In this document: positions 1 to 64,000 of the stretch, piece by piece
How positions within the stretch are numbered: the first letter of the stretch is position 1
How the letters are laid out: every line of letters begins with the position of its first letter
NCBI RefSeq assembly: GCF_000023905.1
Contig: NC_013192.1
Span: 1,860,001 to 1,924,000, forward strand
DNA length: 64,000 bases
Source of the DNA: Leptotrichia buccalis C-1013-b
GTDB lineage: Bacteria; Fusobacteriota; Fusobacteriia; Fusobacteriales; Leptotrichiaceae
Direction of reading: 5' to 3'
The notes under the pieces: generated by a model
The model's database searches: none
Seen by the model: only the letters and a program-made list of their open reading frames with translations
Told to the model about the DNA's origin: nothing
Position numbers and translations under genes: made by a program

Positions 1-565
1 TATTTTTCAGCTCATCAAGCCTTTCATATCCATTTACACTTCCAGCTATGCACACTGGAGCATTTACTTCCAGAACAAATCTTTCATTCAGTTCAACTGT
101 ATTTCCAGTATATCTGTAACCTAGCAAATCAAATCCATATACGCCTTTTTTTAAATATTCATTAGCTTCTTTGATGATTTCATCAATTTCTCCTTCAAGA
201 ATAGATGGACGCTCCGTAACGTTTCCCACAAATGGCATATATCTTAGATTATTTTTCTTGCAAAATTCATTAATCGAATCAAAAAACATAGTTCCCATAA
301 GAATATCACAGCCACATTCCAAAGCAATTTTTGATCCTTCCAGACCTTCCTTTTCTGTATATTCCACAACTTCAAGAAATGTAGTTTTCCCACATTCCTT
401 CATATATTTGTATAAATTTTTCATCTGTTCTATCGGAAGAGATTTTTCTTTAAATCCCCAAAATTTCGCGTCAGAATTTTTACATTTTTCAAAAATTTCA
501 TGAGCGTTATTCACAGTTTCATCATTATGAGTCAACATTACGATTAAATTTAAACTATTTTTCAC
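1..565 (-). CDS. Partial TIM-barrel-like protein (3' end outside window)
   Basis: The reading frame is open from a GTG at 563-565 to the left edge, about 188 codons, so the C-terminus is missing. An SD-like GGAAAGGGAG lies just upstream of the GTG. The translation alternates hydrophobic strands and amphipathic helices (NLIVMLTHND, TFLEVVEY, LRYMPFVGNV, GVYGFDLLGY, APVCIAGSVNGYERLDELK). This rhythm, and the Gly-Ser turn after the last strand, resemble a (beta/alpha)8 phosphate-binding barrel of the HisA/NanE kind. I do not recognise the exact family, and no catalytic residue can be assigned. It diverges from the FadL-like gene across a 390-bp AT-rich gap. Confidence 0.6.
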   Translation of the reverse strand, partial: MKNSLNLIVMLTHNDETVNNAHEIFEKCKNSDAKFWGFKEKSLPIEQMKNLYKYMKECGKTTFLEVVEYTEKEGLEGSKIALECGCDILMGTMFFDSINEFCKKNNLRYMPFVGNVTERPSILEGEIDEIIKEANEYLKKGVYGFDLLGYRYTGNTVELNERFVLEVNAPVCIAGSVNGYERLDELKN

Positions 566-818
566 GTAACTCCCTTTCCAAATTTGATAAATTTAACTCT
601 TATTTTTTATTTTAATTATTTTATACAAAATAATAGCATATATATCACTAAAAATCAAATTTTTTCCTTATTTTAGACGATTATCCGTATGTTGTTAAAA
701 TAATTTTTACTTTTTTTAAAGTTTTTATATAATTTTATATTTAAAGAATTTTTAGATTAATTTTAATATATTCTACATTATTATCTCAAAAAATATTTTT
801 ATAATCAAAATAAATTTA

Positions 819-847
819 TTGACTTTTTGTATAACACATGTTATATT
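819..847 (+). promoter_or_regulatory. Promoter with embedded palindrome upstream of the FadL-like gene
   Basis: TTGACT at 819-824 and TATATT at 842-847 are separated by 17 bp. The spacer and -10 box carry a perfect 7-bp inverted repeat, TATAACA-CA-TGTTATA (830-845). This is the expected layout for a dimeric repressor that occludes the promoter. The predicted leader is about 100 nt. The rest of 566-957 is AT-rich sequence in which I see no gene. Confidence 0.6.
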
Positions 848-957
848 ATTATACATCAAAATATGAAATGATTTTAAATTTAACAATTTTTAATTTTATT
901 ACAAGATTTAAACTTTATTTGTAAAAAATATAAATTTAAAAAACGAGGAGATTAAAT

Positions 958-2250
958 ATGAAACTAAAAATAGCGATTATATCAATTTTAACTGCAATCT
1001 TTGCGAATGCGGCAAGTATTGACTATTTGTCAAACAACTCCGCTTCATACTTTCAAAATCCATCTCAGGCTGGAAAAATTTCTGTAGAAGGTGTTTTTTA
1101 CAATCCAGCTGGAACTGCATTTGTAGATGATGGAACTTATGTAAATTTAAATATGCAAAACTCCATGGTCGAAGAATCAATGTCTTTAAAAGGGAAAAAA
1201 ATGAAATCCCACAGATATGCAGGAGCACCATCTTTCAATATTTTACACAAAAAAGACAACTATTCAATTTTTGGAAATTTAAGTGTCATTGCAGGTGGAG
1301 CGACTCTCCGTTACAATAATGGAGTTGCTGGAATTGAGCTTGCTGGAGATACTTTCAACAATTTGACAGGCGGAAGGCTTGGAGCAAAAGTTGTAAAGAA
1401 TCGTTTTACTGGGCAAAATCGTTATTATCAATTAATGCTTAGCGGAGCTTATAAAATTAATGATAACTTTTCAATAGCAGGTGGCTTAAAATATATCTAT
1501 GCACACAGAAAACTGGATGGAGAAGCTGAATACGGCTACAATTCCGCTGTAGGAAATGCAATTGGACTTAGCAGAAATCATCTGTCTATGAATTCAAGAC
1601 GTGATGCGGACGGGTTTGGTGGAATCATCGGTTTAGATTACAAGCCTACTGACACGTTAAACTTTGCATTAAAATACGAAACGCCTGTAAAATTGAAATT
1701 TAAGTCAAAGGCACAGGAAAACGACAAGATGATATTCAGGGGAATGCCTCTTGGAATTTCATTTTTCTATCCTGAGTATGCAGATGGAGTACACTCAAGA
1801 CGTGATTTGCCAGGAGTTCTGGCTCTAGGAGTTTCAAAAGATATAAACAAATGGACGCTTTCAGGCGGGTACACACATTATTTCAACAGAACTGCAAAAA
1901 TGGATAGATTTAAGTATGACGACGGTTATGAAATAAATTTTGGAGCAGATTATAAAATTAATGAAAAGTTCACTTGGCACGCTGGATTTAACTATGCAAA
2001 TACAGGTGCAAAAAAAGAATCATTCTCAGACGTCGAGTTTGCAATAAATTCCCAAATTTATGCTACAGGAATTACTTACAAGCCAACAGATGCCTCAGAA
2101 TGGAAATTTGGAATTGCCCACGTAAACTATAATTCATCAAATGGAAAACGTGAAAAGACATCACTTCCAGGCATTTATATTGATAAATCAAAAGTAAAAT
2201 ATGATAAAAGCATAAATGTATTTACATTGGGATATACACATAAATTCTAG
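958..2250 (+). CDS. FadL/OMPP1 (TodX) family outer membrane transport protein
   Basis: This 430-aa protein starts with a cleavable signal peptide (MKLKIAIISILTAIFANA) and continues into a FadL-like N-terminus. The family hallmark NPAG lies near residue 50 (VFYNPAGTAFVDDG), after a helical plug-like segment. The remainder alternates short beta strands rich in Tyr, Phe and Gly and ends in an aromatic residue (YTHKF), as expected for a BamA-assembled barrel. FadL-family barrels let hydrophobic compounds cross the outer membrane; the substrate here is unknown. The ATG follows a strong GAGGAG. It is monocistronic, with its own promoter (819-847) and a terminator immediately after the stop codon. 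Confidence 0.85.
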   Translation: MKLKIAIISILTAIFANAASIDYLSNNSASYFQNPSQAGKISVEGVFYNPAGTAFVDDGTYVNLNMQNSMVEESMSLKGKKMKSHRYAGAPSFNILHKKDNYSIFGNLSVIAGGATLRYNNGVAGIELAGDTFNNLTGGRLGAKVVKNRFTGQNRYYQLMLSGAYKINDNFSIAGGLKYIYAHRKLDGEAEYGYNSAVGNAIGLSRNHLSMNSRRDADGFGGIIGLDYKPTDTLNFALKYETPVKLKFKSKAQENDKMIFRGMPLGISFFYPEYADGVHSRRDLPGVLALGVSKDINKWTLSGGYTHYFNRTAKMDRFKYDDGYEINFGADYKINEKFTWHAGFNYANTGAKKESFSDVEFAINSQIYATGITYKPTDASEWKFGIAHVNYNSSNGKREKTSLPGIYIDKSKVKYDKSINVFTLGYTHKF

Positions 2251-2258
2251 TAATTTTT

Positions 2259-2303
2259 AAACTTTAAAGGCAAGTCAAAAAAATTTGTTTTTAAAGTTTT
2301 TTT
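2259..2303 (+). terminator. Rho-independent terminator of the FadL-like gene
   Basis: A perfect 10-bp stem, AAACTTTAAA (2259-2268) with TTTAAAGTTT (2290-2299), ends in a run of T, 9 nt after the stop codon. Confidence 0.7.
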
Positions 2304-2355
2304 ATTATATAATTAAAATATATTACTTTAGAATGATGAGAAAGGAACGTAAAAT

Positions 2356-2739
2356 ATGATATTTTTAGATAAAGCCATTTTATATTTAACGCAAAATATT
2401 GAAAAAGAGCGTGAAATTATAGAAGAAGAGCTAGAATTTGTAATAAAGCAAAGTATTTTAAATTATTTAGTAAATGAAAAAGAATTTGATATTAATGAGT
2501 TGTCCGATTTGAATGTAACACTTGTTATAGATTTTGAAAATGATGAAATTAATAATCGAAAAAAAATGGTTGTGGAAGAATATATGTTTGAAATAAATCA
2601 TAAAAATGGTGTTTTAGTCCGTACTTTCAGGCTTGGTACAGATAATGAGCATTTTATCAGAAACGACTTAAAGGAACTGGAAAATGAAATTGATATATTT
2701 GAAAATGGAATTGGAGTTCCTGTAAAAAATGAAATTTAA
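2356..2739 (+). CDS. Hypothetical acidic protein, 127 aa
   Basis: I do not recognise the family. The protein is strongly acidic (ELEFVIKQ, ELSDLNVTLVIDFENDEINN, ELENEIDIFENG), has no signal peptide or membrane segment, and reads like a small alpha/beta cytosolic protein. An AGGAACG sequence upstream of the ATG is a plausible SD. It lies between the FadL-like gene and nadE on the same strand, but a terminator separates it from the former and about 70 bp from the latter. Whether it belongs to the NAD operon is unclear. Its length and codon use match neighbouring genes, so I accept it as a real gene. Confidence 0.7.
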   Translation: MIFLDKAILYLTQNIEKEREIIEEELEFVIKQSILNYLVNEKEFDINELSDLNVTLVIDFENDEINNRKKMVVEEYMFEINHKNGVLVRTFRLGTDNEHFIRNDLKELENEIDIFENGIGVPVKNEI

Positions 2740-2812
2740 TACCTGTAATTTTCATAAAACTTGTTATTTTTTAAATGTCTAGATATAATATATACAAAAA
2801 GAGGTGATAATT

Positions 2813-3550
2813 ATGAAAAAAGAAAAAGATAAAATTATCGACTGGATTAAAAAATATTTTGAAGAAAATGGGAAAAACTGTAAAGCTGTCGTAGGAATTT
2901 CAGGAGGAACGGATTCCTCAGTTGTAGCGGCACTTTGTGTGGCAGCCTTGGGACGGGAAAACGTAATAGGAGTTCTTATGCCGAAAGGAACACAGCACGA
3001 CATTGATTTTTCAAAAAAATTAGTGGAATTTTTACAAATAAAGCACTATGAAATAAATGTTGAAAAACCCGTAAATGATTTAAAAGAGCTGATTTTTTCA
3101 CAAATAGGAGTAGATCCTGATGAATTTGATGCTTACAAAACGAATCAGCCCGCCAGAATACGAATGGCTGTACTGTACGGAATTTCTGCTGTTATCGGAG
3201 GAAGAGTAGCTAATACTTGTAATTTATCCGAAGATTATGTGGGATATTCGACAAAATTTGGAGATGCCGCTGGAGATTTTTCACCGATTTCCGATTTTAC
3301 AAAAACTGAAGTGCGAAAATTGGGAGCAGAACTGGGACTTCCTGAAATGTTTTTAAAAAAAGTTCCTGAAGACGGCATGAGCGGAAAATCTGATGAAGAA
3401 AAATTGGGATTTAGTTATGAAGTTTTGGACAAATATATAAGAACGGGGACTATTTCAGATTTAAAAGTAAAAGAAAAAATAGATTATTTACATAAAATTA
3501 ATTTACATAAAATACTGCCTATGCCTAAGTATAAAAAAGGAGATGAATAA
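2813..3550 (+). CDS. nadE: NH3-dependent NAD+ synthetase
   Basis: NadE amidates nicotinate adenine dinucleotide with ammonia, using ATP, in the last step of NAD synthesis. The PP-loop signature SGGTDSS lies near residue 30 in VVGISGGTDSSVVAAL. Further family blocks are GVLMPKGTQHDIDF, NQPARIRMAVLYGISA, NTCNLSEDYVGYSTKFGD and DFSPISDFTKTEVRKLG. At 245 aa it is the ammonia-dependent form, with no glutaminase domain. I chose the ATG at 2813 because GAGGTG sits 6-10 nt before it; the in-frame GTG at 2804 lies inside that SD. It is the first gene of a compact operon with pncB and a NadM-like gene. Confidence 0.93.
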   Translation: MKKEKDKIIDWIKKYFEENGKNCKAVVGISGGTDSSVVAALCVAALGRENVIGVLMPKGTQHDIDFSKKLVEFLQIKHYEINVEKPVNDLKELIFSQIGVDPDEFDAYKTNQPARIRMAVLYGISAVIGGRVANTCNLSEDYVGYSTKFGDAAGDFSPISDFTKTEVRKLGAELGLPEMFLKKVPEDGMSGKSDEEKLGFSYEVLDKYIRTGTISDLKVKEKIDYLHKINLHKILPMPKYKKGDE

Positions 3551-3551
3551 A

Positions 3552-4748
3552 ATGAAACTAAAACCTATTATAACATCTTTACTTGATACAGATTTTTACA
3601 AATTTAACATGAATCAGGTAATATTTCATAAGCACACAGATTTAGTCGGAGAATATCACTTTAAATGTCGAACTCCAGGAATTGTCTTTACTGAAGAAAT
3701 GTTAAAAGAAATAAATGAACAAATTGACCATTTATGTAGTTTGCGATTTACGAATGAAGAATTAAATTATTTGAGTTCGATAAGATTTATTAAATCAGAC
3801 TATGTTGAATTTTTGAGATTATGGCACCCAATTAAAGATTATGTTACTACAGCACTTCAAAATGGTGAACTTAAAGTTATTGTCAGCGGTCCGCTTTTTA
3901 GTGCTATGCAATTTGAAATTTACTTGCTTGAAATTATTAATGAAGTATATTTTAGAATGAAATTTGACTACGACGAACTGCTTATTTCAGCAAAAGAAAA
4001 ATTGGAGAAAAAAATTTTAGATTTTAAAAATAAAAAATATAATTTTAAATTTGCTGAATTTGGCTGCAGAAGAAGACTTTCAAGAGAATGGCAAGAAGAA
4101 GCAGTGAAAAAATTATCCAGCGAAATTCAAAATATGGTTGGAACTTCCAATGTATTTTTGGCAATGAAATATAATCTAGTGCCAATCGGAACTTATGCTC
4201 ACGAGTATGTCCAAATGTATCAAGGAATCGACTCCATTCCACTATCTTACACAAATCACTACGCCTTAAAAGACTGGTATGATGAATACAAGGGAGACAA
4301 CGGCACAGCGCTTACAGACACAATAACAACAGATTTATTTTTAAGGGATTTTGACAGAAGCATGGTAAACAACTACACAGGAGTGCGGCACGATTCGGGA
4401 GATCCGTATATCTGGGCTGAAAAAATATTAAATCACTACAAAAAATACGGAACAGACTCAAAAACAAAAACACTTTTATTTAGCGATTCGCTAAATTTTG
4501 ACGAAGCTGAAAAACTATATCAGAAATTTAAAGACAAAGCAAAAATTTCTTTTGGAATAGGAACATTTATAACTAATGACACCAAAGAAAAACCGCTAAA
4601 TATCGTAATTAAACTTCAATACGTAAACGGAAGACCTGTCGCTAAATTAAGTGATGTGGAAACCAAAGTAATGTGTGATAACGAAAAATACTTAAAATAT
4701 CTGAAAGCGTCGGTAAAATTTAGGCTGGAAAGAGAACACGAGTATTAA
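3552..4748 (+). CDS. pncB: Nicotinate phosphoribosyltransferase
   Basis: PncB converts nicotinate, PRPP and ATP to nicotinate mononucleotide, the entry step of Preiss-Handler salvage. Family features include the N-terminal LLDTDFYKFNMNQVIFHKH, FAEFGCRRRLS, GTYAHEYVQMYQ and GVRHDSGDPYIWAEK. The last carries the region around the PRPP-binding Asp and the phosphorylatable His. The length (about 399 aa) matches the family. AAGGAG at 3537-3542 lies 9 nt before the ATG at 3552, one base after the nadE stop, so translation is coupled. The upstream ATG at 3543 abuts the SD and is less likely. Confident call. Confidence 0.93.
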   Translation: MKLKPIITSLLDTDFYKFNMNQVIFHKHTDLVGEYHFKCRTPGIVFTEEMLKEINEQIDHLCSLRFTNEELNYLSSIRFIKSDYVEFLRLWHPIKDYVTTALQNGELKVIVSGPLFSAMQFEIYLLEIINEVYFRMKFDYDELLISAKEKLEKKILDFKNKKYNFKFAEFGCRRRLSREWQEEAVKKLSSEIQNMVGTSNVFLAMKYNLVPIGTYAHEYVQMYQGIDSIPLSYTNHYALKDWYDEYKGDNGTALTDTITTDLFLRDFDRSMVNNYTGVRHDSGDPYIWAEKILNHYKKYGTDSKTKTLLFSDSLNFDEAEKLYQKFKDKAKISFGIGTFITNDTKEKPLNIVIKLQYVNGRPVAKLSDVETKVMCDNEKYLKYLKASVKFRLEREHEY

Positions 4749-4781
4749 AAAAAACTTATAGCAAAGATGGGAGGAATTTTA

Positions 4782-5318
4782 ATGAAAAAATATAAAACAG
4801 GTTTAGTTTTAGGAAGATTCCAAACATTTCACAAAGGGCACGAATACATTATAAATAAAGCTCTTGAAATATGTAGCAAAGTTTTGGTATTTATAGGTTC
4901 TAGCGATAAATATGGAACCCAAGAAAATCCTTTTTCCTATGAATTAAGAAAAAAACTGATAAAAAAAATTTACGAAAATGAAATAAAAAAGAATCAATTA
5001 ATAATTTTTCCACTAGCTGATTTAGGTGCAGGAAATGTTACCGAATGGGGAGATTATCTTTTTAACGAAGCGGAAAAATTAATAGGAAAAGTTGACTGTA
5101 TCGTGTATGGCAAAGAATCCAAATGTCAAAGCTGGTTTAGCGAAGAAATCAGGACTTCTGTGAATTTTATTCCAGTTTCCAGAGATGATATAAAAATAAA
5201 TGCTTCCACCTTGAGAAAATATATGAAAGAAAATAATTTTGAAAAATGGAAAAAATTTATAAACGAAAAGAATTGGGATGAATTTGAAAAAATGAGAGAA
5301 ATTTTGATTGAAATATAA
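4782..5318 (+). CDS. NadM-type (nicotinamide/nicotinate mononucleotide) adenylyltransferase
   Basis: This is a nucleotidyltransferase of the HxGH superfamily, with GRFQTFHKGHEYII near the N-terminus. SSDKYGTQENPFSYELRKKLI and a C-terminal variant of the ISxTxxR motif (INASTLRKYM) place it nearer the archaeal-type NadM group than bacterial NadD. In this operon the missing step between PncB and NadE is adenylation of nicotinate mononucleotide, so that is the inferred reaction. The ATG at 4782 is preceded by GGGAGG; an earlier ATG at 4767 is in frame but lies upstream of that SD. The gene is 34 bp after pncB and ends at a strong hairpin. Family call firm, substrate inferred. Confidence 0.82.
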   Translation: MKKYKTGLVLGRFQTFHKGHEYIINKALEICSKVLVFIGSSDKYGTQENPFSYELRKKLIKKIYENEIKKNQLIIFPLADLGAGNVTEWGDYLFNEAEKLIGKVDCIVYGKESKCQSWFSEEIRTSVNFIPVSRDDIKINASTLRKYMKENNFEKWKKFINEKNWDEFEKMREILIEI

Positions 5319-5450
5319 AAAGTTATTCAAAAAATTAATGAAAGTTTTTTTCTCTTGCTAAATAGTATAAATTTAAAATTCATAAGGGAATCTGTTGTTT
5401 AAATGAAATATGGCATTATTTTTGTTGTATCAATTTTTTGTCTTTTAATA

Positions 5451-5488
5451 AAAAAACTGGCTCATTCTTTTGAAACGAGCTAGTTTTT
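5451..5488. terminator. Bidirectional terminator between the NAD operon and the aldolase gene
   Basis: AAACTGGCTC (5454-5463) pairs with GAGCTAGTTT (5477-5486) with one G-T pair. The hairpin is flanked by A6 on the left and T5 on the right, so it can end transcripts from both convergent units. Confidence 0.7.
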
Positions 5489-5584
5489 ATATTTGATAGT
5501 TTAATATCTTTTATTTGTAGTAAAAGACTTTAATCCTTTATAAAATAATAATTACTTTATCATATCTTTAATTTTTATACAGAA

Positions 5585-6469
5585 TTATTTTACAGAAGCT
5601 TCATAAATTTCTTTAATAGCTTTTGCCAAATCTTTATCAAATTCATCATCACTTTGCTGTGCTGACAACCCTTCAGTTAATGCTCTTGAGAAACTTGCGA
5701 TAACTCCTTTATTTTTAGCAAGAATTTCGTTTGCTTTTTCTCTTGGATAACCTCCTGATAATGCAACAACTCTCACTACTCTTGGATGTTCTGTTAAATC
5801 TTCATAAAAGTTTTCAACTGTTGGCAATGTTACTTTTAACATAACATTTGAAGTTTCAGGCAATTTATCAAGATGTTTTTTGATTTCATTTTTCAAAATT
5901 GTTTCACATTCCGCCTTATCAACATTGTGAATATCTACTTCTGGTTCAATTATTGGAACAAGTCCTGCTGCAATAATTTTATCTGCAACTTCAAATTGCT
6001 GATCTATAACTTTTGCAATTCCTGTTTGTGATGCCTTTTTTATAACAGAACGCATTTTTGTTCCAAAAATATGTCTTTCGTTCGCTCTCTTCAAAAGTTC
6101 ATCCAATCCTGGCATAGGCTTCATTATCTGAACTCCATCCTCTAATTCTTCAAGCCCTTTATCAACTTTTAAGAATGGCAAAACTCCTTTTTCTTCCCAC
6201 AAAAAGTCAGCTGTATATTTGTCATCAATTTTTCTGTCCATAGTTTGCTCAAACAAAATAGCTCCTACAATCTTTTTATCACTAAAAGCAGGACTTTTTA
6301 TGATTCTTGTTCTCATTTTATGAATTAAGTCAAACATTTCTGTATCATTAGAGTATTCGCTTTCATCAATTCCGTATAATTTCAATGCTTTCGGAGTACT
6401 TCCACCACTTTGATCCAAGGCTGCAATAAATCCTTTTCCATTTCTCATTCTTTCTAATCTTTCTTTCAT
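5585..6469 (-). CDS. fda: Class I fructose-bisphosphate aldolase
   Basis: This is a cytosolic glycolytic enzyme that cleaves fructose-1,6-bisphosphate to DHAP and glyceraldehyde-3-phosphate through a Schiff base, with no metal. The bacterial class I signature is clear: an N-terminal [21 protein letters not shown], then [37 protein letters not shown] and VMLKVTLP, where the Lys is the expected Schiff-base residue, and [12 protein letters not shown]. The length (294 aa) matches the staphylococcal-type enzyme. TTGACT-16-TATTAT lies upstream, and an SD (GGAGG) precedes the ATG. It is transcribed alone, convergent with the NAD operon and divergent from yebC. Confidence 0.93.
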
Positions 6470-6526
6470 TGTAAATTCCTCCTAAATTAAAATAATTTGA
6501 TTTACAAAACTTTTATCTCTATCTTT

Positions 6527-6554
6527 ATAATATCACTTTTAAAAAAAAAGTCAA
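6527..6554 (-). promoter_or_regulatory. Promoter of the aldolase gene
   Basis: Read on the minus strand, TTGACT (6549-6554) is followed after 16 bp by TATTAT (6527-6532). The predicted leader to the ATG at 6469 is about 50 nt. Confidence 0.6.
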
Positions 6555-6601
6555 GAATAAATATAAATTTTTTAAAATAAAAAATTCCTTTAATTTTCCC
6601 A

Positions 6602-6630
6602 TTGATTAGACTTTTTTTTTATGATATAAT
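6602..6630 (+). promoter_or_regulatory. Promoter of the yebC-family gene
   Basis: TTGATT (6602-6607), a 17-bp spacer with a T10 tract, and TATAAT (6625-6630) lie 29 bp before the ATG. The leader would be short and contain only the AGGAGG SD. Confidence 0.65.
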
Positions 6631-6659
6631 TTTTCATATAATTAATTTAGGAGGAAAAA

Positions 6660-7379
6660 ATGGGAAGACATGGTACAATAGCAGGGCGTAAAGAAGCACA
6701 GGATAAAAAAAGAGCCGCATCATTCACAAAACTTGTCAGACTTATAACAGTAGCAGCAAGAGGTGGAGAAAATCCTGAATTTAATGTTGCCCTCAAACAT
6801 GCAATCGAAAAAGCAAAGGCAATTAATATGCCTAATGACAACATTAATAGAGCAATCAAGAAAGGAGCAGGAACTGACGGTTCAACAGCCTTTGAAACAT
6901 TAAATTACGAAGGTTACGGACCTGCAGGAGTTGCAATCATTGTAGAAGCTCTTACAGATAACAAAAATAGAACAGCTTCATCTGTAAAGATGGCTTTTGA
7001 TAGAAATGGTGGAAACCTTGGAGTTTCTGGATCAGTTTCATATATGTTCGGAAGAAAAGGTGAAATTATCATCGAAAAAACTGACGACATTGATGAGGAA
7101 GCATTGATGGAAGTGGCACTTGAGGCTGGAATGGAAGATATGGAAACTTTGGAAGACAGTTTTTACATCACAACCGAAACAGCGAACTTTGACACAGTGG
7201 CAGACGCCTTAAGAAATACAGGATACACATTACTGGAAGCAGATATTCAATATTTGCCGTCTATCGAAGTTGACACTCTTGGCGAAGAAGATTTACAAAA
7301 ACTAAAAAAATTAATTGACGCTCTGGAAAATGATGATGATGTTCAAAAAGTTCATCATAACTACGCTGGAGAATTATAA
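6660..7379 (+). CDS. YebC/PmpR family protein (TACO1-like)
   Basis: This 239-aa protein is full length for the family, beginning MGRHGTIAGRKEAQDKKRAASFTKL and containing AARGGENPEFNVAL, AKAINMPNDNINRAIKKG and GYGPAGVAIIVEALTDNKNRT. It ends in the acidic C-terminal domain (DTLGEEDLQKLKKLIDALENDDDVQKVHHN). Members are annotated as transcriptional regulators; more recent work links this family to relieving ribosome stalling on proline-rich stretches. Which role applies here cannot be read from the sequence. The ATG has an AGGAGG SD. The gene ends at a terminator before the methyltransferase gene. Confidence 0.92.
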   Translation: MGRHGTIAGRKEAQDKKRAASFTKLVRLITVAARGGENPEFNVALKHAIEKAKAINMPNDNINRAIKKGAGTDGSTAFETLNYEGYGPAGVAIIVEALTDNKNRTASSVKMAFDRNGGNLGVSGSVSYMFGRKGEIIIEKTDDIDEEALMEVALEAGMEDMETLEDSFYITTETANFDTVADALRNTGYTLLEADIQYLPSIEVDTLGEEDLQKLKKLIDALENDDDVQKVHHNYAGEL

Positions 7380-7408
7380 TAAATATTTATGAATTTACAA
7401 ATTTTAAT

Positions 7409-7437
7409 TGCGGGAATTATTTTCCGCATTTATTTTT
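7409..7437 (+). terminator. Terminator after the yebC-family gene
   Basis: TGCGGGAA and TTCCGCA form a stem with one bulge around a short AT loop, followed by TTTATTTTT. Confidence 0.6.
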
Positions 7438-7478
7438 ATAAAAAATAAGTAAATAAAATAAAAAAGGAGTTACATTTT

Positions 7479-8207
7479 ATGAAAAAAAACGGAGAAGAAA
7501 CAGTTACTCCAATAAAAAATATGAAAATCATTCAACGAAATGACTTTCAAAACTTTACACTTGATTCTGTCTTGCTTGCAGACTTTGTAAAAATTAATCG
7601 AAAAACTAAAAAAATCCTTGATATTGGGACTGGCTGTGGAATTATCGCTTTACTTCTGGCACAGCGGTCAAAAGCTCAAATTACAGGCATAGAATTACAA
7701 GAAACAATGGCGGAAATTACCATAAGAAATATTAATGGCAATAAATTTGAAAATCAGGTTAAAATAATAAACGAAGATATAAAAAATTATAAAAATATTT
7801 TTAACCGTGACGAATTTGACACCATCGTTACAAATCCCCCATATTTTGAATTTACTGGCGATATTTCCCAAACAAACAATTTGGAACAACTGGCAAACGC
7901 AAGACATAATATTAATTTAACACTTGAAGAAATAATAAAAATTTCTTCTTACTTATTAAAAAATATGGGAAGTTTCTCAATTGTATTCCGAAGCGAACGT
8001 CTAGTAGAAGTTCTATCGCTTTTACAAAAATATAATTTAGAGCCAAAACGAATGAAAAACTGCTATACAAAATGGAATGAAAACTCAAAAATTTGCCTTT
8101 TAGAAGCAATAAAAAATGCAAAGAAAGGATTTTCTATTGAAATGCCAATTTTTGTTTATGATGAAAATGGAGAAAGAAGTGAATATGTTGAGAATTTGTA
8201 TAAATAA
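7479..8207 (+). CDS. TrmN6/YfiC-like tRNA1(Val) (adenine-N6) methyltransferase
   Basis: This is a class I SAM-dependent methyltransferase of 242 aa. The SAM-binding motif I is ILDIGTGCGIIALLLAQR (near residue 48), followed by the acidic motif ITGIELQ. The catalytic motif IV is TNPPYFEF, typical of adenine/cytosine exocyclic amino methyltransferases. The N-terminal IIQRNDFQNFTLDSVLLADFV is characteristic of the YfiC/TrmN6 group, which methylates A37 of tRNA-Val. The substrate is inferred from the family. A GGAG SD precedes the ATG. The stop codon is followed by a hairpin-bearing interspersed repeat. Confidence 0.82.
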   Translation: MKKNGEETVTPIKNMKIIQRNDFQNFTLDSVLLADFVKINRKTKKILDIGTGCGIIALLLAQRSKAQITGIELQETMAEITIRNINGNKFENQVKIINEDIKNYKNIFNRDEFDTIVTNPPYFEFTGDISQTNNLEQLANARHNINLTLEEIIKISSYLLKNMGSFSIVFRSERLVEVLSLLQKYNLEPKRMKNCYTKWNENSKICLLEAIKNAKKGFSIEMPIFVYDENGERSEYVENLYK

Positions 8208-8269
8208 AAAACATCAAAATATATTTTTTTATTTTCTTTAATATTTAGATAAACAATTATTTTTTAGTT

Positions 8270-8458
8270 TTATAAAATGAATTATTATTAATGAATATTT
8301 TTCCAATAATTTATATATTTTTTCTTTTTTTTAAGCAAAGGGGAACAGTCGCCATCCCCTTTGCAAACCCGGCTTGTCTAAGCATTTTTTGAAAACAAAA
8401 ATTAAACTCGCTTCGCTCAGACAGTAATTTTTATTTCCAAAAAATCACGACATTGATA
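8270..8458 (+). repeat. Interspersed hairpin repeat, family A, copy 1
   Basis: A T-rich lead-in (8281-8332) precedes a perfect 10-bp hairpin, GCAAAGGGGA (8335-8344) with TCCCCTTTGC (8355-8364). Then comes GTCTAAGCATTTTTTG and a second nested inverted repeat: AAAAATTA 8397-8404 with TAATTTTT 8425-8432, enclosed by TTTTTTG 8385-8391 with CAAAAAA 8438-8444. Homologous copies lie at 30105-30235 (inverted) and 62430-62718. It fills the gap between two convergent genes and may also terminate both. Confidence 0.75.
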
Positions 8459-8464
8459 ATTTAA

Positions 8465-9613
8465 CTATAATAATTTTTTATATAATTCTTTTATATCTTC
8501 TAAATTTGTATCTCGTGGATTTCCACCTGTACAAACGTCATTTAATGCAGATTCAGCAATAAAGTCCAAATCTTTTATATCCATAATCCCTTTTAGGTTG
8601 TTTGGAATCCCAACATCGCTTGCTAGTTCTTTTACTTTGTCAATTGCAGCTTTTCTATATTCTTCTGGCGACATTTTTCTTGTATGTTTTACGCCAAATG
8701 CTTTTGCGATAGCTTTAAATTTTTCTCCAGTAAATTCAGCATTGTATTCCATTACAGTTGGAAGAATTATTGCGTTTGCAATTCCATGTGAAGTACCATA
8801 AAATGCTCCTAGTGGATGTGCCATTGAGTGTACAATTCCAAGTCCTACATTTGAGAATCCCATTCCAGCTAAATATGAAGCAAGTGCCATTTTTTCACGT
8901 CCTTCAGGTTCATTATTTACAGCACTTCTCAAATATTTTGCAATTAATTCAATGGCTTTTAAATGGAACATGTCAGTCATTTCCCAAGCAGCTTTTGTTG
9001 TAAATCCTTCAATTGCATGAGTTAAGGCATCTAGTCCAGTTGCAGCAGTAAGTTCCTTTGGCATGCTTGTCATCATTCCAGGGTCAACAATTGCTATAAT
9101 TGGTAAATCGTGGGGATCTACACAGACAAATTTTCTGTCTTTTTCAACATCTGTGATTACATAGTTAATTGTAACTTCTGCAGCAGTTCCAGCTGTTGTT
9201 GCAACAGCGATAATTGGTACACATTTATTTTTAGTGTCTGCAACACCTTCAAGACTTCTTACATCAGAAAATTCTGGATTATTTATAATAATGGCAACTG
9301 CTTTTGCAGTATCCATTGGTGAACCTCCACCAATTGCGATAATGTAGTCAGCACCTGAAGACTTATATTTTTCAACACCATCTTTTACATTTTCAATAGT
9401 TGGATTTGGTTGAATATCAGAAAAAACTTCATACGCTAAATTTTCTTTATCTAGTAAATCTGTAATTTTTGATACTCCTCCAAACTCTAAAAGCCCCTTA
9501 TCTGTACATATAAATGCTTTTTTGAATTTATTTTTCTTTACTTCTTCTGTAATGTGGTTTATTGCTCCAAAACCATGATACGAAACTTCATTCAAAATAA
9601 TTCTTTGTGCCAT
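8465..9613 (-). CDS. fucO: Lactaldehyde reductase (1,2-propanediol oxidoreductase), iron-dependent ADH
   Basis: FucO reduces L-lactaldehyde to propane-1,2-diol with NADH in fucose/rhamnose fermentation. The 382-aa protein follows E. coli FucO through nearly its whole length: NAD-binding AIGGGSPMDTAKA, TTAGTAAEVTINYVITD and FVCVDPHD. The metal site has the Asp/His set in AATGLDALTHAIEGF, GLGIVHSMAHPLGAFYGTSHG, and a C-terminal DVCTGGNPRDTNLEDI. A GAGGTAG SD precedes the ATG, and a promoter lies about 50 bp upstream. No fucose or rhamnose genes are visible nearby, so a broader aldehyde/alcohol role is possible. Confidence 0.9.
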   Translation of the reverse strand: MAQRIILNEVSYHGFGAINHITEEVKKNKFKKAFICTDKGLLEFGGVSKITDLLDKENLAYEVFSDIQPNPTIENVKDGVEKYKSSGADYIIAIGGGSPMDTAKAVAIIINNPEFSDVRSLEGVADTKNKCVPIIAVATTAGTAAEVTINYVITDVEKDRKFVCVDPHDLPIIAIVDPGMMTSMPKELTAATGLDALTHAIEGFTTKAAWEMTDMFHLKAIELIAKYLRSAVNNEPEGREKMALASYLAGMGFSNVGLGIVHSMAHPLGAFYGTSHGIANAIILPTVMEYNAEFTGEKFKAIAKAFGVKHTRKMSPEEYRKAAIDKVKELASDVGIPNNLKGIMDIKDLDFIAESALNDVCTGGNPRDTNLEDIKELYKKLL

Positions 9614-9664
9614 TTTTTCTACCTCTTTTCAAATTTTTGTTTTTTAATAAACATTTCTACTCTA

Positions 9665-9692
9665 ATTATACGACACTTTTTTCACTTTTCAA
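9665..9692 (-). promoter_or_regulatory. Promoter of fucO
   Basis: On the minus strand TTGAAA (9687-9692) and TATAAT (9665-9670) are separated by 16 bp, about 50 bp before the fucO ATG. Confidence 0.55.
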
Positions 9693-9728
9693 GTTTAATA
9701 TTAACTTTATTTTAAATAATTTTATTTA

Positions 9729-10130
9729 CTATTTTTTACTAAGTAAGAATTTTTCTTTCAAATGACACAATAAATATGAAATTTTAAAATTTAATGCTCC
9801 AGCTCCTGTTGCCGCAATATTTGTTAAAACATGACTTTCAAAATATTTTTGACTAACTTTTCCAACAATAAACATTCCAAGGCAAAATATAGCCATTCGT
9901 TTTAAATATTCAAAATTTCCCCTAAACTTTGGATTATTTTGAAAATAGAGAATTTTATGCACTCCATTTACAAGTAAATTTATATTTATTATAGAAATAA
10001 TGGCTCCAATTAAATATCCAAAATAAAGTTCCACACAGTTAAAAATTATTCCCATAATAAAAAAAATTGCCATAATAAAAATAGAAATAATGTATGCTTT
10101 TTTTATATTTCCTGGCATCCTTTCAAGCAT
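9729..10130 (-). CDS. ATP synthase subunit I-like membrane protein
   Basis: This is a 133-aa integral membrane protein. Hydrophobic segments lie near residues 12-30 (AYIISIFIMAIFFIMGIIF), 33-52 (YFGYLIGAIISIININLLV), 77-95 and 100-120. The short length, the helix pairs and the INLLVNG motif after the second helix resemble AtpI (ATP synthase protein I), which assists c-ring assembly or Mg2+ uptake in many bacteria. It directly follows an AtpZ-like gene (41 bp), which supports the call. No F1Fo structural gene is in the window; fucO follows. The exact role is inferred. Confidence 0.6.
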   Translation of the reverse strand: MLERMPGNIKKAYIISIFIMAIFFIMGIIFNCVELYFGYLIGAIISIININLLVNGVHKILYFQNNPKFRGNFEYLKRMAIFCLGMFIVGKVSQKYFESHVLTNIAATGAGALNFKISYLLCHLKEKFLLSKK

Positions 10131-10171
10131 TTCATTTTTCCTTTCCTCAATTTATTTTTAAAATTAATAAA

Positions 10172-10540
10172 TTATTTTATATTGTTCACTTGTTTTATAA
10201 GTGACCAGTATCCTGAAACTGCCCCTATTATTAAAAATACAATTAAAACAAGTGGCTGATCTGTCTTAAACAAGTATCTTTTTAATAGCATATAAAATCC
10301 TAACATAATTAATATTGGCAAGGCTAAAATATAAACCATATTTGTAGCAAGTGCAAAATATTTCATAACTTTACTATTTCTTTTGTTTTTTATTTCTTTT
10401 TCATCATTATGCCTACCCAGTTTTTTTTCTATTTCAAAAAGTCTCTGTTTTCTTTTTTCTTCTTCATCAATTATTTTATCATTAGTTAAATCTTTATTGT
10501 TATTATTTTCTAAATTATTTTTTTCATTTTCAAAATTCAT
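10172..10540 (-). CDS. AtpZ/AtpI-like small membrane protein
   Basis: This 122-aa protein has a highly charged, Asn/Lys/Glu-rich N-terminal half (residues 1-55) followed by two membrane helices (YFALATNMVYILALPILIML and VLIVFLIIGAVSGYWSLIKQV). The arrangement, with a short charged hairpin between the helices, is that of the AtpZ family (F0F1-ATPase subunit/putative Mg2+ transporter), whose genes normally precede atpI. That order is kept here, with the AtpI-like gene next. An SD (GGAAG) precedes the ATG, 17 bp after the methyltransferase stop. The missing atp operon is the oddity. Moderate confidence. Confidence 0.6.
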   Translation of the reverse strand: MNFENEKNNLENNNNKDLTNDKIIDEEEKRKQRLFEIEKKLGRHNDEKEIKNKRNSKVMKYFALATNMVYILALPILIMLGFYMLLKRYLFKTDQPLVLIVFLIIGAVSGYWSLIKQVNNIK

Positions 10541-10557
10541 AAAACTTACTTCCTTTT

Positions 10558-11314
10558 TTATAATTTTTTTAAAACAAAAAATATTCTGCTTTCCCCAAAT
10601 TCAGGATTAGAAGCTGTATCAAATATTTCAAATCCTTTATTCTGCACAGTTTCCACAATCCATTCAGGCTCATAAATAAATTTGTTTTGAACTTCGTTAT
10701 ATTTTCTGAACAAATTATCATTTTTATTTTCACGAATGAATAAATCAATTTCCACAAGATGTTTTCTTTTGCCTAACTTTTCATGCCGCCAAATACTTGT
10801 ATATTCAAGCTCTTCATCCAAAAATATATCATTTTCAAATATTTCTTCAAAAATATCTTCCGTCACAGCATCAAAAATCAAATATCCACCTTTTTTCAAA
10901 TTCCGATTACATTTCTCAATAAATTTCAAAAATTCCTTTTCATTTTTCAAATAATTTACCGTATCAAAATTACAAATAATATAATCAACCTGATTTATTT
11001 CACTTTTATTATTTTTTTTATTTTTTTTATTTTCATAATTTATAATATTTTCGTTTATCAGACTATAGTTATTATTTTTCAAATTTTTCTCTTTTAATTT
11101 TTTTTCAGAAATTTCCAGCATTTTTTCTGACAAATCCACTCCAATAACTGAAAATCCATCTTTCAAAAATCTCCATATAAATTCCCCAGTCCCACATCCC
11201 AAATCCAGAACTGTTCCCTTTTTTTTTAATAAATGTTCGTAAAAATTTATACCATCCATCATAATTTACATATTTCATAAAAATATCGTAAATTTCTGCA
11301 AACTCCTTATGCAT
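10558..11314 (-). pseudogene. SAM-dependent methyltransferase gene split by a frameshift in an A9 tract
   Basis: Two overlapping frames together encode one class I methyltransferase of about 250 aa. The N-terminus (MHKEFAEIYDIFMKYVNYDGWYKFL...FIKKK) starts at an ATG at 11314 with GAGGAAAT as SD. The rest begins in another frame at KKKGTVLDLGCGTGEFIWRF (motif I) and runs through VIGVDLSEKML, VDYIICNFDTVNYL and GGYLIFDAVTE. The break is a run of nine A on the coding strand (9 T at 11219-11227); eight would keep the frame. It may be a true null allele, a phase-variable tract, a slippage site, or a sequencing error. The open remainder (10558-11262) could be translated from an internal start. It heads a cluster with the AtpZ/AtpI-like genes. 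Confidence 0.75.
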
Positions 11315-11439
11315 ATTTCCTCTTTTCAATTTTACTGTAATATATTTGAATCTTTTTTTAATTAAGAATTAGATTTATTATAGCACTTTTAGTATAACTT
11401 GTGAACTATATTTATTTAAAACTGGATTTAAAAGAAAAA

Positions 11440-11465
11440 CTCTCAAAATTTTATTGAGAGCTTTC
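11440..11465 (-). terminator. Terminator of the cyclophilin gene
   Basis: On the minus strand CTCTCAA and TTGAGAG pair around an AT-rich loop, and T5 follows the hairpin. It lies 15 bp past the cyclophilin stop codon. Confidence 0.65.
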
Positions 11466-11475
11466 TATTTTTATT

Positions 11476-12162
11476 TTATTCGTTTGAAAGGGAAGGTTTT
11501 TCTAATTTACTTTCCCATTCTGCAACTTCATTTGGGAAATAATCTAAAAATCTATTGACATTTTTTCCTTTGATTTCGATATCTAAGATTTTATCACCTT
11601 GTCTTAATAATCTTACTATTCCTAAATCTTCACGTGTTTTTGTTCCACCAATGATAGTATGCTTCCCGTCCAAACTACTTATAGCTTGCATTGTTATAAA
11701 AAATTGGCTACTATTAGTATTAGGCCCAGAATTTGCCAAAGCTAATATTCCTGCATAATTAAAATTTAGCCATTTCACAAATTCATCATTTACATAATAA
11801 CCTGTTGTTCCCGTTCCATCACCTTTATGATCTCCGCCTTGCACTAATCCATTCGGAATAACTCGATGGAAAGGTAAATTATTATAAAAATTTTTCTTTG
11901 CCAGAAATACAAAATTTGCGACATTTTTAGGAGCTGCTTCAGGATATAAGTAAAATGAAATATCCCCTTTTGTAGTTTTTATAGTTGCTTCCAGCCGAAA
12001 TTCTTCCATTATTTTATTAAATTTTTTACTTCCTATTTCTACTTTTTCTACTTTTTTATTTTCTTCTGTATTTCTTGTTTTTTTGGTTTTGTTTCTTTTA
12101 GCATTTGCAACATTTACAATTAATAACATTAAAATGCTAAATAGTATTACTATTTTTTTCAT
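11476..12162 (-). CDS. Secreted cyclophilin-type peptidyl-prolyl cis-trans isomerase
   Basis: The protein accelerates proline isomerisation during folding. The N-terminus MKKIVILFSILMLLIVNVANA is a signal peptide, followed by a Lys-rich linker (residues about 22-50) and a cyclophilin domain. That domain starts at TIKTTKGDISFYLYPEAAPKNVANF and includes FHRVIPNGLVQGGD, where the catalytic Arg lies in FHR, SQFFITMQ and LDGKHTIIGG. The domain is close to the bacterial PpiA/PpiB type. It is probably periplasmic, or an envelope lipid-facing foldase in this diderm. The ATG at 12162 has an AGGAAAG SD; an in-frame ATG five codons earlier lies upstream of that SD. It is the last of a short minus-strand run after ppaC. 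Confidence 0.88.
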   Translation of the reverse strand: MKKIVILFSILMLLIVNVANAKRNKTKKTRNTEENKKVEKVEIGSKKFNKIMEEFRLEATIKTTKGDISFYLYPEAAPKNVANFVFLAKKNFYNNLPFHRVIPNGLVQGGDHKGDGTGTTGYYVNDEFVKWLNFNYAGILALANSGPNTNSSQFFITMQAISSLDGKHTIIGGTKTREDLGIVRLLRQGDKILDIEIKGKNVNRFLDYFPNEVAEWESKLEKPSLSNE

Positions 12163-12201
12163 GATCTTTCCTAACATTTTTTTATTTTAAAAATAGTGGC
12201 T

Positions 12202-12558
12202 TTAATTATATATTGTTTTTATATGTCCTATCATTTCCTCAATTTCCATTTTACCATTAAAATCAAATTCCAAAATTCTAAAATTAATTTCCTCAATTTC
12301 CATATTATATTTTAGAAGCTCCTTTTCTTCCAAAATATTATCATAAATAACAAGTACAGAAAATTGATTCCCAAAACCGTCCACTAATTCTAAAGTATTA
12401 ATCACTCTATTTTTCTTTATTTTAAGAGAATTTCTTACTATTTCATCTGCAATTCTTTTACTTCTTACCGCCTTGTAAAGCTCAGAAATAACTTCAGGCA
12501 ATTTTATTGCAAATAATATTTTTAATTCTTCTCTTCTTTTTAACTTTACTATTGCCAT
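12202..12558 (-). CDS. Hypothetical protein, 118 aa
   Basis: I do not recognise the family. It is a small cytosolic-looking protein with a basic N-terminus (MAIVKLKRREELKILFAIKLPEVISELYKAVRSKRIADEIVRNSLKIKK) and an acidic C-terminus (ELLKYNMEIEEINFRILEFDFNGKMEIEEMIGHIKTIYN). A predicted beta segment (VINTLELVDGFGNQFSVLVIYDN) lies between them. It has no signal or membrane segment. It lies 33 bp after ppaC and 39 bp before the cyclophilin gene on the same strand, so co-transcription is likely. No function is proposed. Confidence 0.65.
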   Translation of the reverse strand: MAIVKLKRREELKILFAIKLPEVISELYKAVRSKRIADEIVRNSLKIKKNRVINTLELVDGFGNQFSVLVIYDNILEEKELLKYNMEIEEINFRILEFDFNGKMEIEEMIGHIKTIYN

Positions 12559-12591
12559 TCTTTAAGTTCCTTACTTTTTATTTTTGTAATT

Positions 12592-13512
12592 TTATCCTTG
12601 AATTGCTTTTGTCAATGGCGGAATAATTTGTTTCTTTCTTGAAACTACACCTTTTAAAGTTGCCAAATTGCTGTCAACTTTTTCTCCAAATGCTTTTTCA
12701 ATAACATCATTTCCATCTCCTGAAACAAGAGCTGTAGAATCATTTGTCAAAATATTTGTAATTGCAAGCATAAAGAATTTTAGTCCATCTTTTACAATAA
12801 TATTATCAATTTCAGCAAGCAATTTTTCTTTTCTTTCCAAAACTTCTGCTTCATTTACAGTATTAACTTGTGCAACACCAATTTTTATACCGTCAATTTC
12901 AAAGATTTTCATATCCATATTTAACAGTTCTGCTTCAGATTTATCTCCAAGAGCAGTTCCAGCCTTTAACATTTCAAGTCCGTATTCGTCTGCATTTATT
13001 CCAGCGATTTCAGCCAATTCCTTCCCAGCCTTTATATCACATTCTGTACAAGTTGGAGATTTGAACAATAATGTATCTGAAATAATCGCACTTAACATAA
13101 GCCCTGCTGTTTCCTTGCTTGGCACAAGATTATTTTCCTTAAATAATTTCAAAATGATTGTCGCAGTACATCCAACAGGCTCTACTCTTGCATACAAAGG
13201 CTCGTCTACATTAAAGTTTGAAATTCTGTGATGATCAATCAGTTCCAAAATTTTTGCTTCTTCAAATCCTTCAGCAGTTTGAGTTCTTTCATTATGATCT
13301 ACTAGAATAATCTCTTTTCCAGCCACATTTTCCACCAATTCAGGTTTTTCAGCTTTAAAATAGTTCAAGGCATATTTAGTTTCTTCATTAATTTCCCCAA
13401 GTCTTACAGCCTTAACATCTTTTCCTAATTTATTTTTTAGTTCCGCATAAGCAATCGCTGAACAAATTGTATCTGTATCTGGATTTTTGTGTCCAAAAAC
13501 TAATATTGACAT
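12592..13512 (-). CDS. ppaC: Manganese-dependent inorganic pyrophosphatase (DHH family)
   Basis: This family II pyrophosphatase hydrolyses PPi to two phosphates and pulls biosynthetic reactions forward. The 306-aa length matches the enzyme without CBS domains. Motifs are ILVFGHKNPDTDTICSAIAYA, which contains the metal-binding HxxxxDxD; IILVDHNE; the DHH-type LELIDHHRISNF; and LMLSAIISDTLLFKSPT. The C-terminal DHHA2 domain ends with substrate-binding VVSRKKQIIPPLTKA. The ATG carries a good AGGAGG-like SD. It is upstream in a three-gene minus-strand unit with a hypothetical protein and the cyclophilin. Confidence 0.93.
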   Translation of the reverse strand: MSILVFGHKNPDTDTICSAIAYAELKNKLGKDVKAVRLGEINEETKYALNYFKAEKPELVENVAGKEIILVDHNERTQTAEGFEEAKILELIDHHRISNFNVDEPLYARVEPVGCTATIILKLFKENNLVPSKETAGLMLSAIISDTLLFKSPTCTECDIKAGKELAEIAGINADEYGLEMLKAGTALGDKSEAELLNMDMKIFEIDGIKIGVAQVNTVNEAEVLERKEKLLAEIDNIIVKDGLKFFMLAITNILTNDSTALVSGDGNDVIEKAFGEKVDSNLATLKGVVSRKKQIIPPLTKAIQG

Positions 13513-13684
13513 ATCTTTCCTCCTAAATTTTAATCATTTTATACTATTATAACCTATTAATCTTATTTTTAAAATAGAAAAATCCGTTTTTTTTTTAAAA
13601 CTAAAAAAAATAAATGTTTAAGAAAATATATTTATTAGCAATAATTTATTTTATAAACCTTAAACAAAAATGTCTTATTTGTTT

Positions 13685-16600
13685 TTAGACTTCCAATAAT
13701 TTAGCAACTATCTCATATCCACAAATTTTATTTTCCAAAATACCCCTATATTCATTAATCTGCTCCTGATACTTCTCGTTCGTTTCAGGCTCAAATCCAG
13801 TCTTATAATCATAAATATAAATTTTCTTATTTTTCTCATCAATGTTAATTCTGTCAATAATTCTTTTTTCGCCATCTGCATTTAAAATCTCAAATTCTGT
13901 ATAAACCTTGTATTTTGAGCTATACATTTCTAAATTTTTCGAAATGAATTTATCCAGTCTTTCTATCAAATCTTCAACAATTTTTTTTCCAAGCATATTT
14001 CCATATCGGCTGTACAATGCTGATTTTGCAACTATTCTATCATTTTCCAAGTCATTTAAAATATGCTCAAAGTAATAGTGCATTGCAAGTCCTTTTTTAC
14101 GCTTAAACTCATTTTCCAATGTATTTGAAGATTTTTTTACAACAAATTTGTCATCGTCAAAATATGTTTTAAATAAATTATCGCTTACTTTCACATCTGA
14201 TGTGTCTGTTGTTTCCTCAGGAATTTTTGATTCCACAATTTTACCTTTTTTATATTCATTCTCATCTTTATAAACATCAATCACTCTTTTCACTAAAGAA
14301 TCAGCATATTGCTTGTCTTTTGTTATTTCAGCGTCAAACAGTAATATCAGATTTTTTTTAGCACGAGTTAATGCAACATAATCATTGTTAATTTCTTCCA
14401 TCATTTCTTTTTGAGAATTTTTATCTCTCATTTCACTCAATTCATTTCTAATCATTCTTTTATTATAATCTGTAAACAATATCACAAATTTTTTCATATC
14501 ATTAAATTTTTCATCAAAATCTAAATAGCTTTTAAAATTATCTTTATCTGGATTTCCTTTATTTGTTTTTCTCTTGTAATAAAATACCGTATCAAACTCC
14601 AATCCTTTTGAAGCGTGAATTGTCATCAAATTTATTGCATTAACATCCTTGCTGCTAACCTGTTTCACATTTTCCTTTTCTTCCTCGATAAATGTTACAA
14701 ATTCATACAAATTATTATATTTTTTCAAAATGTTAAAAAATATAAAAATATTCTTCAAATCACTGTTTGTAGAATAAAATTTCGTTATCTCAAAGCTCTC
14801 AACAAGTTTTCTTGAAAAATTTTCTTTTTGATATTTATCATTCAAGTTTATCGACAATGCTCTCAATTCTTTAATTTTCTCGATAATTCCTTCAAAAATT
14901 AAACCATTTCTTTCTAAAGTATTAATTTTTTTATATCCTAAAAGTTTTCCTTTTATCTCGTCATCTTTTTGAATGTTAATAAACTCTTCAAAACCTTTTA
15001 TTTTAGAATTTTCGCCAATATACTTCATAATCTCATTTTTATTTTCAAGCAGATACTTTACGTGGCTATTCAATCCGCCAATCAAGTCACTTCTTACAAA
15101 TTCCAGCAAATATTTAAAATTATCAAATGCAAAAAATTTAATTAACTGGTACATTGAAACAATCGGCTTATACTCCAAAATCGTTGCTTTACTTTCAAGC
15201 GTATACGGAATTTTTGCCTCATTCAATACTGCTGCGATTTCTTTTAAATGAGCATTTTTACGGCAGATAACTGCACTTTTACCTAAATTTTTGATTTGAC
15301 CATTTTTTATCATATCAACAATTTTTGTATAAATTTTTTCTTTTTTTTCTTTCGTATCTTGAATAAAATACCCAAAATATCCTCTTTGATACTCTTCATC
15401 TTCCCTATAGCCAGAATCTGTATAATTCCAATTAGAATCATAGCCATTAAATATTTTATTAACATTCTCAATAATTTGCTTGTAACTTCTATACGATTTA
15501 TCCAAAGTTTGAACATTTCCTTCAATCATTGTTTCCAATTTTTCAAATAATTCCTTTTCACCGCCACGCCAGTTATAAATACTTTGTTTTTCATCACCAA
15601 CACAAATAATATTTTCTGAAGTATTCAACATTAATTTCAAAATTTTCCACTGCAAAATGCTCGTGTCTTGAAACTCATCAATCATAATCGTGTCTATTTT
15701 TCCACCGATTAATTCAAGAAATTCTTCTGTAACTTTATCATTTTCCACAAATTTTAGTTCTTTATTAAAAATAAATTCATACGTGTACACCAAAATATCG
15801 TTGTAAGTAAATTTTTTTGAAGAAATTTTGATTTTTTGAGCAATATTAAATATGATTTGAGCGATATTTTTTAATTTTTTGTCTAATGGCAGTACTTTGC
15901 TTACAAAAATATATTCAGATAATTTTTCTTTTAAATCTTCAGAACTTTCTTCCAATGCTTCTCTATCATCTTGATTTTTTGCTCCTGTAGTTTTTCTTCC
16001 ATCCCAAATTTTTTTTTCAAAAAATAAATTTATTTCTGGAACAATCAACTCTAATTTTTCTTTTATTTTCTGATTTTCATTTTTACTTTCATCTTTTACT
16101 AAAATACTGTATTTCTTGTAAAGACTATGAAATGGTGCTGTTAAAACTTCTTCTATATCTTTACCCTTTTTATCAGCAATTTCTTCAATTTTCTCAAATA
16201 TTCCATCCAGTTCATCTATAAACTTATACGATACTTTTTTATCCTTTGGCATCTCAAAATCCTTAGCCAAAACAAATTTCGAATGCATCTCCAATATTTC
16301 TTCAATAATTTTTATATAGACTCCAATATTTTTTTTCTCTTTCTTTTCATCAAAAATAAATTTAAATTTTTCAAAAATTTCTTTATTCTCAATAATTTTA
16401 ATCAAAACTTTTGAATAAAATTCATCTGTTTCCTTGTCCAAAATCTCGTAATTGTAAATATTAAAATACGGTGCTATTGCATTTTTAAAGATTTGGTTAG
16501 TAAAACCGTCGATTGTGGAAATCCGAATATCCTCTTTATTTTTTATCATTTCAAAATAAATATTCTGCAATTCCTTTTTATTCAAATTATCAAATTTATA

Positions 16601-16834
16601 GATTTCTTTTAAATTTTTTTCTAATTCTGTTCCGTTACCCTCGTCAAAAGCGATTTGATGTAAAAAATCATAAATTCTCTCTTTAATTTCAGCTGTAGCT
16701 TTTTTCGTAAAAGTCATCACGACTATATTTTTATAATTAACACCTCTTATCAAATTAGCTATAAATTCTAGCGACAATCTATACGTTTTCCCTGTTCCTG
16801 CACTAGCTTTCAAAATTATATTATTCGTCTTCAT
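13685..16834 (-). CDS. addA: AddA-like UvrD/Rep superfamily helicase-nuclease
   Basis: This 1049-aa subunit of a RecBCD-type machine resects double-strand breaks and degrades foreign linear DNA. Superfamily 1 motifs occur in order: Walker A ASAGTGKT (residues 10-17), Ia TFTKKATAEIK, Walker B/II IDEFQDTS, III GDEKQSIYNWRGG, V MTIHASKGLEFDTV and VI YVALTRAKKNL. A RecB-family nuclease domain closes the protein, with IIDRIN...YIYDYKTG and a following Gln/Tyr helix (YQEQINEYRG). That is shorter than typical AddA (about 1200 aa). The start overlaps the addB-like stop by 14 nt, indicating translational coupling. Chi recognition cannot be inferred. Confidence 0.85.
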   Translation of the reverse strand: MKTNNIILKASAGTGKTYRLSLEFIANLIRGVNYKNIVVMTFTKKATAEIKERIYDFLHQIAFDEGNGTELEKNLKEIYKFDNLNKKELQNIYFEMIKNKEDIRISTIDGFTNQIFKNAIAPYFNIYNYEILDKETDEFYSKVLIKIIENKEIFEKFKFIFDEKKEKKNIGVYIKIIEEILEMHSKFVLAKDFEMPKDKKVSYKFIDELDGIFEKIEEIADKKGKDIEEVLTAPFHSLYKKYSILVKDESKNENQKIKEKLELIVPEINLFFEKKIWDGRKTTGAKNQDDREALEESSEDLKEKLSEYIFVSKVLPLDKKLKNIAQIIFNIAQKIKISSKKFTYNDILVYTYEFIFNKELKFVENDKVTEEFLELIGGKIDTIMIDEFQDTSILQWKILKLMLNTSENIICVGDEKQSIYNWRGGEKELFEKLETMIEGNVQTLDKSYRSYKQIIENVNKIFNGYDSNWNYTDSGYREDEEYQRGYFGYFIQDTKEKKEKIYTKIVDMIKNGQIKNLGKSAVICRKNAHLKEIAAVLNEAKIPYTLESKATILEYKPIVSMYQLIKFFAFDNFKYLLEFVRSDLIGGLNSHVKYLLENKNEIMKYIGENSKIKGFEEFINIQKDDEIKGKLLGYKKINTLERNGLIFEGIIEKIKELRALSINLNDKYQKENFSRKLVESFEITKFYSTNSDLKNIFIFFNILKKYNNLYEFVTFIEEEKENVKQVSSKDVNAINLMTIHASKGLEFDTVFYYKRKTNKGNPDKDNFKSYLDFDEKFNDMKKFVILFTDYNKRMIRNELSEMRDKNSQKEMMEEINNDYVALTRAKKNLILLFDAEITKDKQYADSLVKRVIDVYKDENEYKKGKIVESKIPEETTDTSDVKVSDNLFKTYFDDDKFVVKKSSNTLENEFKRKKGLAMHYYFEHILNDLENDRIVAKSALYSRYGNMLGKKIVEDLIERLDKFISKNLEMYSSKYKVYTEFEILNADGEKRIIDRINIDEKNKKIYIYDYKTGFEPETNEKYQEQINEYRGILENKICGYEIVAKLLEV

Positions 16835-19694
16835 CGCTTAATTCATCCTCCCTTCTACAAATATTTGCATATTCTTTATAAAAATAATTTTTTGAATCTT
16901 TGAAATTGCCCAAATCATAAACTTCGTTATTTCTGTATCTGCTAATTACTTCCTCAATATTTTCCTTAGTTAATTTTTTATCTTCAGTTCTCTCATCTGA
17001 TACTAACGCACCTTCCCAAGTATCTACAATAATTTTTTCAATATTTTCATTATTGTCATTTTCCAGCATTAATGAATAGTAATCTAGCTGTTCCATTGCT
17101 TTATAAACTTTGTCAGTTTTATAGCCCTTTTTTCCATCTCTCAATTTCCCTGACTTATAATCAAATAAATAATTTTTATCACTCGTTTTTATATGCAAAT
17201 CTGTAACTCCATTAATGGACACATTCTCAAACAGCTCTTTCTCCGAAGATAATTTTATTCTCTCTTCAAAATAAATTTGAATATCTTTTTCAGTTTCCAG
17301 CTTCTTAATTAATTTTTCAAAATATTTTTCCGCTGAATTTAAAATTTCTTCAAATGAAACTTTTTTGTAAAATTCCAAATATTCTTTAGGAACTTTGTAC
17401 TCAAATGAATTTATTACATTTTCCAAAATTTCTGCTAGCTGGTTTCTATCAATTTCAAAAGTTTTATTTTCCAAGTCTGCCTTATTTTTCATAACGACAT
17501 TTTCGTAAAAAGCGTGAATTATCGTTCCAAATATCTTAACATTTAGTTCGTCTTCAACCTTTTCAACTTCCTGTTCCCCTATCAATTTTTCCAAATAATA
17601 CCCATACTCAAAATCTCTCATTTTCTCAAATGAATAATATCCCAAACTCAGTTTTTCAGCATTTATTTTCTCAAGGTCTTTCTCCAATTTTGATTGAATA
17701 AACTCCCCAATTTCCTTTTTATCCCATTTCTCTTTTCTATCCTTCAAGAAATATTTTTTCACAAAATAAAGCTCTTCCGCTTCACTTATTTCACCTTCTA
17801 TCACTTTAATTCCATACTTTAATTTCAATTCCTCGATAACGCTCGCCGAATCGATATTTTTCTCCAAATCCTTAACATATGCTAAATACACATTTTTCGC
17901 ACTTAGTATATTTTGATAAATTTTAAACATTTCAATCAATTTTTTGTCATCGCTTGTTGGAAGTCCCATTTTTGCACGTTGAACTTTTGAGAATAAAAAG
18001 TTATTCATTCTTATTTTTGGAAATGAATCCTGCAAATTTAAAATAATTATATTTTCCTTCGTATTTTCAGAAATATTTTGAAACGAATTTATCGAAAACC
18101 TATTTTCCAAATCTTCTTCAGCAGTTTCCTCCAAGTTCAATCCAATCGACTTTTTATCCAAATATTTCAAAAATAATTTTAATAAATTGGCTGAAATATT
18201 TTCATTAAAAAATTTATCCCACAAATTGTCAAAGCTAAAATCTTCCAGCACAACCATTTCCGACAAAGCCTCAAAATACTTATCCTTCACATTTTTATCT
18301 TCTTTTACTTTCTCCTCATTATTCAAATAAATTTTTTCCAAATAATCGCCATATTCCTTCAATGTCGTATACTCGTAAACTTTCTCCAGTTCTTCAACAA
18401 ACTTAATAATTTTACTGATAGCCGTCATTCTTTTTTTATAAATATCCTTAAATTTCTCCTTTTGATTCTCTTTTTCCAATTTTTTCAGTTCATCTTGATT
18501 AATTCGCTCCAATTCCTCTCTCGAAATGTATTTATAATCTTTTGAAGCCAAGTTCTGAAAAATGTAGTAGCTGTCTTTCAAATCAAAAATATTTAGCAAA
18601 TCATTAGATTTGTATGTGTCATAAAGATCTTTCACTCGAAATAAAAATAATTTTTCCCCACTTTTTCTATTAATTTCTTTCATATTGTCCAGCAAATTGT
18701 AAATTAAATTCAAAATTTTGTATATTTTAGTGTCTTTCATCGTTATTTCCAAATTTGAAGAAATCTTTTGCTGTCTCAAAAGCTGATAATCACTTTTTGC
18801 CTCTTCAGCATTTTCCTGTGCTTCAAAAATTCTATAATTCTCTCCCAAAGCTCCATTTTTCTTACCCGCCTTTTTACTCTCCTTCTCAACTTCCTCCAAT
18901 TTTCTCACTAGCCCCAGCAATTCTCCAAATTTACTGCTAAATTCATGAATTTCTATATTTATATCTTTCGCATCAAAAATCTCTTTCGCTGGCAACGAAA
19001 AACTTTCATTTATTTTCAATTCTTTCGTATCAAAATCATTTTCTGACAATTGCAAAATATTTTCCACAATTATTCCCTTTTCCTCAAAATTTTTCACAAT
19101 TTCCTTTTCAAGTGGAGAAAATCTCACTTTATTTACAAAACAAATCTTTTTATACTTTCTCAAAAAATTATCCGAAATATTTTCCACATTTCTAAGCATA
19201 TATGGCAAAATCAAACCTTTCATTTGACAAGTCTCTTTTACCTTTTCATCCACCATTTTCAACGTTTCAAACAAATTTTTCTGCCAATTTTCCAATTCAA
19301 TATTTTCCAAATCAATCTTATGCTCCTGCAATTCCGCAAACAAATTGTAATAATTATAGGCAATATCAATAATATCGTAATAACTCGACACTTCCAGCCT
19401 TTTCTTCAACTTTTCGTCCAACGAATTATAAAACAGTACAACCTGCTTTTCCTCTTTTACCACAATCTTATTTGTAACAAAGACATTTTCATAAAAATCA
19501 TAACTATTTATCAACCTAAAATTCTGAAAAATCCCTAAATCCTGCTGAATTTCCTCATTTTGTAAAAATTCCCTTTTAATCTCAAAAAACGAAGCCGAAT
19601 TTTCAAATACAAAAAGCGTATTTTCATTTTTCCTAAATTCTTCAAATAATATATTTTTTAAATCAGATCCAATCCCTCTGTAATTAATTTTCAT
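16821..19694 (-). CDS. addB: AddB/RexB-like PD-(D/E)XK exonuclease subunit
   Basis: This is the 957-aa partner of the AddA-like helicase. The N-terminal two thirds resembles an inactivated helicase scaffold: no GKT/GKS Walker A is visible near the start (NTLFVFENSASFFEIKREFL). The C-terminal quarter holds a PD-(D/E)XK nuclease: INAEKLSLGYYSFEKMRDFEYGYYL, GTIIHAFYENV with the motif His, SINGVTDLHIKTSDKNYLFDYKSGK and a Gln/Tyr motif AMEQLDYYSLML. Cysteines are few and isolated (ETCQMKG, KKICFV, NICRRED), so the 4Fe-4S cage of Bacillus AddB appears absent. An SD (AAGGAG) and a promoter precede it. The AddB assignment is by domain layout and pairing; identity is distant. Confidence 0.72.
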   Translation of the reverse strand: MKINYRGIGSDLKNILFEEFRKNENTLFVFENSASFFEIKREFLQNEEIQQDLGIFQNFRLINSYDFYENVFVTNKIVVKEEKQVVLFYNSLDEKLKKRLEVSSYYDIIDIAYNYYNLFAELQEHKIDLENIELENWQKNLFETLKMVDEKVKETCQMKGLILPYMLRNVENISDNFLRKYKKICFVNKVRFSPLEKEIVKNFEEKGIIVENILQLSENDFDTKELKINESFSLPAKEIFDAKDINIEIHEFSSKFGELLGLVRKLEEVEKESKKAGKKNGALGENYRIFEAQENAEEAKSDYQLLRQQKISSNLEITMKDTKIYKILNLIYNLLDNMKEINRKSGEKLFLFRVKDLYDTYKSNDLLNIFDLKDSYYIFQNLASKDYKYISREELERINQDELKKLEKENQKEKFKDIYKKRMTAISKIIKFVEELEKVYEYTTLKEYGDYLEKIYLNNEEKVKEDKNVKDKYFEALSEMVVLEDFSFDNLWDKFFNENISANLLKLFLKYLDKKSIGLNLEETAEEDLENRFSINSFQNISENTKENIIILNLQDSFPKIRMNNFLFSKVQRAKMGLPTSDDKKLIEMFKIYQNILSAKNVYLAYVKDLEKNIDSASVIEELKLKYGIKVIEGEISEAEELYFVKKYFLKDRKEKWDKKEIGEFIQSKLEKDLEKINAEKLSLGYYSFEKMRDFEYGYYLEKLIGEQEVEKVEDELNVKIFGTIIHAFYENVVMKNKADLENKTFEIDRNQLAEILENVINSFEYKVPKEYLEFYKKVSFEEILNSAEKYFEKLIKKLETEKDIQIYFEERIKLSSEKELFENVSINGVTDLHIKTSDKNYLFDYKSGKLRDGKKGYKTDKVYKAMEQLDYYSLMLENDNNENIEKIIVDTWEGALVSDERTEDKKLTKENIEEVISRYRNNEVYDLGNFKDSKNYFYKEYANICRREDELSDEDE

Positions 19695-19739
19695 AGTATC
19701 TTTCTCCTTAAATTGAAGATTTTTTATAAATTTTTTACT

Positions 19740-19769
19740 ATTATAACATTTTTTTTAAAAAATTGTGAA
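19740..19769 (-). promoter_or_regulatory. Candidate promoter of the addB-addA operon
   Basis: On the minus strand TTCACA (19764-19769) and TATAAT (19740-19745) are 18 bp apart, about 45 bp before the addB start. Confidence 0.5.
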
Positions 19770-19814
19770 AATATCCAAAAGTTGTTTCCAAATATTAATT
19801 TCAAAGTTTTAATA

Positions 19815-19934
19815 CTAAACCCGATTTGAAAAAAAGAAATCTAATAAAATATTCAACCAACATTCAACTTCTTCTTCCCCAAATAAACCACTTACAAAAT
19901 CTAAGATATAATCACATAAATTCAGAACTATCAA
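19815..19934 (-). CDS. Possible 36-39-residue acidic peptide under a HicB-type operator promoter
   Basis: An open frame follows the promoter/operator at 19978-20006 and an AGGAG at 19935-19939. The first in-frame start is a TTG that directly touches this SD; a CTG at 19923-19925 has better spacing (9 nt). The peptide contains CDYILDFVSGLFGEEEVECW and then NILLDFFFSNRV: acidic, two cysteines, alternating hydrophobics. I do not recognise it. The addB promoter lies just downstream, so the unit would be self-contained. It is shorter than usual annotation limits, and only the promoter-operator-SD-ORF order supports it. Confidence 0.3.
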   Translation of the reverse strand: MIVLNLCDYILDFVSGLFGEEEVECWLNILLDFFFSNRV

Positions 19935-19977
19935 CTCCTATATTTATTTTTCATATCATCTTTTTAATTACAAAATT

Positions 19978-20006
19978 ATTATAATACGTATTAAATACGT
20001 AGTAAA
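19978..20006 (-). promoter_or_regulatory. Promoter with ACGTATTAAATACGT operator left of the CRISPR array
   Basis: On the minus strand TTTACT (20001-20006) and TATAAT (19978-19983) are 17 bp apart. A perfect 15-bp palindrome occupies 19986-20000, inside the spacer. The same geometry, with the operator two bases from the -10 box, is found at the hicA promoter (24982-25010). It faces away from the array toward the short ORF and addB. Confidence 0.6.
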
Positions 20007-20052
20007 TAATTTTAAAACTTTTTTTAATATTTTTTCCAATTTCTAAATAAAT

Positions 20053-20074
20053 AAAAAAGAGCCTTATCGCTCTT
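20053..20074 (-). terminator. Terminator of the CRISPR transcript
   Basis: On the minus strand a perfect 6-bp stem AAGAGC/GCTCTT (20069-20074 and 20057-20062) with a 6-nt loop is followed by T6. It lies directly past the last, decayed repeat and closes the array. Confidence 0.7.
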
Positions 20075-20076
20075 AT

Positions 20077-20237
20077 TGTTTTATTAATATTCTAAATCTT
20101 TGATGGTGTTAATTTGAGGAACTTATATATATGTTTTAGTCCTCTTCATTTTTGGGGTGGTCTAAATCTATATCGAAAGTTAAGCTAGAATGTGTCATAT
20201 TGTTTTAGTCCCCTTCATTTTTGGGGTGGTCTAAATC
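20077..20237 (-). CRISPR. Type VI-A CRISPR array: two full repeats, two spacers, one collapsed terminal repeat
   Basis: Two 37-nt repeats lie at 20201-20237 and 20132-20168. They differ at one position (TCCCC against TCCTC, plus strand). Read on the minus strand they start GATTTAGACCACCCC and end GGGGACTAAAACA; CCCC/GGGG forms the short crRNA hairpin known for Cas13a. The orientation is set by the leader at higher coordinates and the terminator at 20053-20074. The spacers are 20169-20200 (32 nt) and 20099-20131 (33 nt). The terminal unit at 20077-20098 keeps only the repeat ends (TGTTTTA and TCTAAATC on the plus strand) with the hairpin core lost. The more divergent repeat is leader-distal, as expected. 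I could not match the spacers to any target. Confidence 0.93.
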
Positions 20238-20458
20238 CCATCCAATTATGGGATAATATGTTACTTTTTATTTTAATATTTGATTATTTATTGTTTTTTT
20301 ACTGATTTAGATTATCCCTTTGTCTTATTTTACCACATTTTTCTCATAATGCAAACTAATATTCCAAAATTTTTGTTTCTTTTCTTATGATTTTTTCTCC
20401 GATAGTTATTTCGCCAGATAAGATTTTCATTTTCTTGAACTAAACGACTTTATATTTT
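20238..20458 (-). promoter_or_regulatory. CRISPR leader between cas13a and the array
   Basis: These 220 bp of AT-rich sequence separate the cas13a stop from the first repeat. Next to the repeat is a perfect 7-bp inverted repeat ATCCCAT/ATGGGAT (20235-20254) whose left arm includes the last three bases of the repeat. No consensus promoter is certain, and no terminator was seen after cas13a. The array could therefore be read from a leader promoter or by readthrough from cas13a. Confidence 0.55.
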
Positions 20459-23400
20459 TTAGTTTTCAGATTTTTTTTCTTCCATTTTATATTCAAACAT
20501 AATCTTCACAAGTTTACACAATTCTTCTGAATTTCTATCAGTCATTAATTTTTTCTTTTTTAAATTTTTCAAATGTACAATTTTTTCCGACTCTAAAGTC
20601 TGAATTCCTATTTTCTTATCTGCTCCTATTTTAAATGTTGCTACAAAACCATATTCCTTTAATATATCCACTACTGATTTCATAACTGCATTTTTAAGTT
20701 TTCTATCATAAGAAAGTAGTTTTCTTAAATTTTCCAGCACTTCTAAAAGTGAAATTTCAGCATGCGGAATATAGTTGAAATGTGCAATATAGTTTCGTAT
20801 ATACAAATCTTTTTTCTCTTGTTTTAACACTTTTATATTTGCACTGGAATATTTATTTATTTTTACTTCATCATTTTGATGTAATTCCTTATAAAATTTT
20901 ATATACTTTTCAACAATTTGTCCACCTTTATATTTCACATTCTTTTTATTCTCAAAATTAAATATTTCTTCTATATACTGATTTTCTGGAAATTCCCCTT
21001 TTAATCTAAATCTCAAATCTCTTTCCCAAATCGAAGTATACCCCACAAGTCTATGAAGTATTCTTAATAGTAGACCTTGTAACAAATTTAACTCATTAAA
21101 TTCTACTTTATTTTTCAAATGAGTATATTCTTCTATATTTTCAATTGCCTGTTTATAGCTTTCATAATCTTCATCTGTAAATTTTTCATCTTTTCTAGGT
21201 CTTGCATATTTTCTATGTAAATTTTCCTGCATTTTATGATTTTTTTCAATTTCATTTTTTTTATTACTGTATTTTTTCAATTCTTCTATACTTATTTTAT
21301 ATCCTGCCTTATCCGCTATTTTCTCAAGTAAATTTAACATCCCATATTTTTTTATATTATAAAAAGCTCTATGCTTTATAATATTTTCTCCATCAAAATA
21401 TATTTTATTTGTGTCAAATTTCTTCAATTCTTTATTATCTTTTACCTTATTTCCATTAAAATCTAAAAACTTCCCAATTTCATCCGCTTCTAATTCAAAA
21501 TCTTCTGTTACTCTATTATTATCTAAATTTAAAAGATTTATAAGTTCAAGTTGATCTGAAAAAGCTTCTTCTTTATTTGCACTCTGATATTTTTCAAGAC
21601 TTCCTTTCAAATTAGTCAATTCTTTATGATTAAGCAATTTTAAAATTAAATAAAACATGTTCAATCTTTCGGTGTATTTTAATATATTTCCTAATTTTAT
21701 CTCTCTTAAAAATTCATTTATTTCATATGGAATTTTAATATTATTATTTTGTTCATATTTTTTCAAGAATTTATCAAATTCTTGCTTTTTTTCTGCTAAA
21801 GAAGTATTTGTTTCTTCATCGCTTCCAATATATATTAGGCTTAATCTTCCGTTATTTGCCAAGTAAGTCATAAATCCTTTTAAAAATATTTTTTGTATAA
21901 AGTCAATATATGTATCTTTTTCCTCTTCATCCTGATTTCCAGCATTAATCATATAAAGGCTTTGTATATTTGCAAGATATTCTTTAGGAATTTTTTCTTG
22001 AATATCTTCAAATTTTTGTAGTTTATAAAATCCAGTTTTTAAATTTCTTTTATCATTTTTATTTAATTCAATTATTTCTTTGCTTATCTCAAAAAAATTC
22101 CCGTTATTGCTCATAAAATAATTTAAAAATTCTCCATAATAAATATTTTTCAAAAGATATATCTGAGCATCTATAATTTCTTTAGTTTTATTATCATCAT
22201 TTGTTTTCGGAGTTTTCCAATAAATACCTAGACTATTTTTTAAATCATCTATCCTGCTGTACAATTTTGTAAATGACGGAACAAATGGAATATTTTTATT
22301 AACAAACTCAAATCGTGTTCTCTTTAAATAATTTAATATTTTATATTTTTCCAAATACCTAAATACATTCGCACTATTCAACTGCCTAAATATCTTCAAT
22401 TTCAATTTTTTCTCATTTATTTCATTTTGAAACATTTTTTTTGAAATTTCAGAAGGAGCTATATTTTTAAATGCAAATATATCTTTCCCTTCTAATTCCA
22501 AATTAAAATGCACAATCCCATGTCTAATACTGCTAATAGCTTCATCAATATTTGCGAAAAAATCTTCTATCTCATTTTTATTATCCATATTAAAATCATA
22601 ACTATAGAACATTTTTAAATTTTCTTTTACTTCATTTTTCTTGTTTTCATTGTATATTTTATCAACTTCTCCAGAAACATATTTTTCTTCGCCCTTATTA
22701 TTTTTTACAGTCTTTCCTCTCATTCTACCTGTAATATCATTCTCATTTTCAGTTTCAAGAATATTTCTCAATGAAAAATATGCAACCGAAGAAACTCCAA
22801 TTATATTTCGTAAAAATGCTTCATTTTGTCTATTCCTAGCAATAAAATCACTTGTTGCAATTTCTCCATCTTGTAAATAATAATTATATTTCCCGCAATT
22901 TCTTACATAAGTATCCAATTTATTTAGTAATTTATTTTCAATTAATTTTTTTAAATTTTGATATTCAAATATTCTCTTAATTTTATCGTTACTTATATTA
23001 CTCAGTCTTTTATACACATAATTTTTCAAAAGCTGACTCATTTCAATTTCCACAAAATGACAAAAAGCATATTTTATATTTTTATCATTAAGTTCTTCTT
23101 TATCCAAATAATATTTATAAAACACTTGTGATTTTTTTAATTCACTCATATCTGGAACTTTTTCAATTAATTCTTTCATATTATTTACATTTTGTATTTC
23201 TTCATAAATAATTTTAGCAAAATTTTCTTTATCATTTTTTCTTCCAATTATTTCGTGATAAAATTCTCTTATTTTATATTTTTCAAGCTTTGTTAAATTT
23301 TCTATTTCTAAAACTAACTTGGCAATATCCTCTTCTTTATATAATTTATCAAAGGCTTCTTTTACATTACTCACATAAGCATCACGTTTTGCTGATTCTC

Positions 23401-23938
23401 TGTAATAATCATAAATAATATTTCTTTTGCTCTTTCCTTCAACTTTTTCAATATTATTTTCATTAATTTTCTGGTAATTAGCCTTATTTTTTTCAAATGA
23501 ATATTTTAAAGAATTTATTTTATTCAATTTTTTCTTAATATCGTTTCTAAATACTTCCAATTCTTCTGAATTTACATTTTCATTTAAATATATTTTTTTT
23601 AAAACCGCAAAATTTTTTTTATCTCTTACATCGGATTCCAAAATATCTGTTTCAGAATATTCCCTGTCAATATTTTCCTTTTTTCCATTCTTTAAGCTTA
23701 AGGTATTGTCTTTTAAATACACCATTTTATTTGAAAAGAATTTTTTCAGTTTTCCTATTCTTTTTTGATTTTCTTTTGTTTCTGTACTGCTAGGATTTTT
23801 TATATACATATCTAGTCTCATATTTAAAAGTGCAGATAATCTCTCATCAGTCCTATTTTCTTCACTTTCGCTTTTTACAAGCCTTCCTTCACTAGTATAT
23901 TTTTTATGTGAAATTCCTCCAACTTTTGTAACTTTCAT
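20459..23938 (-). CDS. cas13a: Cas13a (C2c2) RNA-guided RNA-targeting ribonuclease, type VI-A effector
   Basis: Cas13a processes its own pre-crRNA, binds RNA complementary to the spacer and then cuts that RNA and bystander RNA with two HEPN domains. Both RxxxxH catalytic motifs are present: R472/H477 in SSIRHGIVHF (codons near 22525) and R1048/H1053 in YIRNYIAHF (codons near 20797). Length (1159 aa) and sequence match what I remember of L. buccalis Cas13a. The domain order would be NTD, Helical-1, HEPN1, Helical-2, linker, HEPN2. The ATG has an AGGAGG SD and lies 29 bp after hicB on the same strand. No cas1 or cas2 lies nearby. The array with the cognate repeat is 220 bp downstream. Confidence 0.98.
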   Translation of the reverse strand: MKVTKVGGISHKKYTSEGRLVKSESEENRTDERLSALLNMRLDMYIKNPSSTETKENQKRIGKLKKFFSNKMVYLKDNTLSLKNGKKENIDREYSETDILESDVRDKKNFAVLKKIYLNENVNSEELEVFRNDIKKKLNKINSLKYSFEKNKANYQKINENNIEKVEGKSKRNIIYDYYRESAKRDAYVSNVKEAFDKLYKEEDIAKLVLEIENLTKLEKYKIREFYHEIIGRKNDKENFAKIIYEEIQNVNNMKELIEKVPDMSELKKSQVFYKYYLDKEELNDKNIKYAFCHFVEIEMSQLLKNYVYKRLSNISNDKIKRIFEYQNLKKLIENKLLNKLDTYVRNCGKYNYYLQDGEIATSDFIARNRQNEAFLRNIIGVSSVAYFSLRNILETENENDITGRMRGKTVKNNKGEEKYVSGEVDKIYNENKKNEVKENLKMFYSYDFNMDNKNEIEDFFANIDEAISSIRHGIVHFNLELEGKDIFAFKNIAPSEISKKMFQNEINEKKLKLKIFRQLNSANVFRYLEKYKILNYLKRTRFEFVNKNIPFVPSFTKLYSRIDDLKNSLGIYWKTPKTNDDNKTKEIIDAQIYLLKNIYYGEFLNYFMSNNGNFFEISKEIIELNKNDKRNLKTGFYKLQKFEDIQEKIPKEYLANIQSLYMINAGNQDEEEKDTYIDFIQKIFLKGFMTYLANNGRLSLIYIGSDEETNTSLAEKKQEFDKFLKKYEQNNNIKIPYEINEFLREIKLGNILKYTERLNMFYLILKLLNHKELTNLKGSLEKYQSANKEEAFSDQLELINLLNLDNNRVTEDFELEADEIGKFLDFNGNKVKDNKELKKFDTNKIYFDGENIIKHRAFYNIKKYGMLNLLEKIADKAGYKISIEELKKYSNKKNEIEKNHKMQENLHRKYARPRKDEKFTDEDYESYKQAIENIEEYTHLKNKVEFNELNLLQGLLLRILHRLVGYTSIWERDLRFRLKGEFPENQYIEEIFNFENKKNVKYKGGQIVEKYIKFYKELHQNDEVKINKYSSANIKVLKQEKKDLYIRNYIAHFNYIPHAEISLLEVLENLRKLLSYDRKLKNAVMKSVVDILKEYGFVATFKIGADKKIGIQTLESEKIVHLKNLKKKKLMTDRNSEELCKLVKIMFEYKMEEKKSEN

Positions 23939-23967
23939 ATATAAAAACCTCCTAATATCTATATTTT

Positions 23968-24390
23968 TTACTCAATACCTAATTCTTTTTTTAATGCTTT
24001 TTGTAAAATCTGTGAAAAATTTAGATTTTTTTCCTGTGCCAATATATCTAGCCAAACAGGAATTGTTAAAGTTTTCTTTTTAAGTGCATTTGTAACTTTT
24101 GCCACTTCATACACTGGATCAACAGATAAAATATACAAATACTGATTTTCTTTCAGTTTCACATCCTCCACTTTTGAAGGCTCAGGAAATTTTTTTCTTA
24201 CATCCAAAAAATCAGCCAAATGCAGACCCAATGTCTCTCTCAAATTTGAAACAGCCTCCTCCATGCTGTCTCCAAATGTAGCATAATAATTTATCTCTCC
24301 ATCTTCAAACTTATCAAAATCAACAATACAACCATAATAAGTCCCATCTTCCTTAGTTACCACTACTGGATAAAATACATCCATTTTCAT
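23968..24390 (-). CDS. hicB: HicB-type antitoxin with C-terminal ribbon-helix-helix
   Basis: This 140-aa antitoxin should bind and block HicA and repress the module's promoter. The N-terminal partial RNase H-like fold is typical: FYPVVVTKEDGTYYGCIVDFDKFEDG, then YATFGDSMEEAVSNLRETLGLHLADFLD. The C-terminus (KKKTLTIPVWLDILAQEKNLNFSQILQKALKKEL, residues about 105-138) reads as a ribbon-helix-helix DNA-binding domain. An SD (AGGAGA) precedes the ATG. Normally hicA and hicB nearly touch; here 297 bp with CRISPR debris separate them, and hicB instead sits 29 bp before cas13a. It may therefore control Cas13a expression through the palindrome at 24408-24422. Confidence 0.85.
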   Translation of the reverse strand: MKMDVFYPVVVTKEDGTYYGCIVDFDKFEDGEINYYATFGDSMEEAVSNLRETLGLHLADFLDVRKKFPEPSKVEDVKLKENQYLYILSVDPVYEVAKVTNALKKKTLTIPVWLDILAQEKNLNFSQILQKALKKELGIE

Positions 24391-24407
24391 TATCTCCTAT
24401 CTATTTT

Positions 24408-24422
24408 ACGTATTGAATACGT
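24408..24422. promoter_or_regulatory. ACGTATTGAATACGT operator upstream of hicB-cas13a
   Basis: This perfect 15-bp inverted repeat, with arms ACGTATT/AATACGT around one base, lies 17 bp before the hicB ATG. It matches the sites at 19986-20000 and 24990-25004. A -10-like TATACA overlaps its upstream edge on the minus strand, but no good -35 box is visible. Confidence 0.6.
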
Positions 24423-24446
24423 GTATAAAAATGTTTATAAAATTTT

Positions 24447-24464
24447 TTTAGCATCTCTGCTAAA
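24447..24464. repeat. GNRA-loop hairpin, copy near hicB
   Basis: On the minus strand TTTAGCA-GAGA-TGCTAAA is a perfect 7-bp stem with a GNRA tetraloop. A second copy, TTTGGCA-GAAA-TGCTAAA, lies at 24588-24605. There one base change gives a G-U pair and the loop keeps the GNRA form. The flanking A/T runs are shared too, so about 30 bp is directly repeated within the hicA-hicB gap. Confidence 0.55.
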
Positions 24465-24587
24465 TCAAAATAATTATTTCAAATTTTTCTATTTTTTTAA
24501 TCATTCATTCAGAATCACTATTCTTTACTCGTATAACTTTCTTTTCACTTAATCTTTCTAAAATAATTAAACTTTTTCAAAAAATTT

Positions 24588-24659
24588 TTTAGCATTTCTG
24601 CCAAATTAAGAATTCCCTTCGTTTTTGGGGTAGTCTAAATCCCATCCAAATTATTGGAT
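24588..24659 (-). repeat. Degenerate CRISPR leader-repeat unit between hicA and hicB
   Basis: The block 24615-24641 matches the leader-proximal 27 nt of the array repeat at 25 positions, in the same orientation (minus). It includes GATTTAGACTACCCC and the start of the GGGG arm. The remaining 10 nt (24605-24614) have decayed. The match continues about 20 nt into the leader side, including an inverted repeat ATCCAA-ATTA-TTGGAT (24644-24659). In place of a spacer stands the GNRA hairpin copy at 24588-24605. It is an isolated unit, not an active array. The rest of 24391-24687 shows no ORF. Confidence 0.8.
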
Positions 24660-24687
24660 AATAATTTTTAGTGAAAGCAAGAAGGGA

Positions 24688-24870
24688 CTAGAATTTAATC
24701 CCAACTTGTTTTTCAATACTTTTTACTGTTCCTACAGGTATATCTTTTGAATATGGTACTGTGACCACACCTTCCACACCTGGGATCATCCATTGATAAT
24801 GACTACCTTTTATACGTACAACTTTTCCGCCTAATTTTCTAAATCTTTTTTCGATTTTTCTATATGACAT
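24688..24870 (-). CDS. hicA: HicA mRNA interferase toxin
   Basis: This 60-aa dsRBD-fold toxin cleaves mRNA and tmRNA when free of HicB. The family pattern is intact: SYRKIEKRFRKLGGKVVRIKGSHYQWM, with the catalytic His in GSHYQW, and a second strand pair leading to VTVPYSKDIPVGTVKSIEKQVGI. I start at the second ATG (24870), 9 nt after AAGGGA; the upstream ATG at 24879 touches that SD. It has its own consensus promoter with a palindromic operator. The usual tight link to hicB is lost (297 bp). The toxin residues look functional, so retained antitoxin control is expected. Confidence 0.88.
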   Translation of the reverse strand: MSYRKIEKRFRKLGGKVVRIKGSHYQWMIPGVEGVVTVPYSKDIPVGTVKSIEKQVGIKF

Positions 24871-24981
24871 AAATATCATTCCCTTCTAAAATAACGTTAA
24901 TCATAACTTCTAATAGAAAGTATCTGAAAATTAGGAATAGTTGAAAAGTTTTACAAATAGTCATTTTCAACTTACAAGTCT

Positions 24982-25010
24982 ATTATAACACGTATTCAGT
25001 ACATTGTCAA
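24982..25010 (-). promoter_or_regulatory. Consensus hicA promoter with operator in the spacer
   Basis: On the minus strand TTGACA (25005-25010), exactly 17 bp, and TATAAT (24982-24987). A 13/15 match to ACGTATTNAATACGT occupies 24990-25004, between the two boxes. A bound HicB dimer would block RNA polymerase. The leader to the hicA ATG is about 105 nt. Confidence 0.78.
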
Positions 25011-25029
25011 TAGTTTTTTAAAAATTTTT

Positions 25030-25067
25030 TTAGAAAAAATCACAGCCAATATTTTTAACTGTGATTT
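25030..25067 (-). terminator. Terminator of secG
   Basis: AAATCACAG (25037-25045) and CTGTGATTT (25059-25067) form a 9-bp stem. On the minus strand a T-rich tail follows. It separates the tpiA-secG unit from hicA. Confidence 0.7.
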
Positions 25068-25102
25068 CAATACTTTTATAAAATCAAAAAATTATTTTTC
25101 CA

Positions 25103-25312
25103 TTACGATCTTACAATTTGGAATAAAATTGCAACGACTAGAAATAATGTCGCAACAATTTCTGTAAATTTTTCGATTCCTTCTTTTTCTTCATCCAAAA
25201 TATTAGCAGAACTTTTTGCTAAACCTTGGCTTCTGTCTGGCTGTAGTAAAATTACGCTTATCATAATGATTGATAAAATTACTAAAGCTATAATTAATAA
25301 ATTTTCTAACAC
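25103..25312 (-). CDS. secG: Preprotein translocase subunit SecG
   Basis: This 69-aa two-helix membrane protein of the SecYEG channel eases SecA-driven export. Helix 1 is LLIIALVILSIIMISVILLQP. The conserved cytoplasmic loop DRSQGLAKSSANILDEEKEGIEKFT replaces the usual QxGKGxGLG stretch, and helix 2 is IVATLFLVVAILFQIV. The start is a GTG at 25312 with a strong AGGAGG SD. It follows tpiA by about 60 bp on the same strand, an order also seen in other low-GC bacteria with tpi/secG neighbourhoods. Its terminator is at 25030-25067. Confidence 0.85.
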   Translation of the reverse strand: MLENLLIIALVILSIIMISVILLQPDRSQGLAKSSANILDEEKEGIEKFTEIVATLFLVVAILFQIVRS

Positions 25313-25373
25313 GTGTTCCTCCTATAATTTACAAAACAAGAGAATAGCTAATCAATTTTATTTTTTAAATCAA

Positions 25374-26141
25374 TTATTTAGCTGCTGCATCTCCGGCTTT
25401 TATTATTACAGCGAATTTTTCAGGAATTAAACTTGCTCCTCCTACTAATCCACCGTCAATGTCTGTTTGAGCGATTAAGTCAGCTGCATTTGCGTCGTTC
25501 ATTGATCCACCATATTGAACTGTCACGTTTTCTGCAACTTCTTTTCCATATAAGTCAGTTAATAATCCTCTGATGAATGCGTGAACTTCTTGAGCTTGTT
25601 CTGGAGTGGCAGTTTTACCTGTTCCAATTGCCCATACTGGTTCATATGCAAGTACAACGTTTGCCATTTCAGCGGCTGTAACATCTTTTAATCCACCAAC
25701 AATTTGAGTTTTCACAACATCATTAGTAGTTCCAGCTTCTCTTTCTTCCAATTTTTCCCCAATACATAAGATTGGTTTCAAATCGTGCGCTAATGCTGAT
25801 TTTACTTTTTCATTGATGATTTCATCAGTTTCATGGTAATATTCTCTTCTTTCAGAGTGTCCTAAAATTACATATTCTACACCTAAATCTTTTAACATCA
25901 ATGGTGAAACTTCTCCAGTATATGCTCCGCTTTCTTTAGCGTTCATATTTTCAGCAGCGATTTTAATGTTGCTTCCTGCAGTTTCTCTAGTCGCTGTTTC
26001 TAATGCAGTGAAAGGCGCTCCGATTACGATTCCTGCATTTTTCACATCTGCTACTAAAGGTTTTAATTCATTGAAGAATTGTGCAGCCTCTTTTGCAGTT
26101 TTGTTCATTTTCCAGTTTCCAGCTACTATTACTTTTCTCAT
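25374..26141 (-). CDS. tpiA: Triosephosphate isomerase
   Basis: This TIM barrel interconverts DHAP and glyceraldehyde-3-phosphate in glycolysis. It has 255 aa, the standard length, when started at the ATG at 26141 (GGAGAAACT before it). The longer in-frame extension has no family counterpart. Catalytic and ligand residues are visible: Asn and Lys in GNWKMN, the electrophilic His in VEYVILGHSERREY, the general base Glu in VLAYEPVWAIGTG, and the phosphate loop YGGSMNDANA with GGLVGGASL. With aldolase (5.6 kb) and GpmI (30.4 kb) it makes glycolysis well represented in this window. Confidence 0.96.
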   Translation of the reverse strand: MRKVIVAGNWKMNKTAKEAAQFFNELKPLVADVKNAGIVIGAPFTALETATRETAGSNIKIAAENMNAKESGAYTGEVSPLMLKDLGVEYVILGHSERREYYHETDEIINEKVKSALAHDLKPILCIGEKLEEREAGTTNDVVKTQIVGGLKDVTAAEMANVVLAYEPVWAIGTGKTATPEQAQEVHAFIRGLLTDLYGKEVAENVTVQYGGSMNDANAADLIAQTDIDGGLVGGASLIPEKFAVIIKAGDAAAK

Positions 26142-26336
26142 AGTTTCTCCTCCATTATTTATTTGATATTTTACATTTTCTTTTATTTTATCACATATTA
26201 CTTTTTTTATCAATGCTAAATAAACTATTTTTTACCTTTTACAACGGATTTTTAATTTGATTTTTCAGATTTTTTATGTTAAAATTCTTTACGTAATCAA
26301 GTAAATTAAATATTTAAAATATATTAGGAGGAGTTT

Positions 26337-26696
26337 ATGGGTAATAATATCAGTGAGCAAAAATCAATTGCAGGATTAAGAGCAAATGCAGCTGCTTTTA
26401 TAGTAAATCTGAGCTTTTTTATGGGACTTGGCTTATTAATTCCAATTTTTGCATTAATTTTAGAAGATAAAAATAATTTTGTAAGAGCATATTCAAAGCA
26501 GACTTTGGCAATTACAATTTTAACTTTAGTGTCATTTTTATTAAATTTTATTATATTTATCGGAAATCTAGCTTTTTTTATAATTTTTATATTATTAATT
26601 ATTTTTCAAATTGTTGCGGCGGGAGCATCAATTTTAGAAAAAGAATTTAAAATTCCTTATATAGAAAAAATTGTAAATTTATTATTTGTAGACTAA
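26337..26696 (+). CDS. DUF4870-like small membrane protein
   Basis: This 119-aa protein has three to four hydrophobic helices: AAAFIVNLSFFMGLGLLIPIFALIL, TLAITILTLVSFLLNFIIFIGN and LAFFIIFILLIIFQIVAAGAS. Between the first two lies FVRAYSKQTLAITIL, the conserved segment (xxRxHxxQAL-like) of the DUF4870/Tic20-like family. No biochemical role is established for the bacterial members. The ATG follows AGGAGG. It stands alone between divergent tpiA and the tRNA cluster, and a hairpin follows it. Confidence 0.72.
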   Translation: MGNNISEQKSIAGLRANAAAFIVNLSFFMGLGLLIPIFALILEDKNNFVRAYSKQTLAITILTLVSFLLNFIIFIGNLAFFIIFILLIIFQIVAAGASILEKEFKIPYIEKIVNLLFVD

Positions 26697-26727
26697 AGAT
26701 AAATATATTTTTTAAAATAATCAAGGC

Positions 26728-26757
26728 AGGGACAATTCAGATATGCGAATGGTCCCT
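26728..26757 (+). terminator. Hairpin after the DUF4870-like gene
   Basis: AGGGAC and GTCCCT pair across 18 nt. No T run follows on the plus strand, so terminator activity is uncertain. Confidence 0.4.
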
Positions 26758-26780
26758 TCTAAAAAAAATTAAAAAAGTTA

Positions 26781-26810
26781 TTGACAAATTATAAAAACAT
26801 ATGATATACT
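26781..26810 (+). promoter_or_regulatory. Promoter of the tRNA cluster
   Basis: TTGACA (26781-26786), an 18-bp spacer and TATACT (26805-26810) lie just before tRNA-Ser, giving a start about 10 nt upstream of the tRNA. Confidence 0.7.
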
Positions 26811-26825
26811 AATTGAGTAACGTAT

Positions 26826-26912
26826 GGGTGGATGTCCGAACGGCTAAGGGACCGGTCTTGAAAACCGGCGAAATCGCAAGATGTCTGGGTTCGAATCCCA
26901 GTTCACCCGCCA
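26826..26912 (+). tRNA. tRNA-Ser (UGA)
   Basis: The class II cloverleaf has an encoded CCA. The acceptor GGGTGGA pairs with TTCACCC including G-T pairs. The anticodon loop CTTGAAA gives TGA at 26859-26861. A long variable arm (GCGAAATCGC region) and GGTTCGAATCC as T-loop complete it. Confidence 0.95.
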
Positions 26913-26931
26913 TTTAAAATTTATATTTTTT

Positions 26932-27025
26932 GGAGAAGTGGCAGAGAGGCCGAATGCGCTCCCCTGCTAAGGGAGTATCCGGGCTAAAACTTGGATCGAG
27001 GGTTCAAATCCCTCCTTCTCCGCCA
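26932..27025 (+). tRNA. tRNA-Ser (GCU)
   Basis: Acceptor GGAGAAG/CTTCTCC, anticodon stem CTCCC/GGGAG with GCT at 26966-26968, an extended variable arm, T-loop GGTTCAAATCC and an encoded CCA. It lies 19 bp after the first tRNA-Ser, in the same transcript. Confidence 0.95.
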
Positions 27026-27053
27026 TTTTTTTTTAATAAACTAATTAATAAAT

Positions 27054-27130
<77 letters not shown>

Positions 27131-27280
27131 TTAAATAAAATAATACTTTATTACATAACTTGAAGAGATTTAAAAATATCTTTGGAGATAATTTGGGGAC
27201 ATTTTTAAAATTCTTCATTTTTTTATTTCTGTAAGTATATTTATTGCTTTATTTCCATTTTTATTTATTAAATATATAAA

Positions 27281-27315
27281 AAAAGACTATCTTAAAAATA
27301 TTAGGATAGTCTTTT
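27281..27315. terminator. Bidirectional terminator between the tRNA cluster and rpsT
   Basis: A perfect 11-bp stem AAAAGACTATC (27281-27291) with GATAGTCTTTT (27305-27315) has A-rich and T-rich sides, so it serves the plus-strand tRNAs and minus-strand rpsT. Confidence 0.8.
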
Positions 27316-27369
27316 ATTTTAATTGTTAATCTTAAAAAAATTTTTTTAAAATCAATCAGTGACAAAAAA

Positions 27370-27636
27370 TTAATTTGCCAATGCATTAACTTTTAATGTT
27401 AATCTAGATTTTTTTCTTGATGCAGTGTTTTTCTTAAGAACACCTTTTGTTACAGCTTTATCTAATTCTTTATATGCTGCACTTAATGCTGATTTAGCTT
27501 CGTCGACATTTTTAGCTTCAACAGCGGCAAGCACTTTTTTTACGAAAGTTTTAGTTCTACTTCTAATAGCTTGATTTCTAGCTGCATTTCTTTCACCAAT
27601 AAAAACTCTTTTTTTAGATGATTTTGAATGTGCCAT
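27370..27636 (-). CDS. rpsT: 30S ribosomal protein S20
   Basis: S20 is a helical, basic protein of the small subunit that binds 16S rRNA. It starts MAHSKSSKKRVFIGERNAARNQAIRSRTKTFVKKV and ends RKKSRLTLKVNALAN, an unambiguous S20. With the ATG at 27636 (AAAGGAG six bases before it) it has 88 aa, the family length; the upstream in-frame TTG is not needed. It is monocistronic, with its own promoter and a shared terminator. Confidence 0.95.
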   Translation of the reverse strand: MAHSKSSKKRVFIGERNAARNQAIRSRTKTFVKKVLAAVEAKNVDEAKSALSAAYKELDKAVTKGVLKKNTASRKKSRLTLKVNALAN

Positions 27637-27708
27637 TTTTTCTCCTTTCAATAATTTTTACTTATGAAATAAAATGCTATATAATTCAATATATGCAAAT
27701 TACACAAT

Positions 27709-27737
27709 ATATTATCATTTTTTTCAATAAAAATCAA
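27709..27737 (-). promoter_or_regulatory. Promoter of rpsT
   Basis: On the minus strand TTGATT (27732-27737), 17 bp, and TAATAT (27709-27714). The leader is about 65 nt. Confidence 0.55.
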
Positions 27738-27768
27738 GATATAAAGAACAAATTTTTTTCTATATTGT

Positions 27769-27915
27769 CCATTATGAGTTATCTTGATTAATAATAGTTT
27801 ATTCTTTTATGTTTTTTAATTTATTTTAACACAAGGAAATGGTGTCTAATGCCCTTACGTTACAAAAAAATTAAATAAAAAATAGAAAAAAACTACTATT
27901 AATCATAATGGTTAT
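27769..27915. repeat. Small element with inverted ends (MITE-like)
   Basis: CCATTATGA then TTGATTAATAATAGTTT on the left is matched on the right by the reverse complement (AAACTACTATTAATCATAATGG). The enclosed 100 bp is AT-rich and noncoding. The right end resembles 62980-63020. It lies in the 566-bp gap between rpsT and tetR, where I see no gene. Confidence 0.45.
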
Positions 27916-27948
27916 AAATAAATAAAATTAGAAAAGTACAATTTCAAT

Positions 27949-28065
27949 AAACCTATTTGATAACCATGTAAATTTAGAAATATAATGAAATAAATATTAT
28001 TCGCAAGAGGTCAAACCCTTGTTAAATATAAAGAATATTAAGTTTCTAAACAATTCTAATATTAA
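27949..28065 (+). repeat. Interspersed repeat, family B, copy 1
   Basis: The block starts ATAAACCTATTTGATAACCA, then a G-rich hairpin-like core (AGAGGTC/ACCCTT), then a tail TTTCTAAACAATTCTAATAT. Order and sequence match 44999-45115 with many transitions. No ORF is present. Confidence 0.55.
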
Positions 28066-28133
28066 AAATAATTGGGTATAATCTAAATTTATACATTAGA
28101 GAAATTATAAATTTTAAAAAATCTCAAATAAAC

Positions 28134-28179
28134 TTGACAGTGATAAGATTTAATTGTATAATCTTTACAGTGGTAAGAT
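28134..28179 (+). promoter_or_regulatory. tetR promoter with two operator-like direct repeats
   Basis: TTGACA (28134-28139), 17 bp, TATAAT (28157-28162) is a consensus promoter. ACAGTGATAAGAT (28137-28149) and ACAGTGGTAAGAT (28167-28179) are 12/13 identical and exactly 30 bp apart, about three helical turns. They cover the -35 box and the start site. TTAC-AGTG-GTAA within the second is a short palindrome. Autorepression by the TetR protein is the natural reading. Confidence 0.7.
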
Positions 28180-28202
28180 ATAGAAGTTAGGAGAAGCTAA
28201 AT

Positions 28203-28805
28203 ATGGAAAAATCTAAAAAAAGTTACCATCATGGAAATTTACGGGAAGAATTGATTGAAAAAGGGATAGAGCTGATAAATGAAGTGGGAGAAGAAAAATT
28301 ATCTTTAAGAAAAGTGGCTAAAATGTGTGGAGTAAGCAATGCAGCACCGTATACATATTTTAAGAAAAAAAGTGATTTACTTTACGCAATGAGCGATTAT
28401 ATATGGGGAATATTGGCAGCCGAACTGGATAAAACAAGGAAAAGATATGAAAATCAAGAGGATTTATTGGTAAAATTAGGAAAAACATATGTTATGTTTT
28501 TTTGTGGAAATCATAGATACTATCATTTTATAATTTCAAGAAAAAATATGAAAATAGATTTATTCTCAAAGTTTTCAAAAGTAGAAAATAATAATGAAAA
28601 AGCCTTTAGTATATTAAAATTTGAGGCAACGAAAATACTAAAAAAAATGGGAGTGTCAAATCAGGCTATACAAGATAAAATTGTGGCAATGTGGGCGTTG
28701 GTACAAGGATTGACAACAATAATGATTACAAATGATATAAAGTATTCTGAAAGCTGGGAAGAAAAAATAGAGGAAATAATAAAATCAGTTTGTATAGCAA
28801 AGTAA
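28203..28805 (+). CDS. TetR/AcrR family transcriptional regulator
   Basis: This 200-aa dimeric repressor has an N-terminal helix-turn-helix at residues about 10-55 (REELIEKGIELINEVGEEKLSLRKVAKMCGVSNAAPYTYFKKKSDLLYA), the canonical TetR pattern. The C-terminal ligand-binding helices (residues 60-200) contain aromatic and Met-rich stretches (YVMFFCGNHRYYHFIISRKNMK, IVAMWALVQGLTTIMIT). The ligand is unknown. The ATG follows TTAGGAGAAG. Two flavodoxin-like oxidoreductase genes follow on the same strand and are the probable targets, together with its own promoter. Confidence 0.88.
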   Translation: MEKSKKSYHHGNLREELIEKGIELINEVGEEKLSLRKVAKMCGVSNAAPYTYFKKKSDLLYAMSDYIWGILAAELDKTRKRYENQEDLLVKLGKTYVMFFCGNHRYYHFIISRKNMKIDLFSKFSKVENNNEKAFSILKFEATKILKKMGVSNQAIQDKIVAMWALVQGLTTIMITNDIKYSESWEEKIEEIIKSVCIAK

Positions 28806-28911
28806 TCTTAAAAGAGAATTGAAAAGTTGCTAGTTGCTGTATGAGTTTGAATCTTAAATTTAGTAGTTAAATTTCAGATAGATTTTAATATATCTATGGA
28901 AGGTGATAAAT

Positions 28912-29451
28912 ATGGAATTAATTATACATGATTTAGATAATGAAAAATTGGAAAATTTAAAGTGGGAAATTGAAAAAAAGGAAAAAATTATGGATAAAAT
29001 AAAAGAGAGTATAGATCAAAAGAAAATAATCGATGATGAAGATATATCTATAATTTGTGATAATAATAAAATTAAAAGCTGTATGGGATGTTTTGAATGC
29101 TGGATTAAAACTCCAGGGAAATGTAAAATTAGAGACGGATATGAAAATTTAGCAAAATTATATTCCAAAGCAGACAAAGTTGTGATTATAAGTCAATGTG
29201 TTTATGGTTCTTACAGTCCATTTGTAAAAAATGTGCTAGATAGGACAATCCCATATTTATTACCATTTTTTAAATTCAAAAATAAAGAGATGCACCATAT
29301 CACACGAAATAAAACAAAATTTGACTTAAATGTATATTTTTATGGAAAAAATTTGTCACCAAATGAAAAGACAGTTGCTAAAGAAATAGTAAAGGCTAAT
29401 AGCGTGAATTTAGATGTGAAAAATTTTAAGGTTTCTTTTTTAGAAAATTAG
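28912..29451 (+). CDS. Flavodoxin-like NAD(P)H-dependent FMN oxidoreductase with a Cys-rich loop
   Basis: This protein of about 179 aa has the NADPH-dependent FMN reductase/iron-sulfur flavoprotein layout. After an unusual charged N-terminal helix (LENLKWEIEKKEKIMDKIKESIDQ) come SCMGCFECWIKTPGKCKIRD and KADKVVIISQCVYGSYSPFVKNVLDRTIPYLLPFF. The CxxCxxC...C loop in that family usually lies beside the flavin. The normal N-terminal phosphate-binding loop is degenerate. The ATG at 28912 follows GGAAGGTG; the earlier GTG overlaps that SD. It is the first of two such genes behind tetR. The substrate is unknown; quinone or electrophile reduction is a guess. Confidence 0.72.
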   Translation: MELIIHDLDNEKLENLKWEIEKKEKIMDKIKESIDQKKIIDDEDISIICDNNKIKSCMGCFECWIKTPGKCKIRDGYENLAKLYSKADKVVIISQCVYGSYSPFVKNVLDRTIPYLLPFFKFKNKEMHHITRNKTKFDLNVYFYGKNLSPNEKTVAKEIVKANSVNLDVKNFKVSFLEN

Positions 29452-29465
29452 GAGAATGATGAAAT

Positions 29466-30095
29466 ATGAAAATTAGTATAATAAATGGAAGTCCAAAAGT
29501 AGGCAAAAGTAATTCTGAAATATTAGGAAATTATATTTTACCCTTGCTTAAAGACAATGAAATAAAAAAATATTATTCGATTTCTGTTAGATTAAATGAT
29601 AAAATTAAAAATGAAATTCATAGCAGTGATATTTTGATATTTCTTTTTCCCCTCTATGTTGATGGGATTCCGTCCAATCTGTTAAAATTACTTGTAGAAT
29701 TTGAAAAGGAAAAAGTTATAAAATCTGAAACTAAAATTTATTGCATAGCTAATAATGGATTTTATGAAGGCAAACAAAATCGGTTGGCAATTTTGCAGAT
29801 GAAAAATTGGTGCGAGAAAGTTAAGGCAGACTGGGGACAAGGAATTGGTCTAGGTGCAGGAGAACTGTTGCCGTATTTGAAAAAATATAAACTGGGACAA
29901 GGACCACTCAAAAATTTAGGTAAAGTATTAGATAAATTTTCTACTAATATTCTAACTCTAAAAAGTGATAAGGATATTTATATAAATCCAAATTGGTTAA
30001 AAAGCCTGTATTTTTTTCAAGGTTCAATTTCATGGATTTTAAAAGGTAGAAAGAATAATTTGAGAATAAGGGAACTTTTTAGAAGAAGTAATTAA
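29466..30095 (+). CDS. Flavodoxin-like NAD(P)H-dependent oxidoreductase
   Basis: This is a 209-aa flavodoxin-fold protein. The first strand and FMN-phosphate loop are intact (MKISIINGSPKVGKSNSEILG), followed by SDILIFLFPLYVDGIPSNLLKLL, the family's aromatic/flavin-contact block, and IYCIANNGFYEGKQN. The C-terminal helices (WLKSLYFFQGSISWILKGRKNNLRIRELF) are longer than in minimal flavodoxins. It lies 14 bp after the preceding flavoprotein with an AGGAG SD, so both are one operon under tetR. It may act with that protein as a heteromeric reductase; this is inferred. Confidence 0.72.
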   Translation: MKISIINGSPKVGKSNSEILGNYILPLLKDNEIKKYYSISVRLNDKIKNEIHSSDILIFLFPLYVDGIPSNLLKLLVEFEKEKVIKSETKIYCIANNGFYEGKQNRLAILQMKNWCEKVKADWGQGIGLGAGELLPYLKKYKLGQGPLKNLGKVLDKFSTNILTLKSDKDIYINPNWLKSLYFFQGSISWILKGRKNNLRIRELFRRSN

Positions 30096-30104
30096 AATTT
30101 AGGA

Positions 30105-30235
30105 ATATTTCAAAAAAATGCTTAGACAAGTAAGGATTCTAAAGGGGATGGCTACTGTTCCCCTTTGCTTAAAAAAAAGAAAAAATATAAAAATTATAGA
30201 AAAGACATTTATTAATAATAATTCTTTCGAATAAC
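30105..30235 (-). repeat. Interspersed hairpin repeat, family A, copy 2 (inverted)
   Basis: Read on the minus strand this repeats the T-rich lead-in, the AAAGGGGA/TCCCCTTT hairpin (30141-30166) and GTCTAAGCATTTTTTTG of copy 1 at 8281-8391. The loop differs by one base (GTAGCCA against GTCGCCA). The second nested hairpin of copy 1 is absent. It directly follows the flavoprotein operon and may terminate it. Confidence 0.7.
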
Positions 30236-30287
30236 TACATTGAAAAACTATATAAATTGACAGAGATAAATTTTTTGTTCAAATTCC

Positions 30288-30316
30288 TTGATAAATTTAG
30301 AAAAAATTTGTATAAT
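30288..30316 (+). promoter_or_regulatory. Promoter of gpmI
   Basis: TTGATA (30288-30293), 17 bp, TATAAT (30311-30316), about 45 bp before the gpmI start. Confidence 0.6.
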
Positions 30317-30363
30317 AGATGTAGAAAAAGAAAGTTATTTAAAAAATGGAAGGAAGAATGCTT

Positions 30364-31899
30364 ATGAAGAAAAGACCAGTAGTTTTAATAATTTTGGATG
30401 GATGGGGAATGAACCATCATGAAAATCAGGTTGATGGAGTGAAATTGGCTCATCCGATTAATTTTAACAATTATCTTAAAGAGTACCCTCATACTGAATT
30501 AAGAGCAGATGGAGAATTTGTAGGATTGCCTGAAGGACAGTTTGGAAATTCGGAAGTTGGGCATACAAATATTGGTGCAGGAAGAGTAGTTTACCAAATG
30601 CTGCCAAAAATTTCAAAAGCTATTAAAGAAGGTACAATTTTAGAAAATAAAGTATTATCAGATATTATGGAAACTACAAAAGCGAACGGAAAGGCTTTAC
30701 ATATTACAGGATTAACTTCTGACGGTGGAGTTCATTGCCACATTGAACATTTAATTGGATTAGTTGATATGGCTAAGAAAAAAGGATTGACAGAAGTTTA
30801 TGTTCATGCGATTATGGATGGAAGGGATACGGCTCCTGAAAGTGGAGTAGAATACTTGGCACAATTACAAAAAGCATTGGATGAACTTGGTGTAGGAAAA
30901 ATCGCTACAGTTGTTGGAAGATATTATGCAATGGATAGAGATAACAACTGGGACAGAGTGGAACTTGCCTACGATGCCTTGACTTCTGGAGAAGGAAACT
31001 TAGCGGCTACAGCTGATGAAGCAATTAGAAACTCTTATGCAGATGGAGTTACAGATGAATTTGTAAAACCTGTAAAAGTTGGTGCAAAAGACAATGGATT
31101 GATTAAAGATGGAGACGGTGTAATTTTTGCAAACTTTAGACCTGATAGAGCTAGACAATTGACTAGAACTTTTGTTGATCCTGAGTTTAAAGGATTTGAA
31201 AGAAAAGTTTATCCTAAAGTAAACTTTGTTACAATGGCTCAATATGACGCTACATTTAGCTCACCTGTGGCATATCCGCCTGAAACAATCATAAACGGAT
31301 TTGGGGAAATTGTATCAAAAGCTGGATTAATTCAAGTAAGAACTGCAGAAACTGAAAAATATGCACACGTTACATTCTTCTTCAACGGTGGAAAAGAAGA
31401 ACCATATCCAGGAGAAATCAGATTGCTTTCTGATTCACCAAAAGTTGCAACTTATGATTTACAGCCTGAAATGAGTGCTTACAAAGTTAAGGAAAGATTA
31501 CTTGAAGAATTAAATACTGGAAAAGTTGATACTGTTGTATTGAACTTTGCAAATCCTGACATGGTTGGGCATACTGGAAATGTAGATGCTGTTATTCAGG
31601 CTTGTCAAGCGGTAGATAACTGTACTGGACAAATTGTAAGAAAAGTATTGGAACTAGACGGTGCAGTATTAATTACTGCGGATCATGGAAATGCTGACTT
31701 ATTAGTAAATCCTGAAACTGGAGAACCTCATACAGCTCATACTGTAAACCCTGTTCCTTTCATTTTCATCACAAACGACATGAAAGATGCAAAATTGAGA
31801 ACAGATGGAAAATTGGCTGATATTACTCCAACAATGCTAGATTTACTAGGATTGGAAAAACCAGCTGAAATGGATGGAAGCACATTAATTATTAAATAA
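30364..31899 (+). CDS. gpmI: 2,3-bisphosphoglycerate-independent phosphoglycerate mutase
   Basis: This Mn-dependent enzyme interconverts 3- and 2-phosphoglycerate in glycolysis. It is an alkaline phosphatase-superfamily enzyme with the metal Asp in VVLIILDGWGMNHH, the phosphorylated Ser in FGNSEVGHTNIGAGR, DGRDTAPESG, VVGRYYAMDRDNNWDR, FRPDRARQ and metal ligands in NFANPDMVGHTGN, ITADHGNAD and PHTAHTVNPVPF. The length (about 511 aa) is typical. Of three in-frame ATGs I prefer 30364, which has AAGGAAG seven bases before it; 30346 precedes that SD. It has its own promoter and terminator. Confidence 0.96.
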   Translation: MKKRPVVLIILDGWGMNHHENQVDGVKLAHPINFNNYLKEYPHTELRADGEFVGLPEGQFGNSEVGHTNIGAGRVVYQMLPKISKAIKEGTILENKVLSDIMETTKANGKALHITGLTSDGGVHCHIEHLIGLVDMAKKKGLTEVYVHAIMDGRDTAPESGVEYLAQLQKALDELGVGKIATVVGRYYAMDRDNNWDRVELAYDALTSGEGNLAATADEAIRNSYADGVTDEFVKPVKVGAKDNGLIKDGDGVIFANFRPDRARQLTRTFVDPEFKGFERKVYPKVNFVTMAQYDATFSSPVAYPPETIINGFGEIVSKAGLIQVRTAETEKYAHVTFFFNGGKEEPYPGEIRLLSDSPKVATYDLQPEMSAYKVKERLLEELNTGKVDTVVLNFANPDMVGHTGNVDAVIQACQAVDNCTGQIVRKVLELDGAVLITADHGNADLLVNPETGEPHTAHTVNPVPFIFITNDMKDAKLRTDGKLADITPTMLDLLGLEKPAEMDGSTLIIK

Positions 31900-31965
31900 T
31901 TATGATATTCATTTTAAATAAAAAAGATAATTGGTTAATTTTAACAAAAAAAATAAAACTATTGA

Positions 31966-32004
31966 AAAAATCTCTCTAAAATTTAAATTAGGGAGATTTT
32001 TTTG
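31966..32004 (+). terminator. Terminator of gpmI
   Basis: AAATCTCTC pairs with GGGAGATTT (one G-T pair) around an AT loop, followed by T7. Confidence 0.75.
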
Positions 32005-32333
32005 TTGTAAAGAAAATAAAAAAATGTTATAATAATACGAAAAAAAATAAACAGCATAGTTATAGAAGTCAATCAGTTTAAAATTATCATAATATAATAG
32101 TTCTTAATAAATATTTAAACTATATTGCTCAAAACGAATTAAACTAGAATATTAAATAAATTTGAGAATATTATGAAAAGGGAATAAAAATTTTAAACAC
32201 GATTGACTATAATTATGAAAAACAAAAAAATTGTAACAATTACAGAGTAATAAAGAAAATAAAAATGAAAATTATTGATTTCAAAGTTAAAATTTAAATA
32301 ACTTTATAATAAAAAAAAGAAAAAGGAGAAAAA
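32005..32333. other. AT-rich leader region upstream of the autotransporter gene
   Basis: These 330 bp carry no ORF. A TATAAT sits in GACTATAATTATG near 32208, but without a convincing -35 box. A small inverted repeat, AATTGTAACAATT, lies near 32230. An AAGGAG SD is just before the ATG at 32334. No firm promoter can be named. Confidence 0.4.
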
Positions 32334-35300
32334 ATGAGTAACAATTTAAAACAGGCGAAAAAAGATTTAAAGGCTTTTGCTAAAAGAGCGAAAAATGTAA
32401 AATACACGGAATCATTACTATTTTCGTACTTAATAACAGGAATGATAACATTTTCAATTGGTATCAATACATCTTCGGATGTACTTTATGAGCGTATGAA
32501 CAAAGAACTCGTAATGTCAGCAGAAAAAACACGTACTGCAATTAAGAAAAAGAAAAAAGCAAATAAAGAATCAATAGAAGACTTGAATTTGGAATTAATT
32601 CAATTAATGGAACAGGGAGACCAAGTTATAAAATCAAAATGGGATTCATGGCAATTTGGTTCAAATACATTTGCATCGAGAAACAATGGAGCTTACAAAG
32701 GAAGAGGGGATAAGGCTTCAAAATACCCTTTTGTAGGAGTTTATAACCGTGGAAACTGGGGAGAAACAGCAGCTTTGTCAAATAGAAGAAGAGTTCTAAA
32801 TCCAACAATTAATTCGTCATCTGTAGGTTCAACATCTTACGGATTGGCTTCATTGTTGCATGTGCAAGAGCCTGAAGTAGAAATCCAAATAATGGCAAAT
32901 GTACGTCCAAAATCTGTTTTAAAAGAAGAAATAACAATTACCCCACAAATTGATATGCCAAGAGAAGTGGTAAGACCAGCGATTAATTTAGGTGTAACTA
33001 CGCCAATAGCAGCACCAACAATATTGCTACCAACATTAAATCCTGTAGCAATAGAAGTTGCAAAAATTGATGAGCCGGGCGCACCTTCAAAAGTTGATCC
33101 AATAAATATTACAATGAAGCTGGATGCACCACAAATAACTTTGAAAATTACACCGCCATCATTAACTATGGCGATTAGCGCACCAGAAGCTGAAGTAAAT
33201 ACGATAACGATTACACCTCCAGGGGTTTCGGAAGTTAGTACGATTACTGTGAATAAGCCAGCTGCACCGAGCGTTACACCACCTAGTCCAACAGTGAATC
33301 CAATAGTTTTTAGTATTCCAAACTTGAAACCTTATGGAAATAATCAATATCAATCAAGAAATCAAAATAAAAATTTAGAGGCAAAAATTTATACTTTATC
33401 TGTTCAAGATGATCCACAAAGAGGAGATGCTTCAATTGTTGAATATATAACTAATACTGGCGAATTTACTGCTCCAAGTGGAACTGTTATGAATGTTGAT
33501 GTAAAACGACGAAGAGCAGTAACATTAGATCCTGGACTTCCTACAAAGCAAAAACCTGGAATAGAAGAATGGGGCGGAATTGACGATCCAAACTATTCTT
33601 TCGAAAATTTTGGAAGGATTAATTTAATAGTAGAAGATACAGCAGGTATAGAAGTTCAACCGGATACTCATAAAGGAAATTTAAAAGTTAAGGGTATAAA
33701 CAGCGGAATTATTGAAGGAAAAGCTGACAAACAAGCTGCAATGTTATTCACATCTGAAAATTCTACTTCTAAAAATGAACATACATTGATAAATAAAGGG
33801 AATATTATTATGGGAGGTAAGAATTCAGTAGGATTTGCGACTAGTGATTTTATTGTTGAGAACAATAATAAGGCAAGTTGGCATATGATTGCAAAAAATG
33901 AAGGAATTATTGATTTAAATAATGAAAAAAATCATGGAATGGTAGTTGCTAAAACTCAAATTCCAATAGGTAGTAATTCTAGTTTTGAAAATAGCGGGAC
34001 AATTAACGTGAATGGGAAAGAATCTGGTGGAATTACCTTGTTAGATAAGATACCGACTGCCACAAATACTGGTACTATTAATATAACAGGAAAAAATTCT
34101 TTTGGGCTTTATTCTGAAGTGGATTCAAAGATAAAAAATGCTGGAAATATAAATATTAAAGATGGCGCTACAGGAAGTATGGGAATTAGAGTTGGAAGCA
34201 CCACAGCAACTAATATGTCTAATGAAGGTGGAACTATTACTATTAGCAGTAAAGATGGTAATAATATGGGGGTTTATTCAGAAGATGCGCCATTTGATAA
34301 TAAAGGTGCTATTAAAGTTGAAGGAAAGAATGGAAATATTGGAATGTACTTCAACGGAACAACTGGAGGAACAAATAAGAATCAAGGGGCAATTACTGTT
34401 ACTGGGGAAAATGGTTATGGTGTAATGCTTAATAATGGTTCAATATTTGAGAATCATGATTCAATAAAAGCAACAGGAACTGATGCAATGGGAATGTACA
34501 TGAAAAATTCAACTGCCACAAACAAACAAAACAAAACTATTTCAAGTACAAAACACCATGCAGTAGTTCAAGATGGAGGAACATTTACGAATGAAGGAAC
34601 TGTTTCTACTGAGGCAGGTGGAAAAGTTGCCTTATATTCTGAAAACGGAACATTTACAAATACAACAGATGGAGTAATATCGGCTAAAAATGGTGGAATT
34701 GCTATGTTTGTAAAGGATTCTACGGGAACTGTTGCAGGAAAAATTAATGTTGGAGACTCTGCAAATGGAAATACTGGAATTGGTGTGTATCTAGACGCTG
34801 CTTCTAGTAAAACTGTAACATTCAGCGGAGCAGAATTGAAGTTAGGGAAAGGAACAGTTGGACTTTATGCGGAAGATGCGGATAAATTTGGGACAGGATT
34901 TGCAGCAACTAATTTAAAAGCAGATGTTGGAGAAGGAGCAGCACTTGCATATTTTGGAGCTGTGGGAACAGGTACTATAAGTGGTGGAATATTATCTAAT
35001 ATAACATCATTGAAAATGGGACCTAAATCTACACTTCTATATGGAGATAAAAATTCAACAATAGTGGTTAATGATAATTTTGATATGTCAACATATACAG
35101 ATATTGATAAAACAGCTCAATTTTTAGTATCTGATCAGGGAACTACTACAATTAATGCTAGTAAAACTATAAAAACTAACTTGAAAACTACAGTTTCAGG
35201 ATTAAGTGGCGCCAATGTAACAAATAAAGGAACAATTGAAATGGCAGGAACTGATGAATCTGTGGGAATTTACTTAAAAGGTTCAACAGGGACAAATGAA

Positions 35301-38300
35301 ACAAGTGGGAAAATATCTGTTGGAGAAAATCAGTCTATAGGTATTTATGGTATTGAAACTTCTGTATTGACAAACAAAGGAACAATTGAAACTGAAAAGG
35401 AAAAATCAGTTGGGATGCTTGGGAATGCGAGTACAATAGACAATGTTTCAAGTGGAACAATTGAAACAAAAGGTGAAAAATCAGCTGGAATTTATGGTAC
35501 TAACGAATCAACAATTACAAACGAAGGTACAATAACTGCCAAGAAAACTGGATCAGCCGGAATTTATGCAGATGATAGTCAAGTTACAAACAAGACAAGC
35601 GGAATTATAGATACTGAAGAAGGAAAATCAGCCGGAATTTATGCTATTTTTAAAAAGGCAAAAAATATTGAAAATTCAGGAACAATAAATGTCGGAACAT
35701 CATCGTCTCCTGGAACAGAAACTCAAGGAATTGGAATTTATGCAAAATTAGATACAGCAGCAACAGGAAATTTGAAAATAGAAAATAAAGAAGCTATAAA
35801 TATTAATATACAAAAATCAATTGGGATTTATGCACAAAATGAAACAGGTTCTGATGGAAGAGTTACGGTTGAAAATAGTAAAGATATAAGTTCCATTGCT
35901 ACTGCTAACGGAGCTATAGGGATAATGGCTAAAAAAGCTAAAGTAACCAATATGGCAAGTACTGGGAAAATAGAACTAGGAGGAAAAACATCAGTTGGAA
36001 TTTATGGAATAGAAAATTCTGAACTGAAAAATTTTGGAAGTATTTTACTTACCAATACGGCTACAGATTCAGCTTCAGTTGGTATGATGACAGATGGAAA
36101 AAAACTTGAAAATGACGGAATTATCACAATGAGTGGTGGAGCTTCAGCAGGAATGATAGGAAAAGACGGAGCAACCATAAAAAATAATGCTGCGGGAACT
36201 ATTACAATACAAGGTGAGAAATCAGCGGCAATTTATACTGAAAATTCAACGCCATCAAATGCAGGTACGATTAATATTGAAGGTAAAGAATCATCTGGAA
36301 TATTTGCAAAAAATACTGATAATAAGGACTACACTATCGAAAATACAGGAACAATAAACTTAAAGGGGACTGCAACACCTCCGGGAACTCAGTCAGCTGG
36401 AATATATGCCGAAATTGGACCTTCAGCTGGAAAAACTACAGTGTACAATAAAAATAAAATAACTGTGGGGCAGAAAAATTCTGTTGGAATATATATAAAA
36501 AACGATGCGGCTAGAGAAAAAGGAGAAGCCATAAATACTGGGACGATTGATCTGGATGTTGAAAGTACAGTTGGAATCTTTGTGAATAAGGCAATTGGAG
36601 AAAATAGAAATATAATAAATGTAAAAGATAAGAGTTCAGCTGGAATGTATGGAAGTAACGATTCTGTAATAACAAATAAAAATGAAATCAATGTTTCAAG
36701 TGAAGATTCAGCTGGAATGTATGCTTTAGATTCAAATGCTACAAACACAAGTACAGGAAAAATAACATTGACAGCGTCTAGTGGAGCATCTAGCGGTTCA
36801 GCTGGAATGTATGGAAAATTATCAAGTTCATCAGTAAAAGATTATACAGTATTGAATGAAGGAGAAATCAAACTTACATCTGTTACTAAAAATGTTGGAA
36901 TTTATGGTGAAGCTGCAAGTGGAGCTGCTAAAACATTGACTTTACAAAATAATAAAGAAATAAATATTGATAATGGAAGTACAAAATCTGTTGGAATTTT
37001 TGCAAGAAACGACCTTTCTAATAGTGTAGATACAATAAAAGCAATTAATAAGGCTGGAGCAACAATTACAGTAAATTCAGAAGAATCAATTGGAATTTCG
37101 GCAGTAAAAAGTACAGTTGATAATAGTGGAACAATTACTATGAACGATAAAAAGTCCGCAGGAATTTACGGTAAATCTGGCTCAAAAGTAACTAACAATA
37201 AGAAAATTGAAATGAAAGAAAAAGAATCAGCTGGAATTTATCTTGAAAATAGTGATGCTACAAATGCGGCAGATGGAACAATTACTATTGATAAAGGAGC
37301 TTCGGCTGGAATTTATGGTAAATTTACAAGTGATGCGACAGATGACAACACAATAGTAAATAATGGTAACATTACTTTAACTGGTACAAGTGGAGAAGAA
37401 AAGAGTGCTGGAATTTATGGAGAACGCGATTCAACTGCTACTAAGAAATTGACAATAACTAATAATAAAGAAATTGAAGTTAACATGAAGAAATCTGTTG
37501 GAATATATGCCTTAAATGAAGGAACAAAAAATAGAGATGATTTAGTTGCGGAAAACAATGCAAGTAATGGTGAAATTAAAGCAAATTCTGAAAATTCAGT
37601 TGGAATGCTTGCTAATAATTCAGTGGCAAACAACAAAAATAAAATAACAGTAAATAATAAAAAAGCTACTGGAATGTATGGAGAAAATGGTTCATTAATA
37701 ACTAATGATACTACTGGAAAAATTGAAATCACGACTGCTGGTGAACAAGCAATGGGAATTTACGCAACAGGAAAAAATACATCTACAGGAAAAGTTACAG
37801 AAGGTGTAAATGACGGAACTATTGATGTAAAAGGAAAAGAAGGCACAGGAATGCTTGCAACTGCCAACGCTAAAATTGTTAATAATAAATCAATAACTGG
37901 TTCAGTTGAATCTGTAATTGGAATGTATGGAGTAGATAGCGGAACTGAAGTAATAAATAAAAAAGATATCGAATTATCTGGTAAAAAATCTACAGGAATA
38001 TTCGCAAAAGATGATGCCAAAGCACTAAATAAAGGGAAAATACTGTTAAAATCTACTTCCGACAATTCAGTGGGAATGTTTGGAGTGTCAAGCGGAGCTG
38101 GGAAAAAAATTACTCTAACTAATGATACCGACGGAACAATTGATGTGGAATCTGAAAAATCTACAGGAATGTTTACAAAAAATGATGGTAATTTAACAGA
38201 TTCGACTGTAAAAAATGAAGGAATTATAAATCTTAAAACAAAAAATACAGTTGGAATTTATACTCCAAAATCTGATGTACAAAAAGTAGGAAGAATTAAC

Positions 38301-41300
38301 TTGGAAGACGATGCTGAATCTTCAGTAGCTGTATATTTATCAGAAGAAGCCAAGGCAGATGCTTCAACAGGAATAATTGACTTGAAGGAAAAATCTCAAA
38401 GCAGAGTTGCCTATTATATAAAAGGAACTTCTGCCACTGACACTGGAAAACTTTATGGAGCAAATATCGGTAAAATAAATGGTTATGGAGTTGGAGTCTA
38501 CCTTGACGGAGGTAAATTGGATGGAACTACTCCTAAACTTGATTACACAAATGGAAGTACAGGAAATGGGATAATTGGACTTCTTATGAAGGGAGCAAGT
38601 GCTGATATTTCAACTTATACCCAAGGAATAAAAGTTGGAAATTCTGTATTAGACGAACCAAATGATTTTTATGCAATAGGAATTTATACTGATGAACAGG
38701 GGACTTCTGGAACTCCGAAAGCTATTTCAGCTGATGTGACAACGGGTGCAAATGGAGTAGGACTATTTGCTGAAAATTCAAGTCATATTACTTATACAGG
38801 AACTATGAGTATAGGAAATAATACAACAGCTGGAACTGGTATTTACATTGGAAATGGTGGAGACGGAACTAAGACTTCGACTGTAACAATTGATAGTGGT
38901 GCAGATATTAAATTAAATGGAGTAAATGGAGTCGGAGCAATTGTTACCACTAATGCAACAGTTAATTTTGAAACTGGTGCAAAAATTCAATTTGGTGGTG
39001 ATGGAGTAGGTATCTTTGGTCAAAAAGGTGCACATATTAATGATAATGGTGGAACTTTAGTTACTAATGGGCATTCAGTAGAAAGAATAAGAGTAACCGA
39101 AGGAAAATCAGAAACTAAAGTCGATTTAACCTTAGAAACTGGAAATATTATGTCACATGTTATAAATGGAGAAGCTATTGTAAATGCTGGAGTTACTGTT
39201 GATTCAAAAGTAAACTCTAAAAATATTATTGCACTTATGGCTGATGGTAATAAAAATCCATCTCCGAGTCACACTACATGGATAGGAACACTTGGATATG
39301 ATGCTGAAAATAATGGAAAAATTGATTTGTCAAATGCCGTTACAAGTACAGCGATGTATCTTGATTCTTCGAGAGGAATTAACAAAGGCGAAATTATTAT
39401 GGGAGATAAATCAACTGGTATTTATGGAATTTATAAAAATTCAACATCAGTTTACAGTGATGCATTGCCTGGAACTAAAAACACAGGAATAATTACAACA
39501 ACAGCAAATTCAAAAATTACAATTGGAAATGAATCGTCTGCCATTTATGCCATTGGATTTGATAAAGTTGAAAATAATGGAGAAATAGAAGGAAAAGACA
39601 AATCTGTTGGAATTTATGCAAAAAATACTACTTCTAGTACTAAACCAGTAAATGTTAACAATACTGGAGATATTACTTTAGGAAAAGGTTCAGCAGGAAT
39701 TTATATTTCGCCTGAAATTTCAACTGCAACTGTAGTGAATAGCGGAAACATCACAGTCGGAGATTCCACATTAAATTCGAGCGGAGATGTCGAATCTACT
39801 TCTGTTGGAATATTTGTAAAAAATAAAACGAATTTAACTACAACAGGAGATGTAACAGTTGGAAATAAAGGATTTACATTATATGGAAATGATTCAACAA
39901 TAAACGTAAACGGTGGAAACTATGATTTCTCAAACAGCGGAAGCCTTGCCTACCTTGAAAACAATGCTGTTCTTAACTATAACAACAGCGGAACATTGAC
40001 AACATCATCAGAACCAATGCTGTACATAATTAACAGTAAAGCAAATATGAATAATAATGACATTATTGTAACTTCCAAAGGAACTGGTATTTATATGAAT
40101 GGAGTTTCTACATTTAGCGGATGGAACAATATGACTTTAAATGATGGTTCAACTGGAATTTATGCGGATAATTCAGATGCAACAGTAACTGGTAGAAAAA
40201 TAACAGGAACTTCTGATAAAGCAAAAGGAATTGTTGCAAGAAATTCAAGTGTTACGAATAATGCGAATATGGATTTTTCAAATGATGATTCAATTGGAAT
40301 CTTCTCACAAAATAAATCATCAGCTGTAAAAAATATTGTAAATAATGGAAATATTAACATTACAGGAAAACGTTCAATTGCTGCATATTTAGAAGGTACT
40401 ATGGAACAAACATTTGAAAATACAGGTACGATAAACGTTGACAAAACGACAACTTCTGTGAAAAACGATTCTACAGTTGGAATTTACGCACAAAGCGGTT
40501 CAAAAATTAATGTAAAAAATAGTGGAAAAATAAATGTAGATGAAGCTTCATTTGGAATTTATTCACTTAGTGAAAACGGAAATATAGAAACAACAGGAAC
40601 TTCTGTAATCAATGTCGCAGACAAAGCTATTGGAATTTATAAAAAATCTGGAACTGCCAATCTTGGTGGAACAATCAATGTTGCAGATCATAATGCAACT
40701 GATGTGAATAGTGAGCCTGTAGGAGTTTACGGAACAAGTGGAGTAACAATTACTGACAATACATCAATCTTTAAAGTTGGGGATAAATCTTATGGAGTAA
40801 TTTTGGCAAATCCTGGATTAAGTAAAACAAATGTTTATTCAAATTCAGCTTCATCAAAGATAAGTTTAGGAAAAGAATCGACATTCCTTTACACTGAAGG
40901 AACATCACAGGCTACAAATAATGGAACAATTACATCTGGAACAAATAATGGAATTATCGCAATTTACGGAAAAGATGGAGCAAACATTGTAAATAACGGA
41001 ACAATTGACTTGTCGCAAGGAATCGGAAATCAGGGTATGCTTGTAACAGGAGCATCAAGCGCTACAAATAGAGGAGCAATAAAAATAGGAAAAACTGACA
41101 AGTCTGATCCAGATAATATTATTTACGGAATCGGAATGGCAGCCATTGACGGAGCATCTGCAACAAATACAGGAGATATCTATGTTTCAGGAAATCTAAG
41201 TATCGGAATGTACGGAGATAAGAGCGGAACAACTTTGAGAAATGATGGAAATATTTATCTTGATGCTTCTGGAGCGACTTCAACTGACAAGATTCAAACA

Positions 41301-43268
41301 ATGATGGGAGTGTTTGCAAATAATGGTACAACATTTGTAAATACAGGAACTATAACTACAGTTGGATCATACGTAGGTAATGGCAATGTGCAAGGACTTG
41401 TGGGAGTTGCTGTATTAAACGGAAGTACATTGGAAAACTATGGAACAATAAACATTGATGCAGACACTAGCTACGGTGTTCTTATAAAAGGTACAGAAAA
41501 CAATAAATCCATAATCAAGAACTACGGAAACATTAACATTAGCGGTCTTAAATCTTATGGTGTACGTTACGATGGAAATTCGAAAGGTGTAACTGGAAAT
41601 GACCTTCCAATAGGAGATGACGCAACACCTGCCAACACACTGCCTGCAATAAATTCAGGAGCTGGAAAAATTACTTCATCAAATGGAGCACAAGATTATT
41701 ATGCTCCTAAAGATCCAAGCAAAACTATCGGCGGAACAGGAATTGTACAGCTGCCTGACGGAAGACTGGCAATTCAAAGAAACGGTGTACTGCTGGATGA
41801 AAACCAAGTTCAAGTAATAGACTACACAACTCCAACAGTAAACTATGCTCTATCAAACTTTGGGGTATACGTGGATACACTTGGAAGAACGAGACCAATT
41901 AATCTGGATAGAGCAACTGATATTGGCATAAATAGTGATCTTCTGATAGGAACAGAATTTTCTGTACTTACAAACAAGAAAGATGTAATAATAGGAAAAC
42001 AAATACTGCAGCCGTTCCTTAACCAGATAAATGCTGGAATATTCAACTTTACACCATATTCAGCTTCGTTAACATGGATGGCGACACCTGAAGTAGATCC
42101 AACAACACAGCAGATTACACGTGTACTTATGGCAAAAATTCCTTATACAGCCTTTGTAGGAAGAACTGCAAATGAATTTAACTTTGCTGACGGGCTGGAA
42201 CAAAGATATGATGCAAATGCTCTTGATTCAAGGGAAAAATTGATATTCAATAAGTTAAATACTATAGGAAACAATGAAGAAGCCTTATTGGCACAGTCTT
42301 ATGATGAAATGATGGGGCATCAGTATGCAAATGTTCAGCAAAGAATCTTTGAAACTGGTAATTTATTAAATAAAGAATTTGATTATTTAAGAAGAGAATG
42401 GGATACAAAAACAAAAAATTCAAATAAAATAAAAACATTTGGAATGAAAGGGAATTATAAAACAGATACAGCTGGAATCATTGATTATAAGAACAAGGCA
42501 TACGGATTTGCATACTTACATGAAAATGAAACTGTGAAATTGGGAGAAGCTTCTGGATGGTATGCTGGAGCTATTAAAAATAAATTTGACTTTAATGACA
42601 TAGGAGGTTCAAAAGAAGAACAATCTATTGTAAAAGCAGGTGCATTTAAATCAATGCCAATTGGAAAAGATTACAATAATGGTCTAAACTGGACTATTTC
42701 AGCCGAAGGATTTATGGGAAATGGAGAAACAAAGAGAAAATTCCTAGTTGTTGATGATATATTTGACGCAAAATCTGATTTTCATTCATTCGGATTTGCT
42801 GTGAAAAATGAAATTAGAAAAAATATTAGAACAAGTGAAAGAACAAGCATTTCACCGTATGGAAGCCTAAAACTTGAATACGGAAGATTTAATGGTATAA
42901 AAGAAGATAACGGTCAGATGCGTCTAGAAGTAAAAGCAAATGATTATTATTCAGTAAAACCTGAAATTGGAGTAGAATTTAAATATAAAAAAGCATTAGG
43001 AACAAGAACAACTCTTATTGCAAAAGTAGGAGCAGCTTATGAAAATGAACTAGGACAGGTTGGAAATGTGAATAATAAAGCAAGAGTCCGTTATACTTCA
43101 GCTGATTATTTCAACATAAAAGGAGAAAAAGATGACAGAATCGGAAATGGGAAGCTTGACTTTAATTTCGGAATTGAAAACACAAGACTTGGAATAACTG
43201 TAAATGCTGGTTATGATACAAAAGGTAAAAATGCAAGAGGTGGAATAGGATTAAAAGCCATTTATTAA
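32334..43268 (+). CDS. Giant type V autotransporter adhesin-like protein, 3644 aa
   Basis: This is a single uninterrupted surface protein. Residues 1-60 (AKKDLKAFAKRAKNVKYTESLLFSYLITGMITFSIG) form the extended signal region seen in fusobacterial autotransporters. Next come a Lys-rich helix, an aromatic segment (YPFVGVYNRGNW) and a Pro/Thr-rich stretch (about 190-330). Residues about 380-3250 are dozens of short beta-helix rungs with the pattern N-x-G-x-I...(S/T)xGIY or SAGMY. The last ~300 residues alternate beta strands and end GIGLKAIY, an outer membrane barrel. The passenger probably forms a long fibre for adhesion or aggregation; the ligand is unknown. No protease triad was found. SD AAGGAG precedes the ATG. 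Confidence 0.9.
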   Translation: MSNNLKQAKKDLKAFAKRAKNVKYTESLLFSYLITGMITFSIGINTSSDVLYERMNKELVMSAEKTRTAIKKKKKANKESIEDLNLELIQLMEQGDQVIKSKWDSWQFGSNTFASRNNGAYKGRGDKASKYPFVGVYNRGNWGETAALSNRRRVLNPTINSSSVGSTSYGLASLLHVQEPEVEIQIMANVRPKSVLKEEITITPQIDMPREVVRPAINLGVTTPIAAPTILLPTLNPVAIEVAKIDEPGAPSKVDPINITMKLDAPQITLKITPPSLTMAISAPEAEVNTITITPPGVSEVSTITVNKPAAPSVTPPSPTVNPIVFSIPNLKPYGNNQYQSRNQNKNLEAKIYTLSVQDDPQRGDASIVEYITNTGEFTAPSGTVMNVDVKRRRAVTLDPGLPTKQKPGIEEWGGIDDPNYSFENFGRINLIVEDTAGIEVQPDTHKGNLKVKGINSGIIEGKADKQAAMLFTSENSTSKNEHTLINKGNIIMGGKNSVGFATSDFIVENNNKASWHMIAKNEGIIDLNNEKNHGMVVAKTQIPIGSNSSFENSGTINVNGKESGGITLLDKIPTATNTGTINITGKNSFGLYSEVDSKIKNAGNINIKDGATGSMGIRVGSTTATNMSNEGGTITISSKDGNNMGVYSEDAPFDNKGAIKVEGKNGNIGMYFNGTTGGTNKNQGAITVTGENGYGVMLNNGSIFENHDSIKATGTDAMGMYMKNSTATNKQNKTISSTKHHAVVQDGGTFTNEGTVSTEAGGKVALYSENGTFTNTTDGVISAKNGGIAMFVKDSTGTVAGKINVGDSANGNTGIGVYLDAASSKTVTFSGAELKLGKGTVGLYAEDADKFGTGFAATNLKADVGEGAALAYFGAVGTGTISGGILSNITSLKMGPKSTLLYGDKNSTIVVNDNFDMSTYTDIDKTAQFLVSDQGTTTINASKTIKTNLKTTVSGLSGANVTNKGTIEMAGTDESVGIYLKGSTGTNETSGKISVGENQSIGIYGIETSVLTNKGTIETEKEKSVGMLGNASTIDNVSSGTIETKGEKSAGIYGTNESTITNEGTITAKKTGSAGIYADDSQVTNKTSGIIDTEEGKSAGIYAIFKKAKNIENSGTINVGTSSSPGTETQGIGIYAKLDTAATGNLKIENKEAININIQKSIGIYAQNETGSDGRVTVENSKDISSIATANGAIGIMAKKAKVTNMASTGKIELGGKTSVGIYGIENSELKNFGSILLTNTATDSASVGMMTDGKKLENDGIITMSGGASAGMIGKDGATIKNNAAGTITIQGEKSAAIYTENSTPSNAGTINIEGKESSGIFAKNTDNKDYTIENTGTINLKGTATPPGTQSAGIYAEIGPSAGKTTVYNKNKITVGQKNSVGIYIKNDAAREKGEAINTGTIDLDVESTVGIFVNKAIGENRNIINVKDKSSAGMYGSNDSVITNKNEINVSSEDSAGMYALDSNATNTSTGKITLTASSGASSGSAGMYGKLSSSSVKDYTVLNEGEIKLTSVTKNVGIYGEAASGAAKTLTLQNNKEINIDNGSTKSVGIFARNDLSNSVDTIKAINKAGATITVNSEESIGISAVKSTVDNSGTITMNDKKSAGIYGKSGSKVTNNKKIEMKEKESAGIYLENSDATNAADGTITIDKGASAGIYGKFTSDATDDNTIVNNGNITLTGTSGEEKSAGIYGERDSTATKKLTITNNKEIEVNMKKSVGIYALNEGTKNRDDLVAENNASNGEIKANSENSVGMLANNSVANNKNKITVNNKKATGMYGENGSLITNDTTGKIEITTAGEQAMGIYATGKNTSTGKVTEGVNDGTIDVKGKEGTGMLATANAKIVNNKSITGSVESVIGMYGVDSGTEVINKKDIELSGKKSTGIFAKDDAKALNKGKILLKSTSDNSVGMFGVSSGAGKKITLTNDTDGTIDVESEKSTGMFTKNDGNLTDSTVKNEGIINLKTKNTVGIYTPKSDVQKVGRINLEDDAESSVAVYLSEEAKADASTGIIDLKEKSQSRVAYYIKGTSATDTGKLYGANIGKINGYGVGVYLDGGKLDGTTPKLDYTNGSTGNGIIGLLMKGASADISTYTQGIKVGNSVLDEPNDFYAIGIYTDEQGTSGTPKAISADVTTGANGVGLFAENSSHITYTGTMSIGNNTTAGTGIYIGNGGDGTKTSTVTIDSGADIKLNGVNGVGAIVTTNATVNFETGAKIQFGGDGVGIFGQKGAHINDNGGTLVTNGHSVERIRVTEGKSETKVDLTLETGNIMSHVINGEAIVNAGVTVDSKVNSKNIIALMADGNKNPSPSHTTWIGTLGYDAENNGKIDLSNAVTSTAMYLDSSRGINKGEIIMGDKSTGIYGIYKNSTSVYSDALPGTKNTGIITTTANSKITIGNESSAIYAIGFDKVENNGEIEGKDKSVGIYAKNTTSSTKPVNVNNTGDITLGKGSAGIYISPEISTATVVNSGNITVGDSTLNSSGDVESTSVGIFVKNKTNLTTTGDVTVGNKGFTLYGNDSTINVNGGNYDFSNSGSLAYLENNAVLNYNNSGTLTTSSEPMLYIINSKANMNNNDIIVTSKGTGIYMNGVSTFSGWNNMTLNDGSTGIYADNSDATVTGRKITGTSDKAKGIVARNSSVTNNANMDFSNDDSIGIFSQNKSSAVKNIVNNGNINITGKRSIAAYLEGTMEQTFENTGTINVDKTTTSVKNDSTVGIYAQSGSKINVKNSGKINVDEASFGIYSLSENGNIETTGTSVINVADKAIGIYKKSGTANLGGTINVADHNATDVNSEPVGVYGTSGVTITDNTSIFKVGDKSYGVILANPGLSKTNVYSNSASSKISLGKESTFLYTEGTSQATNNGTITSGTNNGIIAIYGKDGANIVNNGTIDLSQGIGNQGMLVTGASSATNRGAIKIGKTDKSDPDNIIYGIGMAAIDGASATNTGDIYVSGNLSIGMYGDKSGTTLRNDGNIYLDASGATSTDKIQTMMGVFANNGTTFVNTGTITTVGSYVGNGNVQGLVGVAVLNGSTLENYGTINIDADTSYGVLIKGTENNKSIIKNYGNINISGLKSYGVRYDGNSKGVTGNDLPIGDDATPANTLPAINSGAGKITSSNGAQDYYAPKDPSKTIGGTGIVQLPDGRLAIQRNGVLLDENQVQVIDYTTPTVNYALSNFGVYVDTLGRTRPINLDRATDIGINSDLLIGTEFSVLTNKKDVIIGKQILQPFLNQINAGIFNFTPYSASLTWMATPEVDPTTQQITRVLMAKIPYTAFVGRTANEFNFADGLEQRYDANALDSREKLIFNKLNTIGNNEEALLAQSYDEMMGHQYANVQQRIFETGNLLNKEFDYLRREWDTKTKNSNKIKTFGMKGNYKTDTAGIIDYKNKAYGFAYLHENETVKLGEASGWYAGAIKNKFDFNDIGGSKEEQSIVKAGAFKSMPIGKDYNNGLNWTISAEGFMGNGETKRKFLVVDDIFDAKSDFHSFGFAVKNEIRKNIRTSERTSISPYGSLKLEYGRFNGIKEDNGQMRLEVKANDYYSVKPEIGVEFKYKKALGTRTTLIAKVGAAYENELGQVGNVNNKARVRYTSADYFNIKGEKDDRIGNGKLDFNFGIENTRLGITVNAGYDTKGKNARGGIGLKAIY

Positions 43269-43290
43269 AAAAATATTTTTAATTAATTTA

Positions 43291-43321
43291 GAGAGAGTGC
43301 TTATATTTTGGCACTTTCTCT
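43291..43321. terminator. Hairpin after the autotransporter gene
   Basis: GAGAGAGTGC and GCACTTTCTC pair over 10 positions with one G-T. A plain T run is missing on either side, so it may only stabilise the mRNA end. Confidence 0.45.
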
Positions 43322-43408
43322 AATAAAAAAATGATCTTCAAACTTTTCAAATATTATTGCTAAGTTTTTAGACCATTTTTTTTATATTATTTTTTATTTA
43401 TTTTATTG

Positions 43409-43876
43409 TTATTTATAGTAAAAATATTCATTTTCTCTGTAATTTTTATGAGAACGATTGTAATATGCCAGCTTTTCTACTAGAACTACAGTCTTTCCTC
43501 TTTTTAGATTACTATGCACTTCTTCTGAAAGATCTTTTCCCACAACATGAATTTTTTTAATTTGAGCATTTGCAGGAATAGCAGGATGATCCCAATTTAT
43601 TTTTTTGTTAGGATTTACTCCGACACACGCTGCATTAATATCTACGTGATTCATGCTAAGATTTTTATCGTAAAACGTTCTGTGACTAGTTACAAAACAT
43701 TGCTGATTCCTAATGTAATTCATTGTACCACTTTCCAGATCCTCTACAATAGTTGCTGGTAAATGCTCAACTGGTATTCCCTTTTTCTTCATTTGTAATT
43801 TGGCCAAACTGTTGAACGAAAATAAAAAAATACAAAAAATAAATAAAAATTTCATAGATTTTATATTGTTTTTCAT
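43409..43876 (-). CDS. Secreted hypothetical protein, about 155 aa
   Basis: I do not recognise the family. A signal peptide (MKFLFIFCIFLFSFNSLA region) is followed by a basic mature domain with a Cys pair (NQQCFVTSHR and INAACVGVN), a possible disulphide. Further segments are INWDHPAIPANAQIKKIHVVG and a Tyr-rich end (NRSHKNYRENEYFYYK). The start at 43876 has AGGAGG eight bases before it; the ATG six bases upstream is too close to that SD. It is convergent with the autotransporter gene and divergent from efeO. A periplasmic or surface role is likely, but nothing more can be said. Confidence 0.7.
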   Translation of the reverse strand: MKNNIKSMKFLFIFCIFLFSFNSLAKLQMKKKGIPVEHLPATIVEDLESGTMNYIRNQQCFVTSHRTFYDKNLSMNHVDINAACVGVNPNKKINWDHPAIPANAQIKKIHVVGKDLSEEVHSNLKRGKTVVLVEKLAYYNRSHKNYRENEYFYYK

Positions 43877-44037
43877 AATCATTCTCCTCCTTTTATTAAT
43901 TATATAATAATTTTACCATATAATTTCTTTAATTTAGTATGTTTTTCCTTTTAATTTATATATATTTAAATAAAAAATTTTTAGTTCTATATAAAATGTT
44001 CTCAAAACAAAAAAATTTGATATTCAAATATTTTTAC

Positions 44038-44066
44038 TTTACAAATAATAAAATAATGAGTATAAT
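44038..44066 (+). promoter_or_regulatory. Promoter of the efe-tat operon
   Basis: TTTACA (44038-44043), 17 bp, TATAAT (44061-44066). The region ATAATGAGTATAATTAT over the -10 box is AT-rich and loosely resembles a Fur box, but the match is too weak to claim. Confidence 0.65.
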
Positions 44067-44100
44067 TATATAGCAAATATAAATTAGGAGGAATTTTTTT

Positions 44101-44982
44101 ATGAAAAAAATTGGGATATTACTACTTATAGGAGCATTAGTAGTAATTAGCTGTGGAAAAGGAAATACAGGAAAGGAAGAAGGAAAAGCTGGAACAACAG
44201 CTGGACAAGCTGCTAATCAGGGAAAAACTGATTTAAGCAAGGAAACTGCTGAATATAAGAAATATGTTGAAGGTCAGATTGATATGCTTTTAAAAGATAC
44301 AGAAAACTTTGCACAATTATTAAAGACTGGAAAATTAGACGAAGCTAAAAAAGTTTATCCGTTAATCCGTATGGCTTATGAAAGATCTGAACCTATTGCT
44401 GAAAGCTTTGGAGAATCTGATGTTAAGATAGATTATCGTCTTGTTGACTTTAAGGAAGAATTTAAAAATGAAGAAGGATGGAAAGGTTTTCATAGAATTG
44501 AAAAAATATTGTGGGAGCAAAACACTACAAAAGGAACTGAAAAATACGCAGATGATCTTGTAAACGACATTAAGGAGCTAAAGGCAAAAATTGCTACAAT
44601 TGAAGTAACGCCTGATTTAATGGTTACAGGAGCGATTGACTTGTTAAATGAAGTTTCGACTCAAAAAATTACTGGAGAAGAAGAAGTGTTCTCGCACACT
44701 GATTTATACGACTTTAGAGCAAACATCGAAGGAGCTCAGAAAATTTTTGAATTATTCAGACCTAAATTAGAACAAAAAGATGCTAAGCTTGTAACAACTT
44801 TAGATACTGAATTTAAAGCTGTAAATGCACTTCTTGATAAATACATGACTGATGATAAGCATTACAAATTATATACAGAATTAACAAAAGAAGATACAAA
44901 AGCTCTAGCTGAAGCAGTTACTAAACTTGGAGAACCTTTGTCGCAAATGGGAATTGTAATAGATGCAACTCCTAAGAAATAA
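44101..44982 (+). CDS. efeO: EfeO-type iron-uptake lipoprotein (imelysin/M75 domain)
   Basis: EfeO is the envelope iron-binding component of the EfeUOB ferrous/ferric uptake system. A lipoprotein signal ends at the lipobox VVISC (Cys about residue 18), followed by a Gly/Lys/Thr-rich linker. The helical M75 domain (residues about 45-290) carries the HxxE motif in GFHRIEKILW, plus YPLIRMAYERSEPIAESFG, DYRLVDFKEEF and EEVFSHTDLYDFRANIEGA. The cupredoxin domain of E. coli EfeO is missing, as in EfeM forms. The promoter and an AGGAGG SD are upstream. efeB follows after 240 bp that contain hairpin repeats. Confidence 0.88.
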   Translation: MKKIGILLLIGALVVISCGKGNTGKEEGKAGTTAGQAANQGKTDLSKETAEYKKYVEGQIDMLLKDTENFAQLLKTGKLDEAKKVYPLIRMAYERSEPIAESFGESDVKIDYRLVDFKEEFKNEEGWKGFHRIEKILWEQNTTKGTEKYADDLVNDIKELKAKIATIEVTPDLMVTGAIDLLNEVSTQKITGEEEVFSHTDLYDFRANIEGAQKIFELFRPKLEQKDAKLVTTLDTEFKAVNALLDKYMTDDKHYKLYTELTKEDTKALAEAVTKLGEPLSQMGIVIDATPKK

Positions 44983-44998
44983 TGTACTTATTCGGTAA

Positions 44999-45190
44999 CT
45001 AATAGACCTGTTCGATAACTATACAAACTTAGAATTTAATAAAATAAATATCTTGAAGTAAGGGGTCTTGACCCCTTGTATAGATAAAAAAACTTAGGTT
45101 ATCAAACATATCTAATATGTTTAACTATTATTAAATAGGGAATTAATTCCCTTTGTTAAAATTAACATTTAGATTATTGAACACATCTAA
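44999..45190 (+). repeat. Family B repeat, copy 2, with a tandem second module (efeO-efeB gap)
   Basis: Module 1 is AATAGACCTGTTCGATAACT, a hairpin AAGGGGTC-TT-GACCCCTT (45060-45077), then a tail CTTAGGTTATCAAACATATC (from 45093). Module 2 is a perfect palindrome AGGGAATTAATTCCCT (45137-45152) and a similar tail (45168-45190, TTTAGATTATTGAACACATC). Module 1 matches 27949-28065. The hairpins could modulate transcription or mRNA stability between efeO and efeB. Confidence 0.6.
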
Positions 45191-45222
45191 ATAAAACTTA
45201 CAGTATAAAAAGAGGTAAAATA

Positions 45223-46461
45223 ATGAGTGACGAAAATGATAAAAAATGGTTTGATAAAAAAATATCACGTCGTGATTTTTTGAAAAAAGCTGGAATGGTA
45301 GGAGCTGGAGCCGCAATTGGAGCAAGTGGAGCTAGTGCGATTTTTGCCAACATGTTCAGCGGTAAAGCAAATCAGGTTGTTGGAAATGAAAAGATTTCAT
45401 TTTATGGGGAACATCAGTCAGGAATTGCTACTCCTGTTCAAAAAAACGTCTATTTTGCGGTATTAGATTTACATTCTATGGACAAGGAAGAAATAAAGCA
45501 GATGTTTAAGGACTGGACAGATTATTCTGAAAAACTTATGAAAGGTGAACTTGTAGCTCCAGAACTTGCAAATCATCTAGTTCCTCCACTGGATACAGGA
45601 GAAACAGTGGGACTAAATCCATACCGTTTGACAATAACTTTTGGAATAAGTCCGTCTTTTCTGGATAAATTGAAGATGGATAATAAGAAAATGGAAGAAT
45701 TTAAGGATTTGCCACATTTTCCGAGAGATCAGATAAAGGACAAGTATAAAGGCGGAGATATTTGTATTCAGGCTTGTGCGGATGATGCACAGGTAGCATT
45801 TCACGCTGTGAGAAATCTTGTTCGTAAAGGTCGTGCCTTAATTACTTTAAAATGGACTCAAGCTGGTTTTTTACCAATTGGTAATGGAAAAGAAACTCCA
45901 AGAAATCTTTTTGGATTTAAAGATGGAACGGAAAATCCGAAAAATGATAATGATTTTAAAAATGTTGTCTGGTATGATAAAGATAATTGGCTGAAAAATG
46001 GGACTTTTCTTATTGTAAGGCGTATTCAAATGCATCTTGAAACGTGGGATAGAACTAATTTGCAGGAGCAGGAAAATACGTTTGGAAGGTATAAGGAAAG
46101 CGGGGCTCCCTTTGGAGAAACAGACGAATTTGCAACAATTGACATAAATAAAAAAGGACCAGACGGAAAACCAGTTCTACCAATTGATTCACACGTTTAT
46201 CTTGCCAAAAAAGCTGACGTTAAAATAGCACGTCGTGCCTTTTCTTATTCTAATGGAATAGATGAAGTGAGCGGACAGTTTGACGCGGGACTGCTATTTA
46301 TATGTTTTCAAAAACATCCTGATCAATTTATAAAGATTCAGAACAGCCTAGGAAACGATGATAAGTTGAATGAATACATTACTCACGTTGGAACAGGAAT
46401 TTTTGCTTGTTTTGGAGGGATAAAGAAGGGAGAGTACATTGGGCAGAAATTATTTGAATAA
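45223..46461 (+). CDS. efeB: EfeB: Tat-exported DyP-type heme peroxidase
   Basis: This 412-aa dye-decolourising peroxidase of the EfeUOB system oxidises Fe2+ or acts on heme. The Tat signal is clear: twin Arg at residues 16-17 in SRRDFLKKAGMVGAGAAIGASGASA. DyP motifs include the GxxDG block GFKDGTENPKND, LIVRRIQMHLETWD, and SHVYLAKKADVKIARRAFSYSNG, where the proximal His and distal Arg of the family fall. The C-terminal QKHPDQFIKIQ...YITHVGTGIFACFGG matches EfeB. The last 23 nt overlap efeU. TatC-TatA genes downstream fit its Tat signal. Confidence 0.92.
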   Translation: MSDENDKKWFDKKISRRDFLKKAGMVGAGAAIGASGASAIFANMFSGKANQVVGNEKISFYGEHQSGIATPVQKNVYFAVLDLHSMDKEEIKQMFKDWTDYSEKLMKGELVAPELANHLVPPLDTGETVGLNPYRLTITFGISPSFLDKLKMDNKKMEEFKDLPHFPRDQIKDKYKGGDICIQACADDAQVAFHAVRNLVRKGRALITLKWTQAGFLPIGNGKETPRNLFGFKDGTENPKNDNDFKNVVWYDKDNWLKNGTFLIVRRIQMHLETWDRTNLQEQENTFGRYKESGAPFGETDEFATIDINKKGPDGKPVLPIDSHVYLAKKADVKIARRAFSYSNGIDEVSGQFDAGLLFICFQKHPDQFIKIQNSLGNDDKLNEYITHVGTGIFACFGGIKKGEYIGQKLFE

Positions 46462-48139
46462 AAAAATAAGTACAATGCTATTTTTGTGCTTTATGCTATT
46501 CTTCGTGAATATTATTGCAGAAGAAAGCTATAGCGGACTTTACATAAAAATTACAGACACAACAACGGCAATAAGAAACAATAATCAAAATGAAGCAAAA
46601 AAACTTTTTTCTGAAGTAAGAGATGAATTTAAAAAGGTTAAAAATGCTGATTCTACGCAAGGGAAAAAGGTACAGGAACTTTTAAATAAAGAAAAAGCTG
46701 TATTGTCAGAAGATGACCTGAGAGAAGTTACAACAGCACTATTAGCTTTTGAAAAAGAGCAGAATCCTGTTGACGATAATGAGGAAAAGAAAAAGTTCCA
46801 GTCAAGAATGAATCCTGCTTTAGATGTGCTGGAAAAAGCAATTCAATCTAAAGATGTGGAACTTATGAAAAAAGAATATCTGAAATTTAATGGCGTATGG
46901 ACAAGGAATGAAAGTTTTATAAGAAGCAGAAGTATTCCTTACTATGGAAAAGTGGAAACTGCAATGTCGTTTTTGAGAAGCTCTATGGAAGTGGAGCCAT
47001 TTGATTATGACAACACAATCAATTCTTTTAATGACTTGAAATCAACAATACGAGACTATTTAGATGGCAAGAAGATAGAAAATAATGTTTCAAGCACAAT
47101 TACACTAAAAGAAGCTGTAGATATGTTGAAAGATGCGTTGGAAGCCTTTAAAAATGGAAATAAATCTAAAGGTCAGTCAAAAGTGAAAGAGTTTATTCAG
47201 GTATGGCCTACGGTTGAAGGCGATGTAAGTACGAGAAATTCAGCTTTATATACAAAAGTGGAAACACAGACTCCAATAATCATGGTAAAAGGTAGCGAAA
47301 AAGAGTATCAGGAACAATTACAAGGATTAATTACAGAATTATCACAAATTGATACAAAAGCACAATATACGTTTATTGATGCAATGTTTATACTTCTTCG
47401 TGAAGGTGTGGAAGCACTTCTTATTGTTCTGGCATTGGTAAGTAGTTTGAAAGCTGCAAATCAGAAAAAAGGATTACGTTGGGTGTATACAGGAGCTGCT
47501 GCTGGAATTTTGGCAAGTGTGGTAATAGCATTTGCTCTTCAGGCTTTATTTCCTGCGGTATCTTCAGGAACAAATCGTGAAATTTTGGAAGGATTTGTAG
47601 GAATTTTTGCGGTTATAATGATGATTGGGATTGGATTTTGGCTGCATAGTAAATCATCCTTGAAATCTTGGCAAGATTATATTGACAGAAAAATGGATAT
47701 TGTATTAAGTACAGGAAGTTTTGTTTCAATGTTTGTACTTAGTTTTCTTGCGGTATTTAGAGAAGGGGCAGAAACAATATTGTTTTATGTAGGAATTTTA
47801 CCGTTAATTTCATTACAGAATTTGATTATCGGTATTGTAAGTGCGATATTGATATTAATTATAATTGCACTTGTTTTAATATACGCTTCTTCAAAAATAA
47901 AAATACATCAAGTGTTTTTTGTACTTACGTGGACAATTTATTTCCTTGCATTTAAAATGCTTGGAACAAGTATTCACATGCTGCAAGTTGTGGGGATTTT
48001 ACCGTTACACGTAGTTCATTTTATACCTACAATGGAAATTTTGGGAATTTATGCAAATATGGAAGTATTTATTAGTCAATTAATTTTAATTGTGATTATC
48101 GTGATTGCTGCGTTGATAAAAAAGAGAAAAGATAAATAA
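46439..48139 (+). CDS. efeU: FTR1-family iron permease (EfeU) with N-terminal periplasmic extension
   Basis: The permease of the Efe system has 566 aa. A signal-like helix (residues 10-27) leads into a helical periplasmic domain (about 30-300), then seven membrane helices. Both FTR1 iron motifs are present: REGVE near residue 321 (LLREGVEALLIVLAL) and REGAE near 440 (VFREGAETILFYVG). The TTG start at 46439 lies inside efeB, with AGGGAG six bases before it, so translation is probably coupled. Later starts would cut the signal helix. It ends 35 bp before tatC. Confidence 0.9.
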   Translation: MGRNYLNKKISTMLFLCFMLFFVNIIAEESYSGLYIKITDTTTAIRNNNQNEAKKLFSEVRDEFKKVKNADSTQGKKVQELLNKEKAVLSEDDLREVTTALLAFEKEQNPVDDNEEKKKFQSRMNPALDVLEKAIQSKDVELMKKEYLKFNGVWTRNESFIRSRSIPYYGKVETAMSFLRSSMEVEPFDYDNTINSFNDLKSTIRDYLDGKKIENNVSSTITLKEAVDMLKDALEAFKNGNKSKGQSKVKEFIQVWPTVEGDVSTRNSALYTKVETQTPIIMVKGSEKEYQEQLQGLITELSQIDTKAQYTFIDAMFILLREGVEALLIVLALVSSLKAANQKKGLRWVYTGAAAGILASVVIAFALQALFPAVSSGTNREILEGFVGIFAVIMMIGIGFWLHSKSSLKSWQDYIDRKMDIVLSTGSFVSMFVLSFLAVFREGAETILFYVGILPLISLQNLIIGIVSAILILIIIALVLIYASSKIKIHQVFFVLTWTIYFLAFKMLGTSIHMLQVVGILPLHVVHFIPTMEILGIYANMEVFISQLILIVIIVIAALIKKRKDK

Positions 48140-48174
48140 AAATTTTAAAAGATAAAATATCGGAAAGGAATAGA

Positions 48175-48888
48175 ATGGCTAAAATTGACGAACAGACGCT
48201 TGTAGAACATTTGAGCGAATTTAGGAAAAGACTCATTATTACAATTATATTTTTTATTGCGGCTTTTTTAGTAAGTTTGCTATTTTGCTCCGATATTTAC
48301 AAATTACTGACAGCTTCATTTAAGCAGAAGCTCACAGTTCTTGGGCCTAATGATATTTTGAGCATTTATTTAATGCTGGCTGGGATATGTGCTTTTAGTT
48401 TGACATTGCCTTTTACAAGTTATCAGCTATGGGCTTTTATTCGGCCTGCTCTTAAGGAAAAGGAAGCTAAGGCAATTTTATCTTATGTGCCTGCAACTTT
48501 TATATTATTTATTACAGGGTTGTCTTTTGGATTTTTTATAGTAACACCTGCTTTGCTAAATGTTTTATTATCTTTTGGCAATGATTTGTTTAATATTCAA
48601 CTTACAGCAAATAATTATTTAACATTTGTATTACATACATCATTACCGCTTGCTGTAATATTTGAATTGCCCGTTATTGTGGCATTTCTAACATCGCTGC
48701 ATATCTTGACACCGCAATATTTGATAAAAAACAGGCGATATGGCTATTTTATTTTACTGGTAGTCGCAGTCGTTTTGACGCCAGCTGATTTTATAAGTGA
48801 TTTAACGATGGCGGCACCATTGATTTTACTTTATGAAGTGAGTATTTCTGTTTGTAAATATGTCTATAAAAGAAGGAGGGATGATTAA
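48175..48888 (+). CDS. tatC: Twin-arginine translocase subunit TatC
   Basis: This 237-aa six-helix receptor of the Tat pathway reads twin-arginine signals. The N-terminus has the family motif LVEHLSEFRKRLI. The first periplasmic loop contains LTVLGPNDILSIYLML, and the second cytoplasmic segment FTSYQLWAFIRPALKEKE is characteristic. Later helices include YVPATFILFITGLSFGFFIVTP and VVAVVLTPADFISDL. A GGAAAGGA SD precedes the ATG. Location after efeB/efeU ties the translocase to its probable substrate, EfeB. Confidence 0.94.
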   Translation: MAKIDEQTLVEHLSEFRKRLIITIIFFIAAFLVSLLFCSDIYKLLTASFKQKLTVLGPNDILSIYLMLAGICAFSLTLPFTSYQLWAFIRPALKEKEAKAILSYVPATFILFITGLSFGFFIVTPALLNVLLSFGNDLFNIQLTANNYLTFVLHTSLPLAVIFELPVIVAFLTSLHILTPQYLIKNRRYGYFILLVVAVVLTPADFISDLTMAAPLILLYEVSISVCKYVYKRRRDD

Positions 48889-48890
48889 AA

Positions 48891-49091
48891 ATGGGAATTT
48901 TTAGAGATATAGGAGCACCAGGACTAATAGTTCTTATACTTGGGGCATTACTTATTTTCGGACCAAAAAGACTGCCTGAACTGGGAGAAGCTATAGGAAA
49001 AATGATTCGGGAATTTAAAAAATCAGTTTCTGGAATTGAATTAGAAAACGATAATACCAAGAATGTTGAGGAGAAAAAAGAAGATAAATAA
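48891..49091 (+). CDS. tatA: Twin-arginine translocase subunit TatA
   Basis: This 66-aa pore-forming component has a short N-terminal helix (IGAPGLIVLILGALLIF), the hinge GPKRLPELGEAIGK, an amphipathic helix (MIREFKKSVSGIE) and a charged tail. That is the full TatA/E layout. It starts two bases after the tatC stop, with AAGGAGGG inside tatC's end as SD. There is no separate TatB, so this is probably a TatAC system, as in many Gram-positive bacteria and some diderms. It is the last gene of the operon. Confidence 0.93.
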   Translation: MGIFRDIGAPGLIVLILGALLIFGPKRLPELGEAIGKMIREFKKSVSGIELENDNTKNVEEKKEDK

Positions 49092-49143
49092 AAAATTAGA
49101 AATTTTTAAAACTAAGGTTTAATTTAACAATGCAAATTAACTA

Positions 49144-49165
49144 CTCCCACTTTTATAAGTGGGAG
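49144..49165. repeat. 9-bp perfect hairpin after tatA (IS200/IS605-end-like)
   Basis: CTCCCACTT and AAGTGGGAG flank TTAT, followed by ATTCTTAAAA. Similar hairpins mark the right ends of some IS200/IS605-type elements. No transposase or TnpB ORF adjoins it, so it may equally be a terminator for the efe-tat operon. Confidence 0.45.
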
Positions 49166-49245
49166 ATTCTTAAAAAATGGTTACTTTTATTAGTCATTAT
49201 ATATTTACTAATCTCTTTGAGCTCTTGTCTTTGCTTTATATTTTA

Positions 49246-50229
49246 TTATTTTTTCTTAAATAATGAACAAATCTCCATTATTAACATTTCAACTCCAGTT
49301 TCCATCTCAATTTTTCCCCTCTTTATATCTTTTTCGATTTCCCAGCATCTGAAAACTAATGCTTTTAAGCTAGAGTTTGTATAATTCTGTTCCAATTCCA
49401 GTTTTTTGAAAATTACATATGAATTTGGAATTCTGTTATTGGATTTAAAAATGTCTTTTATTTCTTCAAATTCTATTTTAAAAGCATTATAATTTCTGCT
49501 GAATCTTCGTCCTTTTAGTTTTAATGAACTTATTTTATACATTGTTTCAAGCTCATTATAAAGTGAATAAAGAATGCCCATGTATTCTTTTTTCTGCTCT
49601 AAATATCTCATTACATCAGCTGGATTATTTAATAATATGTTTCTTGTCATTTCATAAATTTGATATTCTTTCTCGATAGATACGATATTTTTAATTTTTT
49701 CAATATCAAACTTTTCTCCATCCAGAAAAACTTTTATTTTTTCCACTTCATTTCTTACTTTAAAAGGATTTCTTCCTATCATTTCAAGCAATACTGACAC
49801 ATCTCTTGCATTTATATTCAGCTCATTTACAACATAGGCTTTTATTTCCTTTTCACTTTCCTTTTGAAATAAAAAAACTTTCATTTGCTTATTTTTGCTA
49901 AATTCATCTAGCAACTTTTTTAATTTTACTCCAAATTTCCCATCTTCCTTGTCATAATCAATAATAATTTCCTTATTTACAATTTCAAGATTTGCTATGT
50001 ATTTCAAAATTTCCTCAATATTTTTGAGCTTTTCTGCTCTTTTTAATACAACCAGTTCCTGATTTGCAAACATTGAATTTATATTTATTTTTTCCAAAAA
50101 TTTTTCATTTTCCTTCAAATCCACATCAAAAAAACTTTCACTAATTCCAACATTTTCTTTGCGAATTTGTTCCAAAAGTTCAAAATACTTAAATTCTCTC
50201 TGTTTTTTACCACCAATAAAATAAATCAT
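49246..50229 (-). CDS. holA: DNA polymerase III delta subunit (HolA)
   Basis: This 327-aa clamp-loader subunit opens the beta sliding clamp. The family layout is visible: an N-terminal AAA+-like fold without Walker motifs (MIYFIGGKKQREFKYFELLEQIRK, NINSMFANQELVVLKRAEKL), the conserved block DVSVLLEMIGRNPFKVRNEVEKIKVFLDG, then EKEYQIYEMTRNILLNNPADVMRYLEQKKEYMGILYSLYNEL and a helical C-terminal collar domain. Identity is low, but the pattern is typical of fusobacterial HolA. It is convergent with tatA and 71 bp downstream of the DUF2207 gene. Confidence 0.83.
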   Translation of the reverse strand: MIYFIGGKKQREFKYFELLEQIRKENVGISESFFDVDLKENEKFLEKININSMFANQELVVLKRAEKLKNIEEILKYIANLEIVNKEIIIDYDKEDGKFGVKLKKLLDEFSKNKQMKVFLFQKESEKEIKAYVVNELNINARDVSVLLEMIGRNPFKVRNEVEKIKVFLDGEKFDIEKIKNIVSIEKEYQIYEMTRNILLNNPADVMRYLEQKKEYMGILYSLYNELETMYKISSLKLKGRRFSRNYNAFKIEFEEIKDIFKSNNRIPNSYVIFKKLELEQNYTNSSLKALVFRCWEIEKDIKRGKIEMETGVEMLIMEICSLFKKK

Positions 50230-50300
50230 TTACTTTTATTTCCTTACATCTTATTTATTAATTTTTAATTTCTAAACAGAAGTGCATAAAGCCAGTATTT

Positions 50301-52244
50301 CTACCAGCTTCCTCCACCTCCTCCACCAGAACCTCCGCCGGAGAAACCATCATCATTTGAAAATCCGCTGCCACCAAAACTGCCACCATTTGAACTCCCA
50401 CTATTATTTCTCATAGTGCTGAATTTTTCTTCTTTTATTTCATCATACGCATTGTTGTATCCTCTTGAAATCATATTTGACAAAGCGAAACCAGCATATG
50501 TGCTAAAACATATTCCTTGATTTACATAAGAATATGTATTTTCATCAAAATTATAAAGTTTTATTGTATTTTCCATCAATTTTATCGCTTCATTTTTTAC
50601 TCCCAGAGCTACCGCATAAGGTAATATTTCTTTAAAATAAGCTACTAATTCATCTACATCAGTAAATTTCATAATTTGATTTGCTTCAGCAGTCTTTATG
50701 TACATTTTCATTCCTTCTAAATATTCTTTTTTTCTCATTCCATCAACTGTATATTTTCCAATAGATCTAGAATAAATAATGTGCATTGTTACAATTATTC
50801 CTATAACAATAAAATTTAACCCTCCATATAATATTGCAATAAATAAAATTACTATCCATTTAATAATTTTCAGAAATTTATTCTCATTTCCATATATTTC
50901 CTTTAAAATTGAAAAAATAGCATTTGCAATAAAACCAAAAATTGCGGCAACTATTACAAGAGAAATTACTCCATAAATATTACCTGCTGTTCCGCTATTC
51001 GCAGTTGATGATATCATAAAAGTTACAATTATTCCCAAAATAAAGGCAAAATTAAAAATTTTGTTATCCTTGTAAACTTCCTTTTTGTATTTATTTTTAA
51101 ATAATTTCAATATTTTATTTGAAGCATCATAAAGGCTTCTTTCTTTTTTGAATATATACCCAGTATCAGAAAGAGAATTAAAAACAATCTTTTCTTCATT
51201 AGCTAATTCAGGCTTGCTCCTTTTACTGTTAGACAATGTATATTTTACATTTCTTCCATTACCTTCCTCATCATCAGCTTCAACATAACCTTTAGAAAGT
51301 AATGAAAGCACTCCAATTGTCAATATTTCCTTAGGTTCCCTTACACCATTAATGTACGCCGCATACATGGCTGAAATATCCTTAGGTATGTTAAATTCAG
51401 GAACAATTGCCTTTTTACCCACATCTCTTCCAAATATATACCACGTTATAAATCCATAAATTGCCAGAAGTATTATTACAAGAGGCCCTGCAACAATTAA
51501 AGGATGGGCATAATAGAGTGTCTGCAATTTATCCCAAAATGTTGGGCTTATATTATCTGTTTTTAAATTTAGGCGAAAACTCAGTCCATTATATGCCTGC
51601 AGAACCTTTTTTGTTTTAATTTCAATAGTTCCATTATTTAAATTTGAAATATAATCTTTTCCGCTTTGTCCGTATTCACCTGTAAAAATATCTAATTTAC
51701 TAATTTCATTTTCTGTTACAGGCTTTCCGTTTCCAAATTTTATATTCACAATAGCTTTTTCAATAGGAACTTTCCAAAATTGCCCAATCGCATTAAAATA
51801 TACCTGATAAATTCCATTTTTTTCAAATACTGCATTATATATCACATAGTTAAACTCATATTTGTTTATACCTTTTTCTACAAATTTATTTGCAGAGCCT
51901 ACCTTGTATCTGATTCCTTCGTCAAAAAGCTGTGTTGAATATTTTTCTGAAATGCCATTTCTCTTTACCAAATTCATTTTTATATAAGATCTGTAAATAT
52001 CCACGCCATTTTTCTTTGAACGTAAGGGAATATCTCTGTAAATCCCATGCTTTGCCGCACCGTCAAATTCATAGTCAATTACTTCATTTACTGTCAAAGT
52101 TCCATTTTTATTCATCTGAACTGTAACTTCATAATTTGTTATTCTTTCAGCGATTAATGATTTTGTACTTAAGAAAAACAATATGAAAAATGCAAAAATT
52201 ATTGAAAAAATATTATTTAATTTTCGGTTTCTAAAAGTCTTCAT
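50301..52244 (-). CDS. DUF2207 membrane protein with Gly-rich C-terminus
   Basis: This is a 647-aa protein. A signal peptide or first helix (IFSIIFAFFILFFLSTKSLIA) leads to an exported beta-rich DUF2207 domain starting ITNYEVTVQMNKNGTLTVNEVIDYEFDGAAKHGIYRDIPLR. A helix follows at about 245-270 (HPLIVAGPLVIILLAIYGFIT), then a cytosolic helical part, two more helices (about 395-480), and a tail that ends in SGGGSGGGGGGSW. The family is often found next to LemA, as here, and its function is unknown. It is likely one operon with lemA and the two genes upstream. An envelope stress or lipid role is sometimes supposed, without proof. Confidence 0.85.
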   Translation of the reverse strand: MKTFRNRKLNNIFSIIFAFFILFFLSTKSLIAERITNYEVTVQMNKNGTLTVNEVIDYEFDGAAKHGIYRDIPLRSKKNGVDIYRSYIKMNLVKRNGISEKYSTQLFDEGIRYKVGSANKFVEKGINKYEFNYVIYNAVFEKNGIYQVYFNAIGQFWKVPIEKAIVNIKFGNGKPVTENEISKLDIFTGEYGQSGKDYISNLNNGTIEIKTKKVLQAYNGLSFRLNLKTDNISPTFWDKLQTLYYAHPLIVAGPLVIILLAIYGFITWYIFGRDVGKKAIVPEFNIPKDISAMYAAYINGVREPKEILTIGVLSLLSKGYVEADDEEGNGRNVKYTLSNSKRSKPELANEEKIVFNSLSDTGYIFKKERSLYDASNKILKLFKNKYKKEVYKDNKIFNFAFILGIIVTFMISSTANSGTAGNIYGVISLVIVAAIFGFIANAIFSILKEIYGNENKFLKIIKWIVILFIAILYGGLNFIVIGIIVTMHIIYSRSIGKYTVDGMRKKEYLEGMKMYIKTAEANQIMKFTDVDELVAYFKEILPYAVALGVKNEAIKLMENTIKLYNFDENTYSYVNQGICFSTYAGFALSNMISRGYNNAYDEIKEEKFSTMRNNSGSSNGGSFGGSGFSNDDGFSGGGSGGGGGGSW

Positions 52245-52278
52245 AATAAACCCTCTTCTTAAAATTTATGTGAAAAAA

Positions 52279-52845
52279 TTAAAACTTAACTTCTGGAGCC
52301 TTTTCTGCTCCTTCTACAGCATTAAAGAACTCAGCTTTTTTAAATCCTAAAAATCCACCTATTATATTATTTGGAAAAGTTTCCACAAAAGTATTTCTAT
52401 CTCTTGTTGTGCCATTATAATATTTTCTTGAACTTTGAATTTCTGTTTCTATTTGAGTCAGTTGAGATTGCAAGCTCAAAAAGTTTTCATTTGCCTTCAA
52501 TTCTGGATAATTTTCCTGTAACATCATTATTGATCTTAATGTTTTTGTCATTTCATTTTCAAGTTTTTGAATTTTTTCAATATTATCAATATCCTTTGTA
52601 TCAATCGACATCATTTGACTTCTTAATTTTACCACATTTTCCAGCGTTTCCTTTTCATGTGTTGCATAACCTTTAACAGTATTAACAAGATTTGGTATCA
52701 AATCCAGTCTTTTTTGCAAATATACGCCTATTCCACTCCAACCTTCCTCATTCAGATTTTTTAGTCTAATATATTTATTATAAATTCCCATTCCAACTAC
52801 AACCAAAACTACCAAAATTCCTATTAAAATAAATACAATACTCAT
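52279..52845 (-). CDS. lemA: LemA family protein
   Basis: This 188-aa protein has an N-terminal membrane helix (IVFILIGILVVLVVVGMGIY) and a four-helix cytosolic or periplasmic bundle. The LemA signature lies in YNKYIRLKNLNEEGWSGIGVYLQKRLDLIPNLVNTVKGYATHEKETLENVVKLRSQ, followed by ENYPELKANENFLSLQSQLTQIE and YYNGTTRDRNTFVETFPNNIIGGFLGF. The biochemical role is unknown. It sits directly upstream of the DUF2207 gene (34 bp), a pairing widespread in bacteria. Confidence 0.92.
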   Translation of the reverse strand: MSIVFILIGILVVLVVVGMGIYNKYIRLKNLNEEGWSGIGVYLQKRLDLIPNLVNTVKGYATHEKETLENVVKLRSQMMSIDTKDIDNIEKIQKLENEMTKTLRSIMMLQENYPELKANENFLSLQSQLTQIETEIQSSRKYYNGTTRDRNTFVETFPNNIIGGFLGFKKAEFFNAVEGAEKAPEVKF

Positions 52846-52861
52846 AATTCATTCTCCTCTT

Positions 52862-53674
52862 CTATTTTTTATTTTTGCCTATTTTCCTTATCATAAATCC
52901 TATCAAGACTATTACGACAAATCCTATAAAAACATTATAATAAACCGTGTAATCTTTTGATTTTGAGATATTATTTCCCTCTGATTTTTCCAATTTTCCT
53001 ACCAAAACTTCATCTCGTTCTTTTATTGAATCGACAAATTCTACAATATCATATTCAGGCTTTTCCAAATTTTCATTTCCAAAAGTTATTTTATAATTTT
53101 CTCTTTCCGTTACCTTAAACACAACCCTGTCTGGAACATAATTTCCTGTCACTTTTTTTATTTTCAACGGAAAATTATCCTTATTTTTTATTTCAATAAT
53201 TATCTCTTTTAATTTAGGAACATTTTCCAAATTTATCGTCAAATTTTTCTTTTTTCCAACTTTAGAAATTATCCCTTCACTATAAAAATTATTCCCATCT
53301 CCCATGGAATACTCTCTCTGAAATTCATCATCCACATCCATAACAATACTTTTTAACGGCAAAAACTTACTTTTAATTTTCAAAATCGTACTTTTCCCAT
53401 TTTGCTCAACTTCATAGCCCAAATTAACTTTCACATTATTTTTATTCTGATTTTTCAAAGTTTCAATCGCATAAGGAACTTCCTTTCCAGCATTATCAAT
53501 TATCCGTATATCTCCAAGATTATTTTTACTATTCTCATAAATATCCTCTGTCAAAAAAAATTGCTTGTATGTAGACTTTCCTGTTATTTTTATAGTTTTA
53601 AAATACTGGCTGGAAAAAAGTTGAACAATTGTTATTAAAAATAAAAACAATATTATTTTATTTATTTTCTTCAT
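52862..53674 (-). CDS. DUF3999-like exported membrane-anchored protein
   Basis: This protein of about 270 aa has a signal helix (IILFLFLITIVQLFSS), a beta-rich extracytoplasmic domain (YFKTIKITGKSTYKQFFLTEDIYENSKNNLGDIRIIDNAGKEVPYAI and NLTINLENVPKLKEIIIEIKNKDNFPLKI) and a single C-terminal anchor (YNVFIGFVVIVLIGFMI) before a Lys tail. The order and the DIRIIDNAGKEVPY block resemble DUF3999, whose gene commonly pairs with DUF2339 genes, as here. I start at 53674, which has AAGGG eight bases upstream; it overlaps the previous gene by 17 bp. Function unknown. Confidence 0.68.
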   Translation of the reverse strand: MKKINKIILFLFLITIVQLFSSQYFKTIKITGKSTYKQFFLTEDIYENSKNNLGDIRIIDNAGKEVPYAIETLKNQNKNNVKVNLGYEVEQNGKSTILKIKSKFLPLKSIVMDVDDEFQREYSMGDGNNFYSEGIISKVGKKKNLTINLENVPKLKEIIIEIKNKDNFPLKIKKVTGNYVPDRVVFKVTERENYKITFGNENLEKPEYDIVEFVDSIKERDEVLVGKLEKSEGNNISKSKDYTVYYNVFIGFVVIVLIGFMIRKIGKNKK

Positions 53675-56249
53675 TTTTCTCACCCTTCCCAAAATCCGTG
53701 TCACTTAAGCTCTCTTTCACTTCCTGCTCCAATTTCTTCAAAGCTGTCTGATAAATATAAGAAGTTCCAATCAAAATAGCCCCCATACTAAAGTAAGCAA
53801 TCAGCTTATAGGAATTATCAAATCGTAAGAAATCCAAAAGGAAACTTTTTGCCACAAAAAATATTCCTATTCCAAGCCCAATTCTTCTAACATTTCTATT
53901 CGGCACTTTAAACCCTTTCCAGACTAAATATCCACATAGTAGCAGTCCAACTATATCCAAAGCTAGTCCAGCTCCTAAAATTAATACACCTGAATGTTCA
54001 TATATTCGTAAAATAATATTTGCTACACAAAGGAAATATATTGATTCTCCAAATATCCACAATGGTTTTTTCTCATTTTTTCTGAAAAAGCATAAATGAA
54101 TATCATTTTTAGCCACAATAAACAAATAAAGATTTACAAAAATTAATAAAATTAAAGATAGTAGATAACTTATTGGTATTTTCTCTTCTTGCACATTCCA
54201 GCTCCAACCAGAAATATATAAGATAAAATTAATCATATTTATGAATAGTAAATAAATTATTTCAATTATTACTAAAAATTTCAAACTAAAACTATCTTGT
54301 AATTTTTTTATTTTATATGTTACCAGTCTTAAAGTAAAAAGTGAAACTAAAATGCAGAATAATGCATCTTTACCATAATTTATCGTTTCAAATGAAGTAA
54401 CAACATTAAAAACAACTTTATTTATAAAAAATATTGAATATGCAAAAATCAGATATTTAAATATTCCATTTAAAATCCTAATTTCGGTCTTGTAGCTTTT
54501 TTGTTTTATCAAGAAGTAAAGCACAAATGAAAAAGATATTATCATCAAATCCTGAATATACACAAGCAAATATTTTTCTTCCCGCACAATCAAATTACTC
54601 ACTAGTGAAACTAGATAAATCGCAATTGTCCCATATCGCATTTCTTTGTTTTTATATTTTCTATAAAAGAAATACAATAGTGCAGTTTCAGCACCCCACG
54701 CAACCACAACAAATTTTTCTGGCACAATTAACGGGATAATTAGGATAAAACTTCCTAATGCCACGATATAAAATATTTTTGCAACTTTATTGTCCTTGAG
54801 CCTGTCGCCAAAAAATCCATAAATTACTCCAACTGTTCCAACTAATATTGCTTTTAGCCAACTTGGCGTTGTATTGTCAAACAGGCTGTAAATCAATAAA
54901 AATTTTATAATTAGATTTAAACTTAGAAATATATAGTCGATTATGTTACTTTGACGATTTTCTTTTTTGTGAGAATTTAGGAAAATAAAACTGTATGCTG
55001 TTGTAAAAATTACGATGTAGAAAAACGCCGTAATCTTGTCATGAATACTATGATTCAAATAATAAACTAGCCCCGTCATATTTACTACACCTGTAACAAA
55101 TCCAAAAATCTTGCTGTATATCCAGTCCTTTTTCCAAGAAACTCCAAGCACAATTCCCTGCAAAATCAAAGAATATGCCAAAACATAATAAATCTGGACG
55201 TTGCTCTTATTCACCCAAATATAAGCTCCGTAAGGCAAATATCCACCAATCAGCGACAATACTCCTATTATCTGGCTATCATATCGCAATGAAAGAATCA
55301 CAACTAGTCCTGTCAATATTACTGATATAAAAAGTCCCGCTGTCATTGGATAAAGTTTGAGATATAACGTAGAAAGAAGCGTAGTCAAATAAAGAATACC
55401 AATTCCACCGCCAATCAGCCCAACTGCAAAATGCTTTTTATTTTTCTGATAAAATTTTTCTCCAGCAAAAAGAAAAAACATCCCAAGCAAATACGAAGCC
55501 GAACTTTTTACATAATTATTTGCCAGAATTTTTGCAAACTGTATCCGAAATACTAAAAAAACTCCCAAAAAGATTGATATTATCCCCAAAAAGTTAAAAC
55601 CTTTCAAACCAATAAGTTTTTCAAATACAAATCTTTTTTTCTCTCTTTCAAAAAGGAATTCCCCTTCCTTCAAAGCCGTTTCTTCCTTTATCTTATTATG
55701 AAATACCGAAGATTCCTCTTGAAGAAATACCTTATTTTCAAAAGTTTTCCTATTACTTTTCTCTAAAAAATCACCAATTTTCCCATCAATTTTTTTTAAT
55801 TCATCTCTTAATGAATCAGCTTCATCTGAAAATTCACAAGAAAGATTTCTTTCCAGCATTTTAACTTTTCTCTTCATTTCCTCTGCATAATTAGAAAGCC
55901 TTCTAGTCACTCCACTTTCCAATTCCACATTCATCTTCTCAGCCAAAATATTCTGAAACTTATCAATCTCACCATTTCTCCTAACCTTTTTCGCTTCCTT
56001 CAATTCCTCAATAAGCACTGCATTACTATTTTTAAGCCTTCCAATTTCCTCTTCCCTAACTTTCATCTTTTCATGAAATGCCTTTAAATCTTTTGATAGC
56101 CTTTCATTCTCTTCCAAGAGTTCCTTTTCCCTGCTTATTCCAGCCTCATTTTTTATATTTGCAATTATTGATTCTATCTCCGAATTTAATTTCCCAATTT
56201 CCTTATATTTATTCTCAAGATTCTCTAATTCTTTTAGTTTGTCAATCAT
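53658..56249 (-). CDS. DUF2339 polytopic membrane protein
   Basis: This is an 863-aa protein. Residues 1-170 form a charged coiled coil (KELENLENKYKEIGKLNSEIESI and onward). Residues about 215-850 hold around twenty hydrophobic helices with short loops (FNFLGIISIFLGVFLVFRIQFAKILA, YLLGMFFLFAGEKFY, AVGLIGGGIGILYLTTLLSTLYL, VLSLIGGYLPYGAYI). GGGIGILYLTT and LIGGYLP are typical of DUF2339. The family's function is unknown; a transporter- or polymer-related envelope role has been guessed from topology only. It is the first gene of the cluster with DUF3999-like, LemA and DUF2207 genes, coupled by overlap. Confidence 0.82.
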   Translation of the reverse strand: MIDKLKELENLENKYKEIGKLNSEIESIIANIKNEAGISREKELLEENERLSKDLKAFHEKMKVREEEIGRLKNSNAVLIEELKEAKKVRRNGEIDKFQNILAEKMNVELESGVTRRLSNYAEEMKRKVKMLERNLSCEFSDEADSLRDELKKIDGKIGDFLEKSNRKTFENKVFLQEESSVFHNKIKEETALKEGEFLFEREKKRFVFEKLIGLKGFNFLGIISIFLGVFLVFRIQFAKILANNYVKSSASYLLGMFFLFAGEKFYQKNKKHFAVGLIGGGIGILYLTTLLSTLYLKLYPMTAGLFISVILTGLVVILSLRYDSQIIGVLSLIGGYLPYGAYIWVNKSNVQIYYVLAYSLILQGIVLGVSWKKDWIYSKIFGFVTGVVNMTGLVYYLNHSIHDKITAFFYIVIFTTAYSFIFLNSHKKENRQSNIIDYIFLSLNLIIKFLLIYSLFDNTTPSWLKAILVGTVGVIYGFFGDRLKDNKVAKIFYIVALGSFILIIPLIVPEKFVVVAWGAETALLYFFYRKYKNKEMRYGTIAIYLVSLVSNLIVREEKYLLVYIQDLMIISFSFVLYFLIKQKSYKTEIRILNGIFKYLIFAYSIFFINKVVFNVVTSFETINYGKDALFCILVSLFTLRLVTYKIKKLQDSFSLKFLVIIEIIYLLFINMINFILYISGWSWNVQEEKIPISYLLSLILLIFVNLYLFIVAKNDIHLCFFRKNEKKPLWIFGESIYFLCVANIILRIYEHSGVLILGAGLALDIVGLLLCGYLVWKGFKVPNRNVRRIGLGIGIFFVAKSFLLDFLRFDNSYKLIAYFSMGAILIGTSYIYQTALKKLEQEVKESLSDTDFGKGEKNEENK

Positions 56250-56557
56250 TGTAAAACCACCTCAAAACTCACATTTTTTTATAAATGTATTTTTAATTTG
56301 CAAAATAATTTATAATTTTATACTATTCCCTATTTAAATAGTGAATATTTAATAAATTTTCAACTATTATAAGAATATTTTCTATTTTCTAATGAGATTC
56401 AGTACTTAGATTATTTTGTTTAATAACAGTTTTTACTATTTTATTATTATATTTTTTATTTTCGTAGGATTGCTCATTGCCACAAATCCTTATCTTGCAG
56501 TAAAAGTACGTAACAAATTCTTATTTAAACGATGTTTAATATAAATTGGATTTAGTA
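56250..56557. other. AT-rich gap between the DUF2339 and AAA-ATPase genes
   Basis: No ORF, tRNA or convincing hairpin is seen in these 308 bp. The stretch should hold the promoter of the DUF2339 operon (minus) and the 3' end of the AAA-ATPase mRNA. Confidence 0.4.
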
Positions 56558-58255
56558 TTAACTGTAATTTCTATCAAATCTAACTGCCACTTCTTTTCCA
56601 AAAAATGCTATCCCAATTTTCAATACATTCTTAACTCCAGAATTTTTTAATACAGAAGCATATTCTTTCTTTTCAATCTGCTGTAATGCAATATCACACT
56701 CATTCTCCAACTTTTCCAAAATTTTATCTTCACTCAAATTTTCCATTACATTTACAACCTTCAATTCCAAAATAATCCCTTCTTTTCTTTTTTCCAGATT
56801 TTTAGGCTTCAAAAGCAAATCATATCTGCCTTTCCCGGCAAAATTATTTGAAGTTATTTCATACTCATTTTTCAAAGTCAAAATTATTCCAAGCATTAAG
56901 CCATGATAAAATTGCTCTTTATAAACTCCGCTTACATCGAATATTCCCACGTTTTCCAATAAAATTTTTCTTAATTCCTTCTTAAAAGTTTCAATATCTC
57001 CATTTTTCAAGGAATATACCATATTATAAAAGCTGTTATAATTCTCAAAATATACTTCTATAAACATTTTTGAAAACATTTTTAATATTTCTTCATTCGG
57101 AATTTTCAAATAAACTTGTTCCTCATCATCTTGAACTTCTTCTGCCAATGTCAAATAACCGCTGTGAAAAAACAAATTCCATATATTTTCTTCATAATTT
57201 GCTTCCAAGTTTGCAAAAGTCATATTCTCATCTATTCTTCTTAAAATGGATTTTTTATTCAAAAGTTTTGAAAAATCATCAAAAATCTCATTTTTCAGTT
57301 TTTTTAAATATAATTTTATCAATTCATTTCCACTCGTATTTACCCAGTACGGTTTTAATTTTTCATCATTCAGAAAATTAATAATCGACCATGGATTATA
57401 AACTTTTATATCTCCAAACAAATATCCATTGTACCAACGTTGGACATCTTTAAGTTCAAATTCTAAATCAAAATCCTTTAAAGCCCGCTCAACTTCACTT
57501 TCTGTAATACCAAAATATTCTGTAAATCTATTGTCTAAAATTGTATGAACTCTTAGATTATTCAATCCAGAAAATATATTTTCCTTTGCAACTCTTAAAA
57601 TTCCAGTCATAATTCCCATTTCGAGATAATTATTATCCTTTAGGACAACTCCATAAAATGTTTTAAAAAAGCTAATTGCTTCTTGATAATAGCCTTTCAC
57701 GTATGAATCAATTATCGGCTGATCATACTCATCTATTAGCACTACCACTTTTCGTCCATAATATTCATATAGATATTTTGTTAAATCCAGCAAGGATAAT
57801 TTCCATGTTGCTTCAGTTGCTCTGTTAAATAAAATTGAATCATATTTTTCTTTTTTTCTCGCACTTAAATTTTCCTTTACAAATTCAAATTCATCATATA
57901 AATCTGAAATTGTATTTTTTATCATCTCAAACCCATTTTCCCAGCTACTTTCATCATAATTTCTAAATGAAATTGAAATAACTGGAGCTGTCCCCTGCTT
58001 TTTAAAATACTCATTTTCAGAAATTTTTAAATTCTCAAACAGCTTTTTATTTTCATTTTTATTTTCAATATCAAAAAAATATTTTATCATCGACATATTA
58101 AGCGTTTTCCCAAATCTTCTCGGACGTGTGAACAACTTAATTTTAGACACTTCCTCAAATAAATTCTCAATAAACTCTGTTTTATCAAAATAGTAATATT
58201 CATCTTCTATTATTTCCTTAAAATTTGATATTCCTATCGGCAACTTTTTCTTCAT
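56558..58255 (-). CDS. AAA-ATPase-like / PD-(D/E)XK nuclease fusion (DUF1703-type)
   Basis: This 565-aa protein is of a family often multiplied in anaerobes. The N-terminal AAA-ATPase-like domain (residues 1-230) starts LPIGISNFKEIIEDEYYYFDKTEFIENL and has the P-loop FTRPRRFGKTLNMSMIKYFF and Walker B VVVLIDEYDQPIIDSY. The C-terminal PDDEXK_9 nuclease domain contains GRYDLLLKPKN and GIILELKVVN, with the D...ExK core. Its role is unknown; mobile or defence-like behaviour has been suggested for relatives. It stands alone, has an SD (GGAGG) before the ATG and ordinary codon use. Confidence 0.85.
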   Translation of the reverse strand: MKKKLPIGISNFKEIIEDEYYYFDKTEFIENLFEEVSKIKLFTRPRRFGKTLNMSMIKYFFDIENKNENKKLFENLKISENEYFKKQGTAPVISISFRNYDESSWENGFEMIKNTISDLYDEFEFVKENLSARKKEKYDSILFNRATEATWKLSLLDLTKYLYEYYGRKVVVLIDEYDQPIIDSYVKGYYQEAISFFKTFYGVVLKDNNYLEMGIMTGILRVAKENIFSGLNNLRVHTILDNRFTEYFGITESEVERALKDFDLEFELKDVQRWYNGYLFGDIKVYNPWSIINFLNDEKLKPYWVNTSGNELIKLYLKKLKNEIFDDFSKLLNKKSILRRIDENMTFANLEANYEENIWNLFFHSGYLTLAEEVQDDEEQVYLKIPNEEILKMFSKMFIEVYFENYNSFYNMVYSLKNGDIETFKKELRKILLENVGIFDVSGVYKEQFYHGLMLGIILTLKNEYEITSNNFAGKGRYDLLLKPKNLEKRKEGIILELKVVNVMENLSEDKILEKLENECDIALQQIEKKEYASVLKNSGVKNVLKIGIAFFGKEVAVRFDRNYS

Positions 58256-58360
58256 CTAACATTCCTCCCTTTTTACAAATTATTAAAAACTTTTTTATTT
58301 TTATATATTCAAAAAAATATCTGTACCATTTATGCACAAACACTTTTCCTTAAAATAAAT

Positions 58361-59212
58361 CTATTTATAAATAAATAGCAAAATTTCCCTAAGCAGTTTG
58401 CAAGCTAATGCTGTAGATTGTCCAGACTGATCGTAAACAGGTGATAATTCGTTCATATCAAGTCCAACAATATTTAACTGCGAAATTTTTTCTATTGCCT
58501 TATGAAGTTCCACAAAAGTAACTCCTCCAGCTTCAGGCGTTCCAGTTCCAGGAAATTCCGATGGATCAAGTACATCTAGATCCAATGTAAAATACACAGG
58601 TTTCCCTTTTAATTTTTCTACAACTTCATCAAGTCCATCAAAATTAAATTTTGTTGTATGAAGATGTTCCTTTGCAAATTTCCATTCATCTCTTTCGCCG
58701 CTTCTTATTCCAAACTGAAAGATTCTGTCATCTCCAACAATGTCCCAACATCTTCTAATTACAGAAGCATGTGAATAATACTGTCCTAAATACTCATCTC
58801 TCAAATCTGTATGTGCGTCAAACTGTATAATATGCAAATCTGGATATTTTTCAGCAACCGCTTTCACAGCCCCCAGTGTAACAGAATGCTCTCCACCAAT
58901 CATAAACGGAATTTTCCCATCCTTCAAAATTTTTGCTGTTTCATCCTGAATATCCTGCAATGTACTTTCCGAATTTCCAAACGAAAGCTCCAAGTCCCCG
59001 CCGTCAAAAACTTTAATATCTTCCAAATCTTTATCCTGATAAGGGCTATAAGTTTCTATCCCAAAACTCTCATTTCTCATAACCGCCGAAGCAAATCTAG
59101 TCCCTGGTCTAAACGAAGTTGTACTGTCAAACGGCGCTCCAAAAATAGCAATTTTGCTCTCATTGTATTCATTGTCACAACCTATAAATGTATGTATATT
59201 TTTATTTCTCAT
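58361..59212 (-). CDS. speB: Agmatinase
   Basis: This binuclear manganese ureohydrolase makes putrescine and urea from agmatine. The 283-aa length is typical. Metal ligands are visible: His in MIGGEHSVTLGA, the DxHxD in IIQFDAHTDLRDEY, and the DxD in YFTLDLDVLDPSEFPGTGTPEAGG. The N-terminal IAIFGAPFDSTTSFRPGTRFA is also conserved. An SD (AGGAG) precedes the ATG. It lies 29 bp after speE. With speA and speE upstream, the arginine-agmatine-putrescine-spermidine route is explained, so agmatine rather than arginine is the inferred substrate. Confidence 0.92.
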   Translation of the reverse strand: MRNKNIHTFIGCDNEYNESKIAIFGAPFDSTTSFRPGTRFASAVMRNESFGIETYSPYQDKDLEDIKVFDGGDLELSFGNSESTLQDIQDETAKILKDGKIPFMIGGEHSVTLGAVKAVAEKYPDLHIIQFDAHTDLRDEYLGQYYSHASVIRRCWDIVGDDRIFQFGIRSGERDEWKFAKEHLHTTKFNFDGLDEVVEKLKGKPVYFTLDLDVLDPSEFPGTGTPEAGGVTFVELHKAIEKISQLNIVGLDMNELSPVYDQSGQSTALACKLLREILLFIYK

Positions 59213-59241
59213 ATAAATTCTCCTTCTAGTTTTTATTCTAA

Positions 59242-60084
59242 TTATTTTATTAAATCTTTCACATAATTTGGCAATGCAAATGCCCCTTTATGCAATTCCG
59301 TATTATAATATCTTGTTTCTATCCCAAACTTATTCCATTCATCTGCCTTCAAATCTCCTACGGGATTATATTTTTTTGAAGCAAAGCCAAATAGCCAATG
59401 TCCTGACGGATATGTCGGTATATGTAGCTGATAAACTGTTGCAAATGGAAAAACTGCTCTTAACTGTTTATTTGCTCTTGCTGTTGCTTTAGCATCTGCC
59501 TCATAATATGGGCTTTCGTGCTGATTCACAAGAATTCCGTCTTCTTTTAATGCATTAAAGCAATTTCCATAAAATTCCCTTGTAAATAAATCTTCTCCAG
59601 GCCCAAACGGATCTGTCGAATCCACAATTACAATATCATATTCATTTGCTTTGGAACGTACAAATTTCAATCCATCCTCATAATAAATATGAACTCTCTT
59701 ATCATCCAGCTTATTCGCCGTCTTAGGCAAATATTCACGGCAAAGATCGACAACCATCTTGTCAATTTCCACCATATCAATTCTCTCAATATGTTCATAT
59801 TTTACAAGTTCACGGACAGTACCGCCATCTCCAGCACCAATTACCAATATTTTCTTAGCCTTAGGATTTACAGCCATAGGAACGTGAGTTATCATCTCAT
59901 GGTAAATAAACTCATCCTTTTCTGTCAGCATCATAAACCCATCCAGTGTCAAAAGTCGCCCAAATTCCTGTGACTCAAAAATATCAATCCGCTGAAAATC
60001 ACTTTTCACACTAACCAATTGCTTATCAACCTTTATAGAAAATCGAACATTTTTCGTATGTTCTTCTGTATACCATAATTCCAT
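59242..60084 (-). CDS. speE: Spermidine synthase
   Basis: This aminopropyltransferase adds the propylamine of decarboxylated SAM to putrescine. The 280-aa protein starts MELWYTEEHTKNVRFSIKV, then SDFQRIDIFESQEFGRLLTLDGFMMLTEKDEFIYHEMI, the nucleotide loop VLVIGAGDGGTVRELVKY, and the catalytic Asp block VIVDSTDPFGPGEDLFTREF. LVNQHESPYYEAD and VYQLHIPTYPSGHWLFGFASKK complete the family pattern. It is preceded by a strong SD. SpeD, which supplies its aminopropyl donor, is encoded 3 kb upstream on the same strand. Confidence 0.95.
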   Translation of the reverse strand: MELWYTEEHTKNVRFSIKVDKQLVSVKSDFQRIDIFESQEFGRLLTLDGFMMLTEKDEFIYHEMITHVPMAVNPKAKKILVIGAGDGGTVRELVKYEHIERIDMVEIDKMVVDLCREYLPKTANKLDDKRVHIYYEDGLKFVRSKANEYDIVIVDSTDPFGPGEDLFTREFYGNCFNALKEDGILVNQHESPYYEADAKATARANKQLRAVFPFATVYQLHIPTYPSGHWLFGFASKKYNPVGDLKADEWNKFGIETRYYNTELHKGAFALPNYVKDLIK

Positions 60085-60240
60085 CTGCTACACTCCTTTC
60101 GATTTGTATTACCTGTTTTTTATAAAAATCTTACAATAAAAAATATCTAGTATTTTATTTTCAATGTTTCTTACTTTGAAACTTTTTTAATTCCTCAATT
60201 TTTCTATTTTTTATAATTTTATTCTATTTTCTTGCATTTA

Positions 60241-60771
60241 TTAAACGTTTCTCAAATAATTTTCCTTAACCTTAACCCTATTTAACCATCCCGTCAAAAA
60301 ATCATTCTGAGTCGCATCCTTTTTAGCAAGAGATTTGTAGTATTCACGCTGCAAACTATGATAAACAGACAAAAATTTAGCTGGATTAACTTCATTCAAA
60401 TATTTTAATGTCTGAGGTCCAATTGCCCCATCCACACTCACAACATTTTTACCGTAAACCTTATTCACAGCCTCCTGAGCCTTTTTAATTCCATATCTTC
60501 CAGCATTTACTGAAAAATCAAATATGCTGAGTGCCATCTTATCATTTTTTACCTTGTCCAATTTTTTTGCCTTGTAATATTTTTCCTCATAAATTTTTTG
60601 TGCTGTTGCTTTTGTTAAATCTTTCATGCTACCTTTGTATCCACATTCTCTGGCTCTTTCCTTAGTAATGCCATATTTTGTTTCGCCGCCTTTATCATTC
60701 TTATCATTAGAGTAGCTTCCTTCAACTAGCAAAATATAATTAAAAAATTTCAAAAATCTGCTATCAGCCAT
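60241..60771 (-). CDS. Phage-type GH108 muramidase (endolysin-like)
   Basis: This 176-aa protein has the GH108 N-terminal catalytic pattern ILLVEGSYSNDKNDKGGETKYGITKERAREC, whose Glu should be the acid, and the C-terminal PG_binding_3 part VVSVDGAIGPQTLKYLNEV. It cleaves peptidoglycan in phage or secretion contexts. No signal peptide is visible. The start at 60771 follows AAGAAGGAAA; a longer in-frame start adds six residues. It sits between speE and speA, about 70 bp from the latter, with no holin, capsid or integrase nearby. It is probably a domesticated or stranded phage gene. Confidence 0.82.
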   Translation of the reverse strand: MADSRFLKFFNYILLVEGSYSNDKNDKGGETKYGITKERARECGYKGSMKDLTKATAQKIYEEKYYKAKKLDKVKNDKMALSIFDFSVNAGRYGIKKAQEAVNKVYGKNVVSVDGAIGPQTLKYLNEVNPAKFLSVYHSLQREYYKSLAKKDATQNDFLTGWLNRVKVKENYLRNV

Positions 60772-60841
60772 TTTGTTTCCTTCTTTCATTTATTTTAATT
60801 GGAATTCCGCAGACATTGTCTACGTTTTTTTTTCAAAAATT

Positions 60842-62305
60842 TTACTCCAAAACAACATTTATCTTCTCAACATGCATATCCTCTGTCCCCGTAAGCAAAC
60901 AACCCTTTTCTTTCGCATATTCAATATAGCTTATAATTTCCTCTGTAATTCGCTCTCCTGGTGCTAATATCGGTATCCCTGGCGGATAAGCCATAACAAA
61001 TTCCCCACTTATTTTACCAGCACTTTCCTTTATGGGAATCATTTCCTTTTCTGAATAAAAGGCTTTTTGTGGTGGAAGCACAACATCAGGATTTATGTAC
61101 TCGTGATCAAACATTCCTGTAGAATCTTTTGAATAAAGCCTTTTAATTTCAGCAAGCGAAGAAATTAGCCGCTCTATTTCCAAACCTCTGTCCCCCGCTG
61201 AAATTATTGCCAAAATATTTCCTAAATCTCCAAATTCAATCTGAATTTCATAATCATCCCTCAAAATATCATAAACTTCAATTCCCGCAAGTCCAATATC
61301 CTTTGTATACACAGATAATTTTGTCGTATCAAAGTCATAAACTGAATCCCCGTCAATCAATTCTTTCCCATACGCATAATATCCGCCTAGTTTATTAATT
61401 TCATTTCTGGCATATTCCGCAAATTTAACTGTCTTTTCAAAAAGTTCTCTTCCATTTATCGCCAAATTTTTCCTTGCCACATCAAGCGAAGTCATAAGCA
61501 AGTATGAAGAACTCGTAGTTTGAGTCAAATTAATAATTTGCCGTACATAATCAGCGTTTATTCTTTCTCCACTTAACAAAATCGAACTTTGTGTTAAAGA
61601 ACCACCTGTCTTATGCATACTAATTGCCGCCATATCTGCTCCAGCCGCCATTCCTGAAATTGGTAAATTTTCGTCAAAAGAAAAATGTGCTCCATGTGCT
61701 TCATCAACCAGCACAAGCATATTATTTTCATGTGCCAATTTTACAATAGATTTCAAATCTGAACAAATCCCATAATAAGTGGGATTATTCACTAGTATTG
61801 CTTTTGCATCAGGATTTTCATGAATTGCTTTTTTTACATCATTAATTGACATTCCAAGAGATATTCCGAGTTTCTTGTTAAGCCCAGGATTAATATAAAC
61901 TGGAATCGCTCCGCAAATTACCATCGCATTAATGGCACTTCTATGCACATTTCGTGGAATAATAATTTTATCCCCAGCCTTGCAAGTCGCCATAATCATA
62001 GCCTGCACAGCCCCAGTCGTTCCACTTACCATAAAATAAGCCTCTTTTGCCCCAAAAGCCTCCGCCGCTATATCCTGTGCCTCTTTAATAACCGAAGTTG
62101 GATGGCATAAATTATCAAGTGGCTTCATCGAATTAACATCCATCTGCATTGCATCCAGCCCAATAAAATCCCGAAACTCCTTATTTCCACGCCCTCCTTT
62201 ATGCCCCGGTACATCAAATCTCACAACTCTGTTAGAAAGATGATTTTTTAATGCATCAAAAAGAACAGTCTTATTCTGTCTATCTTTATCAATATTTTTC
62301 CCCAT
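60842..62305 (-). CDS. speA: Biosynthetic arginine decarboxylase (Orn/Lys/Arg decarboxylase class I fold)
   Basis: This PLP enzyme removes CO2 from arginine to give agmatine. It has 487 aa, the Bacillus SpeA-type size without the wing domain. PLP residues include VSGTTGAVQAMIMA, VDEAHGAHFSFDE (Asp and His ring contacts) and the Schiff-base Lys in AAISMHKTGGSLTQSS. The N-terminal VVRFDVPGHKGGRG is diagnostic of the family. Lysine or ornithine cannot be ruled out from sequence alone, but the adjacent agmatinase gene favours arginine. The ATG at 62305 follows GGAAGGAG; upstream starts lie before that SD. The next gene upstream is speD, across 780 bp. Confidence 0.85.
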   Translation of the reverse strand: MGKNIDKDRQNKTVLFDALKNHLSNRVVRFDVPGHKGGRGNKEFRDFIGLDAMQMDVNSMKPLDNLCHPTSVIKEAQDIAAEAFGAKEAYFMVSGTTGAVQAMIMATCKAGDKIIIPRNVHRSAINAMVICGAIPVYINPGLNKKLGISLGMSINDVKKAIHENPDAKAILVNNPTYYGICSDLKSIVKLAHENNMLVLVDEAHGAHFSFDENLPISGMAAGADMAAISMHKTGGSLTQSSILLSGERINADYVRQIINLTQTTSSSYLLMTSLDVARKNLAINGRELFEKTVKFAEYARNEINKLGGYYAYGKELIDGDSVYDFDTTKLSVYTKDIGLAGIEVYDILRDDYEIQIEFGDLGNILAIISAGDRGLEIERLISSLAEIKRLYSKDSTGMFDHEYINPDVVLPPQKAFYSEKEMIPIKESAGKISGEFVMAYPPGIPILAPGERITEEIISYIEYAKEKGCLLTGTEDMHVEKINVVLE

Positions 62306-62429
62306 TTCTTCAACTCCTTCCATATTTTTTAATTTATTTATAATTTTAAATCCCAAAATTTTTTATTAAACATTTAGACAAGTTACGTTTACATTTTGAT
62401 TAGTAACTATTTTTTTGTAATTTATATGT

Positions 62430-62718
62430 TTTTTCTTTTTCTTAAAGCAAAGGGGAACAATCGCCATCCCCTTTTATTTCGCAATATTAGTTATTTCAAT
62501 TTCTTCAAATTATAATATCTGAAGATTTTGGCGAAAGTGCTACGCACTAATCCCCGCTCGTCTAAGCATTTTTTGAAAACAAAAATTAAACTCACTTCGC
62601 TCACTTTCGCAAATAAAAATTGATAAAACTTTACAAAATAAATTTATTATAAAGATTATGGCGAAAGAAACACATAAATGTGTTTAGTAATTTTTATTTC
62701 CAAAAAATCACGACATTT
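62430..62718 (+). repeat. Interspersed hairpin repeat, family A, copy 3 (with internal insertions)
   Basis: It shares the T-rich lead-in, the AAAGGGGA/TCCCCTTT hairpin (62449-62474) and TCTAAGCATTTTTTGAAAAC (62561-62580) with copy 1, and ends in the same AGTAATTTTTATTTCC...AAAAAATCACGACATT (62685-62716). Two extra stretches (about 62475-62555 and 62605-62685) interrupt it. Each contains GGCGAAAG, and one an ACACAT/ATGTGT hairpin. It lies in the 780-bp speD-speA gap, where no ORF is seen. Confidence 0.7.
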
Positions 62719-62806
62719 CTGATTCAATTATAACAATTATTTTACTTAATTATTTTCATGAATATAATTAAAAAATTTTTTATAAATTTCCGAGATTTTA
62801 ATTTTT

Positions 62807-62963
62807 CAGTAAAAGACAACTTGTTTGAGCTTTTCTGTTATATTTGAATTAAATAACGATCTTATGAAATTAAAATAACTTTTGTTAAAAGCGAGTTTTG
62901 TCTTTTGCTGTAAAATTGAAATTCGAGAAGCGGGAGTGCAGAGGTATGGCGTTTGATACCTCT
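62807..62963. other. Structured noncoding segment between speD and speA
   Basis: CAGTAAAAGACA (62807-62818) pairs with TGTCTTTTGCTG (62899-62910) at 11 of 12 positions. A second perfect 8-bp hairpin AGAGGTAT/ATACCTCT (62940-62963) has GGCG in its loop. On the minus strand the second hairpin, its GCCA loop and following TCCCGCT resemble the core of repeat family A. It may be a diverged copy, or a leader RNA structure in front of speA. Confidence 0.45.
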
Positions 62964-63081
62964 ACTTTAAAAAAAATTAATATAAATAAAAATAAGAGAA
63001 ATACTATTATTAATCAAAATACTTTAGAAACCAAAATATAAAAAATATTTTTTTGATATTTAATTTAAGTGTAGAATGATT

Positions 63082-63936
63082 TTAATAAATATTCATTCCG
63101 CTATAAATTTCAATCATTTCCTTCCTTAGCCTATCCGTAATTTCCAGCCTTTTTTTTGGTGCAATTTCATAGACATCCTGATTAAAGAGATAATTTTTCA
63201 GCTCTATTTCCTTTATAAGCATTTTTGTATGAAAAATGTTGGACTGGTACACATTTACATCTATCGCATCATAAATTTTCAGCTTTTCAGGATCAATATA
63301 GTCCTGAATAGAAGTTATATTGTGATCTGTAAAAAATTTCTTTCCTGAAATATCTCTTGTAAATCCACGTATTCTGTAATCAATCGTAATTATATCCGAA
63401 TCAAAGCTGTCTATCAAATAGTTCAGCGTATTTAATGGCGAAATTTCCCCACAAGTTGCAATGTCAATGTCCACTCTGAAAGTAGAAATTGAATTATCTG
63501 GATGATATTCTGGAAAAGTATGCACTGTTATATGGCTTTTATCCAAATGTGCATGAACTGTATCAGTGTCTTGACTTGTATTTCCCTTTTTCATATTCTC
63601 TTTATCTATCCCAATTTCCTCGAAGAACGGCTTTCCTTGATTACAAGATTTATCAATATTCTCAGGACTTATTCTTTCTTCTGCAATCAAAACATTTACA
63701 GAGGCTCCTTGTGGCTCGTAATCCTGTTTTGATATATTCAAAACTTGTGCTCCTATCATTTCTGCAACACGAATAAGTATTTTTGTAAGCCTTTCTGAAT
63801 TATATTGCTCATCAATATATGCAATATAGTCCTTCTGCTCCCTCTCTGTTTCCGCATAGCAAATATCATAAATATTAAAACTTAATGTTTTTGTTAAATT
63901 ATTGAATCCATATAGCTTAATTTTATAGTTTTCCAA
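63082..63936 (-). CDS. speD: S-adenosylmethionine decarboxylase proenzyme, E. coli type
   Basis: This pyruvoyl enzyme makes the aminopropyl donor for SpeE. The 284-aa protein follows E. coli SpeD: KLYGFNNLTKTLSFNIYDICYAETE, QDYEPQGASVNVLI, the self-cleavage site HLDKSHITVHTFPEYHPD (Ser134 becomes the pyruvoyl group), then RVDIDIATCGEISPLNTLNYLI, IDYRIRGFTRDISGKKFF and VDVNVYQSNIFHTKML. A 20-residue insert before the cleavage site (EEIGIDKENMKKGNTSQDTD) makes it longer than E. coli SpeD. The start is a TTG at 63936 with a GGAAG-type SD. It heads the polyamine gene run. Confidence 0.93.
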   Translation of the reverse strand: MENYKIKLYGFNNLTKTLSFNIYDICYAETEREQKDYIAYIDEQYNSERLTKILIRVAEMIGAQVLNISKQDYEPQGASVNVLIAEERISPENIDKSCNQGKPFFEEIGIDKENMKKGNTSQDTDTVHAHLDKSHITVHTFPEYHPDNSISTFRVDIDIATCGEISPLNTLNYLIDSFDSDIITIDYRIRGFTRDISGKKFFTDHNITSIQDYIDPEKLKIYDAIDVNVYQSNIFHTKMLIKEIELKNYLFNQDVYEIAPKKRLEITDRLRKEMIEIYSGMNIY

Positions 63937-64000
63937 CTCATTCCCACTTCCTTTCCTGTTTCTTTCATATTATATTCGAACTTTTTAAAATCGAACTGAA

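Follow-up and report, generated by a model that had tools for sequence, protein, structure and literature searches.

Candidate HicAB control of cas13a in the type VI-A island of Leptotrichia buccalis

What controls the gene for Leptotrichia buccalis Cas13a (LbuCas13a) at its home locus, where the effector stands beside a very small CRISPR array and no adaptation genes? LbuCas13a is a workhorse enzyme for which RNA-guided RNA cleavage, with collateral activity, is established, and yet we found no paper in the open-licence literature on control of its gene at that locus. Here we analyzed a 64,000-nucleotide stretch of the L. buccalis C-1013-b genome (NC_013192.1, positions 1,860,001 to 1,924,000; hereafter the window).

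The effector, its array and the extent of the island

The island and the features of its effector-array part are as follows.
19762..25030, minus strand: whole VI-A island, flanked by the secG terminator and the addB promoter
20459..23938, minus strand: cas13a (LbuCas13a), 1159 aa, PDB and PADLOC matches
20202..20237, minus strand: CRISPR repeat 1, leader-proximal, 36/36
20169..20201, minus strand: spacer 1
20133..20168, minus strand: CRISPR repeat 2, 35/36
20099..20132, minus strand: spacer 2
20077..20098, minus strand: third repeat remnant with its hairpin lost, read from the sequence
20057..20074, minus strand: terminator-like hairpin 3′ of the array

The 1159-aa protein is LbuCas13a, an already known enzyme. 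A first-pass annotation of this DNA had proposed this identification, and the protein search bore it out: the full-length PDB matches are 9mvs (2468 bits against a self-score of 2467.7) and 5xwp and 5xwy (2461 bits each), and the PADLOC Cas13a profile gives E=2.4e-249. Both HEPN motifs that had been read in the protein are there as well, with the RX4H residues R472/H477 and R1048/H1053 invariant in a three-protein alignment. No further Cas13a locus appeared in scans of genome contigs, viral contigs, plasmids and phages.

The matching array was rightly placed downstream in the same orientation (222 bp past the cas13a stop codon), and it does hold only two full repeats. Its repeat agrees with the LbuCas13a crRNA handle. 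When the 2,465,610-bp genome was scanned for other arrays with this repeat, its core pattern (0 mismatches) occurred at three places, all inside the island. Neither spacer has another copy in 13 genomes of the genus at up to 3 mismatches or in phages, and the exact 22-nt spacer cores were not found in viral contigs. A search of Rfam with 19500-25500 gave no match at E up to 1.

The earlier edges of 19978 and 25010 had to be moved; they coincide with the edges of two promoter-like sites. Alignments of the flanks to sister Leptotrichia genomes put the two ends of the island near 19762 and 25030: the left-flank alignments of L034, L039 and L041 end at 25030, and the right ones begin between 19762 and 19709. 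The site lacks the island in 6 of 11 other Leptotrichia genomes, namely those with both flanks found; in five of them (L034, L037, L039, L041 and L043) the flanks lie close to each other, and so they do in L042, with another gene inserted. We infer that the island was acquired by transfer.

A split hicA-hicB pair and its operator-type dyads

The first-pass annotation had passed over a HicA/HicB pair framing cas13a, a collapsed second array and three putative operators.
24982..25010, minus strand: predicted hicA promoter, TTGACA-17-TATAAT, its spacer holding a dyad at 24990-25004 with 2 mismatches
24688..24879, minus strand: hicA toxin gene, 63 aa, Pfam HicA_toxin 6.7e-16, PDB 9svk_A 2e-36
24606..24641, minus strand: solo VI-A repeat, degenerate, with a leader end of its own, upstream of hicB, 28/36 identities
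24408..24422, minus strand: perfect dyad ACGTATTGAATACGT before hicB-cas13a, 0 mismatches
23968..24384, minus strand: hicB antitoxin gene, Pfam HicB_lk_antitox 3.5e-6 (marginally over the cut-off), PDB 9svk_B 5.7e-88
19978..20006, minus strand: third promoter-like site, TTTACT-17-TATAAT, whose spacer holds a perfect dyad at 19986-20000

The gene order is thus hicA, CRISPR repeat, hicB, cas13a and array, and cas13a starts 29 bp past hicB on the same strand. The PDB holds a near-identical HicAB complex, 9svk, which is not among the fold-library matches (the library ends 2026-04-08). HicA keeps the GSH motif common to its Leptotrichia relatives. HicB measures 138 aa from the 9svk start or 140 aa from 24390; in its AlphaFold model (mean pLDDT 75.5) it adopts a partial RNase H fold, with residues 1-100 matching 6g1c, 6g1n and 5yrz at Z 10.5-10.8. 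Its C terminus, where model confidence is lower and the fold matches barely reach, has a ribbon-helix-helix-like sequence and most of the invariant alignment columns.

The pair is split. Compared with ordinary HicAB operons, the island has a 303-nt gap that includes the CRISPR repeat, three dyads, and cas13a behind hicB; about 25-45 nt separate the two genes in the six relatives with a detected adjoining hicA. In 16 of 22 relative loci (L049-L060, L063-L072) hicA was not detected at E up to 0.1, with a weak match at L055 in another scan. Two islands with the hicA-repeat-hicB-cas13a layout are available, those of L. buccalis and a sister, L011. Between them dN/dS is 0.19 for hicA (computed on 62 codons), 0.17 for hicB and 0.24 for cas13a. 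The sister has a two-repeat array where L. buccalis has the solo repeat, which is likely the relic of a second array. The flank of the solo repeat best matches the terminal repeat of the sister array; in this test of array collapse the best score was 24.5, about 2.9 s.d. above the shuffle mean and below the shuffle maximum of 27.5, which is suggestive only.

Of the three HicB-operator-type dyads (ACGTATTnAATACGT), one precedes hicA, one precedes hicB-cas13a and the third follows the array. Allowing up to 2 mismatches, the island has these three against 0.01 per shuffled island, and the sister island has three in the same places. The sister dyad before hicB reads ACGTGTTTAACACGT, so that the symmetry is kept through paired changes. 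In the available text of PMC10865869, type II HicAB systems with a DNA-binding HicB, of the same families, carry a palindromic operator in the promoter; the dyad before hicA would be a putative operator of this kind. A dyad likewise occupies the spacer of the promoter that precedes hicA in three ordinary hicAB operons of other Fusobacteriota (L064, L067 and L068); at L066 it precedes hicB, and in phage phiFN37 (L072) the same TTGACT stands to its left, with no clear -10. Outside Leptotrichia, six of 10 HicB loci (9 genome places, the best of their genomes from a longer list, and 1 of 175 phage records) have the dyad at up to 2 mismatches, against a mean of 0.23 for 120 shuffled arms, one of which reached the maximum of 4 of 10, meaning that the null is not zero. 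Among Leptotrichia HicB paralogues, 1 of 12 loci (11 genes) has it, at 2 mismatches and about 1.1 kb from its hicA.

Taken together, the sites of the promoter scan were at chance (43 found, 42.3 expected), and hence we used only the hicA site, the sole 12/12 match within 19600-25200, and those sites that fall on a dyad. The region of the dyad before hicB has no clear -35/-10, and the scan identified no hicB-cas13a promoter there. Two promoter-like sites that lie within hicB and on its strand, 24069-24041 (10/12) and 24317-24288 (9/12), could serve cas13a alone, although they occur at the chance frequency for the region. No gene was seen between the third promoter-like site and addB.

Adaptation genes and the fate of the array

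As first reported, no cas1 or cas2 lies in the island or adjoining it. A whole-genome scan found cas1 at 870918 and 1172381 only, each with cas2 and each in another cas locus, roughly 1.0 and 0.7 Mb from the island. PMC12669027, in the text available, describes cas1-cas2 as optional genes that only some VI-A loci carry, so their absence here does not exclude membership of the subtype. The main text of PMC6914741 (Watanabe 2019) lists L. buccalis C-1013-b with I-B, III-D and VI-A systems, describes the same effector, repeat and array for Leptotrichia VI-A loci (LbuCas13a, LwaCas13a and LshCas13a), reports loci lacking cas1/cas2, and proposes that these share the modules of other loci. The earlier alternative of an array either frozen or fed from elsewhere is therefore supported but is not new. 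At the thrS site of other genomes (L012 and L044, with L045 similar by ORF), VI-A loci have a Cas13a with a related repeat and, after the effector, cas1-cas2; no match to HicA or HicB of the island was found in these stretches.

We think that the array may be close to frozen, as the only Cas1-Cas2 pairs of the genome belong to the I-B and III-D systems. That one of these pairs still feeds it in trans would differ from our reading only on the word frozen. The genome does have two such pairs, sharing has been proposed for the genus (main text of PMC6914741), and the leader end and repeat 1 look intact; nevertheless, we consider this unlikely, given that the I-B and VI-A repeats are unrelated, that there are two spacers only, and that the terminal repeat is degraded and the second array is down to one repeat.

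A HicB-controlled circuit and its alternatives

LbuCas13a and its small array have already been described; the new part is the wiring of hicB, the dyads and the split toxin. The main text of PMC6914741 has no occurrence of “toxin”, “antitoxin” or “hicb”, and it does not mention the gene order, the HicB operators or the collapsed second array. A text search of the open-licence literature returned no description of hicAB-cas13a wiring.

In known HicAB systems, HicB represses its own promoter and neutralizes HicA. The available text of PMC10865869 adds that HicB autorepresses at palindromic operators and that HicA drives derepression. As cas13a lies 29 bp behind hicB and the operator is kept symmetric in two species, control of hicB is expected to reach cas13a. 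On this genomic evidence, the locus is probably a VI-A defence island whose effector gene is under HicAB toxin-antitoxin control. HicB would repress hicB-cas13a too, keeping Cas13a low until HicB is depleted. When Cas13a meets a target RNA, translation would stop and labile HicB would drop; this drop would free HicA and derepress cas13a, and dormancy would be reinforced. In the available text of PMC11042736, targeting by L. shahii Cas13a in E. coli indirectly activates type II toxin RNases.

More tentatively, cas13a could belong, as a third gene, to a split toxin-antitoxin circuit under HicB control, in which hicB and cas13a form a cassette between two CRISPR arrays and the toxin gene stands outside. 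Recombination between the arrays, or silencing of the operon, would then unleash HicA and leave the cell dead or arrested, so that the split pair would penalize loss of cas13a; and activation of Cas13a would set HicA loose as a second, programmed RNase, which would make the pair a protein-based guard and amplifier. The idea shared with CreTA is that of a toxin-antitoxin protecting a CRISPR system, but both partners here are proteins, and control would run through HicB, not a guide RNA.

The main competitor is that HicAB is a passenger, an addiction module that keeps the island and neither regulates nor amplifies Cas13a, with the operators serving hicA and hicB only and the cas13a promoter inside hicB. 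Toxin-antitoxin pairs commonly ride on islands, this island is missing from the site in the sister genomes mentioned above, hicA has its own strong promoter followed by a terminator-like hairpin, and promoter-like sites do occur within hicB. Since these sites are at chance frequency and cas13a closely follows hicB behind an operator symmetric in two species, we regard a passenger role as possible but doubtful. That the island is a functionless, decaying relic seems improbable to us. It is true that the two spacers have no matches found, that the second array is reduced and that the last repeat is degraded; however, Cas13a is an active enzyme, intact here and with its structure solved, hicA, hicB and cas13a all have dN/dS values under 0.25 between two species, and the dyads are kept symmetric. 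Finally, the solo repeat could give a crRNA-like RNA that Cas13a would use to control hicA or its own operon, as a CreA/CreR analogue. The repeat sits between toxin and antitoxin, it retains a leader end, and CreTA is a precedent (PMC10097628, available text). However, the repeat has lost its 3′ part and folds more weakly (-3.2 kcal/mol, against -6.9). The 28 nt that follow the repeat, compared with the island antisense, gave 18, which is chance level (shuffles: mean 17.5, maximum 20). With a two-repeat array at the same place in the sister, we dropped such a role as very improbable.

If HicB represses cas13a, as the preferred HicAB-controlled reading predicts, an abortive CRISPR system would have the toxin-antitoxin pair as its switch. 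The toxin RNase activation that follows targeting by Cas13a, as seen with E. coli toxins, would then be matched by a counterpart built into the operon itself.

Layout and distribution of the Cas13a island

The first-pass annotation had recognised a type VI-A locus here, and its identification of the effector is confirmed by a full-length match to the solved LbuCas13a, with both HEPN motifs present. The island lies between secG and addB in a genome made up of a single contig of 2,465,610 bases.

Features of the Cas13a island (window positions)
~25030 to ~19762, minus strand: whole island, between secG and addB, edges from alignments
ahead of hicA, minus strand: hicA promoter, first element of the island order
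24879-24688, minus strand: hicA
24641-24606, minus strand: solo CRISPR repeat
24422-24408, minus strand: operator dyad ahead of hicB
24384-23968, minus strand: hicB
23938-20459, minus strand: cas13a
20237-20133, minus strand: two-repeat array
20098-20077, minus strand: terminal repeat remnant
after the remnant, ahead of the next site, minus strand: terminator-like hairpin
20006-19978, minus strand: promoter-like site with dyad, no gene seen between it and addB

Cas13a was found with the PADLOC model in 4 of 13 Leptotrichia genomes, at 5 places, and it is present in 6/98 Fusobacteriota genomes. The secG-addB site holds two of the five Leptotrichia places, namely the present island and a sister island on contig 5 of another Leptotrichia genome, G003 (locus L011). 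The remaining three places, one each in G003 (its second Cas13a), G004, and G006, adjoin thrS, as judged from ORFs recognised by eye. At this thrS site, highly similar cas1-cas2 pairs accompany clearly different Cas13a proteins (L012, 7574-12797; L044, 7117-12537; L045, 5430-10838), with effectors of about 1140 versus 1385-1389 aa, and effector exchange at a fixed site is possible. Among 11 island-less genomes, addB adjoins secG in the fetched stretches of six, and the fetched stretches of the other five hold no addB. In one of the six (L042), a mobile-element-like gene (TnpB-like, by eye; ~1400-2850) fills the gap; given this gene in another Leptotrichia, the gap is possibly an insertion hot spot. 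Elsewhere in the window, a Pfam search (E up to 0.001) gave no match for a 3644-aa ORF (32334-43268).

Adaptation genes and the solo repeat

The absence of local adaptation genes, also noted in the first-pass annotation, was borne out: the genome has only two copies of cas1, each with an adjoining cas2, in other loci. We read the ORFs of these loci as type I-B and type III, and the strain entry for C-1013-b lists I-B and III-D (PMC6914741). The repeat of the array adjoining the I-B genes is unrelated to the VI-A repeat; a genome-wide search for the VI-A repeat core gave three hits, each inside the island. VI-A loci without adaptation genes are already known, with sharing in trans proposed (Watanabe 2019, PMC6914741), and according to the 2025 classification only some VI-A and VI-D loci include cas1 and cas2 (PMC12669027).

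The sister island has the same gene order, and its Cas13a is 85% identical. Its hicA-hicB interval contains three repeats, of which two match at 35/36 and 34/36 and one is degenerate; the downstream array has six, the last of them degenerate. Because repeats occupy the same interval there, the solo repeat of L. buccalis resembles what an array collapse would leave behind, a first repeat joined to a last one; the better fit of the solo-repeat flank to the L011 terminal repeat than to the inner repeats is suggestive only. The second VI-A locus of G003, L012, has cas1-cas2. Identity between the cas13a genes of the two islands ranges from 0.76 to 0.98 per 250-column step and peaks mid-gene (window 20467-23939), suggesting recombination.

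The leader end forms an inverted repeat (e.g. ATCCCAT..ATGGGAT) that reaches into the start of the first repeat, and it was seen in all five intact VI-A leader-repeat junctions folded, without a shuffled control (window 20230-20260 region; L011 before 6050 and 10640; L012 before 12358; L028 before 6884). A published study reports no leader-repeat hairpin signal for VI-A, but the question there was hairpins disrupting the repeat fold (PMC13187072). A hairpin, TTTAGCA-GAGA-TGCTAAA with a GNRA-type loop, lies ahead of hicB (24447-24464, minus strand) and also in L011; a similar copy with a GAAA loop immediately follows the solo repeat (24588-24605, minus strand).

The hicAB pair and its putative operator

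The two HicAB proteins match the chains of the HicA-HicB complex in PDB 9svk end to end; the printed alignments show HicB differing at two positions and HicA at four. HicB relatives of some kind occur in 40/98 Fusobacteriota genomes. Whereas about 25-45 nt (estimated from match ends) separate hicA from hicB in the six relatives with a detected hicA, the gap here is 303 nt, with the CRISPR repeat inside, and cas13a begins 29 bp behind hicB. Between the two islands, dN/dS is 0.19 for hicA, 0.17 for hicB, and 0.24 for cas13a. In a tblastn test covering four of the five Cas13a places beyond the two islands (L012, L044, L045, and L046, the fifth being on a short G024 contig), the island hicB and hicA were unmatched within the fetched stretches. 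Our literature searches of open-licence papers found no paper linking HicB to cas13a.

The island contains three copies of a 15-bp dyad, ACGTATTnAATACGT, two of them exact and one with 2 mismatches; 200 shuffled islands gave a mean of 0.01 hits at 2 mismatches and zero at fewer. Each of the three has a counterpart at the corresponding position in L011 (2, 2, and 1 mismatches), and the counterpart ahead of hicB, ACGTGTTTAACACGT, has changes in both arms that preserve the symmetry. Elsewhere in the Fusobacteriota, three ordinary hicAB operons (L064, L067, and L068) have the 17-bp promoter spacer ahead of hicA occupied by the dyad, between a left TTGACT or TTTACT box and a right TATAAT-like box. 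The same layout is found ahead of hicB in L066 and only its left half in phage phiFN37 (L072); in L063 no promoter is visible. At up to 2 mismatches, the dyad is present in 6 of 10 such non-Leptotrichia HicB loci (120 shuffled arms: mean 0.23, maximum 4) and, among the Leptotrichia HicB paralogues (12 loci, 11 genes, 34-43% identical), in one of 12, far from the gene. From these patterns, we take the dyad to be the putative operator of this HicB subfamily. No clear promoter was seen at the dyad ahead of hicB-cas13a; promoter-like sites within hicB, at chance frequency, could serve cas13a alone. The promoter-like site at 19978-20006, with a perfect operator, faces addB ~280 bp away, and HicB might also affect addAB through it.

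A predicted link between HicB and Cas13a

HicB is described as repressing at its own palindrome, with excess HicA relieving the repression (PMC10865869). For L. shahii Cas13a in E. coli, targeting is reported to cleave tRNA anticodons and indirectly activate type II toxin RNases, the tRNA cleavage by itself being enough to slow growth and the toxins being termed backup (PMC11042736). Combined with the island anatomy, an argument built on two islands, this work leads us to predict that HicB represses cas13a, as the anatomy supports, and that target recognition would free HicA and lift the repression of cas13a. The pair may also act as a guard: recombination between two arrays would delete the hicB-cas13a cassette and leave hicA alone, an idea that fits best the sister island, where two arrays are present.

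Follow-up and report, generated by a model that had tools for sequence, protein, structure and literature searches.

The stretch of DNA analyzed here (the window, 64,000 nt) belongs to the Leptotrichia buccalis genome, which is one contig of 2,465,610 bp. On the minus strand it carries, in this order, tpiA, secG, hicA, a solitary CRISPR leader-repeat element, hicB, cas13a, array 2, and addB; the names tpiA, secG, and addB are putative and were given by sequence appearance, not by family search. The intact hicA toxin gene (24688..24879, minus strand; 63 aa; Pfam HicA_toxin, E=6.7e-16) is preceded by a promoter with a perfect TTGACA-17-TATAAT arrangement (24982..25010, minus strand), detected in a promoter and palindrome scan and containing a HicB-type palindrome within its spacer. 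A terminator-like hairpin (24684..24702, minus strand) spans the hicA stop codon immediately ahead of the leader; it is conserved and folded in the related genome G003. The conserved TAGTCCCTTC at the hicA end was considered as an anti-repeat of the distal half of the repeat and rejected, since the 3' arm of this hairpin accounts for it better. The gap between hicA and hicB is about 300 bp. The hicB antitoxin gene (23968..24390, minus strand) encodes 140 aa (Pfam HicB_lk_antitox, E=3.5e-6, 27.6 bits against a cut-off of 27), and cas13a (20459..23938, minus strand; 1159 aa) starts about 29 bp past it. Its product is LbuCas13a, as shown by full-length PDB matches (5xwp/5xwy/9mvs). Array 2 (20132..20237, minus strand) has two repeats and one spacer (20169-20200).

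The palindrome TACGTATTNAATACGTR was found in the spacer of the hicA promoter (24989-25005 within the promoter at 24982-25010; three mismatches), upstream of hicB (24407-24423), and beyond array 2 (19985-20001). The copy upstream of hicB (TACGTATTGAATACGTG; 24407..24423, no strand) is a likely operator. In G003 both of its arms are changed and it is still palindromic (ACGTGTTTAACACGT), which suggests that HicB probably controls hicA and, through hicB, cas13a. Behind the third palindrome, between array 2 and addB, there is a short open frame with a promoter-like site (LNLCDYILDFVSGLFGEEEVECWLNILLDFFFSNRV; 19820-19935, minus strand), which was not seen in G003. The surroundings of array 2 also contain an inverted half-repeat, GATTTAGATTATCCC (20304-20318, plus strand), with the counterpart GATTTAGATTACCCC in G003 (L035 7022-7036, minus strand), matching the repeat front at 14/15 positions. 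In the window alone this match is not beyond chance; in both genomes it lies just behind the -10 element of the likely array 2 promoter. The 5' end of the array 2 transcript could thus base-pair with either the leader or the first repeat. The array 2 leader of G003 contains an insert with inverted ends, AGAGTGTGTCTG...CAGACACACTCT (L035 7040-7095), which is absent in the window.

The solitary element was delimited by sequence comparison to 24605-24664 on the minus strand and consists of a leader core, a repeat, and a tail. Its repeat (24615..24641), read from 24641 to 24615 as GATTTAGACTACCCCAAAAACGAAGGG, is identical at 25 of 27 positions to the array 2 repeat at 20237->20211. Directly ahead of it is the leader core of 22-23 nt (ATTATTATCCAATAATTTGGATGG; 24642..24664, minus strand), which reads ATTATTATCCaATAATTTGGATGG from 24664 to 24642. 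When this segment was aligned with three array leaders, that of array 2 in the window and those of the two G003 arrays, the core proved common to the solitary unit and all three arrays. A 35-mer leader-plus-repeat pattern (three mismatches or fewer) matched two sites in the window, array 2 and 24615-24649 on the minus strand, with 0.00 matches expected and 0/100 shuffles yielding one. Genome-wide (2.47 Mb), the core of the repeat was present only in the two array 2 repeats and the solitary repeat, and a reversed-pattern control of the core gave 0 matches. An Rfam search at E<=1 returned no match. The 25 preserved repeat bases and the roughly 20 nt of leader flank in the original prediction were confirmed. 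The element lies about 4.4 kb from the array (4404 bp start to start) and not 3.7 kb.

The unit had been called degenerate. Over its front 27 nt the repeat differs from that of array 2 by C10T and T21C, and comparison with the published repeat of LwaCas13a from L. wadei (GATTTAGACTACCCCAAAAACGAAGGGGACTAAAAC; PMC8869480, Table 2) revealed that the solitary repeat equals the first 27 nt of this VI-A repeat at 27/27 positions. The two differences are therefore not decay. The front half is identical to neither the G003 nor the array 2 repeats, so this LwaCas13a-type sequence would have diverged or been converted independently, a point that weighs against the collapse reading given below. The loss is confined to the last ten nucleotides (24605..24614, minus strand), where GACTAAAACA is replaced by AATTCTTAAT, including a change of G28 to A; in contrast to the L. 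wadei repeat, the distal end GACTAAAAC is absent from the L. buccalis element.

Among the 13 Leptotrichia genomes searched, one further genome, G003, carries the locus. Its Cas13a is 85% and its HicB 90% identical to the L. buccalis proteins, and the gene order is the same: secG and hicA precede the locus, and array 2 and addB follow it. Where L. buccalis has the element, G003 carries the leader core, a first repeat (R1, GATTTAGAGCACCCCAAAAATGAAGGGGACTAAAAC), a spacer, a good second repeat (R2), another spacer, and a degenerate terminal repeat (R3, GATTTAGAGAACCCCAAAAGTAAGGAAAATTTGTAA). In this one comparison genome, the site is thus a true mini-array of three repeats and two spacers rather than a solitary unit, which directly supports the earlier suggestion that the unit is the scar of an older array. 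The L. buccalis site has one repeat only, and the two repeats around a spacer that a working array needs are absent; the solitary unit is therefore classed as an array relic, not an array. The two genomes align continuously from R3 through to hicB, and the interval missing in L. buccalis relative to G003 is bounded by repeats. Scans of genome contigs with Cas13a and the repeat pattern, and of viral contigs with the repeat pattern and two spacers, gave nothing usable.

We compared the tail of the element with each of the G003 repeats. When anchored past repeat position 27, the window tail matched the tail of R3 (p=0.025) and not that of R1 (p=0.97) or R2 (p=0.75). The R3 match is modest in an AT-rich sequence, and no significance was reached when the tail was aligned locally to R3 with its ends left free (p=0.17). 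The GGGGACTAAAAC end is likewise lost in the terminal repeats of other Leptotrichia VI-A arrays (G003 array 2, G002, and G004). These data support a terminal-repeat identity of the tail. The distal 10 bases of the repeat are gone, as the original prediction stated, although not by random loss; the ten bases now in their place resemble degenerate terminal-repeat tails. Identity to G003 was 89% in the repeat, 93.5% from the hicA stop to the leader, 90% in the hicA promoter region, and 81% in the post-element region; in this single comparison of L. buccalis with G003, conservation of the element does not exceed that of its neighbors.

With a leader core, one terminal-type repeat, and zero spacers, the element is very probably a collapsed type VI-A CRISPR array, and it is most likely an ordinary scar rather than a new regulatory RNA. 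The ancestor shared by L. buccalis and the G003 species would have carried two arrays, one downstream of cas13a and a second, short one separating hicA from hicB, and the L. buccalis lineage would have lost all spacers of the second. The simplest route would be recombination or replication slippage, which the sequences do not distinguish, joining the repeat next to the leader to the degenerate one at the array end. The leftover would be what is seen here, a leader core and one repeat with a normal front half and a decayed 3' end of the terminal type. Loss in L. buccalis is a likelier direction than gain in G003: new repeats arise in adaptation as copies of the one next to the leader, so that a decayed single repeat could not have given rise to the intact R1 and R2 of G003. 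This polarity rests on the repeat-copying rule rather than on an outgroup, as only two genomes carry the locus. The element would probably be transcribed only as hicA read-through and would have no guide function, and we infer that it is without function.

A review (PMC8047081) predicts such a product, under the name "array collapse", when the leader-adjacent repeat recombines with the terminal one, and it describes 3'-end polymorphism of terminal repeats; natural and engineered cases of collapse come from type I-F arrays of Legionella pneumophila. The product is alike, a leader and one terminal-type repeat left by recombination of the first with the last repeat. In contrast to the Legionella case, the L. 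buccalis array is of type VI-A and lies beside a hicAB-cas13a locus that keeps a one-spacer second array, in a genome without VI-A cas1-cas2.

The intact leader-repeat junction raises the question of refilling. As a naive but usable array, the leader and single repeat would form a docking site for spacers inserted by Cas1-Cas2 acting in trans; naive spacer uptake at a lone repeat beside a leader is known from other systems, and L. pneumophila arrays that had collapsed were repopulated (PMC8047081). For L. buccalis we consider this improbable. Any repeat added would inherit the decayed end and yield nonfunctional crRNAs, and the genome has no close VI-A Cas1 homologue. Its best match (31% identity, E=2e-4) is a 323-aa Cas1 that is distant from VI-A Cas1 and is encoded in another adaptation module (G000:C1:1171263-1173244; L119 5264-7245), together with a 98-aa Cas2 and a Cas4-like protein of 214 aa. 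VI-A cas1 itself (L036 6997-7911; L117 5789-6730) is 97-100% identical among G003, G004, and G006, and the adjoining cas13a encodes 1140 aa in G003 and 1389 aa in G006. Effector genes thus seem to have been swapped beside a constant VI-A adaptation module.

A second reading concerns the transcript in which such an array would lie. If the ancestral array, like that of G003, were part of a hicA-hicB-cas13a transcript, Cas13a would cleave the message that encodes it, at a site between the toxin and antitoxin genes, coupling crRNA processing to the HicAB balance and the Cas13a level, and the lone repeat of L. buccalis would be left over from this control and still able to bind Cas13a weakly. We give this scenario, including the residual binding, a low probability.

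Processing and cleavage are both abolished by single mutations in the bulge (PMC8209922), and the bulge C and the flank are contacted base-specifically in the Rhodobacter enzyme (PMC8776769). The solitary repeat carries G28A, C30T in the bulge, and a replaced 3' flank. Judged by sequence and predicted fold against these published requirements, its recognition by Cas13a would be lost.

These changes bear on a CreR/CreA-like RNA, which would be transcribed and bound by Cas13a and whose pseudo-spacer TTGGCAGAAATGCTAAAAAATTTTTTGA would pair with the 5' UTR of hicB-cas13a to regulate expression of the antitoxin or Cas13a. The likeness to CreR/CreA of the CreTA systems (PMC12737573) lies in a solitary degenerate repeat near an effector gene and a toxin-antitoxin pair, and in weak complementarity of a pseudo-spacer to a nearby 5' UTR. 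The duplex of pseudo-spacer and hicB 5' UTR was predicted at -16.1 kcal/mol, against -10.1+-2.2 kcal/mol for random sequences (p=0.01), and no complementarity was found to the hicA or cas13a 5' regions. The repeat front, including the processing side, is intact. However, the predicted stem is cut from four to 3 bp (-3.2 versus -6.9 kcal/mol for the array repeat), the AC bulge is changed to AU, and the 3' flank AAAAC to CUUAA. The leader has no promoter-like site in the promoter scan; the closest strong promoter belongs to hicA, and the terminator-like hairpin over the hicA stop lies in between.

The pairing itself has a simple source, because both partners carry a shared near-palindrome. The palindromic segment TTTGGCAGAAATGCTAAAAA at the pseudo-spacer position (24586..24605, minus strand) has its sole genomic near-copy at 24445-24464, upstream of hicB, so that the pseudo-spacer and the hicB 5' UTR are the only genome sites. 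In G003, which has a normal array at the site, the segment past the last repeat is not palindromic and lacks this sequence; the pseudo-spacer is not conserved. Moreover, CreR is reported in types I and V-A only, outside type VI (PMC12737573), and the neighboring toxin in L. buccalis is, in contrast to CreTA, the protein HicA with its own antitoxin. Lacking the features for effector recognition, a promoter, and conservation, the element differs from CreR/CreA in what would make it work; such a role is possible but unlikely, and the specific regulatory circuit outlined above appears very improbable. The suggestion of a crRNA-like RNA that still binds Cas13a accordingly fared poorly, since the stem lacks its fourth pair and neither the sequence-specific AC bulge nor the AAAAC flank is kept. 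A 44-nt likeness between the post-element region and the hicB 5' UTR was also considered as regulatory pairing and rejected: G003 does not share it, and the other matches to it in the genus are mostly ordinary coding sequence.

Between the element and hicB we detected a remnant of a second hicA (24500..24562, minus strand), a pseudogene covering approximately codons 12-32 with stops inside. DNA alignment against shuffles was the decisive test. Local alignment to intact hicA gave a score of 52, compared with 29+-4 for shuffles (p=0.002), and the same remnant in G003 scored 56, which 0/1000 shuffles reached; the G003 copy reads KIVQVKKNH*Q*VI versus KVVRIKGSHYQWMI of HicA. Frame-wise BLAST was weak (E=0.004, window only), and a Pfam search of the stop-bearing pieces gave no match. 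In both genomes, a decayed second hicA thus lies between the element or array and hicB, so that hicB still has a hicA remnant beside it. This suggests that hicA, or a larger unit from hicA to the array, was duplicated. The placement between hicA and hicB holds for intact hicA on one side; on the other, the neighbor is the hicA remnant followed by hicB. The whole region between secG and addB forms an island, because these two genes can lie close together in genomes without this cas13a, for example 125-126 bp apart in G008 and G010. The idea that an insertion carrying the CRISPR unit split a contiguous hicAB operon, to which the 300-bp gap and the palindrome of hicB's own would correspond, is the least probable of all, since the array precedes a hicA remnant-hicB pair in both genomes and duplication of hicA or of the hicA...array unit fits better.

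The collapsed array offers a clear natural case of array collapse in type VI-A, beside the gene of LbuCas13a, a much-used RNA-targeting enzyme. This gene immediately follows the antitoxin gene of a hicAB module whose palindromic sites resemble operators, and in a relative a second array is placed between toxin and antitoxin of that module. The case also advises caution: a solitary degenerate repeat should not be called a regulatory RNA without checking a relative.
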